From assembly GCA_945957395.1 (NCBI GenBank), contig CAMFKE010000003.1, positions 186,001-250,000 of the forward strand: a DNA stretch of 64,000 nucleotides, given 5' to 3'. The notes under the pieces are model-generated. The model saw only the letters and a program-made list of their open reading frames with translations. It had not been told where the DNA came from and made no database searches. Positions 1 through 64,000 of this stretch are shown here, piece by piece (within the stretch, counting starts at the first letter, position 1; each line of letters starts with the position of its first letter). This stretch comes from an uncultured Opitutia bacterium. GTDB lineage: Bacteria > Verrucomicrobiota > Verrucomicrobiia > Opitutales > UBA953. The translations under genes and the position numbers were made by a program.

Positions 1-114
1 TCACAACCTCCGCCTAAAACTGAAAATAGAAACAAGTGTTGAGATCCACCCTTGGTGGCTTCGCCCGCCTCACGGCTCTTAATTCTTAATTCTTCCTTCT
101 CAGCTCCCACGCCC
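1..114 (+). other. Spacer upstream of atpG with tandem TTAATTC words
   Basis: Non-coding leader before atpG, cut by the window edge. It contains a short reiteration at about 88-103 (TTAATTC twice) and an A-rich stretch at 16-35. The matching left arm of a possible inverted repeat, as seen in the next two spacers of this operon, would lie outside the window, so a palindrome cannot be shown here. Confidence 0.35.
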
Positions 115-1080
115 ATGGCCAAAGGACTTCGCGAAATCAAGAACCGCATCAAGGCGGTCAAAAACACTGCGCAGATCACGCGCGCGATGCAGCTCGTCGC
201 CTCATCCAAGATGAAGCGCGCGCAGGACACCGCCGTCGCCGGTCGCGAGTACCGCCGCCTCATCGCCGACATGCTCAGCGGCACCCTCTCCCTCGTGGGC
301 GAGGACTTTTCCCATCCCCTGTGCACCCCGCGCGAGGTCGTGCGCAAGCGCTGCATCGTGCTCGTGTCCACCGACAAGGGCCTCTGCGGCGGTCTCAATT
401 CCAACCTGCTTCGCCAGGTCGGCGAGCTTCTCCCCAAGCGCGGCCAGCCAGGATCCACCGTGCTCGACCTCGACGCTCGCGTGCTCGAAGAGGCCTCCAA
501 GCTGCCCTCCTCCGGCGTGGCCTTCGTGACCGTCGGTCGCAAAGCCGCCCAGTATGTGGCCCGCATGGGCGGCGAACTCCTCGCCGACTTCCATGTCTCC
601 GACCGCGCCCACTTCTCCGAGGTGCGCGTCATCGCCGGCTTCCTCCTCCAGCAGTACCTGGACGGCGAAATCGACACCGTCGAAGTCATCTACCCGCAGT
701 TCCGCAACACGCTCATCCAGACGCCCACGCACGCGCACCTGCTGCCCATCACCGACATCGCCCTGCGCGCTGTCGAGATGCGCGGCAAGCTCGGCGCCCC
801 CGCCTCCGGCTGCGTCGACGAGCAGTGCTCCATGCTTTTCGAGCCCTCCGTCTCCGCCGTGCTCGAAGAACTTCCCCCGCTCTTCTTCAAGGAGGAGCTC
901 CTTCAGATGATTCTCGAGGCCAAGGCTTCCGAGCACTCCGCGCGCATGGTCGCCATGAAGGCCGCCACGGACAACGCCAAGAAGATCGCCCACTCGCTCA
1001 CCCTGGATTACAACAAGGCCCGCCAGGCCGCCATCACCCAGGAGATCCTTGAGATCACGGCCGCCGCCGCCGGCGCCTAG
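115..1080 (+). CDS. atpG: ATP synthase F1 subunit gamma
   Basis: Central rotor shaft of the F1 part of ATP synthase, coupling proton flow through Fo to catalysis in the alpha/beta hexamer. The N terminus MAKGLREIKNRIKAVKNTAQ followed by ITRAMQLVASSKMKRAQ is the classic gamma signature, and the C-terminal helix (MKAATDNAKKIAHSLTLDYN, then KARQAAITQEILEI) is equally conserved. The ATG at 115 was chosen because the family's N terminus starts exactly there; an upstream in-frame TTG at 52 would add 21 unrelated residues. At 321 residues it is roughly 30 longer than common gamma subunits, with the extra length in the middle after the GLNSNL segment. It is followed by atpD and atpC on the same strand. 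No Shine-Dalgarno sequence precedes the start. Confidence 0.97.
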   Translation: MAKGLREIKNRIKAVKNTAQITRAMQLVASSKMKRAQDTAVAGREYRRLIADMLSGTLSLVGEDFSHPLCTPREVVRKRCIVLVSTDKGLCGGLNSNLLRQVGELLPKRGQPGSTVLDLDARVLEEASKLPSSGVAFVTVGRKAAQYVARMGGELLADFHVSDRAHFSEVRVIAGFLLQQYLDGEIDTVEVIYPQFRNTLIQTPTHAHLLPITDIALRAVEMRGKLGAPASGCVDEQCSMLFEPSVSAVLEELPPLFFKEELLQMILEAKASEHSARMVAMKAATDNAKKIAHSLTLDYNKARQAAITQEILEITAAAAGA

Positions 1081-1085
1081 TCCCA

Positions 1086-2623
<1,538 letters not shown>

Positions 2624-2646
2624 GCGCGGCGAAGCCGCCCCTTGGA

Positions 2647-2716
2647 GTTTCAAGAGTCAGGTTTCAAGTTTCAGGCCACCGGCCCGGCTTGAAGCCTGAA
2701 ACCTCCAACCTGAAAC
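2647..2716. repeat. Imperfect palindrome filling the atpD-atpC spacer
   Basis: Arms at 2647-2676 and 2687-2716 match as inverted repeats at 22 of 30 positions around a G+C-rich centre. Each arm reiterates GTTTCAA- or CCTGAAA-like words. A small hairpin (GCGGC-GAA-GCCGC) also follows the atpD stop at about 2627-2639. The spacer ends only a few bases before the atpC start, so the structure could affect atpC translation or set the boundary of an mRNA segment. Confidence 0.75.
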
Positions 2717-2723
2717 CTGCATC

Positions 2724-3161
2724 ATGCCCCTCACCATCGAAATCGTCACCCCGGAGAAGACGGCTTACACCGGCTCCGCCGACGCCGTCACCGTTCCCAC
2801 CGACTCCGGAGAGATTCAGCTGCTCCCCGGGCACATCCCGCTCATCACCCTCGTGGTACCCGGCGAGATTGTCGTGAACAACGGCGCCGCCGTCGAGCGA
2901 CTCGCCGTGGACAAGGGCTTCGCCCGCATCCTTGGCAACACGGTCTCCATCATCACCCAGGCCGCCATCGACGAGAAGACCATCGACCTGCACGCCGTGA
3001 CCGACGCTCAGCAGCGCGCCGAGAAGGCGCTCGCCGCAGCTCGCAAATCCGCCGGCGAGTTTGATCCCGCCGAGGTCGAGAAGCTCGAGCAGATCATCCG
3101 GTTCGCCGTCGTTCAGCGCCTCGTGAAGGGCCGCCACGCCGGAGAGGCGTTCGAAGACTGA
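2724..3161 (+). CDS. atpC: ATP synthase F1 subunit epsilon
   Basis: Small subunit of the F1 stalk that contacts gamma and the c-ring and can inhibit ATP hydrolysis. The N-terminal beta-sandwich is clear: PLTIEIVTPEKTAYTG, then VPTDSGEIQLLPGHIPLIT with the conserved GEIQLLPGHxPL signature. The C-terminal helical part (AEKALAAARKSAGEFDPAEV and onward) is also present. At 145 residues it is slightly longer than typical. It is the last gene of the atp operon, followed after about 27 bases by a strong bidirectional terminator. The ATG at 2724 gives the expected N terminus. Confidence 0.95.
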   Translation: MPLTIEIVTPEKTAYTGSADAVTVPTDSGEIQLLPGHIPLITLVVPGEIVVNNGAAVERLAVDKGFARILGNTVSIITQAAIDEKTIDLHAVTDAQQRAEKALAAARKSAGEFDPAEVEKLEQIIRFAVVQRLVKGRHAGEAFED

Positions 3162-3188
3162 TTCCGTCTCCCTCCCGGAAAACAAAAA

Positions 3189-3211
3189 GGCCCGCCGGTC
3201 ACCGGCGGGCC
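3189..3211. terminator. Bidirectional intrinsic terminator between atpC and the convergent gene
   Basis: Perfect 10-bp G+C stem (GGCCCGCCGG, loop TCA, CCGGCGGGCC) flanked by AAAA on the left and TTTT on the right. It can terminate both the atp operon and the convergent minus-strand gene ending at 3256. Confidence 0.9.
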
Positions 3212-3255
3212 TTTTGCTTTTAGTATCCACGGCTTCACGACACCGGAACCGGCGG

Positions 3256-3972
3256 CTACTTCTGCGCCTTTGCTTTGGCCTTCTCCGCCTCCGTCTGCGC
3301 CGTGGCCCGAATCATATCCTCCAGGTCATCCGGAACGACGAGTTCCTTGCCGTCCTTGCCCGGGACTTTCGAAGCCGCCTCCAGTCCCTCACGGAAAACG
3401 GGCGTGATCGCTACGACGGCCTTTTCCAATTCCTCGGGATTATTGTTCAAGGTGGCGTTGTCCTTCCACTCGGGGTGAGCCTTTTCAAGGGCGGCGAATT
3501 TCTCGCGCATGGCGGTATTCATCGCGTCGTTCTGCGCCGGGGTGAGGCTGCCGAACAGGGTTTCGAACTTCTTCGATAGCTCCTCGCGTCGGGCGGCGTC
3601 CATCTTGGCAGGCGGAGCCGGCTTGGCCTCCTCGGCGGGAGCAACAATCGGCTTGGCGGCAACGGCGGACGACACGCCTTGAAGTCGGAGTTGGTAGGTG
3701 GCGCCGCCGACGCGCAGCATGGCGGTACCCGCCTTGGCGTCAGCCTTTTCCACAAGCATGCCGTCGGTCTTTTCGCCCACGCGCACCCACTGCGACTTGT
3801 CGGTGCCCGGCTTGCGCAGGCTCACCTCCAGATTCTCCGGCGTGCCGAAGAACCCGCGCAGTTCATAGGTCTGCGCCAGTTCGGATTCCGCCGCCGAGGC
3901 CTGCGGGCCGGCCATCGTCAGGGCGGCCATCGCCGCGATTATCAGTCGATTCTTAAGAGCGTTAATTCGCAT
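3256..3972 (-). CDS. Secreted protein of unknown function
   Basis: A 238-residue product starting at the ATG at 3972, chosen because MRINALKNRLIIAAMAALTM with a following ASA-A site makes a good signal peptide. An upstream in-frame start would add 25 residues rich in Arg and Thr. The first mature segment (YELRGFFGTPENLEVSLRKP, then WVRVGEKTDGMLVEKADAKA) looks like a small beta domain of the kind found in periplasmic secretion or pilus accessory proteins. A Pro/Ala linker and a helical Lys/Glu-rich C terminus follow. I do not recognise a defined family. It converges on the atp operon and shares its terminator. Confidence 0.7.
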   Translation of the reverse strand: MRINALKNRLIIAAMAALTMAGPQASAAESELAQTYELRGFFGTPENLEVSLRKPGTDKSQWVRVGEKTDGMLVEKADAKAGTAMLRVGGATYQLRLQGVSSAVAAKPIVAPAEEAKPAPPAKMDAARREELSKKFETLFGSLTPAQNDAMNTAMREKFAALEKAHPEWKDNATLNNNPEELEKAVVAITPVFREGLEAASKVPGKDGKELVVPDDLEDMIRATAQTEAEKAKAKAQK

Positions 3973-4074
3973 ATGACGGAAAAGGCTTATCGGAATGCCG
4001 AGGCGCGTCAGTCGCGTCGAGCGCGTTTCGCGTGGCGCATTCGTCACGCCCCGTTTCCTGCTTCACGAAAAGAA

Positions 4075-4103
4075 AAAGCCGGGGCCTCGCACGCCCCGGC
4101 TTT
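4075..4103. terminator. Intrinsic terminator downstream of hcp
   Basis: Stem AAAGCCGGGGC / GCCCCGGCTTT with a 7-base loop, A-rich to the left and TTTT to the right. On the minus strand it lies about 20 bases beyond the hcp stop codon. Confidence 0.85.
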
Positions 4104-4123
4104 TCCCTGCAATCAGGCTGCGC

Positions 4124-5797
4124 TTATGCCGCCACGGGCTCGCCGACCAGGTTGGCCAGGTCGTCATCCACGCTGCCGATGCCGGCGATGCCGAAGGCGC
4201 TCACGAGCAGTTCGGCCACGCGCGGCGAAAGGAACGCGGGCAGGGTGGGGCCGAGGTGGATGTTCTTCACGCCGAGGTGGAGCAGCGCGAGCAGCACGAT
4301 GACCGCCTTCTGCTCGTACCAGGCGATGTTGTACACGATGGGCAGCTCGTTGATGTCCTTCAATCCCAGCACTTCCTTGAGCTTCAGCGCGATGACGGCG
4401 AGCGAGTACGAGTCGTTGCACTGGCCGGCGTCGAGCACGCGCGGGATGCCGCCGATGTCGCCGAGATTGAGCTTGTTGTACCGGTACTTCGCGCAGCCGG
4501 CCGTGAGGATGACGGTGTCCTTCGGCAGGCGTTCGGCGAAGTCGGTGTAGTAGGCGCGCGACTTCATGCGCCCGTCGCAGCCGGCCATGACGACGAATTT
4601 GCGAATCGCGCCGGAGTTGATCGCGTCGAGCACGGGACCGGCGAGCGCGAGAACCTGGTTGTGAGCGAAGCCGCCGGTGATCGTGCCGGTCTCCAGTTCG
4701 TTGGGCGCGGGCAGGCTCTTGGCGTGCGCGATGAGCGCGGAGAAGTCCTTGGCGGCGGAAGGTGTGGCGCGTTCGGGGATGTGCGGGCAGCCTTCGAAAC
4801 CCACGGCACCCGTGGTGTAAAGGCGCTTGGCGTAGCCGGGGCGCGGGGGCACGAGGCAATTCGTCGTGAGCAGGATGGGTCCGTTGAACGAGTCGAACTC
4901 GGTGTCCTGCTTCCACCAGGCGTTGCCGTAGTTGCCCGCGAAGTGCGCGTACTTCTTGAAAACCGGGTAGTAGTGCGCGGGCAGCATTTCGCCGTGCGTG
5001 TAGATGTCGACGCCCGTGCCGGCGCTCTGCTCCAGCAGTTCGGCGAGATCGCGCAGGTCGTGGCCGCTCACCAGGATGGCCGGGTTCCTGCGCACGCCGA
5101 GCTGCACGGTGGAGATTTCCGGGTGTCCGTAGGTCGCGGTGTTCGCGCCGTCGAGCAGCGCCATGGCGGTGACGCCGTGGCGGCCGCATTCCATCACCAG
5201 ACCGAGCAGCGCGTCGAAGCCCACGGCGTCGTCGAGCGTGGCGGCGAGCGCGCGGTGCAGGAACTCGACGACCTCCGGGGCGGCGTGGCCGAGGTTGCGC
5301 GCGTGTTCGAGATAGGCGGCGATTCCCTTGAGACCGTAAATAAGCAGTTCGCGCAGCGAGCGCATGTCGGCGTCGCCGGTGGCGAGCACGCCCACGCTGC
5401 GGGCCAGCAGGCGCAGAGCGTCGTCGTCGCCCGCGCGGAAGGTGGCGGCGGCGGGCTGCGCGCCGGCAAAGGCGTGTCCGGCGGCGGCGAGTTCGCCGAG
5501 AAGCGCGTCACGCAGGGCGACGCCGCGGCGGATCATGTCGAGCGTGCGCGGCTCGTCCCAGTTCGCGTTGGTGATGCTCATGAACAGCGCGTCCACCACA
5601 TAGGTGTCGGCGTGGCCGGTCTTCAGCCCGCGCTCATTGGCGGCGGCCGCGGCGTGCGAGACTCCCTTGGCGGTGAAGACAAGGAGATCGAGAAGCGCGG
5701 CGAGCGCGGGGGTCTTGCCGCAGGTGCCGCGCACGGTGCATCCGGTGCCGCGCGAGGCTTCCTGACATTGGAAACAGAACATGTTGTCGGGGGTCAT
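4124..5797 (-). CDS. hcp: Hydroxylamine reductase / hybrid cluster protein
   Basis: Hybrid cluster protein, an Fe-S/oxo-cluster enzyme implicated in detoxifying NO and hydroxylamine. The N-terminal cysteines follow C-x2-C-x8-C-x5-C (C8, C11, C20, C26 from the chosen start), the anaerobe-type [4Fe-4S] spacing rather than the enteric one. Hybrid-cluster ligand regions are visible: [51 protein letters not shown] and the Cys/Glu-bearing C-terminal segment. The ATG at 5797 is preceded by AAAAGGGG on its strand and gives 557 residues; an internal Met six codons in is the alternative. It is divergent from an Rrf2-type regulator that probably controls it. Confidence 0.95.
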
Positions 5798-5915
5798 GAA
5801 CCCCTTTTCCCGGCCTCCCCGGATAAATCGAGACAAAAGTGTAGTTAATTGGGGGGCGCGCGTCGGGAAGGCTTGCGCGCTTGCGTGGAGGGCGGACACG
5901 AGGCAAGGAGGCGGC
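5798..5915. promoter_or_regulatory. Shared hcp/rrf2 divergent promoter region
   Basis: The 118-base divergent intergenic region contains an A+T-rich island at about 5822-5852, unusual in this G+C-rich DNA. This is the natural place for the promoters of both genes and for the operator of the regulator. I see only a weak dyad (AGAC-AAAA-GTGT near 5832) and cannot define an operator. Confidence 0.4.
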
Positions 5916-6365
5916 ATGTTCATCTACGGACAAATGGCGGCCAACGGCATCGCGGTGATGAGTTACCTGGCTCATGAGCCCGGGCGTCGCGCGGGCTCGT
6001 CCGACATCGCGAAGGAGAGGGGCATTTCCAAGGCGCTGGCCGCGAAGCTGCTCAACCGGCTCTCGTCGGCCGGGTTGCTCGCGGGCCAGCCCGGCCCGGG
6101 CGGCGGCTACACGCTGGCGGTGCCGGCGGAGAGCGTGCGGCTCATCGACATCGTGAGCCTGTTCGAGCAGACCGAGCCGCCGACGCTGTGCCCCTTCGGC
6201 CAGGGTTGGTGTGGCAAGGGCGATCCGTGCCCGCTCCACCACTCCATCGAGGGGCTGGTTGCGAAAAACCGCGAGTTCCTGGAGAACACGCGGTTATCGG
6301 TATTTGCCGGGAAGGGGGAGCCTTCCTCAAGGCGGACGCCGGCGAAAAAGGGGCGCAAGGCGTAG
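5916..6365 (+). CDS. Rrf2-family transcriptional regulator (NsrR/IscR-like)
   Basis: A 149-residue Rrf2 regulator: an N-terminal winged helix ([19 protein letters not shown], then the recognition region [19 protein letters not shown] with GPGGGYTLA wing) and three cysteines, C92-x6-C99-x5-C105, in the position where IscR and NsrR bind an Fe-S cluster. The first spacing is one residue longer than in IscR. The ATG at 5916 is preceded by AAGGAGG at 5905-5911, the clearest Shine-Dalgarno I found in the window, and excludes 45 spurious upstream residues. Its head-to-head position with hcp suggests an NO-responsive repressor of hcp; this is inference from known NsrR-hcp pairs. Confidence 0.9.
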
Positions 6366-6418
6366 GTTCGGCCACCGGGCGTATCCCGAATCCGGTTACT
6401 CCAGTCGTCGATTAAGGG

Positions 6419-6853
6419 TCAGGCGCGGCGTCCTTCGTCGATGTCGAAATAGTCGAACATGGAGGCGATGTCGTCGCGGTGCGCGATGCGGTTCTCGAGT
6501 TTGCGCTTGAGGAGGATTTCGGAGCCGCCGTCGTCGTCGCGCCAGCCGCGTTTGCGCATGAAGCTGTTCCAGACGAGGATCTCCTCGTCGTCGGGGCGAC
6601 GGCCTCCGGTCAGGCACCAGTCGAGGATTTCGGCGTCGGAGCCGCCCGCCAGTGTGCGCTCGCGCAGGGCGGCGTAGTCGACGCGAAGAAAGCGGCAGCA
6701 GCGCGCGTCGAAGGCGGCGCCGAGGTTGGCGATATAGTCCGCGGGAAGGCGTCCGGCGGCATGGAGGCGGATTTTGTGCAGCATGCGCGCGAAGTAGACG
6801 ATGCCGCCGGTGAGGTCGTAGGCGCTGCGGGGGAATTCAGTGGGAGTGTCCAT
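6419..6853 (-). CDS. DUF5069 domain protein
   Basis: A 144-residue protein with the features I associate with DUF5069: an early GGIVYFARMLHKIRLHAAG segment, LPADYIANLGAAFDARCCRF, a GGSDAEILDWC turn, then RRPDDEEILVWNSFMRKRGW near the C terminus. The family is common in Verrucomicrobiota and related phyla and has no established function. The start is 10 bases after the stop of the peptidase-like gene at 6864, so the two are probably co-transcribed. The ATG at 6853 is the first in the frame and there is no ribosome-binding site. Confidence 0.8.
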   Translation of the reverse strand: MDTPTEFPRSAYDLTGGIVYFARMLHKIRLHAAGRLPADYIANLGAAFDARCCRFLRVDYAALRERTLAGGSDAEILDWCLTGGRRPDDEEILVWNSFMRKRGWRDDDGGSEILLKRKLENRIAHRDDIASMFDYFDIDEGRRA

Positions 6854-6863
6854 GCGTGACGAT

Positions 6864-8372
6864 TCAGGAGCGGGGAGCGGTCGCGTCGATGATGAAGGTG
6901 ATGCGGCCTTGCGAGTCGGGCCGAGGCGCCGGGATGAGCAGGAAGTCGTCGGCGAGCAGCATGCCGGTCGGCGCGTCCTTGGCCGAGGGGGCGGCGGCGA
7001 ACTTGGCGGGGAAACGGAAACCCAGTGAGGGAAGGCCGTCGAGCTTGGCGCCGGCGGGCCAGGTGCAGGAGAATCGCCAGGAGGCGTCGGAGACCTTTTC
7101 CCAGGTGATCGAGGGGGCGCCCGGCTTGGCCGCTGCCGGGAAGGTGACGGATTCCGCAGGGTCTCCGAACATCACGAAAGTGTCGCGGTCCCAGAGGTGC
7201 CCGACGAGTCGGCGTCCGTCGTCGCGCGGGATGTTTTTGGAGAGCAGGCCGGCCGCGGCGACCTTGTTGAAGAATCCGCGGATGTCGGATCCCGATTCGC
7301 GGGTTTCGTCGTAGGCCGGGGCGAAGTCGAGGGCGGCAGGGGAGATGCCGGCGACCTCGCCGACGAGCTTCTGCCGGTTGAACCAGACGGCGTCGGCCAT
7401 GGAGTAGGCGTAGCGACCGTCGAGGAAAAGCCCGAGCGAGCCCCACCCGGCGGCGCCGTGCCAGCTGGCCACGGTGTATCCGGCGAATTGTGACACGCCG
7501 TAGCGGCTCATGGCGACGGGCGCCAGCGCGTCGGGGGCGGTGCAATGCGCCACGAGGCAGTTGCCGGCGGCGAGCCAGGCGCGGGGCGTGGAGTCGGGCG
7601 GTATGGCGGGGAACGAGGGCGCGCCCTTGGCGCCCGCCCGTCCCGCATAGTCGCGCTTCAGCGACGCGAGGTCGGTCACCACCTGCAGCGAATCGCCGCG
7701 GGAGAGGATCATGCCGCGGCCGTAGGGCATCTCGACGCCGTTCTCGAATCCGTGCGAGGAGGTGACGATGAGCTCGGGCTTGTTCTTGGAGAACCAGTCG
7801 GCCCAGTCGGGCGCGTCGGGATTCTTATGTTCCTTGGTGGTCTTCGCCGGGGCGCCCGGCACCTTGGATATGCGGGCGCCCTCGCCGGCGTCGCTGAACA
7901 CAAGGAGGCGGTCGAAGCGGTCTTCGGTGAGGCCGGTGGTGCCGAGCGCCGAACGCACGACAACGGAGCGGCGCTCGTTCGCCTGGCGCAGGGCGGAGGC
8001 GGCGTCGATGGCGGTGAACACGCTCCAGACGGCGTCGTCATACGGGTCGGCGTCTAGGCTGCGCGCGGTGCGGGCGGCGTCGGCGACATAGGCGCGACCG
8101 CACTCCGCAGGTGTGGCGAGGAAGGCGATGAAGCGAGGGGAGAGGGAGGAAAGCGCGGTGCGGGCGGAGGAGGGGGAGTCGCCGGGGAAGATGACCACGC
8201 GCCCCTTGTGCTTTTGGGCGAGGGCGTCGGCGACCTTGCGCCATCCGGGGTCGGCGTAGGTTTTTCCGGATACGGCGACGGCATAGTCGGCGTCGGCGGC
8301 AGCTGCCGCGAGAGCGATAGCCGGTGCGGCGGCGAGGGGGGCGAGCGTCACGAGGCGGGGCAGGGCGTTCAT
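6864..8372 (-). CDS. Secreted clan-CD cysteine-peptidase-like protein
   Basis: A 502-residue protein whose start at 8372 places a hydrophobic Ala/Leu-rich signal peptide (MNALPRLVTLAPLAAAPAIA and onward) at the N terminus. The C25/caspase-fold pattern can be read: a hydrophobic strand followed by His-Gly (PELIVTSSHGFENG, H207) and a later hydrophobic strand ending in Cys (AWLAAGNCLVAHC, C272), then a Gly-rich GYTVASWHGAAGWGSLGLFL segment as in gingipain-type domains. These suggest a secreted peptidase or a degenerate member of clan CD. The assignment rests on motif spacing alone. It is the likely upstream partner of the DUF5069 gene. Confidence 0.6.
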   Translation of the reverse strand: MNALPRLVTLAPLAAAPAIALAAAAADADYAVAVSGKTYADPGWRKVADALAQKHKGRVVIFPGDSPSSARTALSSLSPRFIAFLATPAECGRAYVADAARTARSLDADPYDDAVWSVFTAIDAASALRQANERRSVVVRSALGTTGLTEDRFDRLLVFSDAGEGARISKVPGAPAKTTKEHKNPDAPDWADWFSKNKPELIVTSSHGFENGVEMPYGRGMILSRGDSLQVVTDLASLKRDYAGRAGAKGAPSFPAIPPDSTPRAWLAAGNCLVAHCTAPDALAPVAMSRYGVSQFAGYTVASWHGAAGWGSLGLFLDGRYAYSMADAVWFNRQKLVGEVAGISPAALDFAPAYDETRESGSDIRGFFNKVAAAGLLSKNIPRDDGRRLVGHLWDRDTFVMFGDPAESVTFPAAAKPGAPSITWEKVSDASWRFSCTWPAGAKLDGLPSLGFRFPAKFAAAPSAKDAPTGMLLADDFLLIPAPRPDSQGRITFIIDATAPRS

Positions 8373-8554
8373 GCTGAAACGGGGCGAGGGCTGCGTAGGC
8401 AGGTGGGCGAATTTGGTGATTGAGCAAGGACAGCGGGCGCTTCCGCGCGTTCCCCTCCGATTTTCCCACAGGCAGCCGATTTGCGTAGGGCGGGGTGAGA
8501 AAATCGTGGCGAAGGTCGTGCGCTCGTGAGAAAGCCCGTGCCGAGCCGCCACCC

Positions 8555-9463
8555 ATGTCGAATCGCCTCGTCCTGTCCTTCGCGCCTTTCCTGACCGCCG
8601 TGCTTTTCGCCGGCGCCTCGGTGGCGCAATCCTCGACTGCCCCGCGCGAGCCCGAGCTCGCCCCGAGTGTGCGATTCGAGGGCGGATCGGCGTTCGCGTT
8701 TTCGACGGACAACCCCGGCCGGCTGCCCTTGGTGAAGGCGACGGTGAACGGCGTCGAAGGCGTGTTTATCCTGGATACCGGGGCGAGCGTCACCGTGCTA
8801 TCGACGGCCTTCGCCGACAAGGCCGGCCTGGCTGACCGCATTTCCCAGCCGGGCGCGCGGGTGAACGGCAAAGGCGACGGCGTGAAGTTCGCCGGAATCA
8901 GGGAGCTGCGCGTCGGCGAGGCGCGATTCGGCGCGTTTGACGCCCTGCTTCTGGACATGGCTGCGTTCAAGTCCGGGCTGGGCGTCGAGCCCGCCGGCAT
9001 CCTGGGCGCGAATGTGCTGATGAGCGCGCCGCTGACGCTCGACTATGTGAAGGGCGCCGGCCGCTGGAACGGCGCGCCGCCGGCGGGGGCGCTTTCCCTG
9101 CCCTGCTCCTTCACCCCCTCCGGCGTCTTCCTGAAGGCCGGGCTGGACGGCGCGAATCTGGCGCTGCTCGTGGATACGGGGTCGAGCGTTAACTCGATTT
9201 TGGAAAAGGATTGGACGGGCTCGCGCCGGCGCTCGGGCGAGCAGGTGAGCGTGCGCGCCGAATCCGCCGGCCGCGAGGCGCGCGTGTTCGCCGAGGTGCG
9301 CGTCGCGTCGTTCGGCACGCTGAAGGTCGAGCGTCCCGATTTTCAACTGAGCACCACGCATCGTTGCGTGGGTGCGCCGTTCCTGGCCCGGCGCACGCTG
9401 CACCTGGACGCGCAGCGCGAGCTTGTGTTCCTGACGCCCGAGGCGCCCGTGGCGTCGCGTTGA
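8555..9463 (+). CDS. Secreted two-lobed aspartyl-protease-like protein
   Basis: A 302-residue protein with a signal peptide (MSNRLVLSFAPFLTAVLFAG, cleavage after SVA) and two retropepsin-like halves, each with the catalytic-type motif: FILDTGASVTVLS in the first and LLVDTGSSVNSIL in the second. Single retropepsin-like domains of this bacterial type normally dimerise. Here the two lobes lie in one chain, as in pepsins. Conserved Gly-Asn motifs (ILGANVLMSAP) follow the first lobe. The start at 8555 gives the signal peptide; 20 upstream in-frame residues are Arg-rich and unlikely. It is divergent from the clan-CD-like gene. Confidence 0.78.
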   Translation: MSNRLVLSFAPFLTAVLFAGASVAQSSTAPREPELAPSVRFEGGSAFAFSTDNPGRLPLVKATVNGVEGVFILDTGASVTVLSTAFADKAGLADRISQPGARVNGKGDGVKFAGIRELRVGEARFGAFDALLLDMAAFKSGLGVEPAGILGANVLMSAPLTLDYVKGAGRWNGAPPAGALSLPCSFTPSGVFLKAGLDGANLALLVDTGSSVNSILEKDWTGSRRRSGEQVSVRAESAGREARVFAEVRVASFGTLKVERPDFQLSTTHRCVGAPFLARRTLHLDAQRELVFLTPEAPVASR

Positions 9464-9475
9464 TTGCCCCAAAAA

Positions 9476-9507
9476 AAAGCCCCGGAGCCGGAAGGCTTCG
9501 GGGCTTT
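9476..9507. terminator. Bidirectional terminator between convergent genes
   Basis: A-run, GCCCCGGAGCC stem, GGAA loop and GGCTTCGGGGC (one mismatch), then TTT. It serves the aspartyl-protease-like gene and the convergent response-regulator gene. Confidence 0.85.
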
Positions 9508-9531
9508 CTCAAGGGACGCCTCGCGGCGCGC

Positions 9532-10293
9532 TTACTTCTTGGCGGGAGCGGCCGCCGGCACGGGGGCTTCCGGCTCGTAGCAATAGCCGATGCCGTGGAT
9601 GGTGCGGAAGTTGTCGAGCTTGATGCCGTAGCGCTCGTAGGCGTCGCGGATCTTCACGATGTACTGGTCCAGCGAGCGCGAGCGCACATCGGCGTGAACG
9701 CCCCAAACCGCGTGGATGAGGGCCTGGCGGGAGACCACATGGCCGGAGTTGGTCGCCATGTGGTAAAGGATGCCCAGTTCCTTGCGGCCGATCTTCTCGA
9801 CATTCTTGCAGGGGAACTCGATTTCGAGGCGTTCCGGGTGGATGACGGCGCCGGAGAACGCGAAGGGCGCGGTGTCCAGGGCGGCGTTGTCGGTGAGCTT
9901 CGTGTCGTGCGCGGTCTCGGTGCGGCGCAGCACCGCGTGGATGCGCGCGATGAGCTCGGGGAAGCGGAAGGGCTTCGTCACATAGTCGTCGGCGCCGCCC
10001 TCGAGTCCCTGCACCTTCATGGCCTCGGCGTCGTTGGCGGTGAGGAAGATGACGGGAGCCGGGCGCTCCATGCGGCGGATGTCGCGCAGGATTTCGAAGC
10101 CGTTCTGGTCGGGCAGGGTGATGTCCAGGAGCACGATGTTGGCGTGGTTCTTCTCGAGGAACTTCAGGGCGTTGGAGCCCTTGTAAAACACCTGGGGAAT
10201 CATGCCTGCGGCTTCAAGCTGGTCGGCGATGAGTTGGGCTAGGTCTTTGTCATCCTCAACGACGAGGACGAGGGGCTTCGGCTGTGCGCACAT
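9532..10293 (-). CDS. OmpR/PhoB-type response regulator
   Basis: A 253-residue two-component regulator. The receiver domain spans about residues 8-125 with acidic pair ED at 13-14, phosphoacceptor D57 in LLDITLPDQNG, the conserved Thr in FLTAND and Lys in DDYVTKPF. A C-terminal winged helix follows (IGRKELGILYHMATNSGHVV, then VWGVHADVRSRSLDQYIVKI and FRTIHGIGYCY). No sensor kinase gene lies beside it, so it is an orphan in this window. The ATG at 10293 is the only sensible start. It is divergent from the PEGA-like membrane protein. Confidence 0.93.
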   Translation of the reverse strand: MCAQPKPLVLVVEDDKDLAQLIADQLEAAGMIPQVFYKGSNALKFLEKNHANIVLLDITLPDQNGFEILRDIRRMERPAPVIFLTANDAEAMKVQGLEGGADDYVTKPFRFPELIARIHAVLRRTETAHDTKLTDNAALDTAPFAFSGAVIHPERLEIEFPCKNVEKIGRKELGILYHMATNSGHVVSRQALIHAVWGVHADVRSRSLDQYIVKIRDAYERYGIKLDNFRTIHGIGYCYEPEAPVPAAAPAKK

Positions 10294-10352
10294 AGTCGGG
10301 GCGTGTGGCTGTTGGGGGTGGGGGTGAAATTGTCGCGGGTGTTTTCCCTATT

Positions 10353-10380
10353 CTTGGTGGGAGATGTTCCCACTGCCAAG
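10353..10380. promoter_or_regulatory. Dyad in the regulator/membrane-protein divergent region
   Basis: CTTGG-TGGGA at 10353-10362 is repeated in inverted form as TCCCA-ctg-CCAAG at 10368-10380. In a divergent promoter region this could be an operator or a hairpin in the leader of the downstream gene. No bound factor can be named. Confidence 0.35.
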
Positions 10381-10505
10381 TTGTAAAAACGATGAGCGGG
10401 CGGCCTGTCGAGGGTAGTTTTGCCCCTTGCGAAAAATTCGGGCGCGGTATTCTGAGGCGGCCCAACCGGGCGATCCACCCGACATCCCCACCTATTCCCA
10501 GAGCT

Positions 10506-11579
10506 ATGAGCGACGACCCCCAGTTAGCCAACGGATCCCGATATGCGGCCGTGCCTTTGGTCATCGCCCTGCTGGTGCTGGTCGCCGGCGGCGCATGGAT
10601 GCTCGGGCGTGGGCGCGGCGTGGCCGAGCGCAACCGCAGCCTGGCGGAGGCCGGTCAGCGCATGGACGCCGAGACCAAGGCGGCCTATGAAAAGGGTTTC
10701 GCGGCGGGAGAGGCTTCGCGACAGGCCGTACCGACGGCGGCACCCGAGGTGGCTCCGGCGCCGCCAACCCCGGCGCCTGCGGCGGTCGAGGCTCCGGCCG
10801 CCCCCGCAGTGCCCGAGCCCGAGAGGCCGACTCTATTGCAGGTGCGGACGGTCCCGCTGGCCGAGGTCCTGGTCGCGGGGGAGCAGGGCGAGTTTCGGTC
10901 CGCCGGTCGTGCGGATTCGGTCGGTGATCTGTCGCTGGAGGCGATGCCTGCCGGCGTTTATCGGCTGGAGGTCCGCCATCCGGATTATCCGAAAATGGAG
11001 GCTCCTGTTCGCGTCGAACTGGCCTCCGGGACGACTGCGCGGGCGGTGGTCGCGCCGCCCCCGCCGCCGGCCGCGCTGATGATTTTTGCAGACGACGCAG
11101 CGCCCCTTTACCTCGACGGAAAGAAAGTCGGGCAGGGGGGGACGGCCCTGCTGGGCAAGGTGCCCTCGCGGCGCGACCTGCTGGTCACGCTCGGCGAGCC
11201 CGGCAAGGAGACCCGCCGGGTGATGGTCCGTTTGGAGCCGCGGGAGACCCGCGCGCTCGACCTGCGCACGGCCGGCGCCCTCGCCGATAAGGCGTCCCGT
11301 GAAAAGGCGGCCGCCGAGGCGGCGCTGAATGCGCCGACCCCCGGCGCTCTCGGCGTGCGCGTGGTGTCGTCCGATCCCGATACCGGCGTCGTCGCCTTTG
11401 CGCGAGCCGGCGGCGGAGACGCGCCGATGTCGGTGGGTAACGAGGGGCGGTTCCGCGCTCCGGGCTCGACGCTGAGCGTGAAGGTGAAGTGCGTGCGGGT
11501 GTTCGCCGGGGTGAGCGTGTGCCGCGGCGAGGTTTTCGATGTGGTCGGCACGGCGACCAAGGGTGAACTGGTGCCGTAA
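10506..11579 (+). CDS. Membrane-anchored protein with PEGA-like domains
   Basis: A 357-residue protein starting at 10506 (MSDDPQLANGSRYAAVPLVI). One transmembrane segment near residues 13-35 is followed by a Pro/Ala-rich linker (about 80-110). Then come beta-rich segments such as MPAGVYRLEVRHPDYPKMEA with PVRVELASGTTARAVV, which resemble PEGA surface domains, and a second segment with AAPLYLDGKKVGQG. The C-terminal region has two Cys (VKCVRVF, VCRGEVF). The exact role is unknown. The topology suggests a periplasmic or exported body held by an N-terminal anchor. Confidence 0.6.
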   Translation: MSDDPQLANGSRYAAVPLVIALLVLVAGGAWMLGRGRGVAERNRSLAEAGQRMDAETKAAYEKGFAAGEASRQAVPTAAPEVAPAPPTPAPAAVEAPAAPAVPEPERPTLLQVRTVPLAEVLVAGEQGEFRSAGRADSVGDLSLEAMPAGVYRLEVRHPDYPKMEAPVRVELASGTTARAVVAPPPPPAALMIFADDAAPLYLDGKKVGQGGTALLGKVPSRRDLLVTLGEPGKETRRVMVRLEPRETRALDLRTAGALADKASREKAAAEAALNAPTPGALGVRVVSSDPDTGVVAFARAGGGDAPMSVGNEGRFRAPGSTLSVKVKCVRVFAGVSVCRGEVFDVVGTATKGELVP

Positions 11580-11973
11580 CGGCGTCGCCGGCGCCAAGCG
11601 AGGATCGGGCTTAGCGGGGTGTTTGCGAGTTCCGCAAGTCGCTGATGGCGAGTCGCTTGTGAGTTGCTATTTTTTTGTATGCGCCGCGTGGGCGCGATCC
11701 GTGTGCGAGGGGCCGGCGGTTTTTGCGTAAGTCGCCTTCGGCGGCTGCCGAGAGACGGGAGGATTATGCCCGGGGAAATTCCGGGGGGTGGGAATGTCCT
11801 GCCGTGCTATTTGGGGGATTTATCCCGGATGCCTCCAGTCTTTGTCGGGTGCTGGGGCGGGAGGGAGTTTGACAAGAGCTTCGCTTGACACCCTAGGGGC
11901 GAAGGCTACCCCCGACAGACCCCCTCTCCACCCCCCCATAGGAGGCGTCTTCGTGCGCCCAAAAACACCCCCC
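11580..11973. other. 394-base non-coding leader of the first autotransporter
   Basis: No credible gene is visible. The segment is G+C-rich with a T-run at about 11671-11677 and several short inverted repeats. Two TTGACA boxes lie near the 3' end. AGCTTCGC at about 11878-11885 is inverted as GCGAAGGCT at about 11900-11908, overlapping those boxes. The leader from the second box to the ATG is about 85 bases. Confidence 0.5.
11869..11912 (+). promoter_or_regulatory. Candidate promoter of the first autotransporter
   Basis: Perfect -35-type TTGACA boxes occur at 11869-11874 and 11885-11890, 89 bases or more before the ATG at 11974. No good -10 hexamer is visible at 16-18 bases (TACCCC or CCTAGG), so the call relies on the -35 boxes and position. 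Confidence 0.35.
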
Positions 11974-14900
11974 ATGTTGCCCGCCCTTCGTATTTCCCTC
12001 AACCGGTCCTTCCTCGCCGCCGCCGCTCTCGGTCTGGCTTCCGCCTCCGCTCACGCGGCGACCCTTTACTGGGACGGCACCGACAGTACGGCGGCCGCCG
12101 ATGGCGGTGCGGGCACCTGGAACACGAGCTCCACGAATTGGGACACGGCGGCCACCGGCGGAGCCAATGCGACTTGGAACAACGCCACTCCCGATTCCGC
12201 CGTGTTCGGCGGCGCGGCCGGCACGGTCACGCTCGGCACGGGTATCACGGCCGGCGGCCTCGCTTTCACGACCACCGGCTACACCGTCACGGGCAACACG
12301 CTCACCTTGGGCAATGCCACCGTCGGCGTGGACACCGGCTCGGGCGTGAGCGCCACGATTGGCTCCATCCTCGCAGGTACGAATACCGGTCTGGTGAAGA
12401 CGGGCGCGGGCACGCTGACGCTTTCGGGCGCCAACACCTTCACCGGTAACCTGGCCGTGAACGCCGGCACCGTGGCCGTCACTTCGTCCGGTAATCTCGG
12501 CGCCGGCACGGTGTCGATCGCCTCGGGCGCCACGCTGAACTTCACACACACTTCGGGAACGCAGACCGTTTCTCGGGCCATTAGCGGCACGGGCAACTTT
12601 GTGAAGGACGGAGCCGGCGTCTTGGTCCTCAATGGCGTCAACACTTTCTCGGGCAGCTATACGCTGACCGCGGGCGACCTGGTTTTCACCGGCACTTCGG
12701 CCGAGGACGGCGCGCCTTCCCTGGTGATCAACGGAGGGCGGTTTTATTTGGGCGGAGCGTTTGCCGGCGCAGTGGCCACCATGGGCAATCTCTCCGGCGC
12801 CGGAGGGCGCATATCCACGGCATACGAAGCGACGACGGGCACTCGCACGCTGTCGGTGAATCAGACGGCCGACGCGACTTACTCGGGTATCTTGGAGAAT
12901 GGCAGCTCCACGCGAGTGCTGGCCTTCACCAAGACCGGCGCGGCCACGCTCACGCTTGCGGGCGGGAGCTCTTTCACGGGCCCGGTTAACATCCAGCAGG
13001 GCATCCTCAAAATCGGCAACAGCAGCGCCCTGGGGGCTGCCGACTATGCGGTCACCAAGGTAGTGATCGGATCCGGCGCGACGCTCGATGTGAACGGATT
13101 TGCTGACACGAAGTACGGCGTCACGCTTGCCGGCGGTTCGCTGGTGAACACCGGCGCTGCCACCGCGCGCAATCTGATCCAGACCCCCAATCTCCTCCTC
13201 ACCGCCAATTCCACGGTCGGCGGCACCGGTGACTTCGCTTTGATCGCTTCCGGCTACGGCGCCAACTCGCTGGATCTCGCCGGCTTCACGCTGACCAAGA
13301 CCGGCACGAACTCGATCGGACTGGCCAGCACGACCGCCACTGCCGGCACCATCCGCGTTGAAGGCGGCGCCATCGAGATGGGCATCTCGAATGCCGGCAC
13401 AGGCTTCACCGGCGCCGCCACGACGGTGAATCTGGCCGCGGCCGGCGCGACGCTGACCGTCACCAAGGCGTCCACGCTGGGCGCGTTGACGGCCGGGGCG
13501 GGCACGGTGCTGGCGCTGAACAACACGCTTACGCTGGGCGCTCTGAACCCGAACACCACCTTCGGCGGCGACATCACCGGCACGGGCGGGCTCGTGCTCG
13601 CGCAGGCCGGCACCTTCACCTTCGACCGCGCGACCGACGGCACCGTGGCGGCGGTGATCTCGGGCGTGGGCTCGGTGGGCAAGACCGGCGCGGGCAAGCT
13701 CACGCTGACCGGCGCAAACACCTACACCGGCGGCACTTCCGTGACCGGCGGCACTCTCGCGGTTTCCGGATCCGGCAAGGCCGGCGCTGCGACCGGCGTG
13801 CTGAATGTTTCCGGTGGCGGCGCTTTCGACCTGGGCGGCACCTCGCAGACCTTCGGCGCCGTGACGGTGAACAACGGCTCGCTGCTCACCGGCACGCTCA
13901 CCGGGGCGAGCTTTACTCTCACTGACGCCACCGTCTCCTCCTCGCTTTCCGGCGCGGGCGCGCTGGTCTCCTCCGGCAACACCGTGTTGTCGGGCACCAA
14001 CAATTACACCGGCACGACCTCGGTGACCGGCGGCACGCTCACCCTCGGTGCAGGTGGCGCGACCGGTGCGATTTCCAAGGACAGCGCCGTGCTGCTCTCC
14101 GGCGGCGGCACGCTGGCCTTCAACCGCTCCGATGACTTCGAGTTTTCCAATGTCATCAATGGCGACGACGCCTGCGACCTGCGCCAGTCCGGCACCGGCG
14201 TGCTCACGCTCGCCGGAGACAAGAGCGGATTCCTCGGCACGACCGTGGTGACCGCCGGCACCCTGCGCTACAAGGAAGCCGCCGCTCGCCCCACGAATTT
14301 CACCGGGGCGCTCGACATCCAGGGCGGCACGCTCGATGCGAACAACCTGAACCTGAACACGCGCCTGCTGACCGGCTCCGGCACGGTCGCCATGGGCACC
14401 GGCACGCTCACCCTGCTGGGCTTTGGCGATTCCACCTTCTCCGGCAACATCGCCGGCACCGGCGCGCTGGTCGTCGATACCGGCACGACGCTGCGACTGG
14501 CCGGCGACAACACTTCCACCGGCGCCACCACGGTGCGCGGCGAGCTTTGGATCGGCAACGGCGGCTCCACGGGCTCGCTCGTCACTTCCGCCGTGACGGT
14601 CGAAGCCGGCGCATTCCTCGTTTACGACCGTTCCGACTCCGCCTCGGTTAACACTTTCGGCGTCTCCGGCGCCGGCACGCTCGCGTCGGTCGGCTCTGGC
14701 AGCGTCACGCACTCCGGCGTGGTGGACGGCGCGTCCGTTTTCCAGGCCGGCCCCGGCACCCTGTTCGTCACCAACGCCGCCAACCGCATAAGTTCGGTGG
14801 TCGTGGGCGACGGTCGGCTGGAGTTGGTGGCTGCCTCCGTGACCGGGCCCATCTCGGTGAGCGGCGGACAGGGTCGCATCATCGGCTCCATCGAGGCCCC

Positions 14901-17900
14901 CATCGAGGTCATCGGCGGTCAACTGATCTTGGGCTCCGGCGTGCGCGACACGCTCACCCGCGTCGGCGCCACCCCGGACATCACTGTGAACGCCCCCGGG
15001 GTGCTCACTCTCGCCTACGGCACGGGGGGCGTCACCCTCACCGGACTGAAGGGCGACGGCACGCTGGAAAACTTCTCTTCGCATGTCACGCTGATCGGAG
15101 ACAATTCCGCGTTCACGGGCACTCTGCTCCTCACCGGCGGCATCGTCGATTCCGACACGCAGGCCGGACTGGGTGGCGTCACGCTGCTGGACTTCAACAG
15201 CGGCACGCTTCGACTGGGCTCGGCGAGTACGCTGAGCGTGGCCGTGCACGCCACCGACGGCACCGTCTCGTACCTGAACAGCAATGCGATCATCTCGTTT
15301 GCGGGGGCGGTTTTGACCGGCTCGGGCGACATCGTTAACAACGGCACGGGCCTGTTCGACCTTACCGGCGCGGACCTCACCGGGTTCACCGGCCGCCTGC
15401 TCGACGCCTACTCCCCCTACGACTTCGTGGGAGAAGCCCGCACCTTCGCCAAGCTGGAGGATCCTATCCCCGGCGTGGGCCGTGACTACTTCAACAGTTC
15501 GGCCACCGACGCCACGATGACGCTCAATCAGGATGAGGACTCGGTGGCCTCGGGGCAGATTCGCGACAACATTTCCCTGGTGAAAAACGGCGAGGGCACC
15601 CTCGTCCTGACCGGCGCCAACATCTACACCGGCACCACCACCGTGAACTTCGGCGTGGTCCGCGTGGGTGCCGGAGGCACCACCGGCTCCATCGGTTCCG
15701 GCGCCGTCACACTCAACGCCGGCGGCACGCTTTCCTTCGACCGCTCCGACGAGATCACCGTAAACAACGCGATTTCCGGCGACGGCACTCTGGAGCAGCG
15801 CGGCACCGGCACGGCCACCTTCGCCGGGCCTGTCGATGTCGGCGTGCTTTCCGTGGCTGCCGGATCCCGCGCCGCCCTCGCCTCCTCGGCCACGGTCGGC
15901 ACCCTGGCCGGCGCAGGCGAGGTGCGCCTGGACGGCGCGTCGATCCTCACGGTCGACGGCTCCGGCGTCTTCGACGGTTCGCTCACCGGCACCGGCTCGC
16001 TGCTGAAGACCGGATCCGGCACCTTCGTGCTCGCCGGCACGAGCACGCTGGCCACCCGGATTGAAATCGCCACGGGCACGCTGCAGGTCGGCAACGGAGG
16101 CACCTCCGGGGACGCCGGCACGGCGTCCATCGTGAACAACGGCACGCTGGCGGTGAACCGAGCCGACACGGTCGTGCTCGCCAACGCCATTTCCGGAACC
16201 GGTGCCGTTACCCAGTCGGGCGCCGGGCGCACGGTGCTCACCGGCGACAACACCTACCTGGGGCGCACCACCGTGGCGGCGGGCATCCTGCAGGTCGGCG
16301 ACGGCGGCACGACCGGCTCGCTGGGCTCCGGCGCAGTGGTCAACGACGCCACGCTCGTCTTCAATCGCGCCGACGATGTGAGCGCTTCCAACGCCATCAC
16401 GGGAACCGGTTCCTTGGTGAAGGAGGGCTCAGGCAAACTCACGCTCACCGGCCCCGTCGGCTACTCCGGCGACACCGTGGTGAACGCCGGCACGCTCGCG
16501 CTGGGCACGGCGACCCTCCCGGGCGGCGCCTACACCGTGGCTTCCGGCGCCCTGTTGTCCTTCAACGGCACGGGAGCGGCGACCTTGCAAAAGGGCGTCT
16601 CCGGCGCCGGCGATGTCGAGTTCAACGGCTCGGGCGCAACCACCACGCTGCAGGGCGACTCGGCGGCCCACACCGGGCGCATGGTCGTCTCCTCCGGCCA
16701 CACCCTCCGACTGGGCGTCGACGCCTCCTCGCCGGCCCCCGTGCTGGGTTCGAGCCTTCTGGAAATCAGCCAGGGCGCCACCTTGCTCGGCTCCGGTCGC
16801 CTTTCCGCCGGCTCCCTCGTGAACCGGGGCACGGTCTCGCCCGGCTTCTCGCCGGGACTTCTCGTGCTTGCCGGCGACTTCACCAACACCGGCACGCTCA
16901 ATATGGAAATCGCCGGCGCCGGCGGCGCAGGCGCCTCCACCGGTCACGACCAGATTCTCTTCGGCGGCACGGCCAACCTCGACGGCACGCTCAATATCGC
17001 CTTCACCAACGGCTTCGCGCCCGCTGACGGGTTCTCCGTCGTCCTGCTTGCCGACACGAACACCGCCGACGGCAAGTCCTCCTTCTCCGGCAACTTCGCC
17101 ACCGTCTCGGTGACCGGCGCGGTCGGCCGCATCGTGACCTCCTCTTCCGGCACCATCGCCTTCTTCGCCGGAGATTCCATCGCGCAGACTCCCGGACTGG
17201 TGCTCTCCGACGGCGCCCTCGCGTTCGCCGAGGCGCTCAGCCCCTCGCAAACGGCCGTGCATCCCGCACTCGCCGATTTCATCGCCATCACCGACCCCGC
17301 CGCCCGCGCGCGTGCCCTGACCAACTCCTCCCCCGTCGGTCTCGCCGCGCTCACCGCGCTGCCCGTCTCGCAGGCCTGTCGCGAGGCCGACGCCCTGCGC
17401 CAGCGCGTCGAGGCTCAGGCTCAGGCGGCCCGTACGCCCTTTGGCGATGGCGGCGCCAACTGGCTCGCCTATGCCGGTGGCAACGGCGGAATCTTCGACA
17501 ACGACGACGCCGTGGACGCGCCCACCTTCGACACGCGCAGTTTCGGCGGCTTCGCCGGGCTGGAGCGCCGCCTTGGCGACGGCTCGCTCTCCCTGGGGCT
17601 GCGTCTGGGCTACGACCGCGGCTCCGCCGACCTGCACGACGGCGCCGGCGACATCGATCAGGACCACGCCCGCGCCACCTTCTACGGCACGGCCCTTCTG
17701 GGCGACGCCGCCTATGTGACCGCCGGCCTGGGCATGGGCTACTCGTCCTACGAGACCAAGCGCCACACGGTCAACGGCACTCAAACCGCCTCGCCCACGG
17801 GCCTCGATGTGTCCGCCTCGGTGGACGCCGGCTATGTCCTGCACATCAACCGCGAGTGGACCTTCACCCCGCATGCCGGCGCCTCCGTGGTGCGGGCCAA

Positions 17901-18297
17901 TGTCAGCGCCTTCACCGAGTCCGGTTCGGACCTGGCGCTGTCCGTGGACGGCTATTCGCACACCGCGGCGCAAGTCCGCGTGGGCACGGCGCTGATGCGC
18001 GAATGGGCGGCATCGGGCTTCAAGCGCGACGCCATCCGCTTCGGCGTCGATGTGTCCTACGAGCACACGCTCTTCGGCGAGACGGTGGATATCCCCGCCG
18101 CGTTCGCCACCGTGCCGCAGGTCGGCTCGTTCACGAGCGAATCGGCCGCGCTGGTGCGCGACCGTCTGGTGGTCGGCCCGCAGCTGGAGTGGGTCATCGA
18201 CGGCGCCAACTCCATCTCCGCCGGCGCCCGCTACGAAATGGGCTTCGACGGCTCGAAGGGCTACCGCGGCGACCTCGCCTACGAGTACCGCTTCTAA
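11974..18297 (+). CDS. Giant autotransporter 1 (beta-strand-repeat passenger, C-terminal barrel)
   Basis: A 2107-residue type V secretion protein. The start at 11974 gives a signal peptide (MLPALRISLNRSFLAAAALG, cleavage at AHA-A). The passenger (about 30-1800) begins with LYWDGTDSTA and is a chain of autotransporter-associated beta-strand repeats with the recurring pattern GTGxLVKxGxGTLTLxGxNxYxG followed by VxxGTLxVGxGG, as in LVKTGAGTLTLSGANTFTG and GKTGAGKLTLTGANTYTGG. This predicts a long right-handed beta-helix. From about residue 1828 (NWLAYAGGNGGIF) to the terminal RF is an approximately 280-residue outer-membrane barrel, ending AYEYRF with the usual C-terminal Phe. A likely role is adhesion or surface coating. 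A strong terminator follows, separating it from autotransporter 2. Confidence 0.92.
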   Translation: MLPALRISLNRSFLAAAALGLASASAHAATLYWDGTDSTAAADGGAGTWNTSSTNWDTAATGGANATWNNATPDSAVFGGAAGTVTLGTGITAGGLAFTTTGYTVTGNTLTLGNATVGVDTGSGVSATIGSILAGTNTGLVKTGAGTLTLSGANTFTGNLAVNAGTVAVTSSGNLGAGTVSIASGATLNFTHTSGTQTVSRAISGTGNFVKDGAGVLVLNGVNTFSGSYTLTAGDLVFTGTSAEDGAPSLVINGGRFYLGGAFAGAVATMGNLSGAGGRISTAYEATTGTRTLSVNQTADATYSGILENGSSTRVLAFTKTGAATLTLAGGSSFTGPVNIQQGILKIGNSSALGAADYAVTKVVIGSGATLDVNGFADTKYGVTLAGGSLVNTGAATARNLIQTPNLLLTANSTVGGTGDFALIASGYGANSLDLAGFTLTKTGTNSIGLASTTATAGTIRVEGGAIEMGISNAGTGFTGAATTVNLAAAGATLTVTKASTLGALTAGAGTVLALNNTLTLGALNPNTTFGGDITGTGGLVLAQAGTFTFDRATDGTVAAVISGVGSVGKTGAGKLTLTGANTYTGGTSVTGGTLAVSGSGKAGAATGVLNVSGGGAFDLGGTSQTFGAVTVNNGSLLTGTLTGASFTLTDATVSSSLSGAGALVSSGNTVLSGTNNYTGTTSVTGGTLTLGAGGATGAISKDSAVLLSGGGTLAFNRSDDFEFSNVINGDDACDLRQSGTGVLTLAGDKSGFLGTTVVTAGTLRYKEAAARPTNFTGALDIQGGTLDANNLNLNTRLLTGSGTVAMGTGTLTLLGFGDSTFSGNIAGTGALVVDTGTTLRLAGDNTSTGATTVRGELWIGNGGSTGSLVTSAVTVEAGAFLVYDRSDSASVNTFGVSGAGTLASVGSGSVTHSGVVDGASVFQAGPGTLFVTNAANRISSVVVGDGRLELVAASVTGPISVSGGQGRIIGSIEAPIEVIGGQLILGSGVRDTLTRVGATPDITVNAPGVLTLAYGTGGVTLTGLKGDGTLENFSSHVTLIGDNSAFTGTLLLTGGIVDSDTQAGLGGVTLLDFNSGTLRLGSASTLSVAVHATDGTVSYLNSNAIISFAGAVLTGSGDIVNNGTGLFDLTGADLTGFTGRLLDAYSPYDFVGEARTFAKLEDPIPGVGRDYFNSSATDATMTLNQDEDSVASGQIRDNISLVKNGEGTLVLTGANIYTGTTTVNFGVVRVGAGGTTGSIGSGAVTLNAGGTLSFDRSDEITVNNAISGDGTLEQRGTGTATFAGPVDVGVLSVAAGSRAALASSATVGTLAGAGEVRLDGASILTVDGSGVFDGSLTGTGSLLKTGSGTFVLAGTSTLATRIEIATGTLQVGNGGTSGDAGTASIVNNGTLAVNRADTVVLANAISGTGAVTQSGAGRTVLTGDNTYLGRTTVAAGILQVGDGGTTGSLGSGAVVNDATLVFNRADDVSASNAITGTGSLVKEGSGKLTLTGPVGYSGDTVVNAGTLALGTATLPGGAYTVASGALLSFNGTGAATLQKGVSGAGDVEFNGSGATTTLQGDSAAHTGRMVVSSGHTLRLGVDASSPAPVLGSSLLEISQGATLLGSGRLSAGSLVNRGTVSPGFSPGLLVLAGDFTNTGTLNMEIAGAGGAGASTGHDQILFGGTANLDGTLNIAFTNGFAPADGFSVVLLADTNTADGKSSFSGNFATVSVTGAVGRIVTSSSGTIAFFAGDSIAQTPGLVLSDGALAFAEALSPSQTAVHPALADFIAITDPAARARALTNSSPVGLAALTALPVSQACREADALRQRVEAQAQAARTPFGDGGANWLAYAGGNGGIFDNDDAVDAPTFDTRSFGGFAGLERRLGDGSLSLGLRLGYDRGSADLHDGAGDIDQDHARATFYGTALLGDAAYVTAGLGMGYSSYETKRHTVNGTQTASPTGLDVSASVDAGYVLHINREWTFTPHAGASVVRANVSAFTESGSDLALSVDGYSHTAAQVRVGTALMREWAASGFKRDAIRFGVDVSYEHTLFGETVDIPAAFATVPQVGSFTSESAALVRDRLVVGPQLEWVIDGANSISAGARYEMGFDGSKGYRGDLAYEYRF

Positions 18298-18333
18298 GTC
18301 CGAAGATGCGGCGCTCGACGCCGCTGCTTCATC

Positions 18334-18367
18334 GCCGCCTCCCGTTCGCCCGGGCGGCGGCTTTTTT
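18334..18367 (+). terminator. Intrinsic terminator after autotransporter 1
   Basis: Eleven-base stem GCCGCCTCCCG / CGGGCGGCGGC (one mismatch) with loop TTCGCC, followed by six T. It lies about 37 bases beyond the stop codon. Confidence 0.9.
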
Positions 18368-18724
18368 ATCGGCGATTCCCGCGTCGAATCGCCCGCGCCC
18401 GGCGGACGCAGTGGCCTGTTTGATTTCCGTAACTCCTTGTAGGTCAAACTCTTCAAGCGAATGCTGAGCCCGGTTGGCGCGCCTGGGTTCAGCCTCGCTC
18501 AGTCCCGTCGGGCGTCCGCCTTCGGTTCCTCTCGCTGATTCCCGGGACCGGCGTGGCCGGTATCCCTTAGCGGGTTTTTACAAATCGTGCTTCGGCGGGG
18601 TGAACCGACTAAGCCGCGAAAATCAGGCACGACGCTACCGGGCCCTTTTGCCCGGGGAGCAGGGTGGGTTGAATCAGGCTTCGCGGCGCGCCAGGTGGGC
18701 GTGAGAATCCCATCAAATCTACAT

Positions 18725-18753
18725 TTGACACCTCTTTGAGCCGAAACAGTTTT
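18725..18753 (+). promoter_or_regulatory. Candidate promoter of autotransporter 2
   Basis: TTGACA at 18725-18730, followed by CC as at the second box before autotransporter 1. The -10 region at 17 bases (AGTTTT) is poor. The leader to the ATG at 18791 would be short. If used, this promoter lies downstream of the folded element at 18568-18655, which would then not be part of its transcript. Confidence 0.35.
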
Positions 18754-18790
18754 CGCGCGTTTACCCCCCCGCTTTACGCCCCTCATCCCC

Positions 18791-21700
18791 ATGCGTTTTA
18801 AGAAAGCTTCCCTAGTCGCGGCCTCGGTCGCCCTGTCCATTTCCTCCCTCGGCGCCGCCACGGTCGATTGGAATGGTCGTCAGTCCGAGTACAGCGTCGT
18901 TTACGAGAATGGCGTTCCGATCGTTAAGGATGGATTAGGCAACGCCATCACCGCCGGCGTGAATACGGCCGTGGTCCCTGCCGGAGGCGGTTCAGGCGTG
19001 TGGGATGCCTTGTCGCAAAACTGGGTCAGCGGAGGTCGCGCGACCAGCTTTTCGGCCGCCGTGGGCAACTCGACCTCGGGCTCCACGATGAACTTTGGCG
19101 GCACCGGCGGCCTGGTTTTGGTCAGCTCGGGCCTCGATGTCGGCGGCACGCTCAATTTCAATGCCGGCGGCTACGAGCTTGTCGCCGCCGATTCGGCTCC
19201 GCTGCGTTTCGGCTCTATCAACGGCAATGTCGGCTCCAACAAGGTGCATAACGCTTTCGGCTCCGGCATTTCGGTGGCCAAAAACGCCACGGTGGAACTG
19301 GTGGCCGATATCTCGGGCACCATCGGTTCGCTGACGGGCTCCGGCAACTTCACCAAGTCCGGCGGGGGCCTTGTTCAGTTTAACGGTCACCAGGGTGACG
19401 GTGTTTACAAAAACGCCACCCGTCCGACCGCATCCTGGTGGGATGTCGGCAATGACGGCATCATCTTCATTGATTTTCTCGACGCGCTGACCGCGTCGTC
19501 ATCGCCCGGCGGGCGCCCGGCCTACCTGGAAGGCAATCCTGAGACACGCACGGGGGGCGTGGTGGGCGCGACGGGAACGCTCACCGGCGTTGTCACCGTG
19601 AACCAGGGTGTGTTGAAAGTCGGCGGCTACCTGAACCAGTGGAAGGAGTATTCGTCCTCGCTTCGTGAGTCGAAGTTCGATGTCGCCCATATGCAGGGCG
19701 CCGAGCGCGTGGTGCTCAACGGCACCGGGGAGCTCGCTTTCGCCAATTCGCCCCTGAATGTGGCTGACGATGTCGCAGGGGCTTTCGGCGGCTCCGGCGG
19801 GACGCTCGTGCGGCGTTACAATTTTGTGCAGAATCTGTCGGCGGGTCTTAACCACGATCAGTTCAATACGCGTCTGGATGCCGGCACGGATTCGAGCTAT
19901 CGCATCGTTCTGAATGTGGATGCGGCGGTCGACACCTACACCTACGCCAGGTGGACGGTCGACCCCCAGTACAACACGCTGGTCAAGGCGGCCGGTCTGT
20001 TGGTCGGCAATGTGCTGCCGGCGGGCACCGTGATGCCGCGCAGCACCCAGTTGCCCGCAGGGTTCGACATGAACAATGTCGACCTGACTTTCACCACGGG
20101 TATTCGCATCAAGAACCCCACGACCCTCACGGCGGCTTTCACGCTTCCGGCCGGCACCTATTTTGAGCGCGGCACTACGCTTTTGGTCAACAACATCAAC
20201 ACCACCGCGCTCACGGACGGGGGGATTTATATTCTGAATGCCGATATGCAGGGCACGACTTACCGCTCGAATGCGGAGCGCCAAAGCACCGTGGGCTCGT
20301 TGGGCATCCTGGCCGGCAAGGGCGACATCATCAAGACCGGCAAGGGCGAGCTGCGCGTCATCGGCGACGCCGAGCGCGGCACCGGCCGCTTCATGATCTC
20401 GGGCGGACGCGTGGTCCTGTCCAGCGTCACCGGCAACGCCCTGGCGAATGTCACCTCCGTGAATCTCGCCGGCACCGACTCCTTGCAGGGGCGCTCCACA
20501 CGCCCCGACTTCGTCGACCCGAGCAAGGCGGGCGACCCGACCGTCTGGCGCGAAGGCGTGGTGGCGGCGCCCGAGGCGGCCGATCTGGTGCTGCAGACCT
20601 CGCAGCGCTTGAATAACTTCCAAGCCGACTTCGCCTTCTCGTCGGCCGCCACCGACGCCGGAAGCACGGTGCTTTCCGCGATATCCAACGCCGCCAATGT
20701 CGACAATCGCGCCGAGGGGCTGATCGCCGGCACCGGCTTGGGCTCGCGTATCTTCCTCAATGGCAAAACCCTGACGCTTTATCAGGCGCGCGACGGCATC
20801 TACCGCGGCAGCATCTTCGACAAATACAACACCGACTCCAATAACTCGCTCACGCCCGATCTGGTCGAGGCGCCCACGGGAAGCATCGTCAAGATGGGCG
20901 CCGGCACCCTGGCCCTGCTTCTTGAGTACTCTCATTTCAAGGGCGTCAAAGTCGTCGAGGGCAGGCTTATCGCCAACGCCCAGGGCCTGGGCACGGGTGA
21001 AGTCGAGCTGGCGGGCGGCGAGCTGAGCATCATCCAGCTGAACACCGGCACGCTCCACGCCCTTCTTAAGGGTGCCGGTGTCATCACCATCGGCACGAAG
21101 GCCACCATCTCCAACGGCTCCGCCACCCCGCTTCAGATCAATTCCGGCAACGAGGTCGGCATTCTTCAGGTCGGGCGCGCCCAAACGCTCTTCTCCGGAG
21201 AGATCGCCGTAAAGGACGGCGTGGGCCTTCACTTCACCTCCGCCGCCAATGACGCCCTGCTCAATGTCACGGCCATTTCGCTCACCGGCGGCGACGCCTC
21301 GCGCGGCTCGACCCTGTCGCTCGGCGATTCCGTGCAGCATCTCTCCAACCTCTCGGGCGACGCCAATGCGCGCATCGACCTGGACCGCGGCACCCTGTTC
21401 TTGAAGCAGTCCGTCGATGGCGGTTTCGCAGGCTCTATCTCCGGGGCCGGCAGTCTGGTGAAGCAGGGCTCGGCCTCCTTCGTCATCGACGGCTCCAAAA
21501 CACAGTACTACGGCGCCACGGTCGTCCAATCCGGTCGGCTGCAGATTGTCGGAGAGAATGCGCTCACGCGCAGCTCCGGCTTGGTCCTGGGAGCCGGCGC
21601 CGTCTTCGACGGCGGCGACCGCAACCAGGGCGTGGGGGCGTTGTTTGGCGAGGCTGGCTCGATTGTTGAAATGGGCTCCGGCACGCTGACCGTCGGCCTT

Positions 21701-24700
21701 AACCCCTCGCGAGAAAGCCTTCTGATCAAGGAGCTCGCCGGCGGCAAGCCGCTCTCCTCCAACTACCTGACCACGCAGGGCACCGTCAATTTCAACGGCC
21801 TCAACTACGGGCCGCTGAACTTTGACACGACGTCCGCCGGAAACGCTCCGGCTTCGGACCCGCAAAACCTATTCCGCCTTAGCGACAGCCTTGCCGCCCC
21901 GCTCACGCTGACCGTCGACACCACCTTCTCCACCGGGGTCGGCCTGCCTCCCGGCGCCTTGCCTTCCTCTTTGCAGCTCTCGAAGGGCCTGTCGCTTTCC
22001 ACCTCCGTCACGCTCGGGGGCGACACAAATCTCGGCGGCGCCGCCACGACGCTGACCAACGGCGCCACGCTCTCCGGCGCGGCACTGTCCACCGCCATCA
22101 CCCTGAACAATGGCGGGCGCCTTACCTCGGCCGCATTCGGCTCCTCCTTCACGAACAATCGCGCCATTTTCCTGTCGTCCAGCCCGCTTCCCGCAGCGTG
22201 GACGACGCCCGGCGCCGTCACCCTGGGTTCCGGCACCTTGACGGCTGACTTCGTCACGCCCGCACCGGTGCGCGGCAATGCCTTCACGCTGAATCCCGTG
22301 GCGTTCGAGCTCCCGGCCGGCACGGTGCTTCAGGCGCCAATTTTTAACCAGAATGGGGATATCATCATACCCGCCGGGCCACTCGGAGCGAATACCACAA
22401 TCCCCGTCAATTCTCAGACTTGGGCAGCTTTTGACATCCCTGCGGGCGCGACGCTGAAGGAAGGCAGCATGCTGCCCTCCGGCGGCACCCTGGATGCCGG
22501 CGCCTTGTTGCCGGCCGGAACCATCCTGCCCGGCGGCTCCTCGCTCGCCGAAGGCTCTCTTATCACCGCCGGAACCCGCCTTCCCGAAGGCTCGATACTG
22601 GCAGCCGGCAACGCGCTGCCGGCAGGGACCCGACTGCCCGCCGGGTCCGTACTGGCGGCCGGCACGGTGATCGCCGCCAACGGCGTGCTGCCCGCCGGCA
22701 CGACGATCGCCCAAGGCACGACGCTCGCGGCGGGTGTGAACCTGCCTGCCGGCACGGTGCTCGGCGCCGACATCATGCTGCCCAACGGCTCGGTGCTGCT
22801 GTCGAACACCATCCTGCCCGCCGGCACCCAGTTGGCCGGCAATATGGCGGCCGCCACCCGTCGCTTCCTGCTGAATGTCGCCGGGTTCTCCCAGGCTAAT
22901 GCCGAGGCGCTGGCCTTCGCCGGCAGCATTCGCGGCAGCGGCGGCCTCACCAAGATCGGCGCCGACACGCTGATTCTGACCGGTGTGAACACTTACACGG
23001 GCGCGACCCAGGTCCAGGGGGGCTCGTTGATCGCCAACTACGACGCCATTTCCTCCACCTCCGGCGTGTCCGTCTCCTCCGGCGCGCTTTTCGGCCTCAA
23101 CATCGACCAGGGTCTCAAGGGCGCTTTTGACCGTCGCATCGCCGGCAACGGTGTCCTGCAGAAGCTGGGCGCCGGCGACCTGTCGCTCTCCGGCGACATC
23201 ACGGGTTTCACCGGTTCCACGCTCGTCTCCGCCGGTACGCTGCGCATGCAGCTGCACGAGGCGCTGGGCTCCATCGACATCGCCTCGGGCGCCACGCTCG
23301 CGGTGAATCAGATCAAAGATATCCGCATCGCCTCGTCGCTGAGCGGCGCCGGCAAGCTGGAGAAATCCGGCGCCGGCGTCCTGACGCTCTCCAACGCCGG
23401 CGGTTTCTCCGGCGAGGTCGTCGTCTCCGCGGGCACGGTGGCCATGAACACCCTGCCGGCCGGCAACATAACCATCGCCAAAAACGCCGCCTTTGAGGGC
23501 GCGCTGCCCGGCGCCGTCGACTATTCCGGCGTAGTTTCCGGTTCCGGCGCGCTGCGCCTCACCGGCGGTGCGACGACCTTCAGGTCGGGCAATGCCGGCT
23601 TTGACGGGACTCTGAGCGGCGTGGATACGCGGTTGGTCGCGGGTGTGGACGATGTTTTCTCCGCTGCGGAGCTTTCGTTGACCCGATCCGTCTTTGACCT
23701 GAACGGAACCGCACAGTCCTTCCGCGCCCTTTCCGGCGACCGGGATTCCTCCGTGGAACTCGCCGGTGGCTCCATTCACTTCAGTCCGGCCGCCTCGGTG
23801 GCGACCGAGTTCGCCGGTCAGCTTACCGGAGACGGCGCTTTGGTGAAGGATGGCGAAGGCAAGCTTTCGCTCACCTCCACCCAGTCCTCCTTCTGGACCG
23901 GATTCACCACGGTGAACGCCGGCGAGCTCGAGACCACCCCCGAGGCCCTCGGCGCCTCCGTCGTCCATCTTGCCGGCGGCGTGCTCGCGCTGCGCAACGC
24001 CGATGCGGCCGTCTCCAAGACCTATGCCAATCTCATCACCGGCGCCGGCGCGCTGGCCAAGACCGGCTCCGGCGAGATCGTCCTCACGGCCGGGGCGGCC
24101 GGTGTGACCGGCGGTGTGTTTGTGCGCGAAGGCCGCCTCACCACTGACGACGCCGGCACGGACGCCGTGTTCTCCACCGTGAACACCCTGCGCGGCTCGA
24201 CCTTCCAGGTGAACATGTCCGGCGACCGCGTGCACGATGCCTCTTCGGCCAACCGCGTGACCGGCACCGGCAATCTCGCCGTTTCCGGCACCTACACCCT
24301 CAAGCTCGTCGGCGTCCAGTCCTACTCGGGCGTCACCGAACTTCTTGACGGAGCCAGCCTGGATCTCACCGCAGTGAACACGGTGAACGGCCTCGCCGGC
24401 GACTCCACCTCCACTGTCCTCTTGCCCGCCGCGCTCACCGTGGTGCAGTCCGATTCCGGCGTGTTCGCCGGCTCCTTCAGCGGCGACGCCGCGTTGCGTG
24501 TGACCGGTTCCGGTCGCCTGGCCATCGCCGGCGACCTCTCCGGACTCGGCGCCGTGACTGTGGATGGCGGCAACCTGCAGGTCGGCACGACCTCCAAGGA
24601 CATCGCGCTGACCAACGGCGGCACCGTGTACATCGCGCCCGGCTCGTACACCGGCGTGGTCAGCGGCAACGGCGACATCGTCAAGACCGGCGGCGGCGTG

Positions 24701-26494
24701 CTCGACCTGTCCGCAGCCGTTAACTTCGTCAACTTCGGCAAGCTCGGTGTCGATGAGGGCGTGTTGATTGTGAATCCCGTCGCCTTGCCCTCCAACATCA
24801 CGGGCCTTCGCACCCAGGGGGCCGGCGAACTGCTCGTGCAGACCCAGTCCGACACTCTGGTGCAGGCCGGCTCCCCGCTCGCCTCCATCTCCGGCGACGG
24901 CGTGCTCGCCAAGACCGGCGCCGGCAAGCTCTCCCTCGGCACCAAGGCGGCGCCGGCAACTCTCGCGCACACCGGCGTGTTGCAGGTGCGCGAAGGCGTT
25001 CTGGGCGGCAACTTCAAGACGGCCGGCTCCATCGCCGTGCTCTCCGGCGCCACGCTCGCCCCGGGCAACTCCATCGGCACCGTCGTGGCCGCAGGCAACT
25101 TCGTCAACTCGGGCACGCTCGCCATCGAGCTCTCCGGCGTCACCTCCGACAAGGTGATCGTCTCCGGGGCAGCCACCCTCGGCGGCACGCTGGCGGTGTC
25201 CCAGTTCGGTCCGGACGGTCCCGTGCGCGGCACGCGTTACGCGTTCCTCACCGCCTCTTCCGTGACGGGCGACTTCGCCTCGGTGCAGAACAACCTGCCG
25301 GCCGCCGCCGGCGTGACCGGCATCTGGGTCGAGAAGACCGCCACCGGCGTGAACCTGGTGCCCGTGCAGAGCCTCTCCGCCGCCACCGGATTCACCCCGC
25401 ACGACGGCCTCGGCGGCCTGCTCGCCCAGCTCGATGCGCGCACCGCGCCGTCCACGACGACCGGATACATCACCGACACGCTCGGTCTGGCCCTGGTTCA
25501 GACGCCCAACGACTCGCTCGCCGCCGTGGTGAACACCCTTTCGCCCCTCGGCTTCGCCGCCGAGTACGCGATGGCGCAGGACGGTGAAAACCAGCGTCAG
25601 GCCCTGCTGCACGACCGCCTCGAACAGCGTCGCTACGACCGCGGCTCGCCCCTCTCCACCGAGGACGCCCCCTGGGAGGCGTTCGTCGTGGGCGGAGGCA
25701 CTTTCGTGACCAACGACGACGCCACGGACACCGCCACCTTCGACTACCGCAACTTCGGCGGCATGGTAGGACTCGACCGCAAGGCGGGCGACGACCTCCT
25801 GGTCGGCGCCGCCGTGGGCTATCAGACCGGCAAGGCCACGATCAAGGACAACGGGGGCAAGGTCGACATGGACCGCGCCGCCGGCACGCTCTTCCTGAGC
25901 ACCCAGCTCACCAAGCGCTGGTACCTCGACCTGGGCGCCACCGCCGGCGTGGGCCTCTATGAGTCCAGGCGAACCACCGTGCTGGGCGCCGCCGAAGGCG
26001 ACAACACCGGCTACTCCGCCGGCTTCAACGCCGAGACCGGCACGGTCGTTGTGCTCTCCAAGGAGCTGCACCTGACGCCCTACCTGTCCGCCGCCTACAC
26101 CCATCACGAGTTCGGCTCCATCTCCGAGACCGGCTCGGCTGCGGCGCTCAATGTCGACTCCTGGTCGCAGGATTCGCTGCGCGCCAAGGTCGGCACCGGG
26201 CTGAGCTGGTTCGTGCCGATGGAGTGGGTGAAGCTCAAGGTCGGCCTCGATGTCGCCTTCGCCCACGAGCTGCTCGACACCGACAGCGAACTGGACGCGC
26301 GCTTCGCCACGCCGGGTTCGCCGAAGTTCTCGACCACCGCCGCGGCGATTCCGCAGGACGCCATCTCGCTGACGCCCAACCTGGGCTTGCAGTTCGACGA
26401 GAGCACCTCGGCCACCGTGAGCTACACCTACGAAATGGGCCTGGACGCGCGTTCGTACCAGTCCGTGAACTTCGCGATCCGCAAGCGCTTCTAA
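18791..26494 (+). CDS. Giant autotransporter 2 with hexapeptide-repeat island
   Basis: A 2567-residue autotransporter. Signal peptide MRFKKASLVAASVALSISSL with cleavage near GAA-T; passenger of beta-strand repeats (for example LTKIGADTLILTGVNTYTGA); C-terminal barrel from about residue 2295 (WEAFVVGGGTFVTNDD) to the final KRF. It aligns end to end with autotransporter 3: shared landmarks are GYLNQW, the NSPLNV/NAPLNV region, the LDAGTDS/LDAGGAD region, EALAFAGSIRGSG/DALSFAGVITGSG and LEQRRYD. It carries two inserts absent from the paralogue: about 19925-20290 and about 21790-22860. The latter includes residues 1216-1347, an uninterrupted run of about 22 hexapeptides of the form [LI]-x-x-G-x-x (LPAGTR, LPAGSV and so on). 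That periodicity is expected for a left-handed beta-helix or another tightly wound solenoid. Likely surface-exposed; ligand unknown. Confidence 0.92.
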   Translation: MRFKKASLVAASVALSISSLGAATVDWNGRQSEYSVVYENGVPIVKDGLGNAITAGVNTAVVPAGGGSGVWDALSQNWVSGGRATSFSAAVGNSTSGSTMNFGGTGGLVLVSSGLDVGGTLNFNAGGYELVAADSAPLRFGSINGNVGSNKVHNAFGSGISVAKNATVELVADISGTIGSLTGSGNFTKSGGGLVQFNGHQGDGVYKNATRPTASWWDVGNDGIIFIDFLDALTASSSPGGRPAYLEGNPETRTGGVVGATGTLTGVVTVNQGVLKVGGYLNQWKEYSSSLRESKFDVAHMQGAERVVLNGTGELAFANSPLNVADDVAGAFGGSGGTLVRRYNFVQNLSAGLNHDQFNTRLDAGTDSSYRIVLNVDAAVDTYTYARWTVDPQYNTLVKAAGLLVGNVLPAGTVMPRSTQLPAGFDMNNVDLTFTTGIRIKNPTTLTAAFTLPAGTYFERGTTLLVNNINTTALTDGGIYILNADMQGTTYRSNAERQSTVGSLGILAGKGDIIKTGKGELRVIGDAERGTGRFMISGGRVVLSSVTGNALANVTSVNLAGTDSLQGRSTRPDFVDPSKAGDPTVWREGVVAAPEAADLVLQTSQRLNNFQADFAFSSAATDAGSTVLSAISNAANVDNRAEGLIAGTGLGSRIFLNGKTLTLYQARDGIYRGSIFDKYNTDSNNSLTPDLVEAPTGSIVKMGAGTLALLLEYSHFKGVKVVEGRLIANAQGLGTGEVELAGGELSIIQLNTGTLHALLKGAGVITIGTKATISNGSATPLQINSGNEVGILQVGRAQTLFSGEIAVKDGVGLHFTSAANDALLNVTAISLTGGDASRGSTLSLGDSVQHLSNLSGDANARIDLDRGTLFLKQSVDGGFAGSISGAGSLVKQGSASFVIDGSKTQYYGATVVQSGRLQIVGENALTRSSGLVLGAGAVFDGGDRNQGVGALFGEAGSIVEMGSGTLTVGLNPSRESLLIKELAGGKPLSSNYLTTQGTVNFNGLNYGPLNFDTTSAGNAPASDPQNLFRLSDSLAAPLTLTVDTTFSTGVGLPPGALPSSLQLSKGLSLSTSVTLGGDTNLGGAATTLTNGATLSGAALSTAITLNNGGRLTSAAFGSSFTNNRAIFLSSSPLPAAWTTPGAVTLGSGTLTADFVTPAPVRGNAFTLNPVAFELPAGTVLQAPIFNQNGDIIIPAGPLGANTTIPVNSQTWAAFDIPAGATLKEGSMLPSGGTLDAGALLPAGTILPGGSSLAEGSLITAGTRLPEGSILAAGNALPAGTRLPAGSVLAAGTVIAANGVLPAGTTIAQGTTLAAGVNLPAGTVLGADIMLPNGSVLLSNTILPAGTQLAGNMAAATRRFLLNVAGFSQANAEALAFAGSIRGSGGLTKIGADTLILTGVNTYTGATQVQGGSLIANYDAISSTSGVSVSSGALFGLNIDQGLKGAFDRRIAGNGVLQKLGAGDLSLSGDITGFTGSTLVSAGTLRMQLHEALGSIDIASGATLAVNQIKDIRIASSLSGAGKLEKSGAGVLTLSNAGGFSGEVVVSAGTVAMNTLPAGNITIAKNAAFEGALPGAVDYSGVVSGSGALRLTGGATTFRSGNAGFDGTLSGVDTRLVAGVDDVFSAAELSLTRSVFDLNGTAQSFRALSGDRDSSVELAGGSIHFSPAASVATEFAGQLTGDGALVKDGEGKLSLTSTQSSFWTGFTTVNAGELETTPEALGASVVHLAGGVLALRNADAAVSKTYANLITGAGALAKTGSGEIVLTAGAAGVTGGVFVREGRLTTDDAGTDAVFSTVNTLRGSTFQVNMSGDRVHDASSANRVTGTGNLAVSGTYTLKLVGVQSYSGVTELLDGASLDLTAVNTVNGLAGDSTSTVLLPAALTVVQSDSGVFAGSFSGDAALRVTGSGRLAIAGDLSGLGAVTVDGGNLQVGTTSKDIALTNGGTVYIAPGSYTGVVSGNGDIVKTGGGVLDLSAAVNFVNFGKLGVDEGVLIVNPVALPSNITGLRTQGAGELLVQTQSDTLVQAGSPLASISGDGVLAKTGAGKLSLGTKAAPATLAHTGVLQVREGVLGGNFKTAGSIAVLSGATLAPGNSIGTVVAAGNFVNSGTLAIELSGVTSDKVIVSGAATLGGTLAVSQFGPDGPVRGTRYAFLTASSVTGDFASVQNNLPAAAGVTGIWVEKTATGVNLVPVQSLSAATGFTPHDGLGGLLAQLDARTAPSTTTGYITDTLGLALVQTPNDSLAAVVNTLSPLGFAAEYAMAQDGENQRQALLHDRLEQRRYDRGSPLSTEDAPWEAFVVGGGTFVTNDDATDTATFDYRNFGGMVGLDRKAGDDLLVGAAVGYQTGKATIKDNGGKVDMDRAAGTLFLSTQLTKRWYLDLGATAGVGLYESRRTTVLGAAEGDNTGYSAGFNAETGTVVVLSKELHLTPYLSAAYTHHEFGSISETGSAAALNVDSWSQDSLRAKVGTGLSWFVPMEWVKLKVGLDVAFAHELLDTDSELDARFATPGSPKFSTTAAAIPQDAISLTPNLGLQFDESTSATVSYTYEMGLDARSYQSVNFAIRKRF
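22436..22831 (+). repeat. 18-bp-period hexapeptide repeat array inside autotransporter 2
   Basis: Twenty-two consecutive six-residue units, beginning IPAGAT-LKEGSM-LPSGGT and ending LPNGSV-LLSNTI-LPAGTQ, with Leu/Ile at position 1 in all units and Gly at position 4 in nearly all. The phase never slips. Codons differ between units, so the array is under protein-level constraint and is not a recent DNA expansion. A more degenerate run with the same flavour precedes it at about 21935-22140 (LSKGLS, LSTSVT, LGGDTN, LTNGAT). Confidence 0.9.
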
Positions 26495-26503
26495 AGCCGA
26501 GGT

Positions 26504-26569
26504 GGAAGATTGAAGGTTGAAGACTCAAGCGGCTCATGCGCCGCCGGTCCCTTCAACCTTCAATCTTCC
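26504..26569. repeat. 19-bp perfect inverted repeat in the AT2-AT3 spacer
   Basis: GGAAGATTGAAGGTTGAAG at 26504-26522 and its exact complement at 26551-26569 surround a 28-base loop that itself contains GCGGC/GCCGC. The pairing nearly extends further (GTG/CAC with a small bulge). A TTTTT run follows at about 26574, so it may act as a terminator or attenuator between the two autotransporter genes. The arms reiterate TTGAAG words. Confidence 0.85.
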
Positions 26570-26644
26570 CCACTTTTTCCTCCCCCCGTCTCCCTTCCTC
26601 GGACACCCCGCCGAAATCAGAACACCGAACACTGTTCCGCCTCC

Positions 26645-29600
26645 ATGCGCCTGAAAAAACTCTCTCTCGTCGCCGCCGCCTCCTTCGGCTTCGCCGCCGT
26701 CGCCGCGGCCAACACCACGGCTGTGGCCGCGGGTGGTTCGCTGACCGTTTCGCTCCCGACCGGCAACTATGACTTGGGCGCGAAATCGACGCTTACCATC
26801 GACGCGCTCACCAGCTCGACCTATTCGGGCCGCATCACCGGATCGGGCGATGTCGTCAAGACCGGCTCGGGAATACTGCAGATTAATTCCTATGCCGACA
26901 TCAGTTATTACAACGGAGTTTCGTTCCTTGGCTCCGGCGGTCCCACCGCTGATGATTTCTTGCTGAACGCCACGACCGGATCTTTGCGTGTCAAGCAGGG
27001 TGGGGTGATGGTTTCGGGTTATTTGAATCAGTGGGCGGACTTCGGCATGCTGGTCAGTGACGTTCATCGTACCGGGCTTCCCGCCTACAAGGGGGACGAT
27101 CAGTACCTTGGCTACTCCTCCATTGTGCTCGAAGGCAATTCCAGCCTCTCCGTACGCAATGCGCCTTTGAATGTTTCGGCGGTCGAGGAGTCCTATGACG
27201 GATTCATCAACAAGCCCGTTCTCCCCGGCGCCCGTCGCGTGGTCTACCTTCGCAACCTCAAGGCCGGCGAGGGGCACAATCAGGCTCTTACGCAGCTGGA
27301 TGCCGGGGGAGCCGACACTTCCGTGATCGTCCACATCACTTCGGGGGAAACCGGTTCCATCGGCAATCTTGTTGGCTCCGGCAAGTTCGTGAAGACCGGC
27401 GCCGGCTCGTTCTCCATCATCAATGAAAGCCGCTTTACCGGCGATGTGCTGGTCGGCGGCGGCGTGCTTGTGCTGGACGGTGAATCGGGGGGCACTCTCG
27501 CATCGGCGCGCACAGTGAATATCGGCCTGGGCGGCGTCGGCGCCGCAGTGGCCTCCAAGCGATACACCAATGACTATATGCGCGTTGACGAATGGCGCCC
27601 CGGCTATGTCGCCGGCGCCGGTGACGCCGTGCTGCGAGTCAATGGCGTGCAGACCATCAATAACTTCCAGGCTCTGTTTGGCACCAACGACAAGGACTAC
27701 CTCGCGGGCGACGGTCGGCTCGAACCCTTTGGTGTGACCACCGGGACTGGCTCCACCATCAGCTTCAGGGATGCCGACTCGGTGTTGGTGCTCAATCAGC
27801 AAATGGACGCCTACTACACCGGCGCCATCACCGGAGGCGGTTCCATTGTCAAACAGGGTAATGGAACCCTTGCGCTTCATGGTGCCACGGGGTCCTACAA
27901 AAACCTTACGGTGCGCAACGGCGCGCTGATTTCCAATGTCCAGATGCTGGGCGGGGGGAGTCTTTTCCTTGGTGACGCCCAAACTGACGCCGCGGGCGTG
28001 GCTCCGTCCCTTGTTCTGATCCAGAATGACGCGGGTACCTTGCGCGCCAAAATCTATGGAAACTCCGACGGTGAGCTGGTCTTCAAGACCAAGGCGTCCA
28101 TCACCAATTCCATCGGCGCCAGCGTCGGCATCGGCAACGGCCAGATTGGATCGGTTGATATTTTTGCGGCCCAATCTGATTTCCGCGGTTCCATCGTCGC
28201 CGAGGACGGGCTGACCCTGGCCTTCAACGCGGCCAGCAGCGATGCCTTTGCGAATGCCAAGGCGGTCATTCTCAGGTCCGGTGCGAACGGCGAGGAGACC
28301 ACGCTCACCTTCAATGACACGGTGCAGACGCTGAGAAACTTCCAGGGCGACGCCGGCACGCGCATCAGCCTCGGCCGTGGCACGGCCACCTTGGTCCAGT
28401 CCGGGGATTTGGATTACGCCGGCAAAATCACCGGCATCGGCAACCTGATCAAGGATGGTGCCGGCACACTGGTGCTCTCCGGACGCGACTCCATTGATAA
28501 CGCCGTCACCACATACGGCGGCGCCACCGTGGTGCGCGGCGGCAAGCTGGCGCTCGCTTCGCGCAATCAGCTTCCCAACACCTCCGCGCTGGTGCTCACC
28601 ACCGGCGGCACGATCGTGGTCAACGGTGACCAGCATTTCGGCGCCCTGTTTGGCCAGGCCGGCACCGTCCTCAATATGGGCGCCGGAAATCTGACCATCG
28701 GTGTGACCGATGATCGTCTGGCTCAGATCCGGCAGGAGGCGGCATCGCTGCCCCAAAGCGTGCCTGTGCCCAACGCAGGCTACTATCTGCAGACGCAAGA
28801 GGGGGTCACCGGCCTTCCCGACAGCATTTCCGTGGCCAACACCAAGGCGTTCCTTCAGTCCGCAGGCCTTTCGGCGGCCGAGGCGGATGCTCTGTCCTTT
28901 GCCGGTGTGATCACCGGCTCCGGAGATCTCGTCAAAATCGGTGCCGAGCGTCTGACGCTTACGGGAGCCAACACTTACACGGGCGCCACGCGCGTGCTCG
29001 GCGGCACGCTTCAGGTGACCGAGGGCTCCATCGCCCTCAGTTCCTCCATTGTCGTGGAGAAGGGCGCCTCTCTGGCGGTGGATGTCGCCGAAACGAAAAC
29101 CGGCTTCTTCGACATGCCCGTTTCCGGAGCAGGTTCGTTCTCCAAGACGGGCGCCGGAACCCTTACGCTCGGCAAGGAGACCTCGCTGACCGGCGGCTTC
29201 CGCGTTGATCAGGGTACGCTGGTCCTGGCCATGAAGGGCGGCTTTGGCGGCGACCTCTATGTCGCCTCCGGCGCCACCCTCAACTATTCCTCCGAAAATG
29301 ACGCCACGCTCGCCGGCGTGTTCTCCGGTGCCGGCACCTTCACCAAGGAGGGTGCGTCCAAGCTTGTGCTCTCGTCGTCCTTCGGCGTGGCCGGCTTCAC
29401 CGGTGATCTGGTGGTCAACGGCGGTTCGCTCGTCTCCTCCGGTCTCGCGCCCGCCGATATCGCCATCGCCGCCGGCGCCACCTACCGCGCCGACCTGGCC
29501 TCGGCAGCCGCCTACGCCAAGGACCTCTCCGGCGCCGGTACGCTCGCCGTGGACGGCGCATCGCTGAACCTGCTGACGACCGACAAGCCTGGCCCCGCCT

Positions 29601-32581
29601 CGGGCCTGTTCACAGGCACGCTCGCCGCCTCTAACACGAGCCTTATCGCCGGCACCGATCATGTGCTCAGCGACGGCGTCGCCTCCGCCGGCAGCCTCTT
29701 GCTGACCAATGCTCGCTTCCAACAGGGGGCGACGAATCAGCGCCTCGCCGGACTCTCCGGCGACGCCTTCTCTGTCGTGTCGCTCGGCGGCGGCACGCTC
29801 ACGGTCGCGCCGGCCTCCGACCGCACCGTCTATGAAGGCACCTTGGAAGGCTCCGGCACGCTGGTGAAGACCGGCGCCGGCACGCTCACCCTGGCCTCCT
29901 TCGCCAATACCGGCTGGACCGGCACCACGCTCGTCGAGGGCGGCACGCTCGAAGCCACCCCGATGGCTTTGGGCGCCTCCGCCGTGAGCGTCGTCTCCGG
30001 CGGCAAGCTGGCGCTTCGCAATCCCGATGCGGTGAACGCCATGGTGTACGCCAACGCCATCACTGGCGACGGTGTCATCGGCAAGACCGGCGCCGGCGTG
30101 GTCAGCCTGACCAACGGTTCCGGCGGGTTCACCGGCACGCTCGACATCGCCGAGGGCGAGCTGCGCGCCGCCACGGGCAACATCGGCGGGCAGATCTTCC
30201 CGAAGACCACCGTGGCCAAGGGCGCCACCTACGCGGTGGTGCTCGGCTCCGACACGACCCACGACGCCACCGCCGACTACAAGGTCTCGGGTGCCGGCTC
30301 GCTGGCGGTCGAGGGCGCCTACACGCTCAAGCTGGTCAACGGTCAGAGCTACACGGGCAACACCATCCTGCGCTCAGGCGCCACGCTCGACCTCACCGAC
30401 GCCACCTTCTCCGGCACCCTGTTGGGTCTTGCGGGTCAGGCCGGCACGGTCGTCAGGTCAACCCCCTCGCTTGTCATCGACCAGAACACCGACGGCGTGT
30501 TCGCGGGCAAGTTCGAGTCGGTCACCGACCTCACCGTGAAGGGCGCGGGCAAGTTCGCCTACTCCAAGCTCACCAATGTCGGCACCGTCGCGATCGACGG
30601 CGGCAACCTCGCCGTCGACGCCTCGCTCACCAAGGCGGTCGTGCTCTCCAACGGCGGCACGCTGTACTTCGACACCACCGGCTCGCGGCAGGTGTACCAA
30701 GGTGCCGTGACCGGCTCCGGCGACATGGTCAAGACCGGCACCGGTGACCTGGTGTTGACCGACACCGCCGCCTTCGCCAACGCCGGCGCCATCGGCGTGG
30801 ACCAGGGCAAGCTCACCATCACCACCGCCGGACTGGGTGCGAACATCACGGGACTCAAGACCTCCGGCACCGGCACGCTCGCGCTGGATGTCGCCGCAGG
30901 TTCCACCGATGCGTCGACCTTCACGGGGTCCGCCTCCCGCGCCATCACCGGACCGGGCGCTCTGACCAAGACCGGCTCGGGCAAGCTCGTGCTCGGCACC
31001 GCCGCCAACCCCTACGCCGTCGGCACCACCGGCACGCTCACCGTCGCCCAAGGCACGCTGGGCGGCACCTTCACCACCTCCGGCGCCCTTGTCGTGGGCA
31101 AGGACGGCACGCTCGCCCCGGGTAATTCGCCCGGCACGGTCACGGTGAACGGGGCATTCTCCTCCTTCGGCTCGCTCGCCTTGGAGTTGAACGCCACGGC
31201 CTCCGACCTCATCGCCGTCAACGGTTTCGCCACCCTCGCCAACGGCACGAAGTTCCTCGTCACCCACGATCCCGCCGCCGCCGCTCCGGTTCGCGGCCAA
31301 GGGTACACGGTGCTGACGGCCACCTCCGGCGTCCTGGCCTCCGAAGGCGACTTCACGCTCGATCCGGCTTCGCGCCGGGTGATCATCGTGACCCCGCTGC
31401 GTAACGGCGACGCCGCCGGCTCCCTTTACGGGAAAGGCGCGGCCAACGCCATCGTGGTGTACGATGTGATGCCGCTGGCCGAGACCCCGGGGTACTCCGC
31501 TCACGAGGGGCTTTCCGGAATGCTTGGCGTCCTCGATTCCATCTCGGTTGACCAGTATGGCATGCCCGCCAATGCGGTGGCGGCGCAACTCGCCTTCATC
31601 CCGACTGCCGACCTTGCTCGCACCGTCAACGCCCTCTCTCCTCTGGGCTTCGGCTCCCTCTACGCCATGGAGCGCGACACCGCCCTGCGCCACGAGGACC
31701 GTATTCGCGAACGCCTGGAGCAGCGCCGCTACGACCAGGGTGGCTACAGCCCGTATGAGTGGGAGGCCTTCGTCGTCGGTGGAGCCGCCATGGCGGACAA
31801 CGAGGTCAAGACGGACACCCCGACCTTCGACACCCGTACCTATGGCGGCCTTGTCGGCCTCGATAAGAAGCTGGATTCCGGAATGGTCGTGGGCGGCGCC
31901 GCCGGCTATGACAACGGCTCGGCCACCCTGCATCAAAGCGCCGGCAAGGTGGACATGAACCGCGTGCGCGGCACCGCCTTCCTGTCCACGAGGCTCACCA
32001 ACCGCTGGTTCCTCGATGCCGGGCTCTCGGGCGGCTTCGGTGACTTCGCCACCAAGCGCAACACCCTCACCGGGCGCGTCACGGGCTCGACCACGGGCGT
32101 GGATGTCGGCGCGAATGTGTTCACGGGCACGATCGTCACGCTGAACGAGTCGCTTCACCTGACGCCCTTCGCCGGCGTCTCCTACGCCCACCACGAGTTC
32201 CAGGGCTTCACCGAAAAGGGCGGCAACGGCGCCGCGTTCAAGGTGGATTCGTGGAGCAACGACTCCCTGCGCGCCTCCGTCGGCACCGGCCTCGGCTGGT
32301 GGATCCCCTCGGGCGACTGGAAGTGGAAGCTCGGCGTGGACGCCTCGTTCAACCACGAGCTGCTCGACACCGAGTCCGATATCGACGCTCGCTTCGCCGC
32401 CGGCGGCTCCAAGTTCTCCACCACGGCGGCCGCCCTCCCGGCGGACTCCCTCTCGGTCGGCCCGAACGCGGCGCTGCACTTCGACGAGAACAACGCCATC
32501 TCCGGCGGCGTGAACTTCGAATACGGCTTCGACGGTCGCACCTACACCGGATTCAACGTGGCCTTCCGTCGCCGCTTCTGA
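26645..32581 (+). CDS. Giant autotransporter 3 (paralogue of autotransporter 2)
   Basis: A 1978-residue autotransporter. The ATG at 26645 gives a signal peptide (MRLKKLSLVAAASFGFAAVA, cleavage near AAA-N) that matches autotransporter 2's MRFKKASLVAAS; 45 in-frame upstream residues are spacer sequence. The passenger shows the same repeats (LVKIGAERLTLTGANTYTGA, LVKTGAGTLTLASFANTGWTG) and the ...TLAPGNSPGTVTVNG turn that commonly closes such beta-helices. The barrel starts near residue 1706 (WEAFVVGGAAMADNE) and ends FRRRF. It lacks the LPAGT-containing inserts of its neighbour. Tandem duplication followed by passenger divergence is the simplest history. Confidence 0.92.
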   Translation: MRLKKLSLVAAASFGFAAVAAANTTAVAAGGSLTVSLPTGNYDLGAKSTLTIDALTSSTYSGRITGSGDVVKTGSGILQINSYADISYYNGVSFLGSGGPTADDFLLNATTGSLRVKQGGVMVSGYLNQWADFGMLVSDVHRTGLPAYKGDDQYLGYSSIVLEGNSSLSVRNAPLNVSAVEESYDGFINKPVLPGARRVVYLRNLKAGEGHNQALTQLDAGGADTSVIVHITSGETGSIGNLVGSGKFVKTGAGSFSIINESRFTGDVLVGGGVLVLDGESGGTLASARTVNIGLGGVGAAVASKRYTNDYMRVDEWRPGYVAGAGDAVLRVNGVQTINNFQALFGTNDKDYLAGDGRLEPFGVTTGTGSTISFRDADSVLVLNQQMDAYYTGAITGGGSIVKQGNGTLALHGATGSYKNLTVRNGALISNVQMLGGGSLFLGDAQTDAAGVAPSLVLIQNDAGTLRAKIYGNSDGELVFKTKASITNSIGASVGIGNGQIGSVDIFAAQSDFRGSIVAEDGLTLAFNAASSDAFANAKAVILRSGANGEETTLTFNDTVQTLRNFQGDAGTRISLGRGTATLVQSGDLDYAGKITGIGNLIKDGAGTLVLSGRDSIDNAVTTYGGATVVRGGKLALASRNQLPNTSALVLTTGGTIVVNGDQHFGALFGQAGTVLNMGAGNLTIGVTDDRLAQIRQEAASLPQSVPVPNAGYYLQTQEGVTGLPDSISVANTKAFLQSAGLSAAEADALSFAGVITGSGDLVKIGAERLTLTGANTYTGATRVLGGTLQVTEGSIALSSSIVVEKGASLAVDVAETKTGFFDMPVSGAGSFSKTGAGTLTLGKETSLTGGFRVDQGTLVLAMKGGFGGDLYVASGATLNYSSENDATLAGVFSGAGTFTKEGASKLVLSSSFGVAGFTGDLVVNGGSLVSSGLAPADIAIAAGATYRADLASAAAYAKDLSGAGTLAVDGASLNLLTTDKPGPASGLFTGTLAASNTSLIAGTDHVLSDGVASAGSLLLTNARFQQGATNQRLAGLSGDAFSVVSLGGGTLTVAPASDRTVYEGTLEGSGTLVKTGAGTLTLASFANTGWTGTTLVEGGTLEATPMALGASAVSVVSGGKLALRNPDAVNAMVYANAITGDGVIGKTGAGVVSLTNGSGGFTGTLDIAEGELRAATGNIGGQIFPKTTVAKGATYAVVLGSDTTHDATADYKVSGAGSLAVEGAYTLKLVNGQSYTGNTILRSGATLDLTDATFSGTLLGLAGQAGTVVRSTPSLVIDQNTDGVFAGKFESVTDLTVKGAGKFAYSKLTNVGTVAIDGGNLAVDASLTKAVVLSNGGTLYFDTTGSRQVYQGAVTGSGDMVKTGTGDLVLTDTAAFANAGAIGVDQGKLTITTAGLGANITGLKTSGTGTLALDVAAGSTDASTFTGSASRAITGPGALTKTGSGKLVLGTAANPYAVGTTGTLTVAQGTLGGTFTTSGALVVGKDGTLAPGNSPGTVTVNGAFSSFGSLALELNATASDLIAVNGFATLANGTKFLVTHDPAAAAPVRGQGYTVLTATSGVLASEGDFTLDPASRRVIIVTPLRNGDAAGSLYGKGAANAIVVYDVMPLAETPGYSAHEGLSGMLGVLDSISVDQYGMPANAVAAQLAFIPTADLARTVNALSPLGFGSLYAMERDTALRHEDRIRERLEQRRYDQGGYSPYEWEAFVVGGAAMADNEVKTDTPTFDTRTYGGLVGLDKKLDSGMVVGGAAGYDNGSATLHQSAGKVDMNRVRGTAFLSTRLTNRWFLDAGLSGGFGDFATKRNTLTGRVTGSTTGVDVGANVFTGTIVTLNESLHLTPFAGVSYAHHEFQGFTEKGGNGAAFKVDSWSNDSLRASVGTGLGWWIPSGDWKWKLGVDASFNHELLDTESDIDARFAAGGSKFSTTAAALPADSLSVGPNAALHFDENNAISGGVNFEYGFDGRTYTGFNVAFRRRF

Positions 32582-32600
32582 TTCGTCTCCGGGAATCACC

Positions 32601-32675
32601 GGTTGAGGATTTCCGGGTCCGGTCATCAGCGGCGCTCACGCCGGACGATGCACCGGGCTCGGAAATCTGATAACC
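32601..32675. repeat. 75-base near-perfect hairpin after autotransporter 3
   Basis: The outer arms (about 32601-32623 and 32652-32675) pair with a few mismatches, including GATTTCC/GGAAATC. The inner CATC/GATG and CGGCG/CGCCG stems continue to a CTCA tetraloop at 32635-32638. No T-run follows, so it is not a textbook terminator. It could protect the 3' end of the autotransporter mRNA. Its tip resembles the loop of the AT2-AT3 hairpin. Confidence 0.75.
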
Positions 32676-32730
32676 CTCAGGCTTCCGGGGTTCTTTCCTT
32701 AAGCCGGGCATAACCCGGGAACCTGAATCC

Positions 32731-32760
32731 TTGACGCGAGGGCGACTCTTCCCCTAAACG
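32731..32760 (+). promoter_or_regulatory. Candidate promoter of accB-accC
   Basis: TTGACG at 32731-32736 and TAAACG at 32755-32760 with an 18-base spacer, about 70 bases before the accB start codon. Confidence 0.4.
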
Positions 32761-32828
32761 CCTTCATTTAGACGCAAACGCGTCGCACAACCACCCTCCC
32801 TTTTAACTTTTTAACCCGCGCCATACTC

Positions 32829-33311
32829 GTGGACCTCCAGCAGATCAAACAAGTCATCGACCTCATGAAGAAGGCCGAGCTCACCGAATTCCAGATTGAG
32901 GACAAGGGCTTCAAGCTCCGTCTTCAGCGTGAAACCGGTGCTCGCGGCGGCATTCAGGTCGTCCAGGCCGCCCCCGTCGCGTCCGCCCCGGCCCCCGCCG
33001 TGTCGGCCGCGCCCGCTCCGTCGGCTCCCTCCGCGCCCGCCGCTGCGGCTCCCGCCGTTTCGGACGCGAATGTGAAGGTCATCACCTCCCCGATGGTCGG
33101 CACCTTCTACGCCTCGTCCTCCCCGGACTCCGCGCCCTTCGTGGCGCCCGGCTCGCCGGTGAAGGCGGAGAGCGTCGTTTGCATCGTCGAGGCCATGAAG
33201 GTCATGAACGAAGTGCAGGCCGACATCGCCGGCACCATCGTCGAAGTGCTCGTGTCCAACGGCACCTCCGTCGAGTTCGGCCAGCCCCTCTTCAAGGTTA
33301 AGACCGCCTAA
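32829..33311 (+). CDS. accB: Acetyl-CoA carboxylase biotin carboxyl carrier protein
   Basis: BCCP subunit of acetyl-CoA carboxylase, 160 residues. It carries biotin between the biotin carboxylase and carboxyltransferase reactions that make malonyl-CoA. The N terminus ([20 protein letters not shown]) is the family's; the start is GTG at 32829. An Ala/Pro linker spans about residues 48-78. The C-terminal biotinyl domain includes [19 protein letters not shown], with its thumb, and the biotinylation motif [10 protein letters not shown] with the modified Lys at 124. The stop codon lies inside a small hairpin (CCGCCT-AA-AGGCGG). accC follows on the same strand. Confidence 0.96.
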
Positions 33312-33324
33312 AGGCGGATGCCGC

Positions 33325-33439
33325 AAGGCACAAAGGCACGAAGGCACACAGGCTCAAGGGTAGCACCGTTTCCTTTTCGAAAAGCGAAGCCGGTTCATCT
33401 CCTTTGATCCTCTGTGCCTTCGGTCCTTTGTGCCTCTTG
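33325..33439. repeat. 115-base imperfect palindrome filling the accB-accC spacer
   Basis: Outer arms at 33325-33353 and 33409-33439 are complementary apart from a few mismatches and a two-base indel. Both reiterate GGCACAAAG/GGCACGAAG-type words. Complementarity continues partially inward to an exact centre, CTTTTCGAAAAG at 33373-33384. The spacer is therefore close to a single long hairpin. It lies inside an operon, so complete termination is unlikely. Confidence 0.8.
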
Positions 33440-33491
33440 TTTTAACTGAGGCGGCCAGCGCCTCGCACCTCGAACCTCGCACACCCTTTCC

Positions 33492-34871
<1,380 letters not shown>

Positions 34872-34890
34872 GCCCGGTTTTCTTCGAAAA

Positions 34891-34927
34891 CGCGCCCGAC
34901 GCCTTGCACGGCCGGGCGCGTTTTTTT
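34891..34927 (+). terminator. Intrinsic terminator after accC
   Basis: Stem CGCGCCCG / CGGGCGCG with a 14-base loop and seven T. An AAAA tract on the left may let it serve the convergent queG gene as well. Confidence 0.88.
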
Positions 34928-34962
34928 GCGCCCGTTTTTCCCCCCCCCTTCGGCCGTGGCGG

Positions 34963-35979
34963 CTACTTTGCGGGCCGGCGCGAGCGAATGCGCTCGGCGG
35001 CGCGTTCGGCATGCCAGGCCACCATCGGGTCGGCGTGCGTCCTCAGCGCCTCGACGGCGGGCAGCTCGACGGCGTCACCGGTGTTTCCTAGGACCACAAG
35101 CGCGTTGCGCAGCCAGCGGTGCAGCTTGAGCCGCTTGACGGGCGAGCCGGCGAAGTGGGCGGTGAACTCCTCGGGCGTCCACGCGAGCGTGTCGCGCAGC
35201 GCCGGCAGCGGGCGGGCGAGCAGGCGCTCTTCGCGCGTCAGGGCCGCCCACTTGTTCCAAGGGCAAACATCCAGGCAGGTGTCGCAGCCGTACACGCGGT
35301 CGCCGATGGCGTGGTGAAACTCCTCGGGGATGGGGCCGTCGTGCTCGATGGTGAGGTACGAGATGCAGCGGCGCGCATCGAGCCGGTAGGGCCCGGTGAT
35401 CGCCTTGGTCGGGCATGCGTCGAGGCAGCGCGTGCAGGCGCCGCAGAGGTTTTTCGCCGGGGCGTCGGGGGGCAGGTCCAGCGTGGTGAATACGACGCCC
35501 AGGAAAAGCCAGGTGCCGAGCGGGCGGTGGATGAGGATGGTGCTCTTGCCCTGCCAGCCCATCCCGGCGAGTTCCGCGAGGGGTTTCTCGAGCACCGGGC
35601 CGGTGTCCACATACGGCTTTTGCTCGCCGCCCAGCTCGCGCATCACCGCGCACAGCGACTTGAGCCGCTTGTACAGGAAGTCGTGGTAGTCCTTGCCCAG
35701 CGCGTATTTGGCCACGCGGTACGCCGATTCCGGGTGCTGCTGGTAATAGTTGAGTCCGAGGACGACGATGGACTTCGCCTCGGGCAGGATGTTCACCGGG
35801 TGCAGTCGCCGGTCGCAGTTGCGCTCCATCCAGTCCATGGAGCCGTGGCAACCCTCCGCGATCCACTTCAGGTAATACTCGCGGCGCAGTTCCGCCGGCA
35901 CGGGCGCGAAGCCTACGGCCTCAAAGCCCAGCTTCGCGGCCTCCTCGCGCAGGCGTGACTTCAAATCGTCGGGTGACAT
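34963..35979 (-). CDS. queG: Epoxyqueuosine reductase
   Basis: Cobalamin- and Fe-S-dependent enzyme for the last step of queuosine synthesis in tRNA, 338 residues. N-terminal cobalamin-binding and catalytic part: SIVVLGLNYYQQ, YHDFLYKRLKSL, then VDTGPVLEKPLAELAGMGW with the catalytic Asp and the WQGKSTILI turn. Two [4Fe-4S] motifs follow: CGACTRCLDACPTKAI and CDTCLDVCPWNKW. A HEAT-like C terminus completes it. It is 51 bases downstream of coaC on the same strand. A GGCGTCGC/GCGACGCC hairpin at 35988-36013 lies just before its start, which may influence translation. Confidence 0.95.
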   Translation of the reverse strand: MSPDDLKSRLREEAAKLGFEAVGFAPVPAELRREYYLKWIAEGCHGSMDWMERNCDRRLHPVNILPEAKSIVVLGLNYYQQHPESAYRVAKYALGKDYHDFLYKRLKSLCAVMRELGGEQKPYVDTGPVLEKPLAELAGMGWQGKSTILIHRPLGTWLFLGVVFTTLDLPPDAPAKNLCGACTRCLDACPTKAITGPYRLDARRCISYLTIEHDGPIPEEFHHAIGDRVYGCDTCLDVCPWNKWAALTREERLLARPLPALRDTLAWTPEEFTAHFAGSPVKRLKLHRWLRNALVVLGNTGDAVELPAVEALRTHADPMVAWHAERAAERIRSRRPAK

Positions 35980-36030
35980 GAAGGGTGGGCGTCGCTCCGG
36001 GGGGGGCGACGCCTTTCGCCCGCAGGCGGA

Positions 36031-36579
36031 TCAGTCGAAGATGAGCGTGATGCGCTCGATGATCTCCTCGACCGGGGCGAGCTTGCCCACGCCCTCGTAG
36101 CCGCAGGCGAGCAGGCCCGTGTCGGGTTCCACGATGGCGTGGCCGCGGGCGCGCAGCGTGGCGAGGTTGGCCTGCGTGGCCTCGTGCTCGTACATCTTCG
36201 AGTTCATCGCGGGCGCCAGCATGACGGGCGCTCGCGTGGCGAGGTAGATGGAGGTGAGCAGGTCGGGCGCCAGGCCGTGCGCGAAGCACGCCAGCGTGTG
36301 CGCCGTCACCGGGGCGACGAGCAGCAGGTCGGCCGTGTCGGCCAGCTCGATGTGCCCGGGCTGCCAGCCTTCTCCCTCCTTCCACAGGTCGTGGGCCACC
36401 GGGTTGCGCGAGAGCGTGCGCAGGGTGAGCGGGGTGATGAACTCGGTGGCCTCGCGCGTCATGACGACGTGCACATCGGCGCCGAGCTTCACGAGCTTGG
36501 AGGTGAGGTCGGCGGCCTTGTAGGCGGCGATGGAGCCGGTGACGCCGAGAACGATTTTTTTGCCGTCGAGTTGGGGCAT
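36031..36579 (-). CDS. coaC: Phosphopantothenoylcysteine decarboxylase (CoaC domain only)
   Basis: A 182-residue HFCD flavoprotein decarboxylating 4'-phosphopantothenoylcysteine in coenzyme A synthesis. Visible motifs: KKIVLGVTGSIAAYKAADL at the N terminus, the catalytic His in PGHIELADTADLLLVAP, PAMNSKMYEHEATQ (the PAMN motif) and the substrate-clamp Cys in LLACGYEGVGKL. In many bacteria this domain is fused to the ligase CoaB; here the reading frame ends directly after it, so CoaB must be encoded elsewhere. The ATG at 36579 begins MPQLDGKK. It is likely co-transcribed with queG. Confidence 0.9.
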   Translation of the reverse strand: MPQLDGKKIVLGVTGSIAAYKAADLTSKLVKLGADVHVVMTREATEFITPLTLRTLSRNPVAHDLWKEGEGWQPGHIELADTADLLLVAPVTAHTLACFAHGLAPDLLTSIYLATRAPVMLAPAMNSKMYEHEATQANLATLRARGHAIVEPDTGLLACGYEGVGKLAPVEEIIERITLIFD

Positions 36580-36711
36580 GGTTGCGCGAACTTGGCTGCG
36601 GCGGCTCAAAGAGGGAAGGGGAAAGAGGGCGCCGCGACGGGAATGTCGGGCGCGCTTCGCGCTTGCCCGGCGTGCGGGCCGCGCGTCATTTTGTCCCGCC
36701 CGAACGCCGCC

Positions 36712-38157
36712 ATGCCGCAGACCGTACTCATCGTTGATGACGAAAAGCACACCCGCGAGGGACTGGCCGCCGCGTTGGAGGGCGACTACGAGGTGTTCAT
36801 GGCGCGCGACGCCGAAGAGGCTTTCCGCCTCATGGATGCCGAGAAATTCGATGTCGTGCTGACCGACCTGCGCATGGCCGGGAAGAGCGGGCTGAGCGTC
36901 ATCGACAAGGCGATTGCGCAGCCGAACAAGCCGGTGGCCATCATGATGACCGCCTACGGCAATGTGGAGACGGCGGTCGAGGCCATGCGCCGCGGCGCCT
37001 ATGACTTTTTGCCCAAGCCGGTGAACCTCGAGAAGCTCGAGCTCGTGATCAAGCGGGGGCTCAAGAGCCGCGTCGTCGAAGCCGAGGCCGCCGATTTGCG
37101 CGTGAAAAACGAGGCGCTCAAGGTGAAGCTGGAGAAGGCCGGGGCGTCGCCGGAGATCATCGGCCACAGCGAGGCGCTGGACCGGGTGGTGCGCCAGGTG
37201 GGCCAGGTGGCGCCGACCAAGGCCACCGTGCTGCTCCAGGGCGAGACGGGCACCGGCAAGGAGCTTTTCGCGAGGATGCTGCATCGTCGCAGCACTCGCG
37301 CCGAAGGCCCGTTCATCCCCGTTCACTGCGCGGCCATCCCCGCGAATCTTTTGGAGAGCGAGCTCTTCGGTCACGAAAAGGGCGCGTTTACCGACGCGCG
37401 CGAGCGCAGGGTGGGTCGCTTCGAGGCGGCGCATGGCGGAACCCTTTTCCTGGATGAAATCGGTGAGATCGATGCCGCCACTCAGGTGAAGCTGCTTCGG
37501 TTTCTGGAGACGCGCGCCATCGAGAGGCTGGGCTCGCACAAGCCGGTGCAGCTCGACGTGCGCCTGGTGTGCGCGACCAATCGCGACCTGCTGGCGCTCT
37601 CCCGCGAGGGGCGTTTCCGCGAGGACCTTTACTACAGGCTCGGCGTCGTCACCCTGCTGCTGCCTCCGCTGCGCGAGCGCACCGAGGACATCCCGCTTCT
37701 GCTTCACCATTATGTGAAGCGCTTCGCCGAGGAGAACGGTCTTCCGCCGGTGGGGTTCACCCTCGGCGCCATGAAGGCGCTTCGCGACTATCGCTGGCCC
37801 GGCAACATCCGCGAGCTGCGCAATTTCTGCGAGAACGCCGTGGTCATGCATCGCGGCGGCGAAATCTCCGAGCGCGACCTGGACGCCCGCTTCACGGCGC
37901 CCTTCACGCCCTCGCCGCCCGTGTCTTCCGCTCCGCGGTTGACGTCCGAGTCGGCGACCGCCTTCGCTCCGCGCGTCGGCGAAGGCGCGCCGCTTTCGCG
38001 CGAGGAGAACGAGAAGCGTCTGCTCACGCGCGCCCTTACCGAGGCGAAGGGAAATCGCACCAAGGCCGCCGCGCTCATGGGGATTTCCAGACGAACCCTT
38101 CACCGGAAACTGCTCCGTTGGCCGGAAATCGACGCCGTCTATCCGGAGGCTCCGTAA
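36712..38157 (+). CDS. Sigma-54-dependent NtrC-family response regulator
   Basis: A 481-residue activator. The receiver domain (residues 1-120) has D52 as phosphoacceptor (VVLTDLRMAG) and KPVN with the conserved Lys. The AAA+ domain contains Walker A QGETGTGKE (about 177-184) and Walker B GGTLFLDEIGEID. The sigma-54 contact loop reads GAFTDA at 224-229 instead of the usual GAFTGA. The C-terminal Fis-type helix-turn-helix (NRTKAAALMGISRRTLHRKL) is clear. It is divergent from coaC and no kinase is adjacent. It implies sigma-54 promoters elsewhere in the genome. Confidence 0.95.
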   Translation: MPQTVLIVDDEKHTREGLAAALEGDYEVFMARDAEEAFRLMDAEKFDVVLTDLRMAGKSGLSVIDKAIAQPNKPVAIMMTAYGNVETAVEAMRRGAYDFLPKPVNLEKLELVIKRGLKSRVVEAEAADLRVKNEALKVKLEKAGASPEIIGHSEALDRVVRQVGQVAPTKATVLLQGETGTGKELFARMLHRRSTRAEGPFIPVHCAAIPANLLESELFGHEKGAFTDARERRVGRFEAAHGGTLFLDEIGEIDAATQVKLLRFLETRAIERLGSHKPVQLDVRLVCATNRDLLALSREGRFREDLYYRLGVVTLLLPPLRERTEDIPLLLHHYVKRFAEENGLPPVGFTLGAMKALRDYRWPGNIRELRNFCENAVVMHRGGEISERDLDARFTAPFTPSPPVSSAPRLTSESATAFAPRVGEGAPLSREENEKRLLTRALTEAKGNRTKAAALMGISRRTLHRKLLRWPEIDAVYPEAP

Positions 38158-38181
38158 CCCCCCCTGCTTTTCACCCATCCC

Positions 38182-39075
38182 ATGAAGATCCTATCGCCGC
38201 ACACCCTGCTCGTCGCCGGAGCTCTGCTTCCGTCGGCCGCCCCGTTTGTCGAAGCCGCCCGCATCTCGGGCTCCGACATCGTCGGGCCGATTGTCGCCGC
38301 CGAGGTGAAGGGGCAGGTGGCTTCCGCCGGGGGCCGCCTTGACACCGATTTTCGCGGCACATACGACGCGCTGCTCGACCTGCGCACCGGCAAGTCCTCG
38401 GCCGCCCTCATGTATTTGCGCGACGAGCGCGAAGTTCCCGAAATAAAGTCGGGGGACTGGGTCGCCGTGCCGATCGCCTACCAGCCCGTCTATGTGGTGG
38501 TTCACCGCGCCAACAAGGCGACTGAGATCGACCTCGCCACGCTCGCCGGATTGTATGGTAAAAGCAATGACACCAGGTTCGATACCTGGCGCTGCCTTCC
38601 CGAATCCGGACTCTCCCAGGGGCCCCTGGCTCTCGCCCCCCATCCGGGCAAGGGGCTGGCGGTCTCCCTTTTTCGCGCCGAAGTCCTCGGCGGCGCCGAC
38701 CTGAAGGATTCCGTGCGTTTTGCGGCGAACGACGCCGAAGTGGAGTCCCGCGCCGCGTCGACCGTGAATGCGATCGTCCTGCTTTCCCGCCCTCCCAGGT
38801 CCGGCAACATGAAGGTGCTTTCCGTCGCGGACGGACGCCCGGGCAAACCGCGTCAGGCCTACGCCCCGACCGCCTCGAACCTGAACACCGGCGACTATCC
38901 GCTGCGCATCACCCTTTTCGCCGTCTCCCGCAAGGCGGACCTCGTGGAGGCCCGTCCGGCCCTTCGCGCCATGCTTTCCGAAAATGTCTCCAACCTTCTC
39001 TCGGAGAACGGGTTGCATGCCTCGCCGGAGAATATCCGAAAAAAGTTCTCACAAATGCTTGACGAAGCGAAATGA
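38182..39075 (+). CDS. Secreted PstS-like substrate-binding protein
   Basis: A 297-residue periplasmic binding-protein-like product. A signal peptide (MKILSPHTLLVAGALLPSAA) precedes a body with the phosphate-binding-protein pattern: ISGSDIVGPIVAAEVKGQV early, then a hinge strand VAVPIAYQPVYVVVHRANKA with ATLAGLYGK, and SSTVNAI-like segments later. No ABC transporter genes adjoin, so it may be a stand-alone sensor or scavenging protein. It starts 24 bases after the NtrC-type gene and may be co-transcribed with it. A second PBP-like protein is encoded at 49494. Confidence 0.72.
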   Translation: MKILSPHTLLVAGALLPSAAPFVEAARISGSDIVGPIVAAEVKGQVASAGGRLDTDFRGTYDALLDLRTGKSSAALMYLRDEREVPEIKSGDWVAVPIAYQPVYVVVHRANKATEIDLATLAGLYGKSNDTRFDTWRCLPESGLSQGPLALAPHPGKGLAVSLFRAEVLGGADLKDSVRFAANDAEVESRAASTVNAIVLLSRPPRSGNMKVLSVADGRPGKPRQAYAPTASNLNTGDYPLRITLFAVSRKADLVEARPALRAMLSENVSNLLSENGLHASPENIRKKFSQMLDEAK

Positions 39076-39132
39076 AAATGCATCACATTGGCCATCGTCA
39101 GCAATGACGGTTTCGCCGAAACAAAGGTGAAT

Positions 39133-39208
39133 GCGGGCGTAGCTCAATTGGTAGAGTACCACCTTGCCATGGTGGCTGTTGACGGTTCGAGTCCGTTCGC
39201 CCGCTCCA
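39133..39208 (+). tRNA. tRNA-Gly(GCC)
   Basis: A 76-base cloverleaf: acceptor GCGGGCG/CGCCCGC, D-arm GCTCAATTGGTAGAGT, anticodon stem CCACC/GGTGG with loop TTGCCAT (anticodon GCC), T-arm with GGTTCGAGTCC, discriminator T and an encoded CCA. It lies between the PBP-like gene and the RodZ-like gene. Confidence 0.97.
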
Positions 39209-39215
39209 AGTTTCA

Positions 39216-39250
39216 AAGCCCTTCCGAGTCACTCGGAAGGGCTTCTTGTT
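39216..39250 (+). terminator. Terminator of tRNA-Gly(GCC)
   Basis: Perfect 13-bp stem AAGCCCTTCCGAG / CTCGGAAGGGCTT with loop TCA, followed by a CTTGTTTT tail, eight bases beyond the tRNA 3' end. Confidence 0.85.
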
Positions 39251-39327
39251 TTCAACCGGGCGCGGTGTTCCCGTCGGACAAGATTCCGGTTGCGCAAGCC
39301 GTCTGCCGGAATACACCCCGACCACTC

Positions 39328-40116
39328 ATGCAAACCATCGGCGAAAGACTTCTGGAAGCGCGACAGCGGCGCGGTGTTTCCATCCGCGAGGCGGCCGAGG
39401 CCACCAAGGTGCGCGGCGATTACCTTGCCGCCATGGAGAACAATCTCTTCGACAGCATACCGCTCGCGGATGTCTATCGTCGCGGCTTCCTTAAGATTTA
39501 CGCCAGGTTCCTGCGGCTCGACTCCGATCGCGTGGTGGGTGATTTCAACGCCCTTCTGGCGGCGCGCAGCCCTGCCTCCGGGCGCGTTCGCCGCCCGCAT
39601 CCCGAGCATTTGGATCCGGGTTCCCGCCCGCCCGAATCGCGCAAGGATGTCGAGGCCTTGGATGAGTTTTCCTCGGGTGCCATCGAGGTCGCCGAGCGCC
39701 CCGAAGGTCGTCGCAAGACTTTCCTCATTGTGGGCGGCGTGGCCCTTTCCCTGGTCACCCTGGTCGCCTTGGTCAGCCTTTTCTCCGGCCAGGAAAATTC
39801 GGCCGCCAAGTCCAATCCGGCGGTGGTCGTGGCCGATGCCAATGGCGGGACGGTCGTGTTCTCGGGTGATGCGGGCGCCGCGGTGCGCCTGACGGTCTTG
39901 CGAAAGGGCGCGGCCGCCTCCGACAGTCCGTTGGTGGATCAGCTGATCGAGTCCGGGAAAACAGTCACACTGACCGTTTCCGGCGCCGTCGTCGTCAAGG
40001 CCTCGCCCATCTCGAAGCTTCGCTTCAGCGTGAACGGAGGCGGCGCCTCATGGTTCCCCTCAGGCGAGTCCATGGGCTTTGGTGAGCTGACTGTCGCGCC
40101 CGCCAAGGGGCGTTGA
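39328..40116 (+). CDS. RodZ-like helix-turn-helix membrane protein
   Basis: A 262-residue protein beginning MQTIGERLLEARQRRGVSIR. The N-terminal HTH_25-type domain (REAAEATKVRGDYLAAMENN, then VYRRGFLKIYARFLRLD) is typical of RodZ, which links MreB to the cell envelope. A linker, a single transmembrane segment at about 132-152 (KTFLIVGGVALSLVTLVALV) and a beta-rich C-terminal domain follow. The start at 39328 excludes 80 in-frame residues that include the upstream tRNA and its terminator. Its stop codon lies inside the TTGACA box of the next gene's candidate promoter. Confidence 0.82.
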   Translation: MQTIGERLLEARQRRGVSIREAAEATKVRGDYLAAMENNLFDSIPLADVYRRGFLKIYARFLRLDSDRVVGDFNALLAARSPASGRVRRPHPEHLDPGSRPPESRKDVEALDEFSSGAIEVAERPEGRRKTFLIVGGVALSLVTLVALVSLFSGQENSAAKSNPAVVVADANGGTVVFSGDAGAAVRLTVLRKGAAASDSPLVDQLIESGKTVTLTVSGAVVVKASPISKLRFSVNGGGASWFPSGESMGFGELTVAPAKGR

Positions 40117-40140
40117 CACCCCGGTTTGCGCGGGCTTAAT
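40113..40140 (+). promoter_or_regulatory. Candidate promoter of the HNH gene
   Basis: TTGACA at 40113-40118 (containing the RodZ-like gene's TGA stop), a 16-base spacer and CTTAAT at 40135-40140 (4 of 6 to consensus), 26 bases before the ATG. Confidence 0.5.
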
Positions 40141-40166
40141 GCGGGCAACCCCCGTATCGCCCGCCT

Positions 40167-40916
40167 ATGCTTACGAGACGCGTTCTCGTCCTCAATCGAC
40201 TCTGGCAGCCCGTCAACATCGTCGGGATGCGCCGGGCGGTGACGCTGATTTTCTCCGGGCAGGCCTCGGTTGTGCATCGGAGCGCCCCGGAGTTGCGCAC
40301 GCTTGATTTGCTCGAGTGGGTTTCCTTTTCCCGCAGGAATCCGCCCGAAGTCGGGTTGACCGCCGCCACAGTCACACTGCACGCGCCTGATGTGCTCTTG
40401 CTGGCCGGGTACGACCGGCCTCCCGCCCAGGAGGTGCGTTTCTCCAGGCATGCGGTGTTTCGCAGGGATGGATTTCGTTGTCAGTATTGCGGCGGGCTCT
40501 TTTGCGAGGCGGAACTCAACCTGGATCATGTGGTCCCGCGCGACCGAGGGGGGCGCACCATATGGGAGAACATCGTCACGGCGTGTCTGCGTTGCAACGC
40601 CCGCAAGGCCGACCGACTGCCGCATCAGGCGGGCATGCATCTTTCTCACGCTCCGATCAGACCTACCTGGCGCTCCTTCGTGGCGGAAGGCCTCTCCTGC
40701 GAGGAGCGGCGCCGTTGGCGCGAGTTCTGGCCGACCGAGGAAAAGCAAAAGGCGCCGGGTGATCCGGCGCCTGAAGATGGTACGGGTAACCGGATTCGAA
40801 CCGGTGTCACCACTTTGGAAGAGTGGGGTCCTGCCGCTGAACGATACCCGCAAGTGGACTTGACCCCCAAGCGAATGGAGGCGCTCTCTTCGCAGGTCAA
40901 GCGCTCTTGCGTATAA
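40167..40916 (+). CDS. HNH endonuclease-family protein, 3' end overlapping a convergent tRNA
   Basis: A small HNH protein of the conserved bacterial type: RRVLVLNRLWQPVNIVGMRR N terminus, then FRRDGFRCQYCGGLF, LNLDHVVPRDRGGRTIWENI with the HNH catalytic His and Asn, and CLRCNARKADRLPHQAGM, giving two CxxC zinc pairs. Family members normally end soon after the W-rich segment (WREFWPTEE), near 40745. Here no stop occurs, and the frame runs on through a terminator hairpin and the whole antisense tRNA-Gly(UCC) to 40916. The last 55-60 residues are therefore suspect: either a natural non-conserved extension, or a lost stop codon. Confidence 0.8.
   Translation: MLTRRVLVLNRLWQPVNIVGMRRAVTLIFSGQASVVHRSAPELRTLDLLEWVSFSRRNPPEVGLTAATVTLHAPDVLLLAGYDRPPAQEVRFSRHAVFRRDGFRCQYCGGLFCEAELNLDHVVPRDRGGRTIWENIVTACLRCNARKADRLPHQAGMHLSHAPIRPTWRSFVAEGLSCEERRRWREFWPTEEKQKAPGDPAPEDGTGNRIRTGVTTLEEWGPAAERYPQVDLTPKRMEALSSQVKRSCV
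40747..40771 (-). terminator. Terminator of the minus-strand tRNA-Gly(UCC)
   Basis: Stem GGCGCCGG 40751-40758 / CCGGCGCC 40764-40771 with loop GTGAT. Read on the minus strand it is followed by TTTTGCTTTT. It lies inside the extended HNH reading frame. Confidence 0.85.
40778..40851 (-). tRNA. tRNA-Gly(UCC)
   Basis: A 74-base cloverleaf on the minus strand: acceptor GCGGGTA with TACCCGT (first pair G-U), anticodon stem CCACT/AGTGG with loop CTTCCAA (anticodon TCC), T-arm GGTTCGAATCC, discriminator A and encoded CCA. It is antisense to the 3' part of the HNH reading frame. Confidence 0.95.
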
Positions 40917-40998
40917 GCGTGACAAATTTCGGCTTCAAATGCCCTTCTTGGGCGGGTAGTCTTTTCCTTTCAACCCCGTCACCCATTTCCCTTTCCCC

Positions 40999-42279
40999 AT
41001 GGCTTTGATCGTCAAGCAACCCGCCACGGCGGGCAAGAACGCTGTGAAACCGATGGCCAACCCGAAGGCGGCTGAATCGGCGGCGAAAAACAAGTACTAC
41101 GAGAAGAAGGCCAAGAGCACGAACATCAAGCTGGAGGTGGTCTGCATGTTCACACAGCAGCTCTCCGCCATGCTTGAGGCGGGCCTTCCTCTGGTGAACA
41201 CCCTCGAGGCCCTGATGGACCAGATCGAGGACCCGGTGTTCAAGGTGATCGTCAAGGAGGTGCGCAACGACCTGGCTTCCGGCGTGCCGTTTTCCGAGGC
41301 CGCCAGAAAGTGGCCCAACGCCTTCCCTAACATCTTCTGCTCGCTCGTGGAGGCCGGTGAAGCGTCGGGCTCGCTCGCCGAGATGCTCAACAAGGTGGCT
41401 TCCTACTTCGAGGCCTCGCTCAAGCTCCAGAAGAAGGTCAAAAGCGCGATGACCTACCCCATCGCCGTCATCTCGCTGGCGGTCATTCTGGTCAATGTGC
41501 TGCTCATTTTCGTCGTGCCGGTGTTCGCGGAAATGTTCTCGGGCTTCGGCAAGGAGCTTCCCGGGCCCACCCAGATGCTCATCGATGTCGCCGACTTCCT
41601 GAAGGGCAACATGCTTGGATTTTCCCAGACCAAAGCGGAGATGATCAGCGCCCAGATCGCTTCGGGAACTCCGAAAAACAAGGTTGTCATCAACGAGAAG
41701 GAAATCTCGGCGCTGGCCTTCATTCCGTGGAACACCCTTTACATCGTCGGCGGCATTTTCGCGGCGCTGCGCGGCTTGGCGAAGTTCGTGAAAACCCCGC
41801 GTGGGCGTGAGGTGAAGGATCGCACCCTGCTGAAGGTGCCCATCGTCGGCGAGCTCGTCCGCAAAATCGCCGTCTCCCGGTTCTGCCGCACCTTCTCGAT
41901 TCTGCTCAAGGGCGGCGTGCCCATCCTCAAGGCCGTGGACATCTGCTCCAAGGCTTCGGACAACGTGTACATCGAAAAGGCCTGCGTGGAGATCAACCGG
42001 CACCTCAATCAGGGCGGCCAGATGTCCGAGGTCATCGCCACCCAGCCCTACTACCACAACATCGTGAAGCACATGCTCAAGGCGGGCGAGCAGACGGGCA
42101 ATGTGGACGGCATGCTCGTGAAGGTTTCCAACTTCTTCGACCAGGACATCGACAATGTGGTCGCCTCGCTCACCTCGCTGATGGAGCCGATTCTTATCTG
42201 TACGCTCGGCATCATCATCGGCGGTATCGTGATTTGCATGTTCCTGCCCATCTTCCAGATGAGCAGTGTCGTGGGGTGA
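40999..42279 (+). CDS. Type IV pilus / type II secretion inner-membrane platform protein (PilC/GspF family)
   Basis: A 426-residue polytopic platform protein organising pilin or pseudopilin assembly with its ATPase. Two T2SSF repeats are seen: FTQQLSAMLEAGLPLVNTLE with SLVEAGEASGSLAEMLNKVA, and RFCRTFSILLKGGVPILKAV with MLKAGEQTGNVDGMLVKVSN. Transmembrane segments lie at about 154-176, near 238-255, and at the C terminus (ILICTLGIIIGGIVICMFLP). A Lys/Ala-rich N-terminal tail and roughly 40 extra residues between the repeats are unremarkable. No other pilus gene is adjacent, so PilC versus GspF cannot be decided. A terminator follows. Confidence 0.93.
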   Translation: MALIVKQPATAGKNAVKPMANPKAAESAAKNKYYEKKAKSTNIKLEVVCMFTQQLSAMLEAGLPLVNTLEALMDQIEDPVFKVIVKEVRNDLASGVPFSEAARKWPNAFPNIFCSLVEAGEASGSLAEMLNKVASYFEASLKLQKKVKSAMTYPIAVISLAVILVNVLLIFVVPVFAEMFSGFGKELPGPTQMLIDVADFLKGNMLGFSQTKAEMISAQIASGTPKNKVVINEKEISALAFIPWNTLYIVGGIFAALRGLAKFVKTPRGREVKDRTLLKVPIVGELVRKIAVSRFCRTFSILLKGGVPILKAVDICSKASDNVYIEKACVEINRHLNQGGQMSEVIATQPYYHNIVKHMLKAGEQTGNVDGMLVKVSNFFDQDIDNVVASLTSLMEPILICTLGIIIGGIVICMFLPIFQMSSVVG

Positions 42280-42305
42280 CGCCCCCTCCGGCTTTTCTGG
42301 ACAAA

Positions 42306-42334
42306 AACCTCCCGCCGCGCGCGGGAGGTTTTTT
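42306..42334 (+). terminator. Intrinsic terminator after the PilC/GspF gene
   Basis: Stem AACCTCCCGC / GCGGGAGGTT with loop CGCGC, followed by TTTT. Confidence 0.9.
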
Positions 42335-42371
42335 GTTTTCCAAGGCGGCCCGCCGGGGCATCTCTGCGGGC

Positions 42372-43520
42372 ATGTCCCGCAAAGCTCAAATCTCCGCCGA
42401 CCTCCTTTACGCCGCCCCAAACGCACTGGCCGATCTGCGCTGGCTCACTCGCTTTTCCGCCGTCGACCCCATCCTGGCCCTGCGCATAGGCAAAAAGGTC
42501 ATCGGCGTCGTGCCCCTTTTGGAGGTCGCCCGCGCCAAACAGGAGGGCGCCTTCTCCGAGGTTCTCAACCTCACCGAGATTCTCACCGACTTGCGCAAGG
42601 CCAAGGCCGACGCCGGCATCGCCGACATCGTCGCTCACCTGGCCCGCAAGTACAAGGTCGACGCATTCCGCGTGCCCGACGCCTTTCCGGCCGGTCTCAT
42701 GGACCGTTGCCGCGCGCTCGGTCTTGAGCTTACCCCCGTGCCCGCTCCGTTCTTCCCCGAGCGCGTGATCAAGACGCCCGAGGAGCAGCAGTACATCCGC
42801 GCGGGCAACAAGGCCTCCGCCGCGGGTTTCAAGGCCGTTGAGCGCATCCTGGCTGAGTCCGAAATCAAGCGCGGGTTCGTTTACCACGAGGGCAAGGTTC
42901 TTACTTCCGAGGCCTTGCACGCCGCTATCAACCGCGCCTGCCTCGACGCCGGTGCGCTGAACACCGACGGCCTCATCGCGGCCTCCGGCATCCAGGGCGT
43001 CGACTGCCATTGCCACGGCCACGGCCCCATTCGGGCCAACGAGCTCATCGTCGTCGACATCTACCCGAAGATGATGTCCACCGGCTACTGCGGTGACATG
43101 ACCCGCACTTACCTAAAGGGCAAGGCGAGTCCCGAGCAGCGTCGGATGGTCAAGGCGGTGAAGGACGCCCACGCCAAGGCGATCGCACTGGTGAAGGCCG
43201 GTGTCACCGGCGCCCGGATACACGGGGCTGTGGTCGAGCACTTCGACGGACTCGGTTACAAGGCGGGCAAGGAGCAGGGGCTCTACACCGGGTTCTTCCA
43301 CGGTACCGGCCACGGGCTCGGACTCGACGTCCATGAGGAGCCCTCGGTCAGCCTTCGCGGCAGCGGGCAGAACGCCCTGAAGCCGGGCATGGTCATCACC
43401 ATCGAGCCGGGGCTTTACTATCCCGCCGTCGGCGGCTGCCGCATCGAGGATGTGGTGGTCGTCACCAAGGACGGCTGCGAGCTCCTCTCCAAGCATCCGT
43501 ACCGCTGGGAAATCGCGTAA
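42372..43520 (+). CDS. M24-family aminopeptidase (Xaa-Pro peptidase-like)
   Basis: A 382-residue metallopeptidase of the pita-bread fold. The C-terminal catalytic domain shows the metal ligands: two Asp in VVDIYPKMMSTGYCGDMTRT, His in HGTGHGLGLDVHE, Glu in ITIEPGLYYP and Glu in CRIEDVVVV. The N-terminal half is a creatinase-like domain. It probably cleaves proline-containing peptides in the cytoplasm; whether it is a prolidase or an aminopeptidase P cannot be told from sequence. The ATG at 42372 (MSRKAQISADLLYAAPNALA) was preferred over upstream in-frame codons that cross the terminator of the previous gene. Confidence 0.88.
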   Translation: MSRKAQISADLLYAAPNALADLRWLTRFSAVDPILALRIGKKVIGVVPLLEVARAKQEGAFSEVLNLTEILTDLRKAKADAGIADIVAHLARKYKVDAFRVPDAFPAGLMDRCRALGLELTPVPAPFFPERVIKTPEEQQYIRAGNKASAAGFKAVERILAESEIKRGFVYHEGKVLTSEALHAAINRACLDAGALNTDGLIAASGIQGVDCHCHGHGPIRANELIVVDIYPKMMSTGYCGDMTRTYLKGKASPEQRRMVKAVKDAHAKAIALVKAGVTGARIHGAVVEHFDGLGYKAGKEQGLYTGFFHGTGHGLGLDVHEEPSVSLRGSGQNALKPGMVITIEPGLYYPAVGGCRIEDVVVVTKDGCELLSKHPYRWEIA

Positions 43521-43611
43521 CGGCGCGGTGTCTTTGGCGATGGGCCGGGCGGATGATTGCGCGGCCCTTCGCCCTTGGTCTCCCGTTTCTCGTCCGTCCG
43601 TCGGCAACCCC

Positions 43612-43905
43612 ATGTCCCGCAAAGGCCGCGCCGGCACGCACTCCTCCGTGATCGATGTCGCCGAGCCTCTGGTGGCCGACATGGAGCGGCTCGGGCGCGT
43701 TTCGCGCGGCGTCATCCACGCGAACGCCGGCGCGTCCGGCCGGGCCATCAAGGTGCTGGAGCTCGACGGGGCCCTGCGCGTCACCGTCGTGGCCAAGGGC
43801 GCCAGGCAGGAGTTTCATGTCTACGGCGTATCCGTTATTCAGATGCGAGAACTGCTTGGCGGAAAGGGCTACCGCAGCTTCGTGAAAAACCTGCCGCCCT
43901 CGTGA
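43612..43905 (+). CDS. Small conserved protein, DUF2103-like
   Basis: A 97-residue protein, MSRKGRAGTHSSVIDVAEPL onward, with RGVIHANAGASGRAIKVLEL and VVAKGARQEFHVYGVS. The order (HS near the N terminus, a basic GRAIKVLE strand, then GARQEFHVY) recalls DUF2103 proteins, but the match is by eye and weak. The ATG at 43612 lies about 90 bases after the M24 peptidase stop, so co-transcription is possible. Function unknown. Confidence 0.55.
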   Translation: MSRKGRAGTHSSVIDVAEPLVADMERLGRVSRGVIHANAGASGRAIKVLELDGALRVTVVAKGARQEFHVYGVSVIQMRELLGGKGYRSFVKNLPPS

Positions 43906-43967
43906 TTCCGCGGCTTCCTCCCCTTTGAAAACACCGTCAAGCTTCGGCGCGGTCGCCGGCGGATCAC

Positions 43968-44076
43968 TTGGATATTGGTTGCCCGTGCTCCCCGGACTTG
44001 ATGGTCGGCACCTTTGTTCGCCCGGCATGGCACGCCTGAGTTGGCGTCACGGAGCGCGCATGGGCCGAATATCCAA
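43968..44076. repeat. Inverted repeat in the leader of the SDR gene
   Basis: TTGGATATT at 43968-43976 is exactly inverted near 44068-44076, and the adjacent GCCCGTGC (43981-43988) pairs with GCGCATGGGC (44056-44065) with few mismatches. The right arm ends 12 bases before the ATG. It could be an operator pair or a leader hairpin that limits translation. Confidence 0.5.
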
Positions 44077-44088
44077 CAAACATTCGCC

Positions 44089-44871
44089 ATGAAACTCGGC
44101 ATTGAAGGAAAACTCGCCTTGGTCACCGCCTCCTCCGGAGGGATCGGTCTTGAAATCGCCAGGGCGTTGGCTGCGGACGGCGCCCGTGTCATCATCAACG
44201 GACGGACCCGTGAGGCCGTCGACCGGGCGATAGCCGATCTCGGCGGGGAATCGGAATCGCTTCTTCCGCTGATCGCCGACAACGGCACGGAGGCCGGTTG
44301 CGCCTCGACCGTCGCCCGGTTCCCGCAGGTGGATATCCTCGTCAACAATCTCGGAATTTATGAGGCCGTCGGTTTCTTCGACGAGACCGACGAGGCCTGG
44401 AGAAAGCTCTTCGAGGTCAACATCATGAGCGGCGTGAGGCTGGCCAGGCATTACCTTCGCGGCATGCTCGAAAGGGGATCGGGGCGCGTCGTGTTTGTGT
44501 CCAGCGAGTCCGGCATGAGTCCCGCGCCGGAGATGGCGCACTACAGCGCCACCAAGACGATGCAGCTGGGCATTTCACGCTCGCTCGCCGAGCTCACCAA
44601 GGGCACCGCCGTCACCGTCAACTGCGTGTTGCCCGGGCCGACTCGCACCGCGAGCGTCGAGAAGTTCATCGCCGATGTTTTCCCCGGGCTGCCCGCATCG
44701 GCGGCGGAGCGCCGCTTCATGTCGGAAAACCGGCCGACCTCCCTGATCAACCGCCTTATCTCGCCGCGCGAAATCGGTGATGTCGTGGCCTTCGTGTGCA
44801 GCGAGCGGGCCTCGGTCATCAACGGCTCTTGCATTCGCGCGGAAGGCGGCCTGGTGCGCACCGCCTTCTGA
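44089..44871 (+). CDS. Short-chain dehydrogenase/reductase
   Basis: A 260-residue classical SDR. The NAD(P)-binding segment [20 protein letters not shown] carries the TGxxxGxG-type motif (first Gly replaced by Ala). [10 protein letters not shown] is the NNAG equivalent. The catalytic triad is Ser in VFVSSESGM with Tyr and Lys in HYSATKTMQ. The C-terminal [18 protein letters not shown] matches the usual V.G....vDGG end. An oxidoreductase for an unknown alcohol or ketone. The ATG at 44089 gives the family N terminus ([15 protein letters not shown]). It converges on the next gene with stops nine bases apart. Confidence 0.92.
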
Positions 44872-44880
44872 TCGGGCTCG

Positions 44881-45999
44881 TCAGGAGAGTCCGAAAAGCA
44901 CCTTGGCGGCGCGATCGTCGCCGAGGTGCGGCACGCCCAGTCCGCGAGTTTCTCGGTGAATGCGCGCCAGCCCGCGCACCAGCAGGTCGGCCATGTCGGC
45001 GGCTCCGGCGAACGACTTGTCGCCGTAGTGTTCCGCAAGCTCACCGGCGAGCCGGCGGGCCTTTTCGGGCGGAGCCGCCGGCTCGGCGCGCATGGCGTTG
45101 AAGAGGGCGGTTAGCGTCTCGGCCGAGGCGAGTGCGCGTCGGTGAATGAGCGAGTGCTCCTCCTGCACATACTGCATGGCGGTGGGTATGTTCACATGCT
45201 GCTGGCAGTGCATCACGAATGGCGCGTTCTCCTTGAAATACTGAGGCATGTAGAACTTCGCGCGACCGTTGTAACTCTGCTGGTCGAAGTCCATCGCGCG
45301 CAGACGGATCTGCGTGGAGTCGAAGTCGGGCGTCACGGCGATGACGAAGTTGTACGAGCGCATGTCGCCCAGCAGGCGCACCAGGCTGCGCGCGTTGAAC
45401 TTCACCATCTCCTTCGAGAGGCGGACGGGGTTGTAGAGCTCCGGACGCTTGAGCCACTTTTCGGCGAAGACGTCGCCCGGCACGCCCATGACATGCTCCT
45501 CCACGAGCGTGTCACGGTCCGTGAGGTAGTGCATGCGGTTGGGCGAGAGAATGTGTTCCAGCTCGAGACCGTGGACGCGCGAGGCGTCCGCGACCTTCAC
45601 ATAGAAATAGTCATGGTTCTCGTTGAACTTGTTGACGATGCGCACGCGGAAGGGCTGCGAGTTTCCGAAGACGCAGTAGTCGATGCGGTCCACATACAGG
45701 TGGCGGAAGATGTCGAAGCGTCCCTCGCCCTTGAGCAGCGCGTAGGTCTCGGTGAGGCCTTCGGCGAGGCTTTCCATCTCGTACGGCTGGTACGCCACGG
45801 TCTCCCAGAGCGAGTCGGAGCCGTCCTTGTTGAGCAGGGGGGCGGAGGCCACGAAGGAGCGCAGTCGCGAGTAGCTCACGGGCAGGCGCACTTCGCGCTC
45901 CTCGCGCGCCAGATACTCGCGCAGCGCCGGGCCGACCGGGATGATGCGCTTCTTGTTGGTGCGCATGTGGAAAGTGTTTTCTGAGTCGGAGGAATCCAT
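44881..45999 (-). CDS. Unknown protein with kinase-like motifs
   Basis: A 372-residue protein I cannot assign to a named family. It contains a segment resembling the catalytic core of aminoglycoside/choline-kinase-like enzymes: LLGDMRSYNFVIAV (D212 and N217, the GD-x4-N pattern of a Brenner loop) followed by RLRAMDFDQQS (D237 in a DFD motif), with an earlier DYFYVKVAD strand and GLELEH helix as possible Lys and Glu partners. No signal peptide or transmembrane segment. Start at 45999; an in-frame ATG at 45966 is possible. It follows the NUDIX gene by 42 bases, so the two form an operon. Confidence 0.65.
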   Translation of the reverse strand: MDSSDSENTFHMRTNKKRIIPVGPALREYLAREEREVRLPVSYSRLRSFVASAPLLNKDGSDSLWETVAYQPYEMESLAEGLTETYALLKGEGRFDIFRHLYVDRIDYCVFGNSQPFRVRIVNKFNENHDYFYVKVADASRVHGLELEHILSPNRMHYLTDRDTLVEEHVMGVPGDVFAEKWLKRPELYNPVRLSKEMVKFNARSLVRLLGDMRSYNFVIAVTPDFDSTQIRLRAMDFDQQSYNGRAKFYMPQYFKENAPFVMHCQQHVNIPTAMQYVQEEHSLIHRRALASAETLTALFNAMRAEPAAPPEKARRLAGELAEHYGDKSFAGAADMADLLVRGLARIHRETRGLGVPHLGDDRAAKVLFGLS

Positions 46000-46041
46000 G
46001 GCGGGCGAGGGCGGAGGGGCGGGTTTCGCGGAGGGTCGCGC

Positions 46042-46557
46042 TTACGGGTTTTCGGGCGTCTGCTCGAAGAACACGCGAAGCGGCTGGTCCGGGCTGCATT
46101 CGGCGCGGTAGGCCACAAAGCTGTCCTTGAATTTATCATACACAGGCCATATCAGGGTGCGGTCGGACTCCGGAATCGCGATGCTCTCGATTTCCTCGCG
46201 CGAGAAGTGACCGAAGTGACCCTCGTCGATTTCCGGGGGGAGCGAGTCGATCGGTTTTCGGCAGTCGAAAAGGAACATGAGCCAGTGTCCCGCGCCCTCG
46301 TAGCCGCGCTCGCTGACCATGCCGAAGAGGTGCAGGTCGGCCGCCGCGAGGTCCGCCCCGGTCTCCTCCTTGGCCTCGCGCACGGCGCACTCGAACGGCG
46401 ATTCGCCGAGATGCTGCTCCAGTTTGCCCCCCGGTGGGCTCCAGCAGCCCATGTTGGGCGCCTTGCGCCTGCGAATGAGCAGGAAGCGTCCCTGCGAATC
46501 CTTCAGGAAGAGCAGCACGCTGATTTTGAACGGGAGTGGGCCGGGCGCGGTGGACAT
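46042..46557 (-). CDS. NUDIX hydrolase
   Basis: A 171-residue hydrolase of nucleoside diphosphates linked to other moieties. The Nudix box is present: PPGGKLEQHLGESPF followed by REAKEETGADL, with the metal-binding REAKEE core intact. Between GG and the first Glu there are two more residues than in the canonical G-x5-E pattern. The start at 46557 (MSTAPGPLPFKISVLLFLKD) precedes the first strand of the fold. It is co-directional with the kinase-like gene downstream and separated from rpsR upstream by a terminator. Substrate unknown. Confidence 0.88.
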   Translation of the reverse strand: MSTAPGPLPFKISVLLFLKDSQGRFLLIRRRKAPNMGCWSPPGGKLEQHLGESPFECAVREAKEETGADLAAADLHLFGMVSERGYEGAGHWLMFLFDCRKPIDSLPPEIDEGHFGHFSREEIESIAIPESDRTLIWPVYDKFKDSFVAYRAECSPDQPLRVFFEQTPENP

Positions 46558-46668
46558 GCGCGGATAAGGAAACGCAAAACGGGGAAGGCGAAATGCAAAA
46601 TTGGCGCTGTTTCGACCCTCGCGGACGGCCGAGGTTTTGCGCGTCCGCGCCAAGGCGTCGCCAAAGCA

Positions 46669-46697
46669 AAACCCCGTCCGGCGGGCGGACGGGGTTT
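46669..46697 (-). terminator. Terminator of rpsR
   Basis: Stem AAACCCCGTCCG / CGGACGGGGTTT with loop GCGGG. On the minus strand it continues GGTTTTGCTTT. It lies 25 bases past the rpsR stop. Confidence 0.88.
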
Positions 46698-46721
46698 CGG
46701 GAAGTTCTCGGTCTCGCCGAA

Positions 46722-46916
46722 TTACTTCATGAGGAGCATGGCGCGGGCGCGCTTGATGCTCTTGGTGATGTTGCGCTGCTGCTTGGCGGTCAGGCCGGTG
46801 ATGCGGCGGGGCAGGATCTTGCCGGTCTCGGTCACGAACTTGGTGAGCTGCTCGACGTCGGTGAAGTCGTAGTCGAGGGCGTTCTTGGAGCGGGCCTTTG
46901 CGTCGGGGGTGGTCAT
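46722..46916 (-). CDS. rpsR: Ribosomal protein bS18
   Basis: A 64-residue small-subunit protein: [40 protein letters not shown], then RARAMLLM. This is the complete bS18 core with the RRITGL signature that pairs with bS6 on the ribosome. No zinc-type Cys. It is not next to rpsF or rplI here, unlike in many genomes, and has its own terminator, so it is monocistronic. The ATG at 46916 is preceded on its strand by an A/C-rich leader (AACAACCAACAAACACCACC) with no Shine-Dalgarno. Confidence 0.97.
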
Positions 46917-47236
46917 GGTGGTGTTTGTTGGTTGTTGAAACTGGGAAAACGGAAAACCCCCTTCCTTGGACGGTTGTCCCAGGTGGGATTCGGCGCAGGG
47001 CGCCGCGGGGGGATGAGTACTGGTCTTCGCCTTTTAGGGGTTCGGACGCGACGCACCGTGGCCGGGCCGAATCGGCTGGCAAGCACGAATCGGGAAAACC
47101 TCGGCGGCGTCCGGTGCGCCGGGTGGGTTTCTCCCGTCTCATGTTTCATGCGGGTTACGCGCCCGTGATAGCTTTGCGCACGGCGTGTTTGTTCGTGCGC
47201 CGCCTCCGGTTTTCGTGCGAAGAGGGCCCCGTTCAC
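46917..47236. other. 320-base divergent spacer between rpsR and the coiled-coil gene
   Basis: Non-coding region that must contain the rpsR promoter on the minus strand. I see no convincing -35/-10 pair and no recognised ribosomal leader. Inverted repeats such as GGCGCAGGGCGCC are short. In-frame extensions of the plus-strand gene into this region are Arg-rich and not credible. Confidence 0.4.
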
Positions 47237-47848
47237 ATGAGCCGCGAAATATTATCCTGCGCTGCGCAGGCCTCGCCCGATTCTCTTCATGCCGGTGCCG
47301 TATCACTCCTTCGGCTGCTCGACCTCTACGGCGAGCGCCACCGCGCCGAGCTTGAGGAGCTTTGGGCCGCGCCGGAAACCGACTACCTGGTCCTGTTCGC
47401 CGACGACGCCGGCGTCGAGTGCGCCATTCTTCCCGTGGGGGCCGCGCATGCGTACTCCGAGCTCTCCAAGGTGCTTCATCTGCGGCTTGAGGGCCTGCAC
47501 GCCGTATGTTTCACGCCTGCGCTCTCCTGTTCGGGCAACGCCCGCTTCGGTTCGCCGGAGCTCGCCGCCTATGCCAAGGATTATCCCGCCTGCGCGCCGG
47601 CTTTGGACGCCGCGCTGACTTCCGCCAAGGGGGATCCCGTGCGCGCCGCGCTGGCCCATCTGGCCGCCCGGCTTAGGGATGTCGCCAGACAGGAGGGGGA
47701 TCTGGCCGCCAGAGAGCGCGATTTGCACGACGCCGAGGAGCGGCTCGACGAGCGCGCGCACGCCCATCTGGTGAAACTGGCCGAACTCGAGCAGCGCGAG
47801 CACGAGCTGGAATCGGCGCGTCTCTCCGTCGCCCGTCGTGCGCTTTGA
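47237..47848 (+). CDS. Unknown protein with C-terminal coiled coil
   Basis: A 203-residue protein starting MSREILSCAAQASPDSLHAG. The N-terminal two-thirds is a globular alpha/beta segment (DYLVLFADDAGVECAILPVG). The last 50 residues (AARERDLHDAEERLDERAHA and onward) form a strongly charged heptad helix. No signal peptide, no recognised domain. It ends 38 bases before the SUMF1-like gene and is probably co-transcribed with it. The chosen start removes a 113-residue Arg-rich extension into the spacer. Confidence 0.6.
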   Translation: MSREILSCAAQASPDSLHAGAVSLLRLLDLYGERHRAELEELWAAPETDYLVLFADDAGVECAILPVGAAHAYSELSKVLHLRLEGLHAVCFTPALSCSGNARFGSPELAAYAKDYPACAPALDAALTSAKGDPVRAALAHLAARLRDVARQEGDLAARERDLHDAEERLDERAHAHLVKLAELEQREHELESARLSVARRAL

Positions 47849-47885
47849 ATCGCCCGGATTCCCCCCGCCTCGCCCGCCCTTCCTC

Positions 47886-49475
47886 ATGTCAGAACCATCC
47901 TCGTCCCGGCCTTCCCCGTTCGCTCATCGGGCGAAACGCGAGCCACTGCCTGTCGTCCCCGCCGAAACTGCCGCGCCTGCGCCACCGCCGTCGCCGGTCT
48001 CGCCCGAGCCCGCGGTGCGGCGCGGAAGCCGGGCCGGCGCGTACGCCCTCGCATCCGCGGCCGCGCTTCTCGCCTTTGCCGGGGTCTACTTCGCGCTCGC
48101 CGATGCGCCGCCGCGTTCCGCGCCTCACCTCGGAGAAATCACGGATTCGCGGCGACTCGCCGAGGCCGAGGCGCGCTATTCATCGGCCGTCGAGTCCGCC
48201 CGTCGTCGCCGTTGCGACAAGGCTTCGCCTTCGGCATTCGCCGTGGTGACGGCGCGCGAGGCCTCGGCCCGCGCCTCGGCCGCCGCCGGCGATGTCGATG
48301 CGGCCGTTGCTGCCTTCGATGCGGGCGCGGCGGCCTCCCTTTCCCTTTGCGCCCGCGCCGACATGGAGGCGTGCCGGGTCGCCCTGGCGCGTCTGCCGGA
48401 CTTCCCTGAGTATTCGGGCGAAGCCGGGCGCGAGGCGCGCGCCGACCTCGACGGAGCCGAGCGCGCGTTCGCCTCCGGGGACCTGCGAGCGGCGGCCGGA
48501 TCAGCGGAGCGGGCGGCGAACGCGATGCCGCAGGTGCTGGCCGTCTCGCGCAGCCGGCTGAAGTCGCTGGCCGCCGGGGCCGAGGCGCGAGGAGACCTCG
48601 CATCGGCGGCGGTGTTCATGCGCAAGCTTATCGACCTTGGCGGGGACGACCCTGCGCCCGCCGAGTGGTTCATGCGTCGTGGTCTCACCGCGGGCGCATC
48701 CCTGCTGTCTCCGAAGCTGGGGCTGCCGCTGGCGTATGTCGCCCCGGCGAAGTTCCTTCAGGGCGCCCCCGTCGGCGAAACGGGCCGCGAGAGCGACGAG
48801 GTTCGCCGCCCGGTAACGCTCACTCGCGGGTATTGGATGGGCGTCACCGAGGTGACGCAGTCACAGTGGGACGCCGTCATGGGCGCCGGGGCCGCCGCCG
48901 CCAGGCTGAGCAGGGAGCGCGGGGCCTTTCGCGGCGGGTCGATGCCGATGGTGTGCGTCTCCTGGCACGAGGCGGTCGAATTTTGCCGGCGGCTGTCGGT
49001 GATGGAGGGAGTGCGCTTCCGGCTTCCCTCCGAAGCCGAGTGGGAGTGCGCCTGCCGCGCCGGATCCGAGTCGGCATATGCCGGGGGGCGCAGTTTTCTG
49101 CGCACCGGGGAGGCCGTGGTGGACGAGGGCGTCCCCGGCGGCCCGGATGCGCCCCGTCCGGTCGACGCGGCGTCCACCGCGGTGAACGCCTGGGGGTTGC
49201 GCGACATGCACGGCAATGTGTGGGAGTGGTGCTCGGATTGGTACGGCCCGTGGACCGCTTCGGCCGCCACCGACCCTGCGGGACCGGACGATGTCGCCGC
49301 CGGACGCGCGGATCTGGCGATGAAGGTCGCCCGGGGCGGCTCCTGGAACGATCCGGCCCTGGCCGCCCGAAGCGCCAACCGTTGGCAATACGCGCCGAGC
49401 GTGGGGGTGAACTACATCGGCTTTCGCGTGCTTATGGAGTTCGATGCGAACTGCCTTCCCCCTGCCGCCCGCTAG
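47886..49475 (+). CDS. Membrane-anchored SUMF1/FGE-sulfatase-domain protein
   Basis: A 529-residue protein: a short cytoplasmic Pro-rich part, one transmembrane segment (about residues 54-74, AYALASAAALLAFAGVYFAL), an Ala/Arg-rich helical region to about 260, then a C-terminal SUMF1-type domain. Markers of the domain: RGYWMGVTEVTQSQWDAVMG, MVCVSWHEAVEFCRRLS, FRLPSEAEWECACRAG, GLRDMHGNVWEWCSDWYG and ARGGSWNDPALAARSANR with GVNYIGFR. The two Cys used by true formylglycine-generating enzymes near the C terminus are missing, so a binding or structural role is more likely. GTG at 47838 is an alternative start that would overlap the previous gene. Confidence 0.85.
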   Translation: MSEPSSSRPSPFAHRAKREPLPVVPAETAAPAPPPSPVSPEPAVRRGSRAGAYALASAAALLAFAGVYFALADAPPRSAPHLGEITDSRRLAEAEARYSSAVESARRRRCDKASPSAFAVVTAREASARASAAAGDVDAAVAAFDAGAAASLSLCARADMEACRVALARLPDFPEYSGEAGREARADLDGAERAFASGDLRAAAGSAERAANAMPQVLAVSRSRLKSLAAGAEARGDLASAAVFMRKLIDLGGDDPAPAEWFMRRGLTAGASLLSPKLGLPLAYVAPAKFLQGAPVGETGRESDEVRRPVTLTRGYWMGVTEVTQSQWDAVMGAGAAAARLSRERGAFRGGSMPMVCVSWHEAVEFCRRLSVMEGVRFRLPSEAEWECACRAGSESAYAGGRSFLRTGEAVVDEGVPGGPDAPRPVDAASTAVNAWGLRDMHGNVWEWCSDWYGPWTASAATDPAGPDDVAAGRADLAMKVARGGSWNDPALAARSANRWQYAPSVGVNYIGFRVLMEFDANCLPPAAR

Positions 49476-49493
49476 CCGGCCCGATTTGTACAC

Positions 49494-50747
49494 ATGAACT
49501 TTTCCCGAAAACCGTATCTGCTTTTTACTGACATGAACAATACGCTCGTTCCCCTGGCTTCGCTGGCTCTGGCGGTGTTTTTCGCCGGATGCTCCTCACC
49601 TTCAACACCCGTCGCTCCGGCCGAGACGGATCGCCCCACCCGGGTTGAGAAAACCGCCCCGGATGCCGATATCCGGGTGATTCTCGAGCTGCAGCGTCGC
49701 GGCGAGATCACCGAGACGCAGGCGCTGCGCATCATCGCCGCCCTGCGGGGCATGCTCCCTCCCGCCGAGGCCAGGCCCGCGCCGCCCCAGGCGCGTGCGC
49801 CCGCTCCGGCGGCCCCGAACGCGGCTTCCGTATCGGAGCCGGTGTCGCGGCCCTCCGGCTACAAGGCCGGCGCCGAACTGACCGGGCGGTTGCGCAGCGT
49901 GGGCTCGGACTCGATGGACCGGATGATGGAGGAGTGGTCGAAAGGCTTCTCCCTGCATCATCCGCGCCTTCGCCTGACTCACGAGGGCAAGGGTTCGTCC
50001 ACCGCCGTACCCGCGCTGCTTGAAGGCAGGGCCGATGTCGGTCCCATGAGCAGGCCTCTGAAGCGCGAGGAAATCGAGATGTTCGAGCGACGCTTCGGGT
50101 ATGCGCCCATACAGATACGCGCCGCCACGGACGCCCTCGCCGTCTATGTCCACCCCTCCAACCCCGTGGCCGCCAAGGGCCTCACGCTCGCCCAGATCGA
50201 CGCCGTGTTCTCGGCCTCGCGAAAGCGCGGAGGCGCCCCCGTTGTCACCTGGGGTGATCTCGGCGCGGAAGGCGAGTGGAAGTCGGCTCCCGTTCGCGTG
50301 GTGTCGCGCAACAGCGCCTCCGGCACCTACGGTTTCTTCCGTGACGAGGTGCTGCTCAAGGGCGAGTTCCGGGAGGACACGCGGTACCTGGTCGGAAGCG
50401 CCGAGGTGGTGGCCGCCGTGGAGGCCGACAGGTTCGCCATAGGGTATTCGGGAATCGGATACAAGACGCCGGGCGTGGCCGCGGTGCGCGTGGCCTCGGA
50501 TGCGAAGTCCGGATATCGCGAGCCGACCGAGACGAACGCCGCCTCGGGCGCCTACCCGGTGACGCGCGGGCTCTTCGTGACGCTGCATCACAAGCCCGGT
50601 GAGCCGGTGTCGGAACTGCATCGCGAGTTTGTCCGCTACATCCTTAGCCCGCAGGGGCAGGAGGCCGTGCGGCGCGAAGGCTATTTCCCCGTCCCCACCC
50701 GCGAGGTGCCCTCGGAATTGCAGAAGCTGGGCCTTTCCGAGCTCTGA
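49494..50747 (+). CDS. PstS-like phosphate-binding lipoprotein
   Basis: A 417-residue lipoprotein with lipobox VFFAGC and a Pro/Ala-rich linker to about residue 125. A PBP-like domain follows: LRSVGSDSMDRMMEEWSKGF, LTHEGKGSSTAVPALLEGRA with DVGPMSRPLK, YVHPSNPVAAKGLTLAQIDA, VVSRNSASGTYGFF and GYSGIGYKTPGVAAV, all characteristic of PstS-type phosphate-binding proteins. Transporter genes are absent nearby. ATG 49533 is an alternative start, but 49494 keeps Arg and Lys in the n-region. It follows the SUMF1-like gene by 18 bases. Confidence 0.85.
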   Translation: MNFSRKPYLLFTDMNNTLVPLASLALAVFFAGCSSPSTPVAPAETDRPTRVEKTAPDADIRVILELQRRGEITETQALRIIAALRGMLPPAEARPAPPQARAPAPAAPNAASVSEPVSRPSGYKAGAELTGRLRSVGSDSMDRMMEEWSKGFSLHHPRLRLTHEGKGSSTAVPALLEGRADVGPMSRPLKREEIEMFERRFGYAPIQIRAATDALAVYVHPSNPVAAKGLTLAQIDAVFSASRKRGGAPVVTWGDLGAEGEWKSAPVRVVSRNSASGTYGFFRDEVLLKGEFREDTRYLVGSAEVVAAVEADRFAIGYSGIGYKTPGVAAVRVASDAKSGYREPTETNAASGAYPVTRGLFVTLHHKPGEPVSELHREFVRYILSPQGQEAVRREGYFPVPTREVPSELQKLGLSEL

Positions 50748-50803
50748 GATTGCGGGCGCCCGGGCTGTTTCCCCGGCTGGCGTCGGGGTGTCATTCTGCC
50801 GCC

Positions 50804-50832
50804 TTGACAGGATGACCCTCCGGTGCCGGCTT
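50804..50832 (+). promoter_or_regulatory. Candidate promoter box before the small barrel protein
   Basis: TTGACA at 50804-50809, 46 bases before the ATG at 50855. No good -10 hexamer at 16-18 bases, so only the -35 element is supported. Confidence 0.3.
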
Positions 50833-50854
50833 CCCGGCCCTTCAAACCTTCATC

Positions 50855-51580
50855 ATGACGAATAGCCCTATCCTTCGTAGTCTTCCTTTGGTCCTTCCGG
50901 CCGCGATTGCCGCGGTCGCCATGCCGTCCGCACATGCGGGTGCCGAGGGCGCCGACCGTTTCGAGGTGAACGCCCTCTACGGTTCCGCGCGAGACCTGCC
51001 CGGCAATCTCGACCTGTACGGCGCCTCGGTGGCCGGCGGGCACTACTTCGGCAACCACCTGCTGCAGATGGAAGTGGGGGCGCTTTTTTCGGAGTCCATG
51101 GGCGGAGGCGTGCTGGTGGCGACCAACCCGCTCAATCCTTCCGAACTTTGCGTGGTGAACTTTACTGAAGCCGACCTGCAGCGTATTCCGGTTTGGGCGC
51201 ACTACCGCTACGGCGTTTCCTTCGGTCCGGGCGACTCCGTGCGTTTCGAAGCCGGCCCTCTTCTGGGCGCCAGCCTCGACATTCTCCGCACCGAGTACGA
51301 CCTGACGGTCAGCGACGGCACCACGGTTAAGACCTACAGGGGCGGCGAGGAGCAGACGGGCGGCGTTGCCTTCAACTACGGTCTTTCGGCCGCGTTGCGT
51401 GTGGCTGTCGCCGAACATTGGGCCGTCACGGCGGGATACCGTTTCGTGCGCTCCACCAAGATCGAGTTCGAGCACGAGTACCGCGAGTTGGGCACCTCGG
51501 CCGCCTGGGTTTACTCGAAGGGAGAAATCCCCGAGCACAACACCCACTACGCCTCGGTCGGCGTGGAGTATCGGTTTTAA
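50855..51580 (+). CDS. Small outer-membrane beta-barrel protein
   Basis: A 241-residue protein with a signal peptide (MTNSPILRSLPLVLPAAIAA, cleavage near AHA-G) and alternating amphipathic strands such as LYGASVAGGHYFGNHLLQME, VRFEAGPLLGASLDIL and HWAVTAGYRFVRSTKIEFEH. It ends THYASVGVEYRF with a terminal Phe, the classical BAM-recognised barrel end. Size suggests an 8-10-stranded OmpA/OmpW-like barrel. Function unknown. Two Cys are absent from the strands except for one in a loop (SELCVVNF). Confidence 0.75.
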   Translation: MTNSPILRSLPLVLPAAIAAVAMPSAHAGAEGADRFEVNALYGSARDLPGNLDLYGASVAGGHYFGNHLLQMEVGALFSESMGGGVLVATNPLNPSELCVVNFTEADLQRIPVWAHYRYGVSFGPGDSVRFEAGPLLGASLDILRTEYDLTVSDGTTVKTYRGGEEQTGGVAFNYGLSAALRVAVAEHWAVTAGYRFVRSTKIEFEHEYRELGTSAAWVYSKGEIPEHNTHYASVGVEYRF

Positions 51581-51727
51581 TCCCTGCCCGACGCCGCGGC
51601 CTTCCCGCGTAGGGAGGGCCGCCGCCGCTTCGTCGTCTCCGGGGCATTTTTCCTTCCGTGGCGGCGCGGGCTTGCGCCCCGTTCGGGGTGTGCGAAAACC
51701 TTCCCTCGCCCACCTTTCCTCCCGCCC

Positions 51728-52714
51728 ATGTTTCTCGCCCCCGATGAGTCCGGCCTGCGTGACGCCGCCAAACTGCTGCGCGACGGCGAGATCGTCGCCG
51801 TGCCCACGGAGACCGTGTACGGGCTCGCCGCCAACGCGCTCGACGCCGCGGCGGTGCGCAAAATTTTCGAGGCCAAGGGGCGCCCTTTCATCGATCCGCT
51901 CATCGTGCATGTCTGCGACATGGCGATGGCCGAGCGTCTCGCCGAGCCCTCGCCGCAGTTGGAGCGTCTCGCCTTGCGCTTCTGGCCCGGGCCGCTGACG
52001 GTCGTGTTGCGCAAGCGCGCCGTCGTGCCCGACCTGGTGACGGCGGGAGAGCCCACGGTGGCCCTCCGCATGCCCGCCCACCCCGTGATGCGCCGGCTCA
52101 TCGCCCTTGCCGGCGTGCCGCTCGCCGCGCCCAGCGCGAACCCGTTCGGCTATGTCAGCCCCACGACGGCCGCGCATGTGCGCGACTCCCTGGGCGCGCG
52201 AGCTCCGCACATCCTGGACGGGGGGCCGTGCGCGCACGGGCTGGAGTCCACGATCGTGAACCTGGCCGATCCTGCCGGCGTGCGCTTGTTGCGCCCCGGT
52301 CCCGTCTCCCCTGCCGAGCTCGAGGCGGCGCTGGGTGTTCCCGTGCTGCCGGCGCCTTCGCACATGGATCAGAAGGCCGCGCAGGCCGCGCCGGGCATGC
52401 TGGACCGTCATTACAGTCCGAATACGCCGCTCATCCTGCGCACGGCGGGCACGATGGCCCAAGTCCCTCCCGGGTATCCGGGTCGCGTGGCGGTCGTGCA
52501 CCAGGCGCGGCCTGCGGACCCGCGTCCGAAAGGCGTCGAACACTTCTGGTTCTCCGAGAGCGGGGCGCCCGAAGAGGTCGCCCGGTCGCTGTTTGCGCTC
52601 TTGCGCCATCTCGATTCGCAGAACTTCGCCGCCATCTTCGCCGAGGCTGCCCCGGAGGGGGGGCTGGGAGACGCCATCAACGACCGGCTCAAGCGAGCCG
52701 CCGCCAAGCGCTGA
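51728..52714 (+). CDS. Threonylcarbamoyl-AMP synthase (Sua5/TsaC family)
   Basis: A 328-residue enzyme making threonylcarbamoyl-adenylate for the t6A37 modification of ANN-decoding tRNAs. The YrdC-type domain is evident: GEIVAVPTETVYGLAANALD, IFEAKGRPFIDPLIVHV, FWPGPLTVVL, VALRMPAHPVMRRL and LAAPSANPFGYVSPT. The extra C-terminal part (from about residue 220, including the PGMLDRHYSPNTPL linker) is the Sua5 domain, so this is the long Sua5 type rather than short TsaC. The ATG at 51728 fits. It stands alone between the barrel gene and the Lys-rich protein. Confidence 0.93.
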   Translation: MFLAPDESGLRDAAKLLRDGEIVAVPTETVYGLAANALDAAAVRKIFEAKGRPFIDPLIVHVCDMAMAERLAEPSPQLERLALRFWPGPLTVVLRKRAVVPDLVTAGEPTVALRMPAHPVMRRLIALAGVPLAAPSANPFGYVSPTTAAHVRDSLGARAPHILDGGPCAHGLESTIVNLADPAGVRLLRPGPVSPAELEAALGVPVLPAPSHMDQKAAQAAPGMLDRHYSPNTPLILRTAGTMAQVPPGYPGRVAVVHQARPADPRPKGVEHFWFSESGAPEEVARSLFALLRHLDSQNFAAIFAEAAPEGGLGDAINDRLKRAAAKR

Positions 52715-52819
52715 GCGGCGGGTCCCGGCCGGATTTAAAATCGGGTTACTTACGGCGTGTTGACGGGCGCGATCCGCCCGCCAGCGTGCGCGTTCCTTTC
52801 CATCCCACCCAAAAACATC

Positions 52820-53503
52820 ATGAAAAGCCATCTGTTGTCCGCTCTGGTCGTCGCCGCCCTGCTGGCCGTCGTTCCCGCCGCCCAGGCCAAGCCCGAGAAG
52901 ACCAAGGGCAATCGTCCCGCCGCCGCGGAGACCGCAGTGAAGGAGGCTTCCGCCGAAGCCGCCGCCGAGTCGAAGGAGGCCGTGAAGGCCGAGGCCGAGA
53001 CGGCCGGCAAGAATCTCAGCCGCGACGAAGCCGCGAAGCTCGAGGCCGCCCGCGCGAAGGCCGACGCCGAGCCCGCCGTGGCCGCCGCCAAGGAAAAGGC
53101 CGAGTCGGCCCGCAAGAAGTTTGAATCCGCCAAGCGCGCCAAGGACTCCTCCCCCGAGGCCGTCGAAGCCGCCAAGAAGGAGTCCGACGAGGCTCGCGCC
53201 GCCTATGTCGCCGCCCGCCGCGAATCGCTCGGCAAGGCCGACAAGGACGCCGCCAAGCTCGACGAGCGCGCCTACGCCGCCGGTGAGCGCCTGCGCAAGG
53301 CCAAGGAGGCCAAGGAACGCGCCCGCAAGGACGGCGAATCCGCCGCCGAAGGCGCCGCTGAAGCCGGCAAGGCCAAGGGCAAGGGTCGCGAAAACGCGCC
53401 CGGCCAGATGAAGAAGGACTTCGGCGGCGAGGCCGGCGATTACGCTCCCGGAAAGAAGAAGGAGCGCAAGGGCGGCAAGGACAAGGGCTCCGATCAGGAG
53501 TAA
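52820..53503 (+). CDS. Secreted Lys/Ala/Glu-rich coiled-coil protein
   Basis: A 227-residue protein. Signal peptide MKSHLLSALVVAALLAVVPA with cleavage at AQA-K. The mature part is almost entirely charged helix (ETAVKEASAEAAAESKEAVK, then KAEAETAGKNLSRDEAAKLE), followed by a Lys/Gly-rich tail. It probably forms a long periplasmic coiled coil; biased composition makes family assignment unsafe. The start at 52820 was chosen for the signal peptide. A TTGACG box lies about 60 bases upstream. It ends at a strong terminator. Confidence 0.7.
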   Translation: MKSHLLSALVVAALLAVVPAAQAKPEKTKGNRPAAAETAVKEASAEAAAESKEAVKAEAETAGKNLSRDEAAKLEAARAKADAEPAVAAAKEKAESARKKFESAKRAKDSSPEAVEAAKKESDEARAAYVAARRESLGKADKDAAKLDERAYAAGERLRKAKEAKERARKDGESAAEGAAEAGKAKGKGRENAPGQMKKDFGGEAGDYAPGKKKERKGGKDKGSDQE

Positions 53504-53526
53504 TCCGCGTCACCCGCTTTGACATG

Positions 53527-53558
53527 CCCGCGGCCTTTGTCGGCCGCGGGTTTTCTTT
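53527..53558 (+). terminator. Intrinsic terminator after the Lys-rich protein
   Basis: Stem CCCGCGGCC 53527-53535 / GGCCGCGGG 53542-53550, loop of six bases, then TTTTCTTTT. Confidence 0.9.
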
Positions 53559-53638
53559 TGCCCGGCGGGCTCGATGAGGCGCGTGATTCCGCATTGCCGC
53601 GGCCGGGGCCGACGGCATTTTGCAAGGCCTTGCCCCCC

Positions 53639-54421
53639 ATGATTAATCCCCGATATCTCGCCGGCCTCGCGATGGTGGCCGGTTTCACCCTCTCCGGTTG
53701 CAACAACGCCGGCACCTCCGAGTCCTGCGGCTGCGATTCCGGTTCCGAAGAGAGCTGCTCCTCAATCGATGTCACGGGCGCCGTGTCGAACGCCCCCGAC
53801 ATCCACCTGACCTATGTGGAGTTTCTCGTGCCGGCCGAGCGCACCCCGGACCTGCTCGCGCAAAAGCCCGAATTCGACGCGCTCCTGTCGGAGGCCAAGG
53901 CCGGCAAGGTCGGCGTGGTGTCCTCGGCGGTGCGCGTGCGCGATATGCAGCAGGCCACGATCAAGTCGGTGGTTATGGTGCGTTTTCCGACCTCGCACGC
54001 CCTGCTCGGGGCCGCGCCCGTCGCCAAGGAAGAGTCTGCCGCCGCCGAAACCGACACGCCTGCGCCCGCGCCGGCGCCCGAGTCCGTGCTCGCGACGGAT
54101 GCGAATCCGCAGCTGATTCCGCAGGATTTTGAGGTGCAGGAGACCGGTGTCTCGTTCGCGTGCACCCCGACGCTGCTGCCCGACGGCAAGGCCGTCGAAC
54201 TGGACATGGAGCCCAAGGGCACGGCCATGGAAATCGCCTCGGGCGAGCACCCCGACGCCTGCGGGTTCCCGTGTCAGCCGCTGTTTTCGGTGAACGAGGT
54301 GAAGACCAGGCTGCGTGTGAAGAACCATGTCGCCACGCATATCGCCACCTTCCAGCCGTTGCCCAATTCTAAGGAGACCCGGCAGCGCGTCGTCTTCATC
54401 CGCGCCGATTGGGCCGAGTGA
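53639..54421 (+). CDS. Lipoprotein of unknown function
   Basis: A 260-residue lipoprotein: MINPRYLAGLAMVAGFTLSG followed by the lipid-modified Cys, then a Cys/Ser-rich start (ESCGCDSGSEESC). The body contains a secretin- or usher-like beta pattern (IHLTYVEFLVPAERTPDLLA, VGVVSSAVRVRDMQQATIKS), a Pro/Ala linker, and a segment with FACTPTLLPDGKAVELDMEP. The latter resembles the beta region of secretin-type proteins (full-length secretins are much longer), so a fragment-like domain is possible, but I do not assign it. The start at 53639 gives the lipoprotein signal. Confidence 0.65.
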   Translation: MINPRYLAGLAMVAGFTLSGCNNAGTSESCGCDSGSEESCSSIDVTGAVSNAPDIHLTYVEFLVPAERTPDLLAQKPEFDALLSEAKAGKVGVVSSAVRVRDMQQATIKSVVMVRFPTSHALLGAAPVAKEESAAAETDTPAPAPAPESVLATDANPQLIPQDFEVQETGVSFACTPTLLPDGKAVELDMEPKGTAMEIASGEHPDACGFPCQPLFSVNEVKTRLRVKNHVATHIATFQPLPNSKETRQRVVFIRADWAE

Positions 54422-54454
54422 TTTTTTTGTCCGCCCGCGGAGCGCGTGCGACAC

Positions 54455-54508
54455 GGGGGCGCCCGGGTTGTGCCGGATTTTCCGGAGGCCCGGCGCCCCT
54501 GTTTTTTT
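54455..54508 (+). terminator. Terminator after the lipoprotein gene
   Basis: GGGGCGCC-c-GGG pairs with CCCGGCGCCCC, with an inner CCGG-ATTTT-CCGG hairpin, followed by TGTTTTTTT. Confidence 0.8.
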
Positions 54509-54582
54509 GCCGCCACGGCGGTGGCGGGGCGCGCGGTCGCGAAACCCTTTGCGTCCGGCCGCGGGGACGGTTTGCTCGGCGA

Positions 54583-55140
54583 ATGAAACGCCACGCCACG
54601 CCCATAGTCTTTCTCGATTTCGAGACTACCGGCGGTGTGGCGGCCCAGGACCGCATCCTGGAAATCGGGCTGGTGCGCGTGGAGCAGGGGAAGCCGGTTT
54701 TTTGGGAGACGCTGGTGAACCCGGGCCGTCCGATGCCCGAGATCGTGAAGACGCTCACCGGCCTCACCGATGCGGCGCTGGCGACGGCGCCCGAGTTCGC
54801 CGAGGTGGCGGACACGCTGGCCGATTTCGTGAGGGGCGCCACGGTGGTCGCGCACAACGCGCCCTTCGAGCGCGAGTTCATGAAGGCCGAGTTCGCCCGC
54901 ATCGGGCGCGTCGTTCCGCACGCCGACTACCTGTGCACGCGCCGCATCTCCTGCGCGCTCAACCCGGAGCTTCCGAAGCACTCCATGGATGTGGTGGCCG
55001 ACGACGCCGGACTGCGGCTCAGCGGGCATCGTCATCGCGCGCTGCCTGACGCGCGTCTCGCCTACGACCTTTGGAATCACTGGCGCGCCACCGTGCCTCG
55101 CCTGGCGTTCGAGGCGGCCATCCGCGACTCCTTCGTGTAA
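54583..55140 (+). CDS. DEDDh 3'-5' exonuclease (DnaQ-like)
   Basis: A 185-residue exonuclease of the DNA polymerase III epsilon superfamily. Exo I: IVFLDFETTGG with the Asp-Glu pair. Exo II: VVAHNAPFEREFM, where the usual Asp is Glu. Exo III: HRALPDARLAYDL, giving the His and last Asp. Without a polymerase or PHP partner it could be a stand-alone proofreading subunit or an RNA exonuclease. The ATG at 54583 (MKRHATPIVF) starts the fold; 58 upstream in-frame residues lie across the preceding terminator. Confidence 0.88.
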   Translation: MKRHATPIVFLDFETTGGVAAQDRILEIGLVRVEQGKPVFWETLVNPGRPMPEIVKTLTGLTDAALATAPEFAEVADTLADFVRGATVVAHNAPFEREFMKAEFARIGRVVPHADYLCTRRISCALNPELPKHSMDVVADDAGLRLSGHRHRALPDARLAYDLWNHWRATVPRLAFEAAIRDSFV

Positions 55141-55162
55141 GCGCCGGATTCTGTTACGCAAA

Positions 55163-55203
55163 ACGCCCCGTCGGCTCGGTGCCGGCGGGGCGTCTTGTTT
55201 TTC
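55163..55203. terminator. Bidirectional terminator between the exonuclease and D,D-carboxypeptidase genes
   Basis: ACGCCCCGTCGGC / GCCGGCGGGGCGT (one mismatch), loop TCGGT, flanked by AAAA on the left and a CTTGTTTTT tail on the right. Confidence 0.85.
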
Positions 55204-55219
55204 CGGATACGGTGGGCGG

Positions 55220-56347
55220 TTACCAGGAGAGGCTGAGCTCGCCGGGTTTGGCGGGCTTCGCCGGCGCCTTCTTCTCCGCGGGTGCGGGCGCCGGGGCGGG
55301 GGCGGGCGCCGATCCCGAGGACACGGGTGCCGGTGCGGGCGCCGGGGCGGGGCCGGCGTCCGCCGGAGCGGCCTTCGCGGCGGGGGCGGCTGCGCCCGGG
55401 GTGAAGCCGGTGGGCGGCAGGCCGGACGCGCCGAGGGCGGCGAGGCCTTCTTCCATGAGCTTGGTGGCCCTATCGTCGCGACGGCGCTGCGAGAGCTTGG
55501 GGTCGGGCAGCTTGGGGTCGGCGCTCGGCACCACGCCGCCGAGCACCACGGCGATCACGCGCTTGTCGCCGCGCGAGGCGGTGGTGACGATGGAGGCGCC
55601 GGCATTGGTCCAGCCGGTCTTGAGGCCGTCGCAGCCGGGGAATACGCCCAGCAGCTTGTTGTGGTTGATGAAGTGGCTGAGCGTGCCGGGCGCATCGGCC
55701 TTGGGGTCGCCCGTGGGCGGGCGGAAGCGGTAGGTCTTGGCCGAGGTGAAGCGCAGCGTGTCGCGCTTGCGCAGGAGCTCGATGGAGATTTTGGCGAGGT
55801 CGCGCGCGGTGGTGAGGTCGGGTTCGCCGCCGGTCCTGCGCGAGGGCGGCAGGCCGTGGGGCGACTGGAACGCGGTGCCGGTGAGGCCGAGCGAGGCGGC
55901 GCGCTCGTTCATCTTGGCGACAAACGTCTCCTTGCTGCCCGCGATGTGCTTGGCGAGCGCCACGGCGGCGTCGTTGGCGGACTGGACCATGAGGGCGTAG
56001 CAAAGCTCGTCCACGGTGTGCCGTTCGCCGATGTCGAGGTGCGCCTGCGTGCCGCCCATGTCCTTGGCTTCCTTGTCGGCGATGACCGTGTCGGTGAGCT
56101 TGATTTTCCCGGCCTCCACGCTGTCGAGCACGACGAGCAGCGTCATGAGCTTGGTCACGCTGGCGGGCGCGTGGCGCACATCGGCGTTCTCCTCGGCGAG
56201 CACCTTGCCCGTGGCCGCGTCCACGCAGATGGCGCCGGCGCAGGAGAAGGCGGGTTTGGTCGGAGCGGCCTTTGACTTGGCGGCGGAGGCGGCCGGAGCG
56301 GCCAGTGTGAGCGCGGCGAGCGCGGTCGTGAGAAGACGGCGGAGCAT
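55220..56347 (-). CDS. D-alanyl-D-alanine carboxypeptidase (PBP5/6-like)
   Basis: A 375-residue S11 peptidase trimming peptidoglycan pentapeptides. Signal peptide [20 protein letters not shown]. Active-site motifs: SVTK at 63-66, SAN at 123-125 and KTG in DGLKTGWTN. The catalytic domain is followed by an Ala/Pro-rich tail (about 90 residues, reiterating APAPAPA) in place of the usual PBP5 C-terminal beta domain and amphipathic anchor. It may therefore be soluble in the periplasm or held by the tail. The start at 56347 gives the signal peptide. It is divergent from thiG. Confidence 0.92.
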
Positions 56348-56560
56348 GGGGGCGTGTGTCGGCCGGGGAGGCTCGCCGGCGGCCGGGTGCGGGCAAACCA
56401 AAACGGAGCGCTTCGCGCGGCGGCGCCGTATCGCGAGGCACGCCAGCGGGGCCCGTGCGGGGCGATTCGGGATTCTCGGAGGGCGCTTTGCCGCAGGTCG
56501 GTTTCGCGGCACGGAAATTCCTTTCGCCACACGCGACCCAAACCGTTTTCTCCCAACGCC

Positions 56561-57337
56561 ATGTCCCTTCGCATCGCCGACAAGACCTTCAACTCCCGCC
56601 TGTTCACCGGCACCGGCAAGTACGCCTCGGGCGCCGCCTTCCGCGCGGCGCTGGACGCGTCCGGCTCGGAGATGGTGACCGTCGCGGTCAAGCGCGTGCA
56701 GTTCGGCCGCCGCGAGGACAGCGTGCTCGACCACATCGACCGCTCGCGCGTCACGCTCCTGCCGAACACCTCCGGCGTGCGCGACGCCAAGGAGGCGGTG
56801 CTGGTGGCCGAGCTGGCCCGCGACGCGCTGCAGACGGACTGGCTCAAGCTGGAGATTCATCCCGACCCGAAGTGGCTTCTGCCCGACCCCGTGGAGACGC
56901 TCCTGGCCTGCGAGCGCCTCGCGAAGATGGGCTTCAAGGTGCTTCCCTACATCCATGCCGACCCCGTGCTGGCCAAGCGGCTGGAGGAGGCCGGCGCCGC
57001 CGCCGTGATGCCGCTGGGCGCCCCCATCGGCACCAACCTCGGCCTGCGCACGCGCGACTTTGTTTCCATCATCATCGAGCAGGCCCGCGTGCCCGTCATC
57101 GTGGATGCCGGACTGGGCGTGCCTTCGCATGCTGCGGAGGCTCTGGAAATGGGCGCTGACGCGGTGTTGGTGAACACCGCCATCGCCGCGGCGAAGGACC
57201 CCGTGGCCATGGCCCGCGCCTTCCGCCTGGGCGTCGAGGCCGGCCGCGCCGCCTACGAGGCCGGTCCGGCGAGCGCGACGAGCTCGCACGCCGAGGCGAC
57301 GAGCCCGACGGGCCCGCTGACGGCCTTCCTCGGCTAG
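56561..57337 (+). CDS. thiG: Thiazole synthase
   Basis: A 258-residue TIM-barrel enzyme forming the thiazole phosphate of thiamine from DXP, ThiS-thiocarboxylate and dehydroglycine. Family landmarks: [69 protein letters not shown] with the Schiff-base Lys, [14 protein letters not shown] and [21 protein letters not shown] Thr/Ser/Ala-rich tail follows. No thiS, thiF or thiH is adjacent. I see no TPP riboswitch in the 213-base upstream spacer. The ATG at 56561 is the family start. Confidence 0.96.
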
Positions 57338-57380
57338 CGGGCAAGGCGGGGCTTGCCCGGTCGGGGCGGTGTGGGCTAAT

Positions 57381-57420
57381 GTGCGGGACCGCCGCACAAC
57401 CCGTCGGACATTCCGACGGG
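57381..57420 (+). promoter_or_regulatory. Two tandem hairpins in the leader of the hybrid kinase
   Basis: GTGCGG-GACCG-CCGCAC at about 57382-57398 and the perfect CCCGTCGGA-CAT-TCCGACGGG at 57400-57420. AAAGGA, a possible ribosome-binding site, follows directly at 57421-57426 and the ATG is at 57437. The hairpins may modulate translation or be the 3' end of thiG mRNA. Confidence 0.5.
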
Positions 57421-57436
57421 AAAGGATTTCATCGCC

Positions 57437-59971
57437 ATGCCCCGTCCGAGTATTCCCCTGCGCCTGCGCCTCGCCGCGGCGCGCCAGATATTGTTCTTCT
57501 TTTGCCTCGGCGTGGTGGCGCTGGTCGTCGGCATGACCTTCGTGCTCTCGCTGGAGCGGCGTCGGGCCGAGGAGGCGGCGCGCCGGGAGATGGCGGGCAC
57601 CGGGGCGCTTGTGACCAATCAGGTGTACACCACGCTGCGCCAGTTTTTCCGGGTCGCCAATACCCTCGCCGCCTCGATCTCGCCTGACGACCTGGAATTG
57701 CCTCCGCCGAAGCCCGGCGAGCCGCTCTCGCCGCGATTGAAGGCGCTCTGCGACAGGCTTCGCGAGCAGGCCGGGCTCATGCCGGGCGCCACCGTGGTGT
57801 ATTTCGTGAACGCCGACGGCGACTTCATGGCGGGCGCCAATTCCGGCGTGGGGGTCAACCTCGGCGACCGCTCCTATTTCCTCAAACTCAAGGGGGATCC
57901 CGAGCTCGACGAGACGGTCTCGGAAGTCCTTCTGGGCAGGGTCGGCGGTCGCTGGAACATCGTTCCGGCGGTGAAGCTGCGCAAGGCCGACGGCGAGTTC
58001 GGCGGCGTGTTCGTCACCGCCTTTACTGTCGAGGACGGTCTTGCGACGCCTGTGCTCGACCGGGTGAACCTTGGAGCCGACGGCGCGGTGTTCATCCGTC
58101 ACCTTCCGTCTTGGCTCCTGGCCGGAAGCTATGTGAACGGTCGGCGTGTCGACTGCGCGGGTCGGCGGGCCTACGACGCCGACCTGGAGGCCGCGGTCAG
58201 CGCCGGCGCCGACGAGGGGTTTTTGCCTGTGGCCGAAGGGCCCGGGCGGCCCGCGGCGCTGCACCACTTCGCCAGGGTTCCCGGTACCGATTACTTCGTG
58301 AGCCTCATCCGCACCCGCGATTCCTACCTGGGCGAGTGGCGTCGCTCGGTGCTGTACGCGAGCATCTCCGGCATCCTGTTCATCGGCTTCGGCGTATACG
58401 GGCTCACGCTCTACCTGCGCAATCTGCGCCACCGCGAGGAGCTGGCGCTCGCCGCCGAATCGGCGCGCGCCAGGCGGGAGCACGAGGAGGACATCCGGCG
58501 CATGAACGCCGAGCTCGAGGTGCAGGTGGTGCGCCGCACCGCCGAGCTCTCCGAGGCCAACGCTGGACTGGACGCCGCCCGACGCGAGGCGGACCGCGCG
58601 AACCGCATGAAGTCGGAGTTTCTGGCCAACATGAGCCATGAGATACGCACGCCGATGAACGCCATTCTCGGCTACGCCGAGCTCCTGCGCAGAGATCCGT
58701 CCCTATCCGCCGCCCAGCAGGCGCAGATCGGCACCATCGACCGCGCCGGCCAGCATCTGCTCGCGCTCATCAACGACATCCTGGAGATGTCGAAGATCGA
58801 GGCGGGGCGCACCACGCTCAACCCCGCCGTGTTCGATCTGCACGACATGCTCGGCGGCCTCGTCGAACTTTACGGCGCGCGCGCCCACGCCAAGGGCCTT
58901 TCGCTCTCGCTCGACCGGGCCGCCTCGCTGCCGCGCCACATCAACGCCGACGAGGGCAAGCTGCGACAGTCCCTGCTCAACCTCCTGGGCAACGCCGTGA
59001 AGTTCACCGGCGCCGGGGGCGTGCATGTCCGCGCCGAGGCCGAGCCCGCGCCCGAAGGCGCGGTGCTGCTGCGCTTCATCGTGCGCGACACCGGCCCGGG
59101 CATCTCCGCCGACGACCGCGCCAAGCTCTTCAGCCCCTTCGTGCAGGCCGCCGCGGGCGTGAGCGCGGGCGGCACCGGTTTGGGGCTCGCTCTCAGCCGC
59201 CGATATGCGCGCCTCATGGGCGGCGACATCACCGTGGAGACCGAGTCCGGCAAGGGCGCCGCCTTCACGCTCACCGTGCGCGCGGCGCCGGCCGACGCCG
59301 CCTCGGTGGCGCCGCGCGACGCTCCGCCGCGCGTGCTTCGTCTGGCCGACGACTCGCCGCGCGCTCGCATCCTGGTGGCCGACGACAACGAGGCCAATCG
59401 CGACCTGCTCGCCGCCATCCTCGGGCCGGTGGGGTTGGAGGCGCGCTTCGCGAGCAACGGCGCCGAGGCGCTGACGCTTTTCGAGCAGTGGCATCCCCAC
59501 GCCATACTCATGGACATGCGCATGCCGCTGCTCGACGGCTACCGGGCTTGCCGGCGCATCAAGACCACGCCCGAGGGCCGTTCCACCGTGATCATCGCGC
59601 TGACCGCCACCGCCTTCGAGGAGCAGAAATCCGAGGTGTTCGCCGCCGGCGCCGACGCCTTCATGCGCAAGCCCTTCAAGGTGGACGAGTTGCTCGCGCT
59701 TCTCGGCGAGCGCCTCCGCCTGCGTTTTCTTTATGCGGATACACCGACCGTCGCGCCGACGGCGGCCCCCTCCGGCGCCCCCGCGCCCGCCACGTCCTTG
59801 GGCGCGCTGCCGGCGGCCGTGCGCGTCGAGCTCGCCGCCGCCGTGCGTTCCGCCGATTACGACGCGCTCCTCGCGTACGCCGGGAAACTTGAGCCCGTCG
59901 CCGCCGCCCGCCTGCGCGAGCTCGCCAACGACTACCGCTACGACGACCTCCTTGCCGAACTCGGCGTGTGA
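57437..59971 (+). CDS. Hybrid sensor histidine kinase
   Basis: An 844-residue inner-membrane kinase. Transmembrane helix at about 20-38, a periplasmic sensor of the double-Cache type to about 300 (including ADGDFMAGANSGVGVNLGDR and YFLKLK), a second transmembrane helix near 308-328, a coiled coil, HisKA with H401 in FLANMSHEIRTPMNAILGY, HATPase_c with N-box NLLGNAVKFT, DTGPGI and GTGLGLALS, and a C-terminal receiver with D693 (ILMDMRMPLLDG) and KPF. About 90 further residues with an Ala/Pro linker and helical end follow. The partner regulator is not adjacent. The stimulus is unknown. Confidence 0.93.
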   Translation: MPRPSIPLRLRLAAARQILFFFCLGVVALVVGMTFVLSLERRRAEEAARREMAGTGALVTNQVYTTLRQFFRVANTLAASISPDDLELPPPKPGEPLSPRLKALCDRLREQAGLMPGATVVYFVNADGDFMAGANSGVGVNLGDRSYFLKLKGDPELDETVSEVLLGRVGGRWNIVPAVKLRKADGEFGGVFVTAFTVEDGLATPVLDRVNLGADGAVFIRHLPSWLLAGSYVNGRRVDCAGRRAYDADLEAAVSAGADEGFLPVAEGPGRPAALHHFARVPGTDYFVSLIRTRDSYLGEWRRSVLYASISGILFIGFGVYGLTLYLRNLRHREELALAAESARARREHEEDIRRMNAELEVQVVRRTAELSEANAGLDAARREADRANRMKSEFLANMSHEIRTPMNAILGYAELLRRDPSLSAAQQAQIGTIDRAGQHLLALINDILEMSKIEAGRTTLNPAVFDLHDMLGGLVELYGARAHAKGLSLSLDRAASLPRHINADEGKLRQSLLNLLGNAVKFTGAGGVHVRAEAEPAPEGAVLLRFIVRDTGPGISADDRAKLFSPFVQAAAGVSAGGTGLGLALSRRYARLMGGDITVETESGKGAAFTLTVRAAPADAASVAPRDAPPRVLRLADDSPRARILVADDNEANRDLLAAILGPVGLEARFASNGAEALTLFEQWHPHAILMDMRMPLLDGYRACRRIKTTPEGRSTVIIALTATAFEEQKSEVFAAGADAFMRKPFKVDELLALLGERLRLRFLYADTPTVAPTAAPSGAPAPATSLGALPAAVRVELAAAVRSADYDALLAYAGKLEPVAAARLRELANDYRYDDLLAELGV

Positions 59972-59983
59972 TTGCCAGCTCTT

Positions 59984-60121
59984 GCCGGAGGGCGGCCGTG
60001 CCCGCCCGCATTGGCATGTCTTACGCCGCGCCAGGATCGCGCTGCGCGACGCACTCGGGCATGCCCCCTCGATGAGCTTGCGACGATTGCGAGGGGCGCA
60101 CGGGGGCGGGCTCCCTCCGGC
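59984..60121. repeat. Nested inverted repeats in the kinase-pabB spacer
   Basis: GCCGGAGGG at 59984-59992 is exactly inverted as CCCTCCGGC at 60113-60121. Between them lie two further stems: GGCATG 60013-60018 with CATGCC 60060-60065, and CCCTCG 60066-60071 with CGAGGG 60090-60095. This is the outline of a three-way junction. The 220-base spacer holds no credible gene. Confidence 0.5.
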
Positions 60122-60191
60122 TGCGGCAGACGAGCCTCTTTGCGAGTCTCCGCACTCGCCAGGCGCGGCAAACGCGTTTCATCGGTGGCGC

Positions 60192-61640
60192 ATGAGCGAG
60201 CTCCGAGCCCAGACCCGATCGCGTCCGGCCCCCGAAGGCCTTCCCCGTTCGTGGGTCGGGTGGTGGGGCGCGGCGTGGAGCGCGCTGATGGAGAGCGGCC
60301 GCACCGGTCGCTGGACGATTCTGGTGCCGGAGTTGCCCGAGGTCTGGCTGTGCCGGGAAAACAGCGCCGAGCGCCTGGTGCGCGACGAGCGCGGTGCGGT
60401 GTCCGTCGAAAAGGTGTCCGGCACGCCCACCGAGGTTTTGGAGAGGCTGCTCGCCGAACATGGCGTGCAGCGCCGCGCGGACGCGCCGGACTTCCAGGGC
60501 GGCGTGATCGCGCTTCTGAACTACGACCTCGTTCGCTGTTTCGAAAAACTCCCGGCGACGGCCCGCGACGACTTGGGCGCGCCGCTCGCCGTGTATGCGC
60601 CGGTGAAGGGCTCCCTGGCCTACGACAACCTGCTGCGCGAGGTGCACGCCGTGGTGCCCGCCCGTCCCGGAGACGAGGCCGCCGCCCAACGCCGTTGCGC
60701 CGACCTGCTCGACCTCTGGGAGCTTCGCCGCGCCGAGGCGGCCGCCGCCGCGGTCGTCGTCGCGGACGGCGAGCCGCCGGAGCCCGTCACCACCTTTGAC
60801 GAAGCGGGTTTCTGCGCGGCGGTGAACCGAATCCGGGACTACATCCGCGCGGGCGACACCTACCAGGTGAACCTGTCGACGCGGCAGACCTTTCCGCTTA
60901 AGGCGTCACCGGAAAGCGTATACGAGACGCTGCGCGGCGTGAACCCGTCGCCGTACATGGGGCTGTTCCGGATGCCCGGGTTCACGCTGGTGTGCGGGTC
61001 GCCCGAGCTGCTGGTGCGCGTGCGCGACGGCCGGATCGAGTCGCGCCCCATCGCGGGAACGCGGCCGCGCGGCGACACGCCGGAGCGCGACGCCGAGCTG
61101 CACGCCGAGCTTTCCGGGAACGCCAAGGAGAACGCCGAGCACCTGATGCTGGTGGACCTGCTGCGCAACGACCTCGGGCGCGTGTCGAAGCCCGGCACGG
61201 TGCATGTGCCGGAGTACATGACCGTGGAGCGCTACTCGCATGTCATGCACCTCGTCTCGCATGTCGTGGGCGAGCCTCTGCCCGAGGCCTCGGCGTCCGA
61301 CATCGTGCGCGCGGTGTTCCCTGGCGGCACCATCACGGGTGCTCCGAAGGTGCGCACCATGGAGATCATCGAGGAGCTCGAGCCGGTGCGCCGCGCCTTC
61401 TACACCGGTTCCGCCGGATGGATTTCGGGGGCCGACGCGATGGAGCTCAACATCGTCATCCGCACGCTGCACGCGCAGGGCGGGCTCGCCCACATCCAGG
61501 CCGGCGCGGGCATCGTCGCCGACTCCGTCCCGGAGCGCGAATACCGCGAGTCGCTCAACAAGGCGCGCGCGCTGATCGTGGCGCTCGGCAGGACGCCGGC
61601 GGGGCCCGGGGCGAAGTGTGCGGCGCCGCCCACCGCGTAG
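60192..61640 (+). CDS. pabB: Aminodeoxychorismate synthase component I (PabB-like)
   Basis: A 482-residue chorismate-utilising enzyme. Motifs: GDTYQVNLSTRQTF, NPSPYMGLFRMPGFTLVCGS, ESRPIAGTRPRGDTPERDAE, NAKENAEHLMLVDLLRNDLG and FPGGTITGAPKVRTMEIIEE. The motif near 286 is PIAGT; E. coli PabB has a Lys there (PIKGT) and anthranilate synthase an Ala, so this residue alone would fit TrpE. The neighbouring pabC gene argues for folate (p-aminobenzoate) synthesis. The ATG at 60192 (MSELRAQTRS) was chosen; the in-frame upstream part is spacer. The glutaminase subunit is not nearby. Confidence 0.82.
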   Translation: MSELRAQTRSRPAPEGLPRSWVGWWGAAWSALMESGRTGRWTILVPELPEVWLCRENSAERLVRDERGAVSVEKVSGTPTEVLERLLAEHGVQRRADAPDFQGGVIALLNYDLVRCFEKLPATARDDLGAPLAVYAPVKGSLAYDNLLREVHAVVPARPGDEAAAQRRCADLLDLWELRRAEAAAAAVVVADGEPPEPVTTFDEAGFCAAVNRIRDYIRAGDTYQVNLSTRQTFPLKASPESVYETLRGVNPSPYMGLFRMPGFTLVCGSPELLVRVRDGRIESRPIAGTRPRGDTPERDAELHAELSGNAKENAEHLMLVDLLRNDLGRVSKPGTVHVPEYMTVERYSHVMHLVSHVVGEPLPEASASDIVRAVFPGGTITGAPKVRTMEIIEELEPVRRAFYTGSAGWISGADAMELNIVIRTLHAQGGLAHIQAGAGIVADSVPEREYRESLNKARALIVALGRTPAGPGAKCAAPPTA

Positions 61641-61711
61641 GCGCGGGCGCCGACGAAGAGGTTCGCGGTGGCCATTTTTCAATTATCACTCTGCAATCGG
61701 CCCTTTCCGCC

Positions 61712-62581
61712 ATGTCCGCCCTATCCCATGTCGACGGCGCGTTCTCCGAGGCGCCCGTGATATCCGCCGACGACCACGCCGCGCTCTTCGGCGCCGGCTT
61801 CTTCGAGACCTTCCGCACGCGCGACGGTGTGCCGCAGCGGCTGGACTCGCACCTGGCCAGGCTGCACGCGGCCTGCGGGCGCATCGGCATACGGATCCCG
61901 GATACGGCGCTCGCCGCCTCCGCCGATTCCGCGCGATGGGCGCCGGTCGTGGCCGCGCTGCTGGAGGCGAACGGGCTGCGCGACGGCGTGTTCCGCCTCA
62001 CGCTCACCGCCGGAGAGAATCCGGCGCCGCTGGGCACGGGTGACTATACGGCGCCGCATGAGCGGCTCACCTGCCGTGCGTTGCCGGCGGAGGCGCCGCC
62101 CGGGGGCGTCACGCTGCACCTGCTCGCCACGCCTCGCGACACCGGCGAATGGCGCCCGCGGCCCAAGTCGCTGAACTATTTGAACTCCCTGCTGGCCGCG
62201 CGCGAGCTGGCCCCGAGGCGCGAACATCCGTCCGACGAGGGGCTGCTTTTCGACGCGAGCGGGCGCGTCTGCGAAGGCGTGTTCACCAACCTCTTCTGGG
62301 TGCGCGGCAAGGTCGTGTTCACCCCGCATGAGGACACCGGGCTGCTGCCCGGAGTCGGCCGCGCGCACCTGTTGCGCAACCTGCGCGCCGCCGGCATTGC
62401 GGTCGAGGAGGTCGCGGTCGGTTTCGAGGAGCTCGCGCACGCCGACGCGGTGGCGACGGTGGGCAGTGTGCGCGGGGTCACGCCTGTGGCGCGCATCGTG
62501 GGCGCCGGAGGTGTGCCGGTGTGGCGGGCGGACAACGCCGCGGCCGGCCTGCGCACGCTGCTGCGCGCCTGGGGCGAGTGA
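61712..62581 (+). CDS. pabC: Aminodeoxychorismate lyase / class IV aminotransferase
   Basis: A 289-residue PLP enzyme of fold type IV. It has the N-terminal FGAGFFETFRTRDGVPQRLD, HLARLHAACGRIGI, the PLP Lys in RPKSLNYLNSLLAARE and the cofactor-binding Glu in VCEGVFTNLFWVRGK with DTGLLPGVGRAHLL. Sequence alone does not separate aminodeoxychorismate lyase from branched-chain or D-amino acid transaminases. The position directly after pabB supports the lyase, which makes p-aminobenzoate. The ATG at 61712 is 71 bases after the pabB stop. Confidence 0.82.
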   Translation: MSALSHVDGAFSEAPVISADDHAALFGAGFFETFRTRDGVPQRLDSHLARLHAACGRIGIRIPDTALAASADSARWAPVVAALLEANGLRDGVFRLTLTAGENPAPLGTGDYTAPHERLTCRALPAEAPPGGVTLHLLATPRDTGEWRPRPKSLNYLNSLLAARELAPRREHPSDEGLLFDASGRVCEGVFTNLFWVRGKVVFTPHEDTGLLPGVGRAHLLRNLRAAGIAVEEVAVGFEELAHADAVATVGSVRGVTPVARIVGAGGVPVWRADNAAAGLRTLLRAWGE

Positions 62582-62608
62582 CGCCGCCTGCGGTGCGCCT
62601 CTCAAGAC

Positions 62609-62639
62609 AACGGCCCGCCGGAAATTCCGGCGGGCCGTT
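62609..62639. terminator. Bidirectional terminator after pabC
   Basis: Perfect stem AACGGCCCGCCGGAA / TTCCGGCGGGCCGTT around one base, ending in GTTT on the plus strand. It also lies just beyond the convergent fucosidase stop. Confidence 0.75.
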
Positions 62640-62682
62640 TCATCTTCTGCCGCAGCACGCGCACGGGTGGCGAGTGAACGCG

Positions 62683-64000
62683 TTACTCGACGATGCCGAT
62701 TTCGGCGAAGGAGGCGTGGTTCTTCTCGAGGGAGTGCAGGGCGGTGATGCGCAGGTGGCGGGCCTTCACGGGCGCTTCGAAGAGCACGGTCTGTTCCACG
62801 GGGTTGGCGCGGATGTTGGAGAACTCGCCTTCGGCGGCCTTGGTCCAGGTCTTGCCGTCCTCGGAGGTCTCGGCGCGGAAGCGGTCGACCACGCCGTGCG
62901 CGGTGCCGTCCTGGCGGGGCAGTGCGGTGAAGCCCTTCAGGGTGCGCGCCTTGCCGAGGTCGAGCGTGAGCGAGACGGGGAAGCCACTTTCGCCGGAGTT
63001 GGCGTGGGTGTTCCAGAAGGTGTCGGGGTTGCCGTCGATGGCCTTGGCGGCGTTGTTGTTGCCCGGGTGGTCGGTGGAGATCTTCCAGCCGGTGCGGTCC
63101 TGCTTGCGCAGCTTGCCCGCGAATTCCGCCTCGGGCGGCTCCGGGGCGAGGAAGACGCCGAAGTCGGAGAGGGCGGGGCAGACCGGGGATTTTGTGACGC
63201 GCAGGCGCAGCTTGGAGGCGGTGACGGCGGGGAAGCTTAGCAGGCGTCGTGCGCCCACGCAGGGCGCCTTGGCGATTTCGCGCCAGTCGCCGTTCTCGAA
63301 AATGTCGACGGCCACGCCTTCGACACGCTGGCCCAGTCGGATGTCCTCGCCGATTTGGATGAGGTTGAAGGTCTCGGGCTTGGTCAGGGTGATTTCGACG
63401 GAGGGCGTGGTGACGGCGTCGTCGGTGTACCAGGCGCTCCAGCGGTCGGCGTCCACGAGGCGATCCGGGCCGCAGTCGCGGCGGCCGCCGCGCACATTGG
63501 AGGCCGAGAAAGAGGCGCCCTTGGCGAGGTTGTTGGCGAAGGCGGCGCGGAGGAAGTCGCCGAAGGCCTTGAGCGAGGCGACATCGTTCTCGTGAAGCAG
63601 GCCGCGCTTGTCGGGCGGCAGGTTCAGGATGAGGTTGGCGCCGCGGCCGACGGACTGCAGGTAGATCTGCCAGAGTTTGGCGGGCGTCTTCACCTTGCTG
63701 TTTTCGTGCTCATGCCAGAACCAGCCGGGCCGGATGGAGACATCGCCTTCGGCGCCGCACCAGACATCGCCGTCGCGCACGCCGTGGTGGCCGACGCGTT
63801 CGCCGCGCTTGGATTTGTCGGAGGAGAGCGTGCTCCAGCAGGTTTCGCCGACATGGCCTTTTTCGGAGCCGCCCCAGCGCGCGTCGGCGTAGTGCGTGCG
63901 GCCGGCTTCGTCGTATTGGCCGCCCCAGATGGCGCAGTCCGGCTGGCGGGTGCGGATGATTTCGCGAATGGTCTTCCAGCCGTAGTACTCGTTGTAGGAA
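62683..64000 (-). CDS. Alpha-L-fucosidase (GH29), 3' part, truncated by the window edge
   Basis: Partial gene; the reading frame is open to base 64000, so the N terminus and catalytic nucleophile region are missing. What remains matches GH29: YNEYYGWKTIREIIRTRQPD, IWGGQYDEAG, GAEGDVSIRPGWFWHEHENS and LILNLPPDKRGLLHENDVAS. Two discoidin-like (F5/8 type C) modules follow, the second with NNAAKAIDGNPDTFWNTHAN and TLDLGKARTLKGFTALPRQD ending HLRITALHSLE. It would release L-fucose from glycans, pointing to use of host or algal fucosylated polymers. GTG at 63780 is an internal codon, not a credible start. Confidence 0.92.
   Translation of the reverse strand, partial: SYNEYYGWKTIREIIRTRQPDCAIWGGQYDEAGRTHYADARWGGSEKGHVGETCWSTLSSDKSKRGERVGHHGVRDGDVWCGAEGDVSIRPGWFWHEHENSKVKTPAKLWQIYLQSVGRGANLILNLPPDKRGLLHENDVASLKAFGDFLRAAFANNLAKGASFSASNVRGGRRDCGPDRLVDADRWSAWYTDDAVTTPSVEITLTKPETFNLIQIGEDIRLGQRVEGVAVDIFENGDWREIAKAPCVGARRLLSFPAVTASKLRLRVTKSPVCPALSDFGVFLAPEPPEAEFAGKLRKQDRTGWKISTDHPGNNNAAKAIDGNPDTFWNTHANSGESGFPVSLTLDLGKARTLKGFTALPRQDGTAHGVVDRFRAETSEDGKTWTKAAEGEFSNIRANPVEQTVLFEAPVKARHLRITALHSLEKNHASFAEIGIVE

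Follow-up and report, generated by a model that had tools for sequence, protein, structure and literature searches.

Twenty-two in-phase hexads lie within an autotransporter

Can a hexapeptide solenoid be housed in the passenger of an autotransporter and, if so, which hand would it take? On the usual view, the passenger of an autotransporter folds into a single right-handed helix, with a C-terminal autochaperone to start it off. The case described here lies in a 64,000-nucleotide stretch of DNA (the window, meaning the whole stretch analysed). An open frame with an ATG at 18791 encodes P0001, a type Va autotransporter of 2567 amino acids (18791-26494, + strand), recognised by its Pfam and NCBIfam matches. 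P0001 has the C-terminal autotransporter beta-barrel of type Va, at residues 2299-2546 (25685-26428, + strand; Pfam Autotransporter beta-domain, PF03797, E 2.8e-44, 152 bits). PATR scores 65 bits, and the passenger matches the NCBIfam beta strand repeat TIGR02601. The Pfam scan of P0001 found neither the TPS secretion domain nor DUF3739, which belong to type Vb and the filamentous haemagglutinin (FHA) family. Note that MRFKKASLVAASVALSISSLGAA of P0001, as judged by eye, resembles an N-terminal signal peptide.

The array occupies residues 1216-1347, numbered from the ATG at 18791 (22436-22831, + strand; located by phase fit and Pfam Hexapep). It consists of 22 consecutive hexads with neither gaps nor shifts, running IPAGAT, LKEGSM, LPSGGT, LDAGAL, LPAGTI and so on to LPAGTQ. 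Position 1 is L or I in every one of the 22 units. Position 4 is G in 19, the exceptions being N, D and N in units 14, 19 and 21. About 22 phase-perfect hexapeptide repeats had been claimed here in an earlier note, made from the letters of the window. This is borne out: the fit to hydrophobic, G or N, and small residues at positions 1, 4 and 5 is 0.95, compared with a best value of 0.60 in 20,000 shuffles. Identity is 0.37-0.47 at lags of 6, 12, 18, 24 and 30 residues, and at most 0.12 at every other lag. Past the insert, the beta-strand-repeat passenger resumes with the best PATR repeat (residues 1386-1413; 22946-23029, + strand; best PF12951 stretch).

The units vary in their codons. Paired three-unit blocks average 54% DNA identity, with a best value of 76%. 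Hence, this is no fresh slippage array: the pattern was maintained in the protein as the underlying DNA changed. GC3 is 0.864 in the array and 0.85 in the gene, so composition shows no sign of recent foreign origin. A match to a 192-residue antisense open frame over the array was set aside as an echo of the array's composition.

The match to hexapeptide proteins depends on residue layout

Scanned alone, the segment matches Pfam Hexapep (PF00132) with 30.7 bits on 22436-22849, where the cut-off is 27. In the whole-protein scan of P0001, Hexapep scores just 13.5 bits. By its residues, then, the segment has the tandem [LIV]-x-x-x-[STAV]-x hexads, in phase over several coils and above the curated score, that mark PF00132. 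The match was lost when the segment was reversed or fully shuffled, and swapping G and T (positions 4 and 5) left no Pfam match at all. Shuffling within columns, so that the motif was kept, retained Hexapep at 32.7 bits. Moving G to position 2 left 25.9 bits, because that layout is another hexapeptide motif. Since the layout-breaking controls fail, the match rests on the arrangement of residues and not on composition. In the same Pfam scan of the segment, the low-complexity family Drf_FH1 matched weakly and no right-handed beta-helix family matched.

Sequences of known structure give a similar picture. With phmmer, gamma-carbonic anhydrases and a pilin glycosylation protein are among the best PDB matches, and two copper-transporting ATPases stand lower in the list. 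A profile was also built from six LPAGT arrays, namely the window array plus similar ones. Its best 26 PDB rows hold hexapeptide-type proteins, including the pilin glycosylation protein 4m98, gamma-carbonic anhydrases, tetrahydrodipicolinate N-acetyltransferase and LpxD-type acyltransferases. Proteins of this type, such as gamma-carbonic anhydrases and LpxD-type acyltransferases, are left-handed beta-helices. The profile comparison proposed earlier thus finds a resemblance to left-handed hexapeptide proteins.

The array is no hexapeptide enzyme. His, Cys, Phe, Trp and Tyr are absent, and the 132 residues include only 5 acidic and 3 basic ones. No catalytic or metal-binding histidine is present in the array and, with Cys and aromatics also missing, there is no transferase or carbonic-anhydrase site. 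The suggestion that the repeats differ from known acyltransferase hexapeptides is not borne out by the profile: the segment alone passes the Hexapep cut-off, though it has no His at all.

The coil appears three-sided and its hand is probably left

At the variable positions 2, 3, 5 and 6, similarity at a lag of three units is 0.368, compared with 0.260 expected (p 0.004, units shuffled among themselves). Among seven lags tested, only this one clearly exceeds expectation. Three units are 18 residues, so the excess fits a three-sided coil. In both AlphaFold2 models, DSSP gives an EE/EE/E strand pattern recurring every 18 residues. The array has the three hexads per coil, or 18-residue periodicity, of PF00132.

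The models speak less clearly about hand. Mean pLDDT is 46.5 for model 1 (55-67 over most of the array) and 56.2 for model 2. Both low-confidence models form a three-sided coil that looks right-handed. Structure prediction, as called for earlier, thus yields the 18-residue coil, with low confidence and an apparent right hand. Foldseek, run with both, gave no match at E <= 0.001, left-handed proteins included, and lists that were mostly right-handed helices. We do not count this null result as evidence on fold, because the models are weak. With VIA, both models match right-handed helices, among them pectate lyases, Ag43, TibA and pentapeptide-repeat proteins, for the most part at an rmsd near 3-5 A. 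The top Z scores with model 2 (11.2 and 10.5) belong to gamma-carbonic anhydrases, which are left-handed, but at an rmsd of 12 A. On this model, a high Z at so large an rmsd may reflect a near mirror image, with equal internal distances and the opposite hand.

Such models could mean that the array is instead a highly regular right-handed beta-helix, with three sides and 18 residues per coil, coaxial with the passenger, so that handedness does not change. Passengers known as beta-helical are right-handed, their chirality is said to be all but unpredictable in advance, and triangular coils are recognised in type V passengers (PMC5767081). However, AlphaFold2 is reported to lean towards right-handed beta-solenoids when a sequence is repetitive or of low pLDDT (PMC12775518), and to invent beta-solenoids for repeats (PMC11795689). 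Hence, the low-confidence models are unreliable on handedness. The profiles, moreover, match left-handed hexapeptide proteins and no right-handed Pfam family. We consider a right-handed coil unlikely and, on sequence grounds, favour a left-handed one. Of the original proposal of a left-handed solenoid, the exact hexapeptide period and the left-handed profile likeness stand; the hand itself we infer, and both models look the other way.

Alternatively, the array could be a flexible, low-complexity linker rich in Pro, Ala, Gly and Thr, expanded by slippage and lacking any fixed coil. The high content of Ala, Gly and Pro, the Drf_FH1 match, the low pLDDT and the presence of similar arrays in linker-like settings would all suit such a linker. 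It sits poorly with a phase kept over 132 residues, and with L or I at all first positions, despite divergent codons. The 18-residue superperiod, and a Hexapep match that depends on layout, also speak against it. We regard a linker of this sort as improbable, and return to a three-sided solenoid that would probably be left-handed.

The array is inserted at a variable site

Window positions 11788-32581 hold three giant autotransporter genes in tandem, all on the + strand. The first (11788-18297, + strand; PATR 142.7 bits) has no hexad array; its beta-barrel match in the genome is at G000:C3:203473-204234. P0001 follows, and then its tandem paralogue, an open frame of 2023 amino acids that is 42% identical to P0001 by pairwise alignment (26510-32581, + strand). 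The position-specific hexad score is nowhere above threshold in the first and last of these proteins. In P0001 it exceeds the shuffle maximum at two places only, the array and a second stretch described below. Autotransporter barrels number seven in the whole genome. Very long open frames run antisense to the autotransporter genes (for example, window 21869-26266, - strand); high GC3 and repeats probably account for them.

Two insertions separate P0001 from its paralogue, which has neither. Site A (residues ~984-1356; 21740-22858, + strand), placed by pairwise alignment and by anchors in relatives, contains the array and a degenerate lead-in. Site B (residues ~393-495; 19967-20275, + strand), placed by alignment and anchors, contains the second hexad-like stretch (residues ~394-466; 385-469 by the hexad score). 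Here the hexad score peaks at 16.6 and 13.9, compared with a shuffle maximum of 11.6, and the period is 6.0 (p 0.0005). Among the family members compared, the site B stretch was found only in P0001.

Relatives of the tandem pair occur in 27 of the 79 genomes of the family. We compared 20 stretches from relatives in which flanking anchors were located. Where both anchors of site B were found, little or nothing lies between them, a few to about thirty residues. Site A varies far more. In relatives from the sister genus (g2) it can be as long as about 670 residues, a large share of which belongs to a different repeat, of ~46 amino acids, with a consensus like GLxVGQxVTGTGIPAGTxITxI...LSxNLTAAASG. 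Carriers are L140 (at site A, for example), L142, L143, L145, L146 and L147, and no Pfam family matches the repeat above cut-off. In other genera, site A holds shorter, non-repetitive linkers. None of the family relatives compared has a hexad array there.

Judged against the paralogue and relatives, the array is an insertion. This agrees with the earlier view of an insert in a beta-strand-repeat passenger: PATR and TIGR02601 match elsewhere in P0001, and paralogue and relatives lack the array. The expectation that homologues would keep the period fails, in that the site holds no hexad array in family relatives.

A similar hexad module occurs in FHA-family giants

Searches of plasmids with tblastn matched FHA-family giants of Klebsiella quasipneumoniae and Variovorax, together with an unannotated Cupriavidus frame. 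All three have a common module with LPAGT-type hexads, covered by no Pfam family. The Klebsiella quasipneumoniae protein, WP_135726824.1, has both the TPS domain and DUF3739 according to Pfam. We built an HMM from six such modules, all of them six-periodic. It matches the array at E 1.3e-9. When the array is masked, it still matches residues 1171-1207 (E 1.5e-4) and, at site B, residues 394-466 (E 0.0046). Reversed or shuffled decoys score E 1.3 or worse, and family relatives 0.38 or worse. The HMM gives 0.004 for two ordinary hexapeptide acyltransferases and 0.0003 for a nucleotidyltransferase-like protein that itself has LPAGS hexads.

The masked match at residues 1171-1207 (22301-22411, + strand) is the signature LPAGTVLQAPIFNQNGDIIIPAGPL, just before the array. 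The pattern LPAGTVL...[DN]xxG[ND]...AG is common to FHA modules and to residues 1174-1198 of P0001. Note that some unit-shuffled arrays score as well against the FHA modules as the native array does. Hence, it is the lead-in and site B that carry the case for common descent. The array module is best read as the same kind of sequence as the FHA-family hexad module, to go by these profiles; the likeness may also be convergent. In the order to which one Burkholderiales-type genome belongs, 2 of 250 genomes match the FHA module.

These comparisons also bear on whether the array expanded in place, or degenerated, from the sister-genus GIPAGTxI module of ~46 amino acids, and is no FHA-type hexapeptide solenoid; the two share a site, an IPAGT core and tolerance of large length changes, but P0001 holds nothing that a model of the 46-residue module recognises at E <= 10, nor does the FHA-module profile recognise the 46-residue array (E 0.2). 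Such an origin is very improbable.

Hexads occur in further giants of the same phylum. Four of the 78 genomes of one family (f41), from three genera, encode giant proteins with beta-helix-like repeats and hexad-rich inserts. We take these proteins to be DUF4347-like and Pmp-like, recognised from sequence and not by Pfam. The search for the repeat in other proteins, which had been recommended, thus finds it in FHA-family and f41 giants, and the array is not a singular case.

When 84,980 species were scanned for the pattern, 84 stretches came up, and most of these are unrelated LPAGT or IPAGS runs. In Frankia, LPAGT/LPDGT hexad arrays of differing lengths occur in an apparent membrane protein (L041, L064, L075 and L080), several at contig ends; this suggests a variable repeat number. 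A flagellar-hook-like protein from Mariprofundaceae (L090) carries the insert TIPAGTTLPEGTMIAPGTTLSAA. LPAGT-type hexads in settings as unrelated as these indicate that convergence is easy. In a sugar nucleotidyltransferase-like protein from a Clostridia bacterium (L059), ordinary hexapeptide coils run directly into LPAGSRLPEGTVL, so LPAGx hexads can adjoin typical left-handed-helix repeats. A small protein on Skermanella mucosa plasmid pSM-1 (L179, 4773-5351; WP_202683170.1) is nearly all hexads (LPSGMFLPGGTTLPAGMSLPPGACLPAGTTLAAG...) after a signal-peptide-like start.

Other matches were set aside. Most matches of the phylum tblastn search (L008, L009, L012, L015, L017, L018, L023 and L005/L014) proved to be simple repeats of other kinds, or arrays read in a different frame, and two more (L016 and L024) resemble ordinary hexapeptide acyltransferases. 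The viral contigs searched held nothing relevant. An Aeromonas phage match was antisense to an annotated gene.

A candidate spacer and display module

The explanation we favour, with slightly better than even confidence, is that the array is a rigid, non-enzymatic, three-sided hexapeptide solenoid, likely left-handed, which sits as a spacer or display module at a variable point of a passenger that is otherwise a right-handed beta-helix. The 22 hexads would form a beta-solenoid of about 7.3 coils, at 18 residues per coil, and be roughly 3.5 nm long. Its hand would most likely be left, as in hexapeptide-transferase domains. The site would be a tolerant, fast-changing one; in related species it carries other repeat modules or short linkers. 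A rigid spacer with a smooth, weakly charged display surface would probably alter how long the adhesin is and which face it presents. This role is the likeliest in view of where the array is inserted, how lengths differ there, and how smooth and weakly charged its composition is. The comparisons show the repeat, the insertion, the variability of the site and the profile matches to left-handed hexapeptide proteins and to the FHA module; the fold, hand and role we infer, along with the module's origin by acquisition or by local expansion. Related stretches in other giant adhesins make the array look like a reusable module and no one-off.

What would this mean? More tentatively, at somewhat under even chances, we propose two things together. 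First, a left-handed beta-helix would lie within the right-handed passenger of a monomeric autotransporter, the chain reversing hand twice during vectorial extracellular folding. Second, the hexad module would be an interchangeable part that circulates, in different phyla, among giant adhesins of type Va, type Vb and other kinds. Handedness decides how surprising the array is. If the coil is left-handed, a solenoid of mixed hand offers a clean test of passenger folding past a reversal. The un-named module common to FHA-family exoproteins gives a handle on part-swapping among giant adhesins, and the variable site shows that a single place within a conserved tandem gene pair can hold repeats of differing types. 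The array is a real and unusual repeat and an insertion, best read as a hexapeptide solenoid module of a kind that FHA-family exoproteins also have. Among the papers searched, none combined a left-handed beta-helix and hexapeptides with an autotransporter passenger, or with an adhesin.

Comparison with known systems

Left-handed hexapeptide proteins (PF00132; LpxA/LpxD, DapH, PglD and gamma-carbonic anhydrases) share with the array hydrophobic-x-x-G-[ST]-x hexads in phase, the 18-residue superperiod and, for the segment scanned alone, a profile score that exceeds the Pfam cut-off. Unlike them, the array is an extracellular autotransporter insert without catalytic His or enzyme domain, has a Pro-rich position 2, and keeps perfect phase over 22 units. 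We know of no hexad array in solved autotransporters of the Ag43/AIDA/TibA type. These self-associating autotransporters share with P0001 a C-terminal PF03797-type barrel and a beta-helical passenger (PMC5767081). The f41 giants resemble P0001 in having runs such as LADGSTLAQGTTIQAGTTL within a giant protein of beta-helix-like repeats. They differ in that the hexads are interrupted, the stretches read hold no autotransporter barrel and profile similarity is weak. FHA-family exoproteins (for example, WP_135726824.1) are giant surface proteins that share with P0001 the LPAGT-type hexads, the signature and the six-residue period. However, their module is about 100-165 amino acids long with few perfect hexads, compared with 22 in the array, and they use type Vb (TPS) secretion, whereas P0001 uses type Va.
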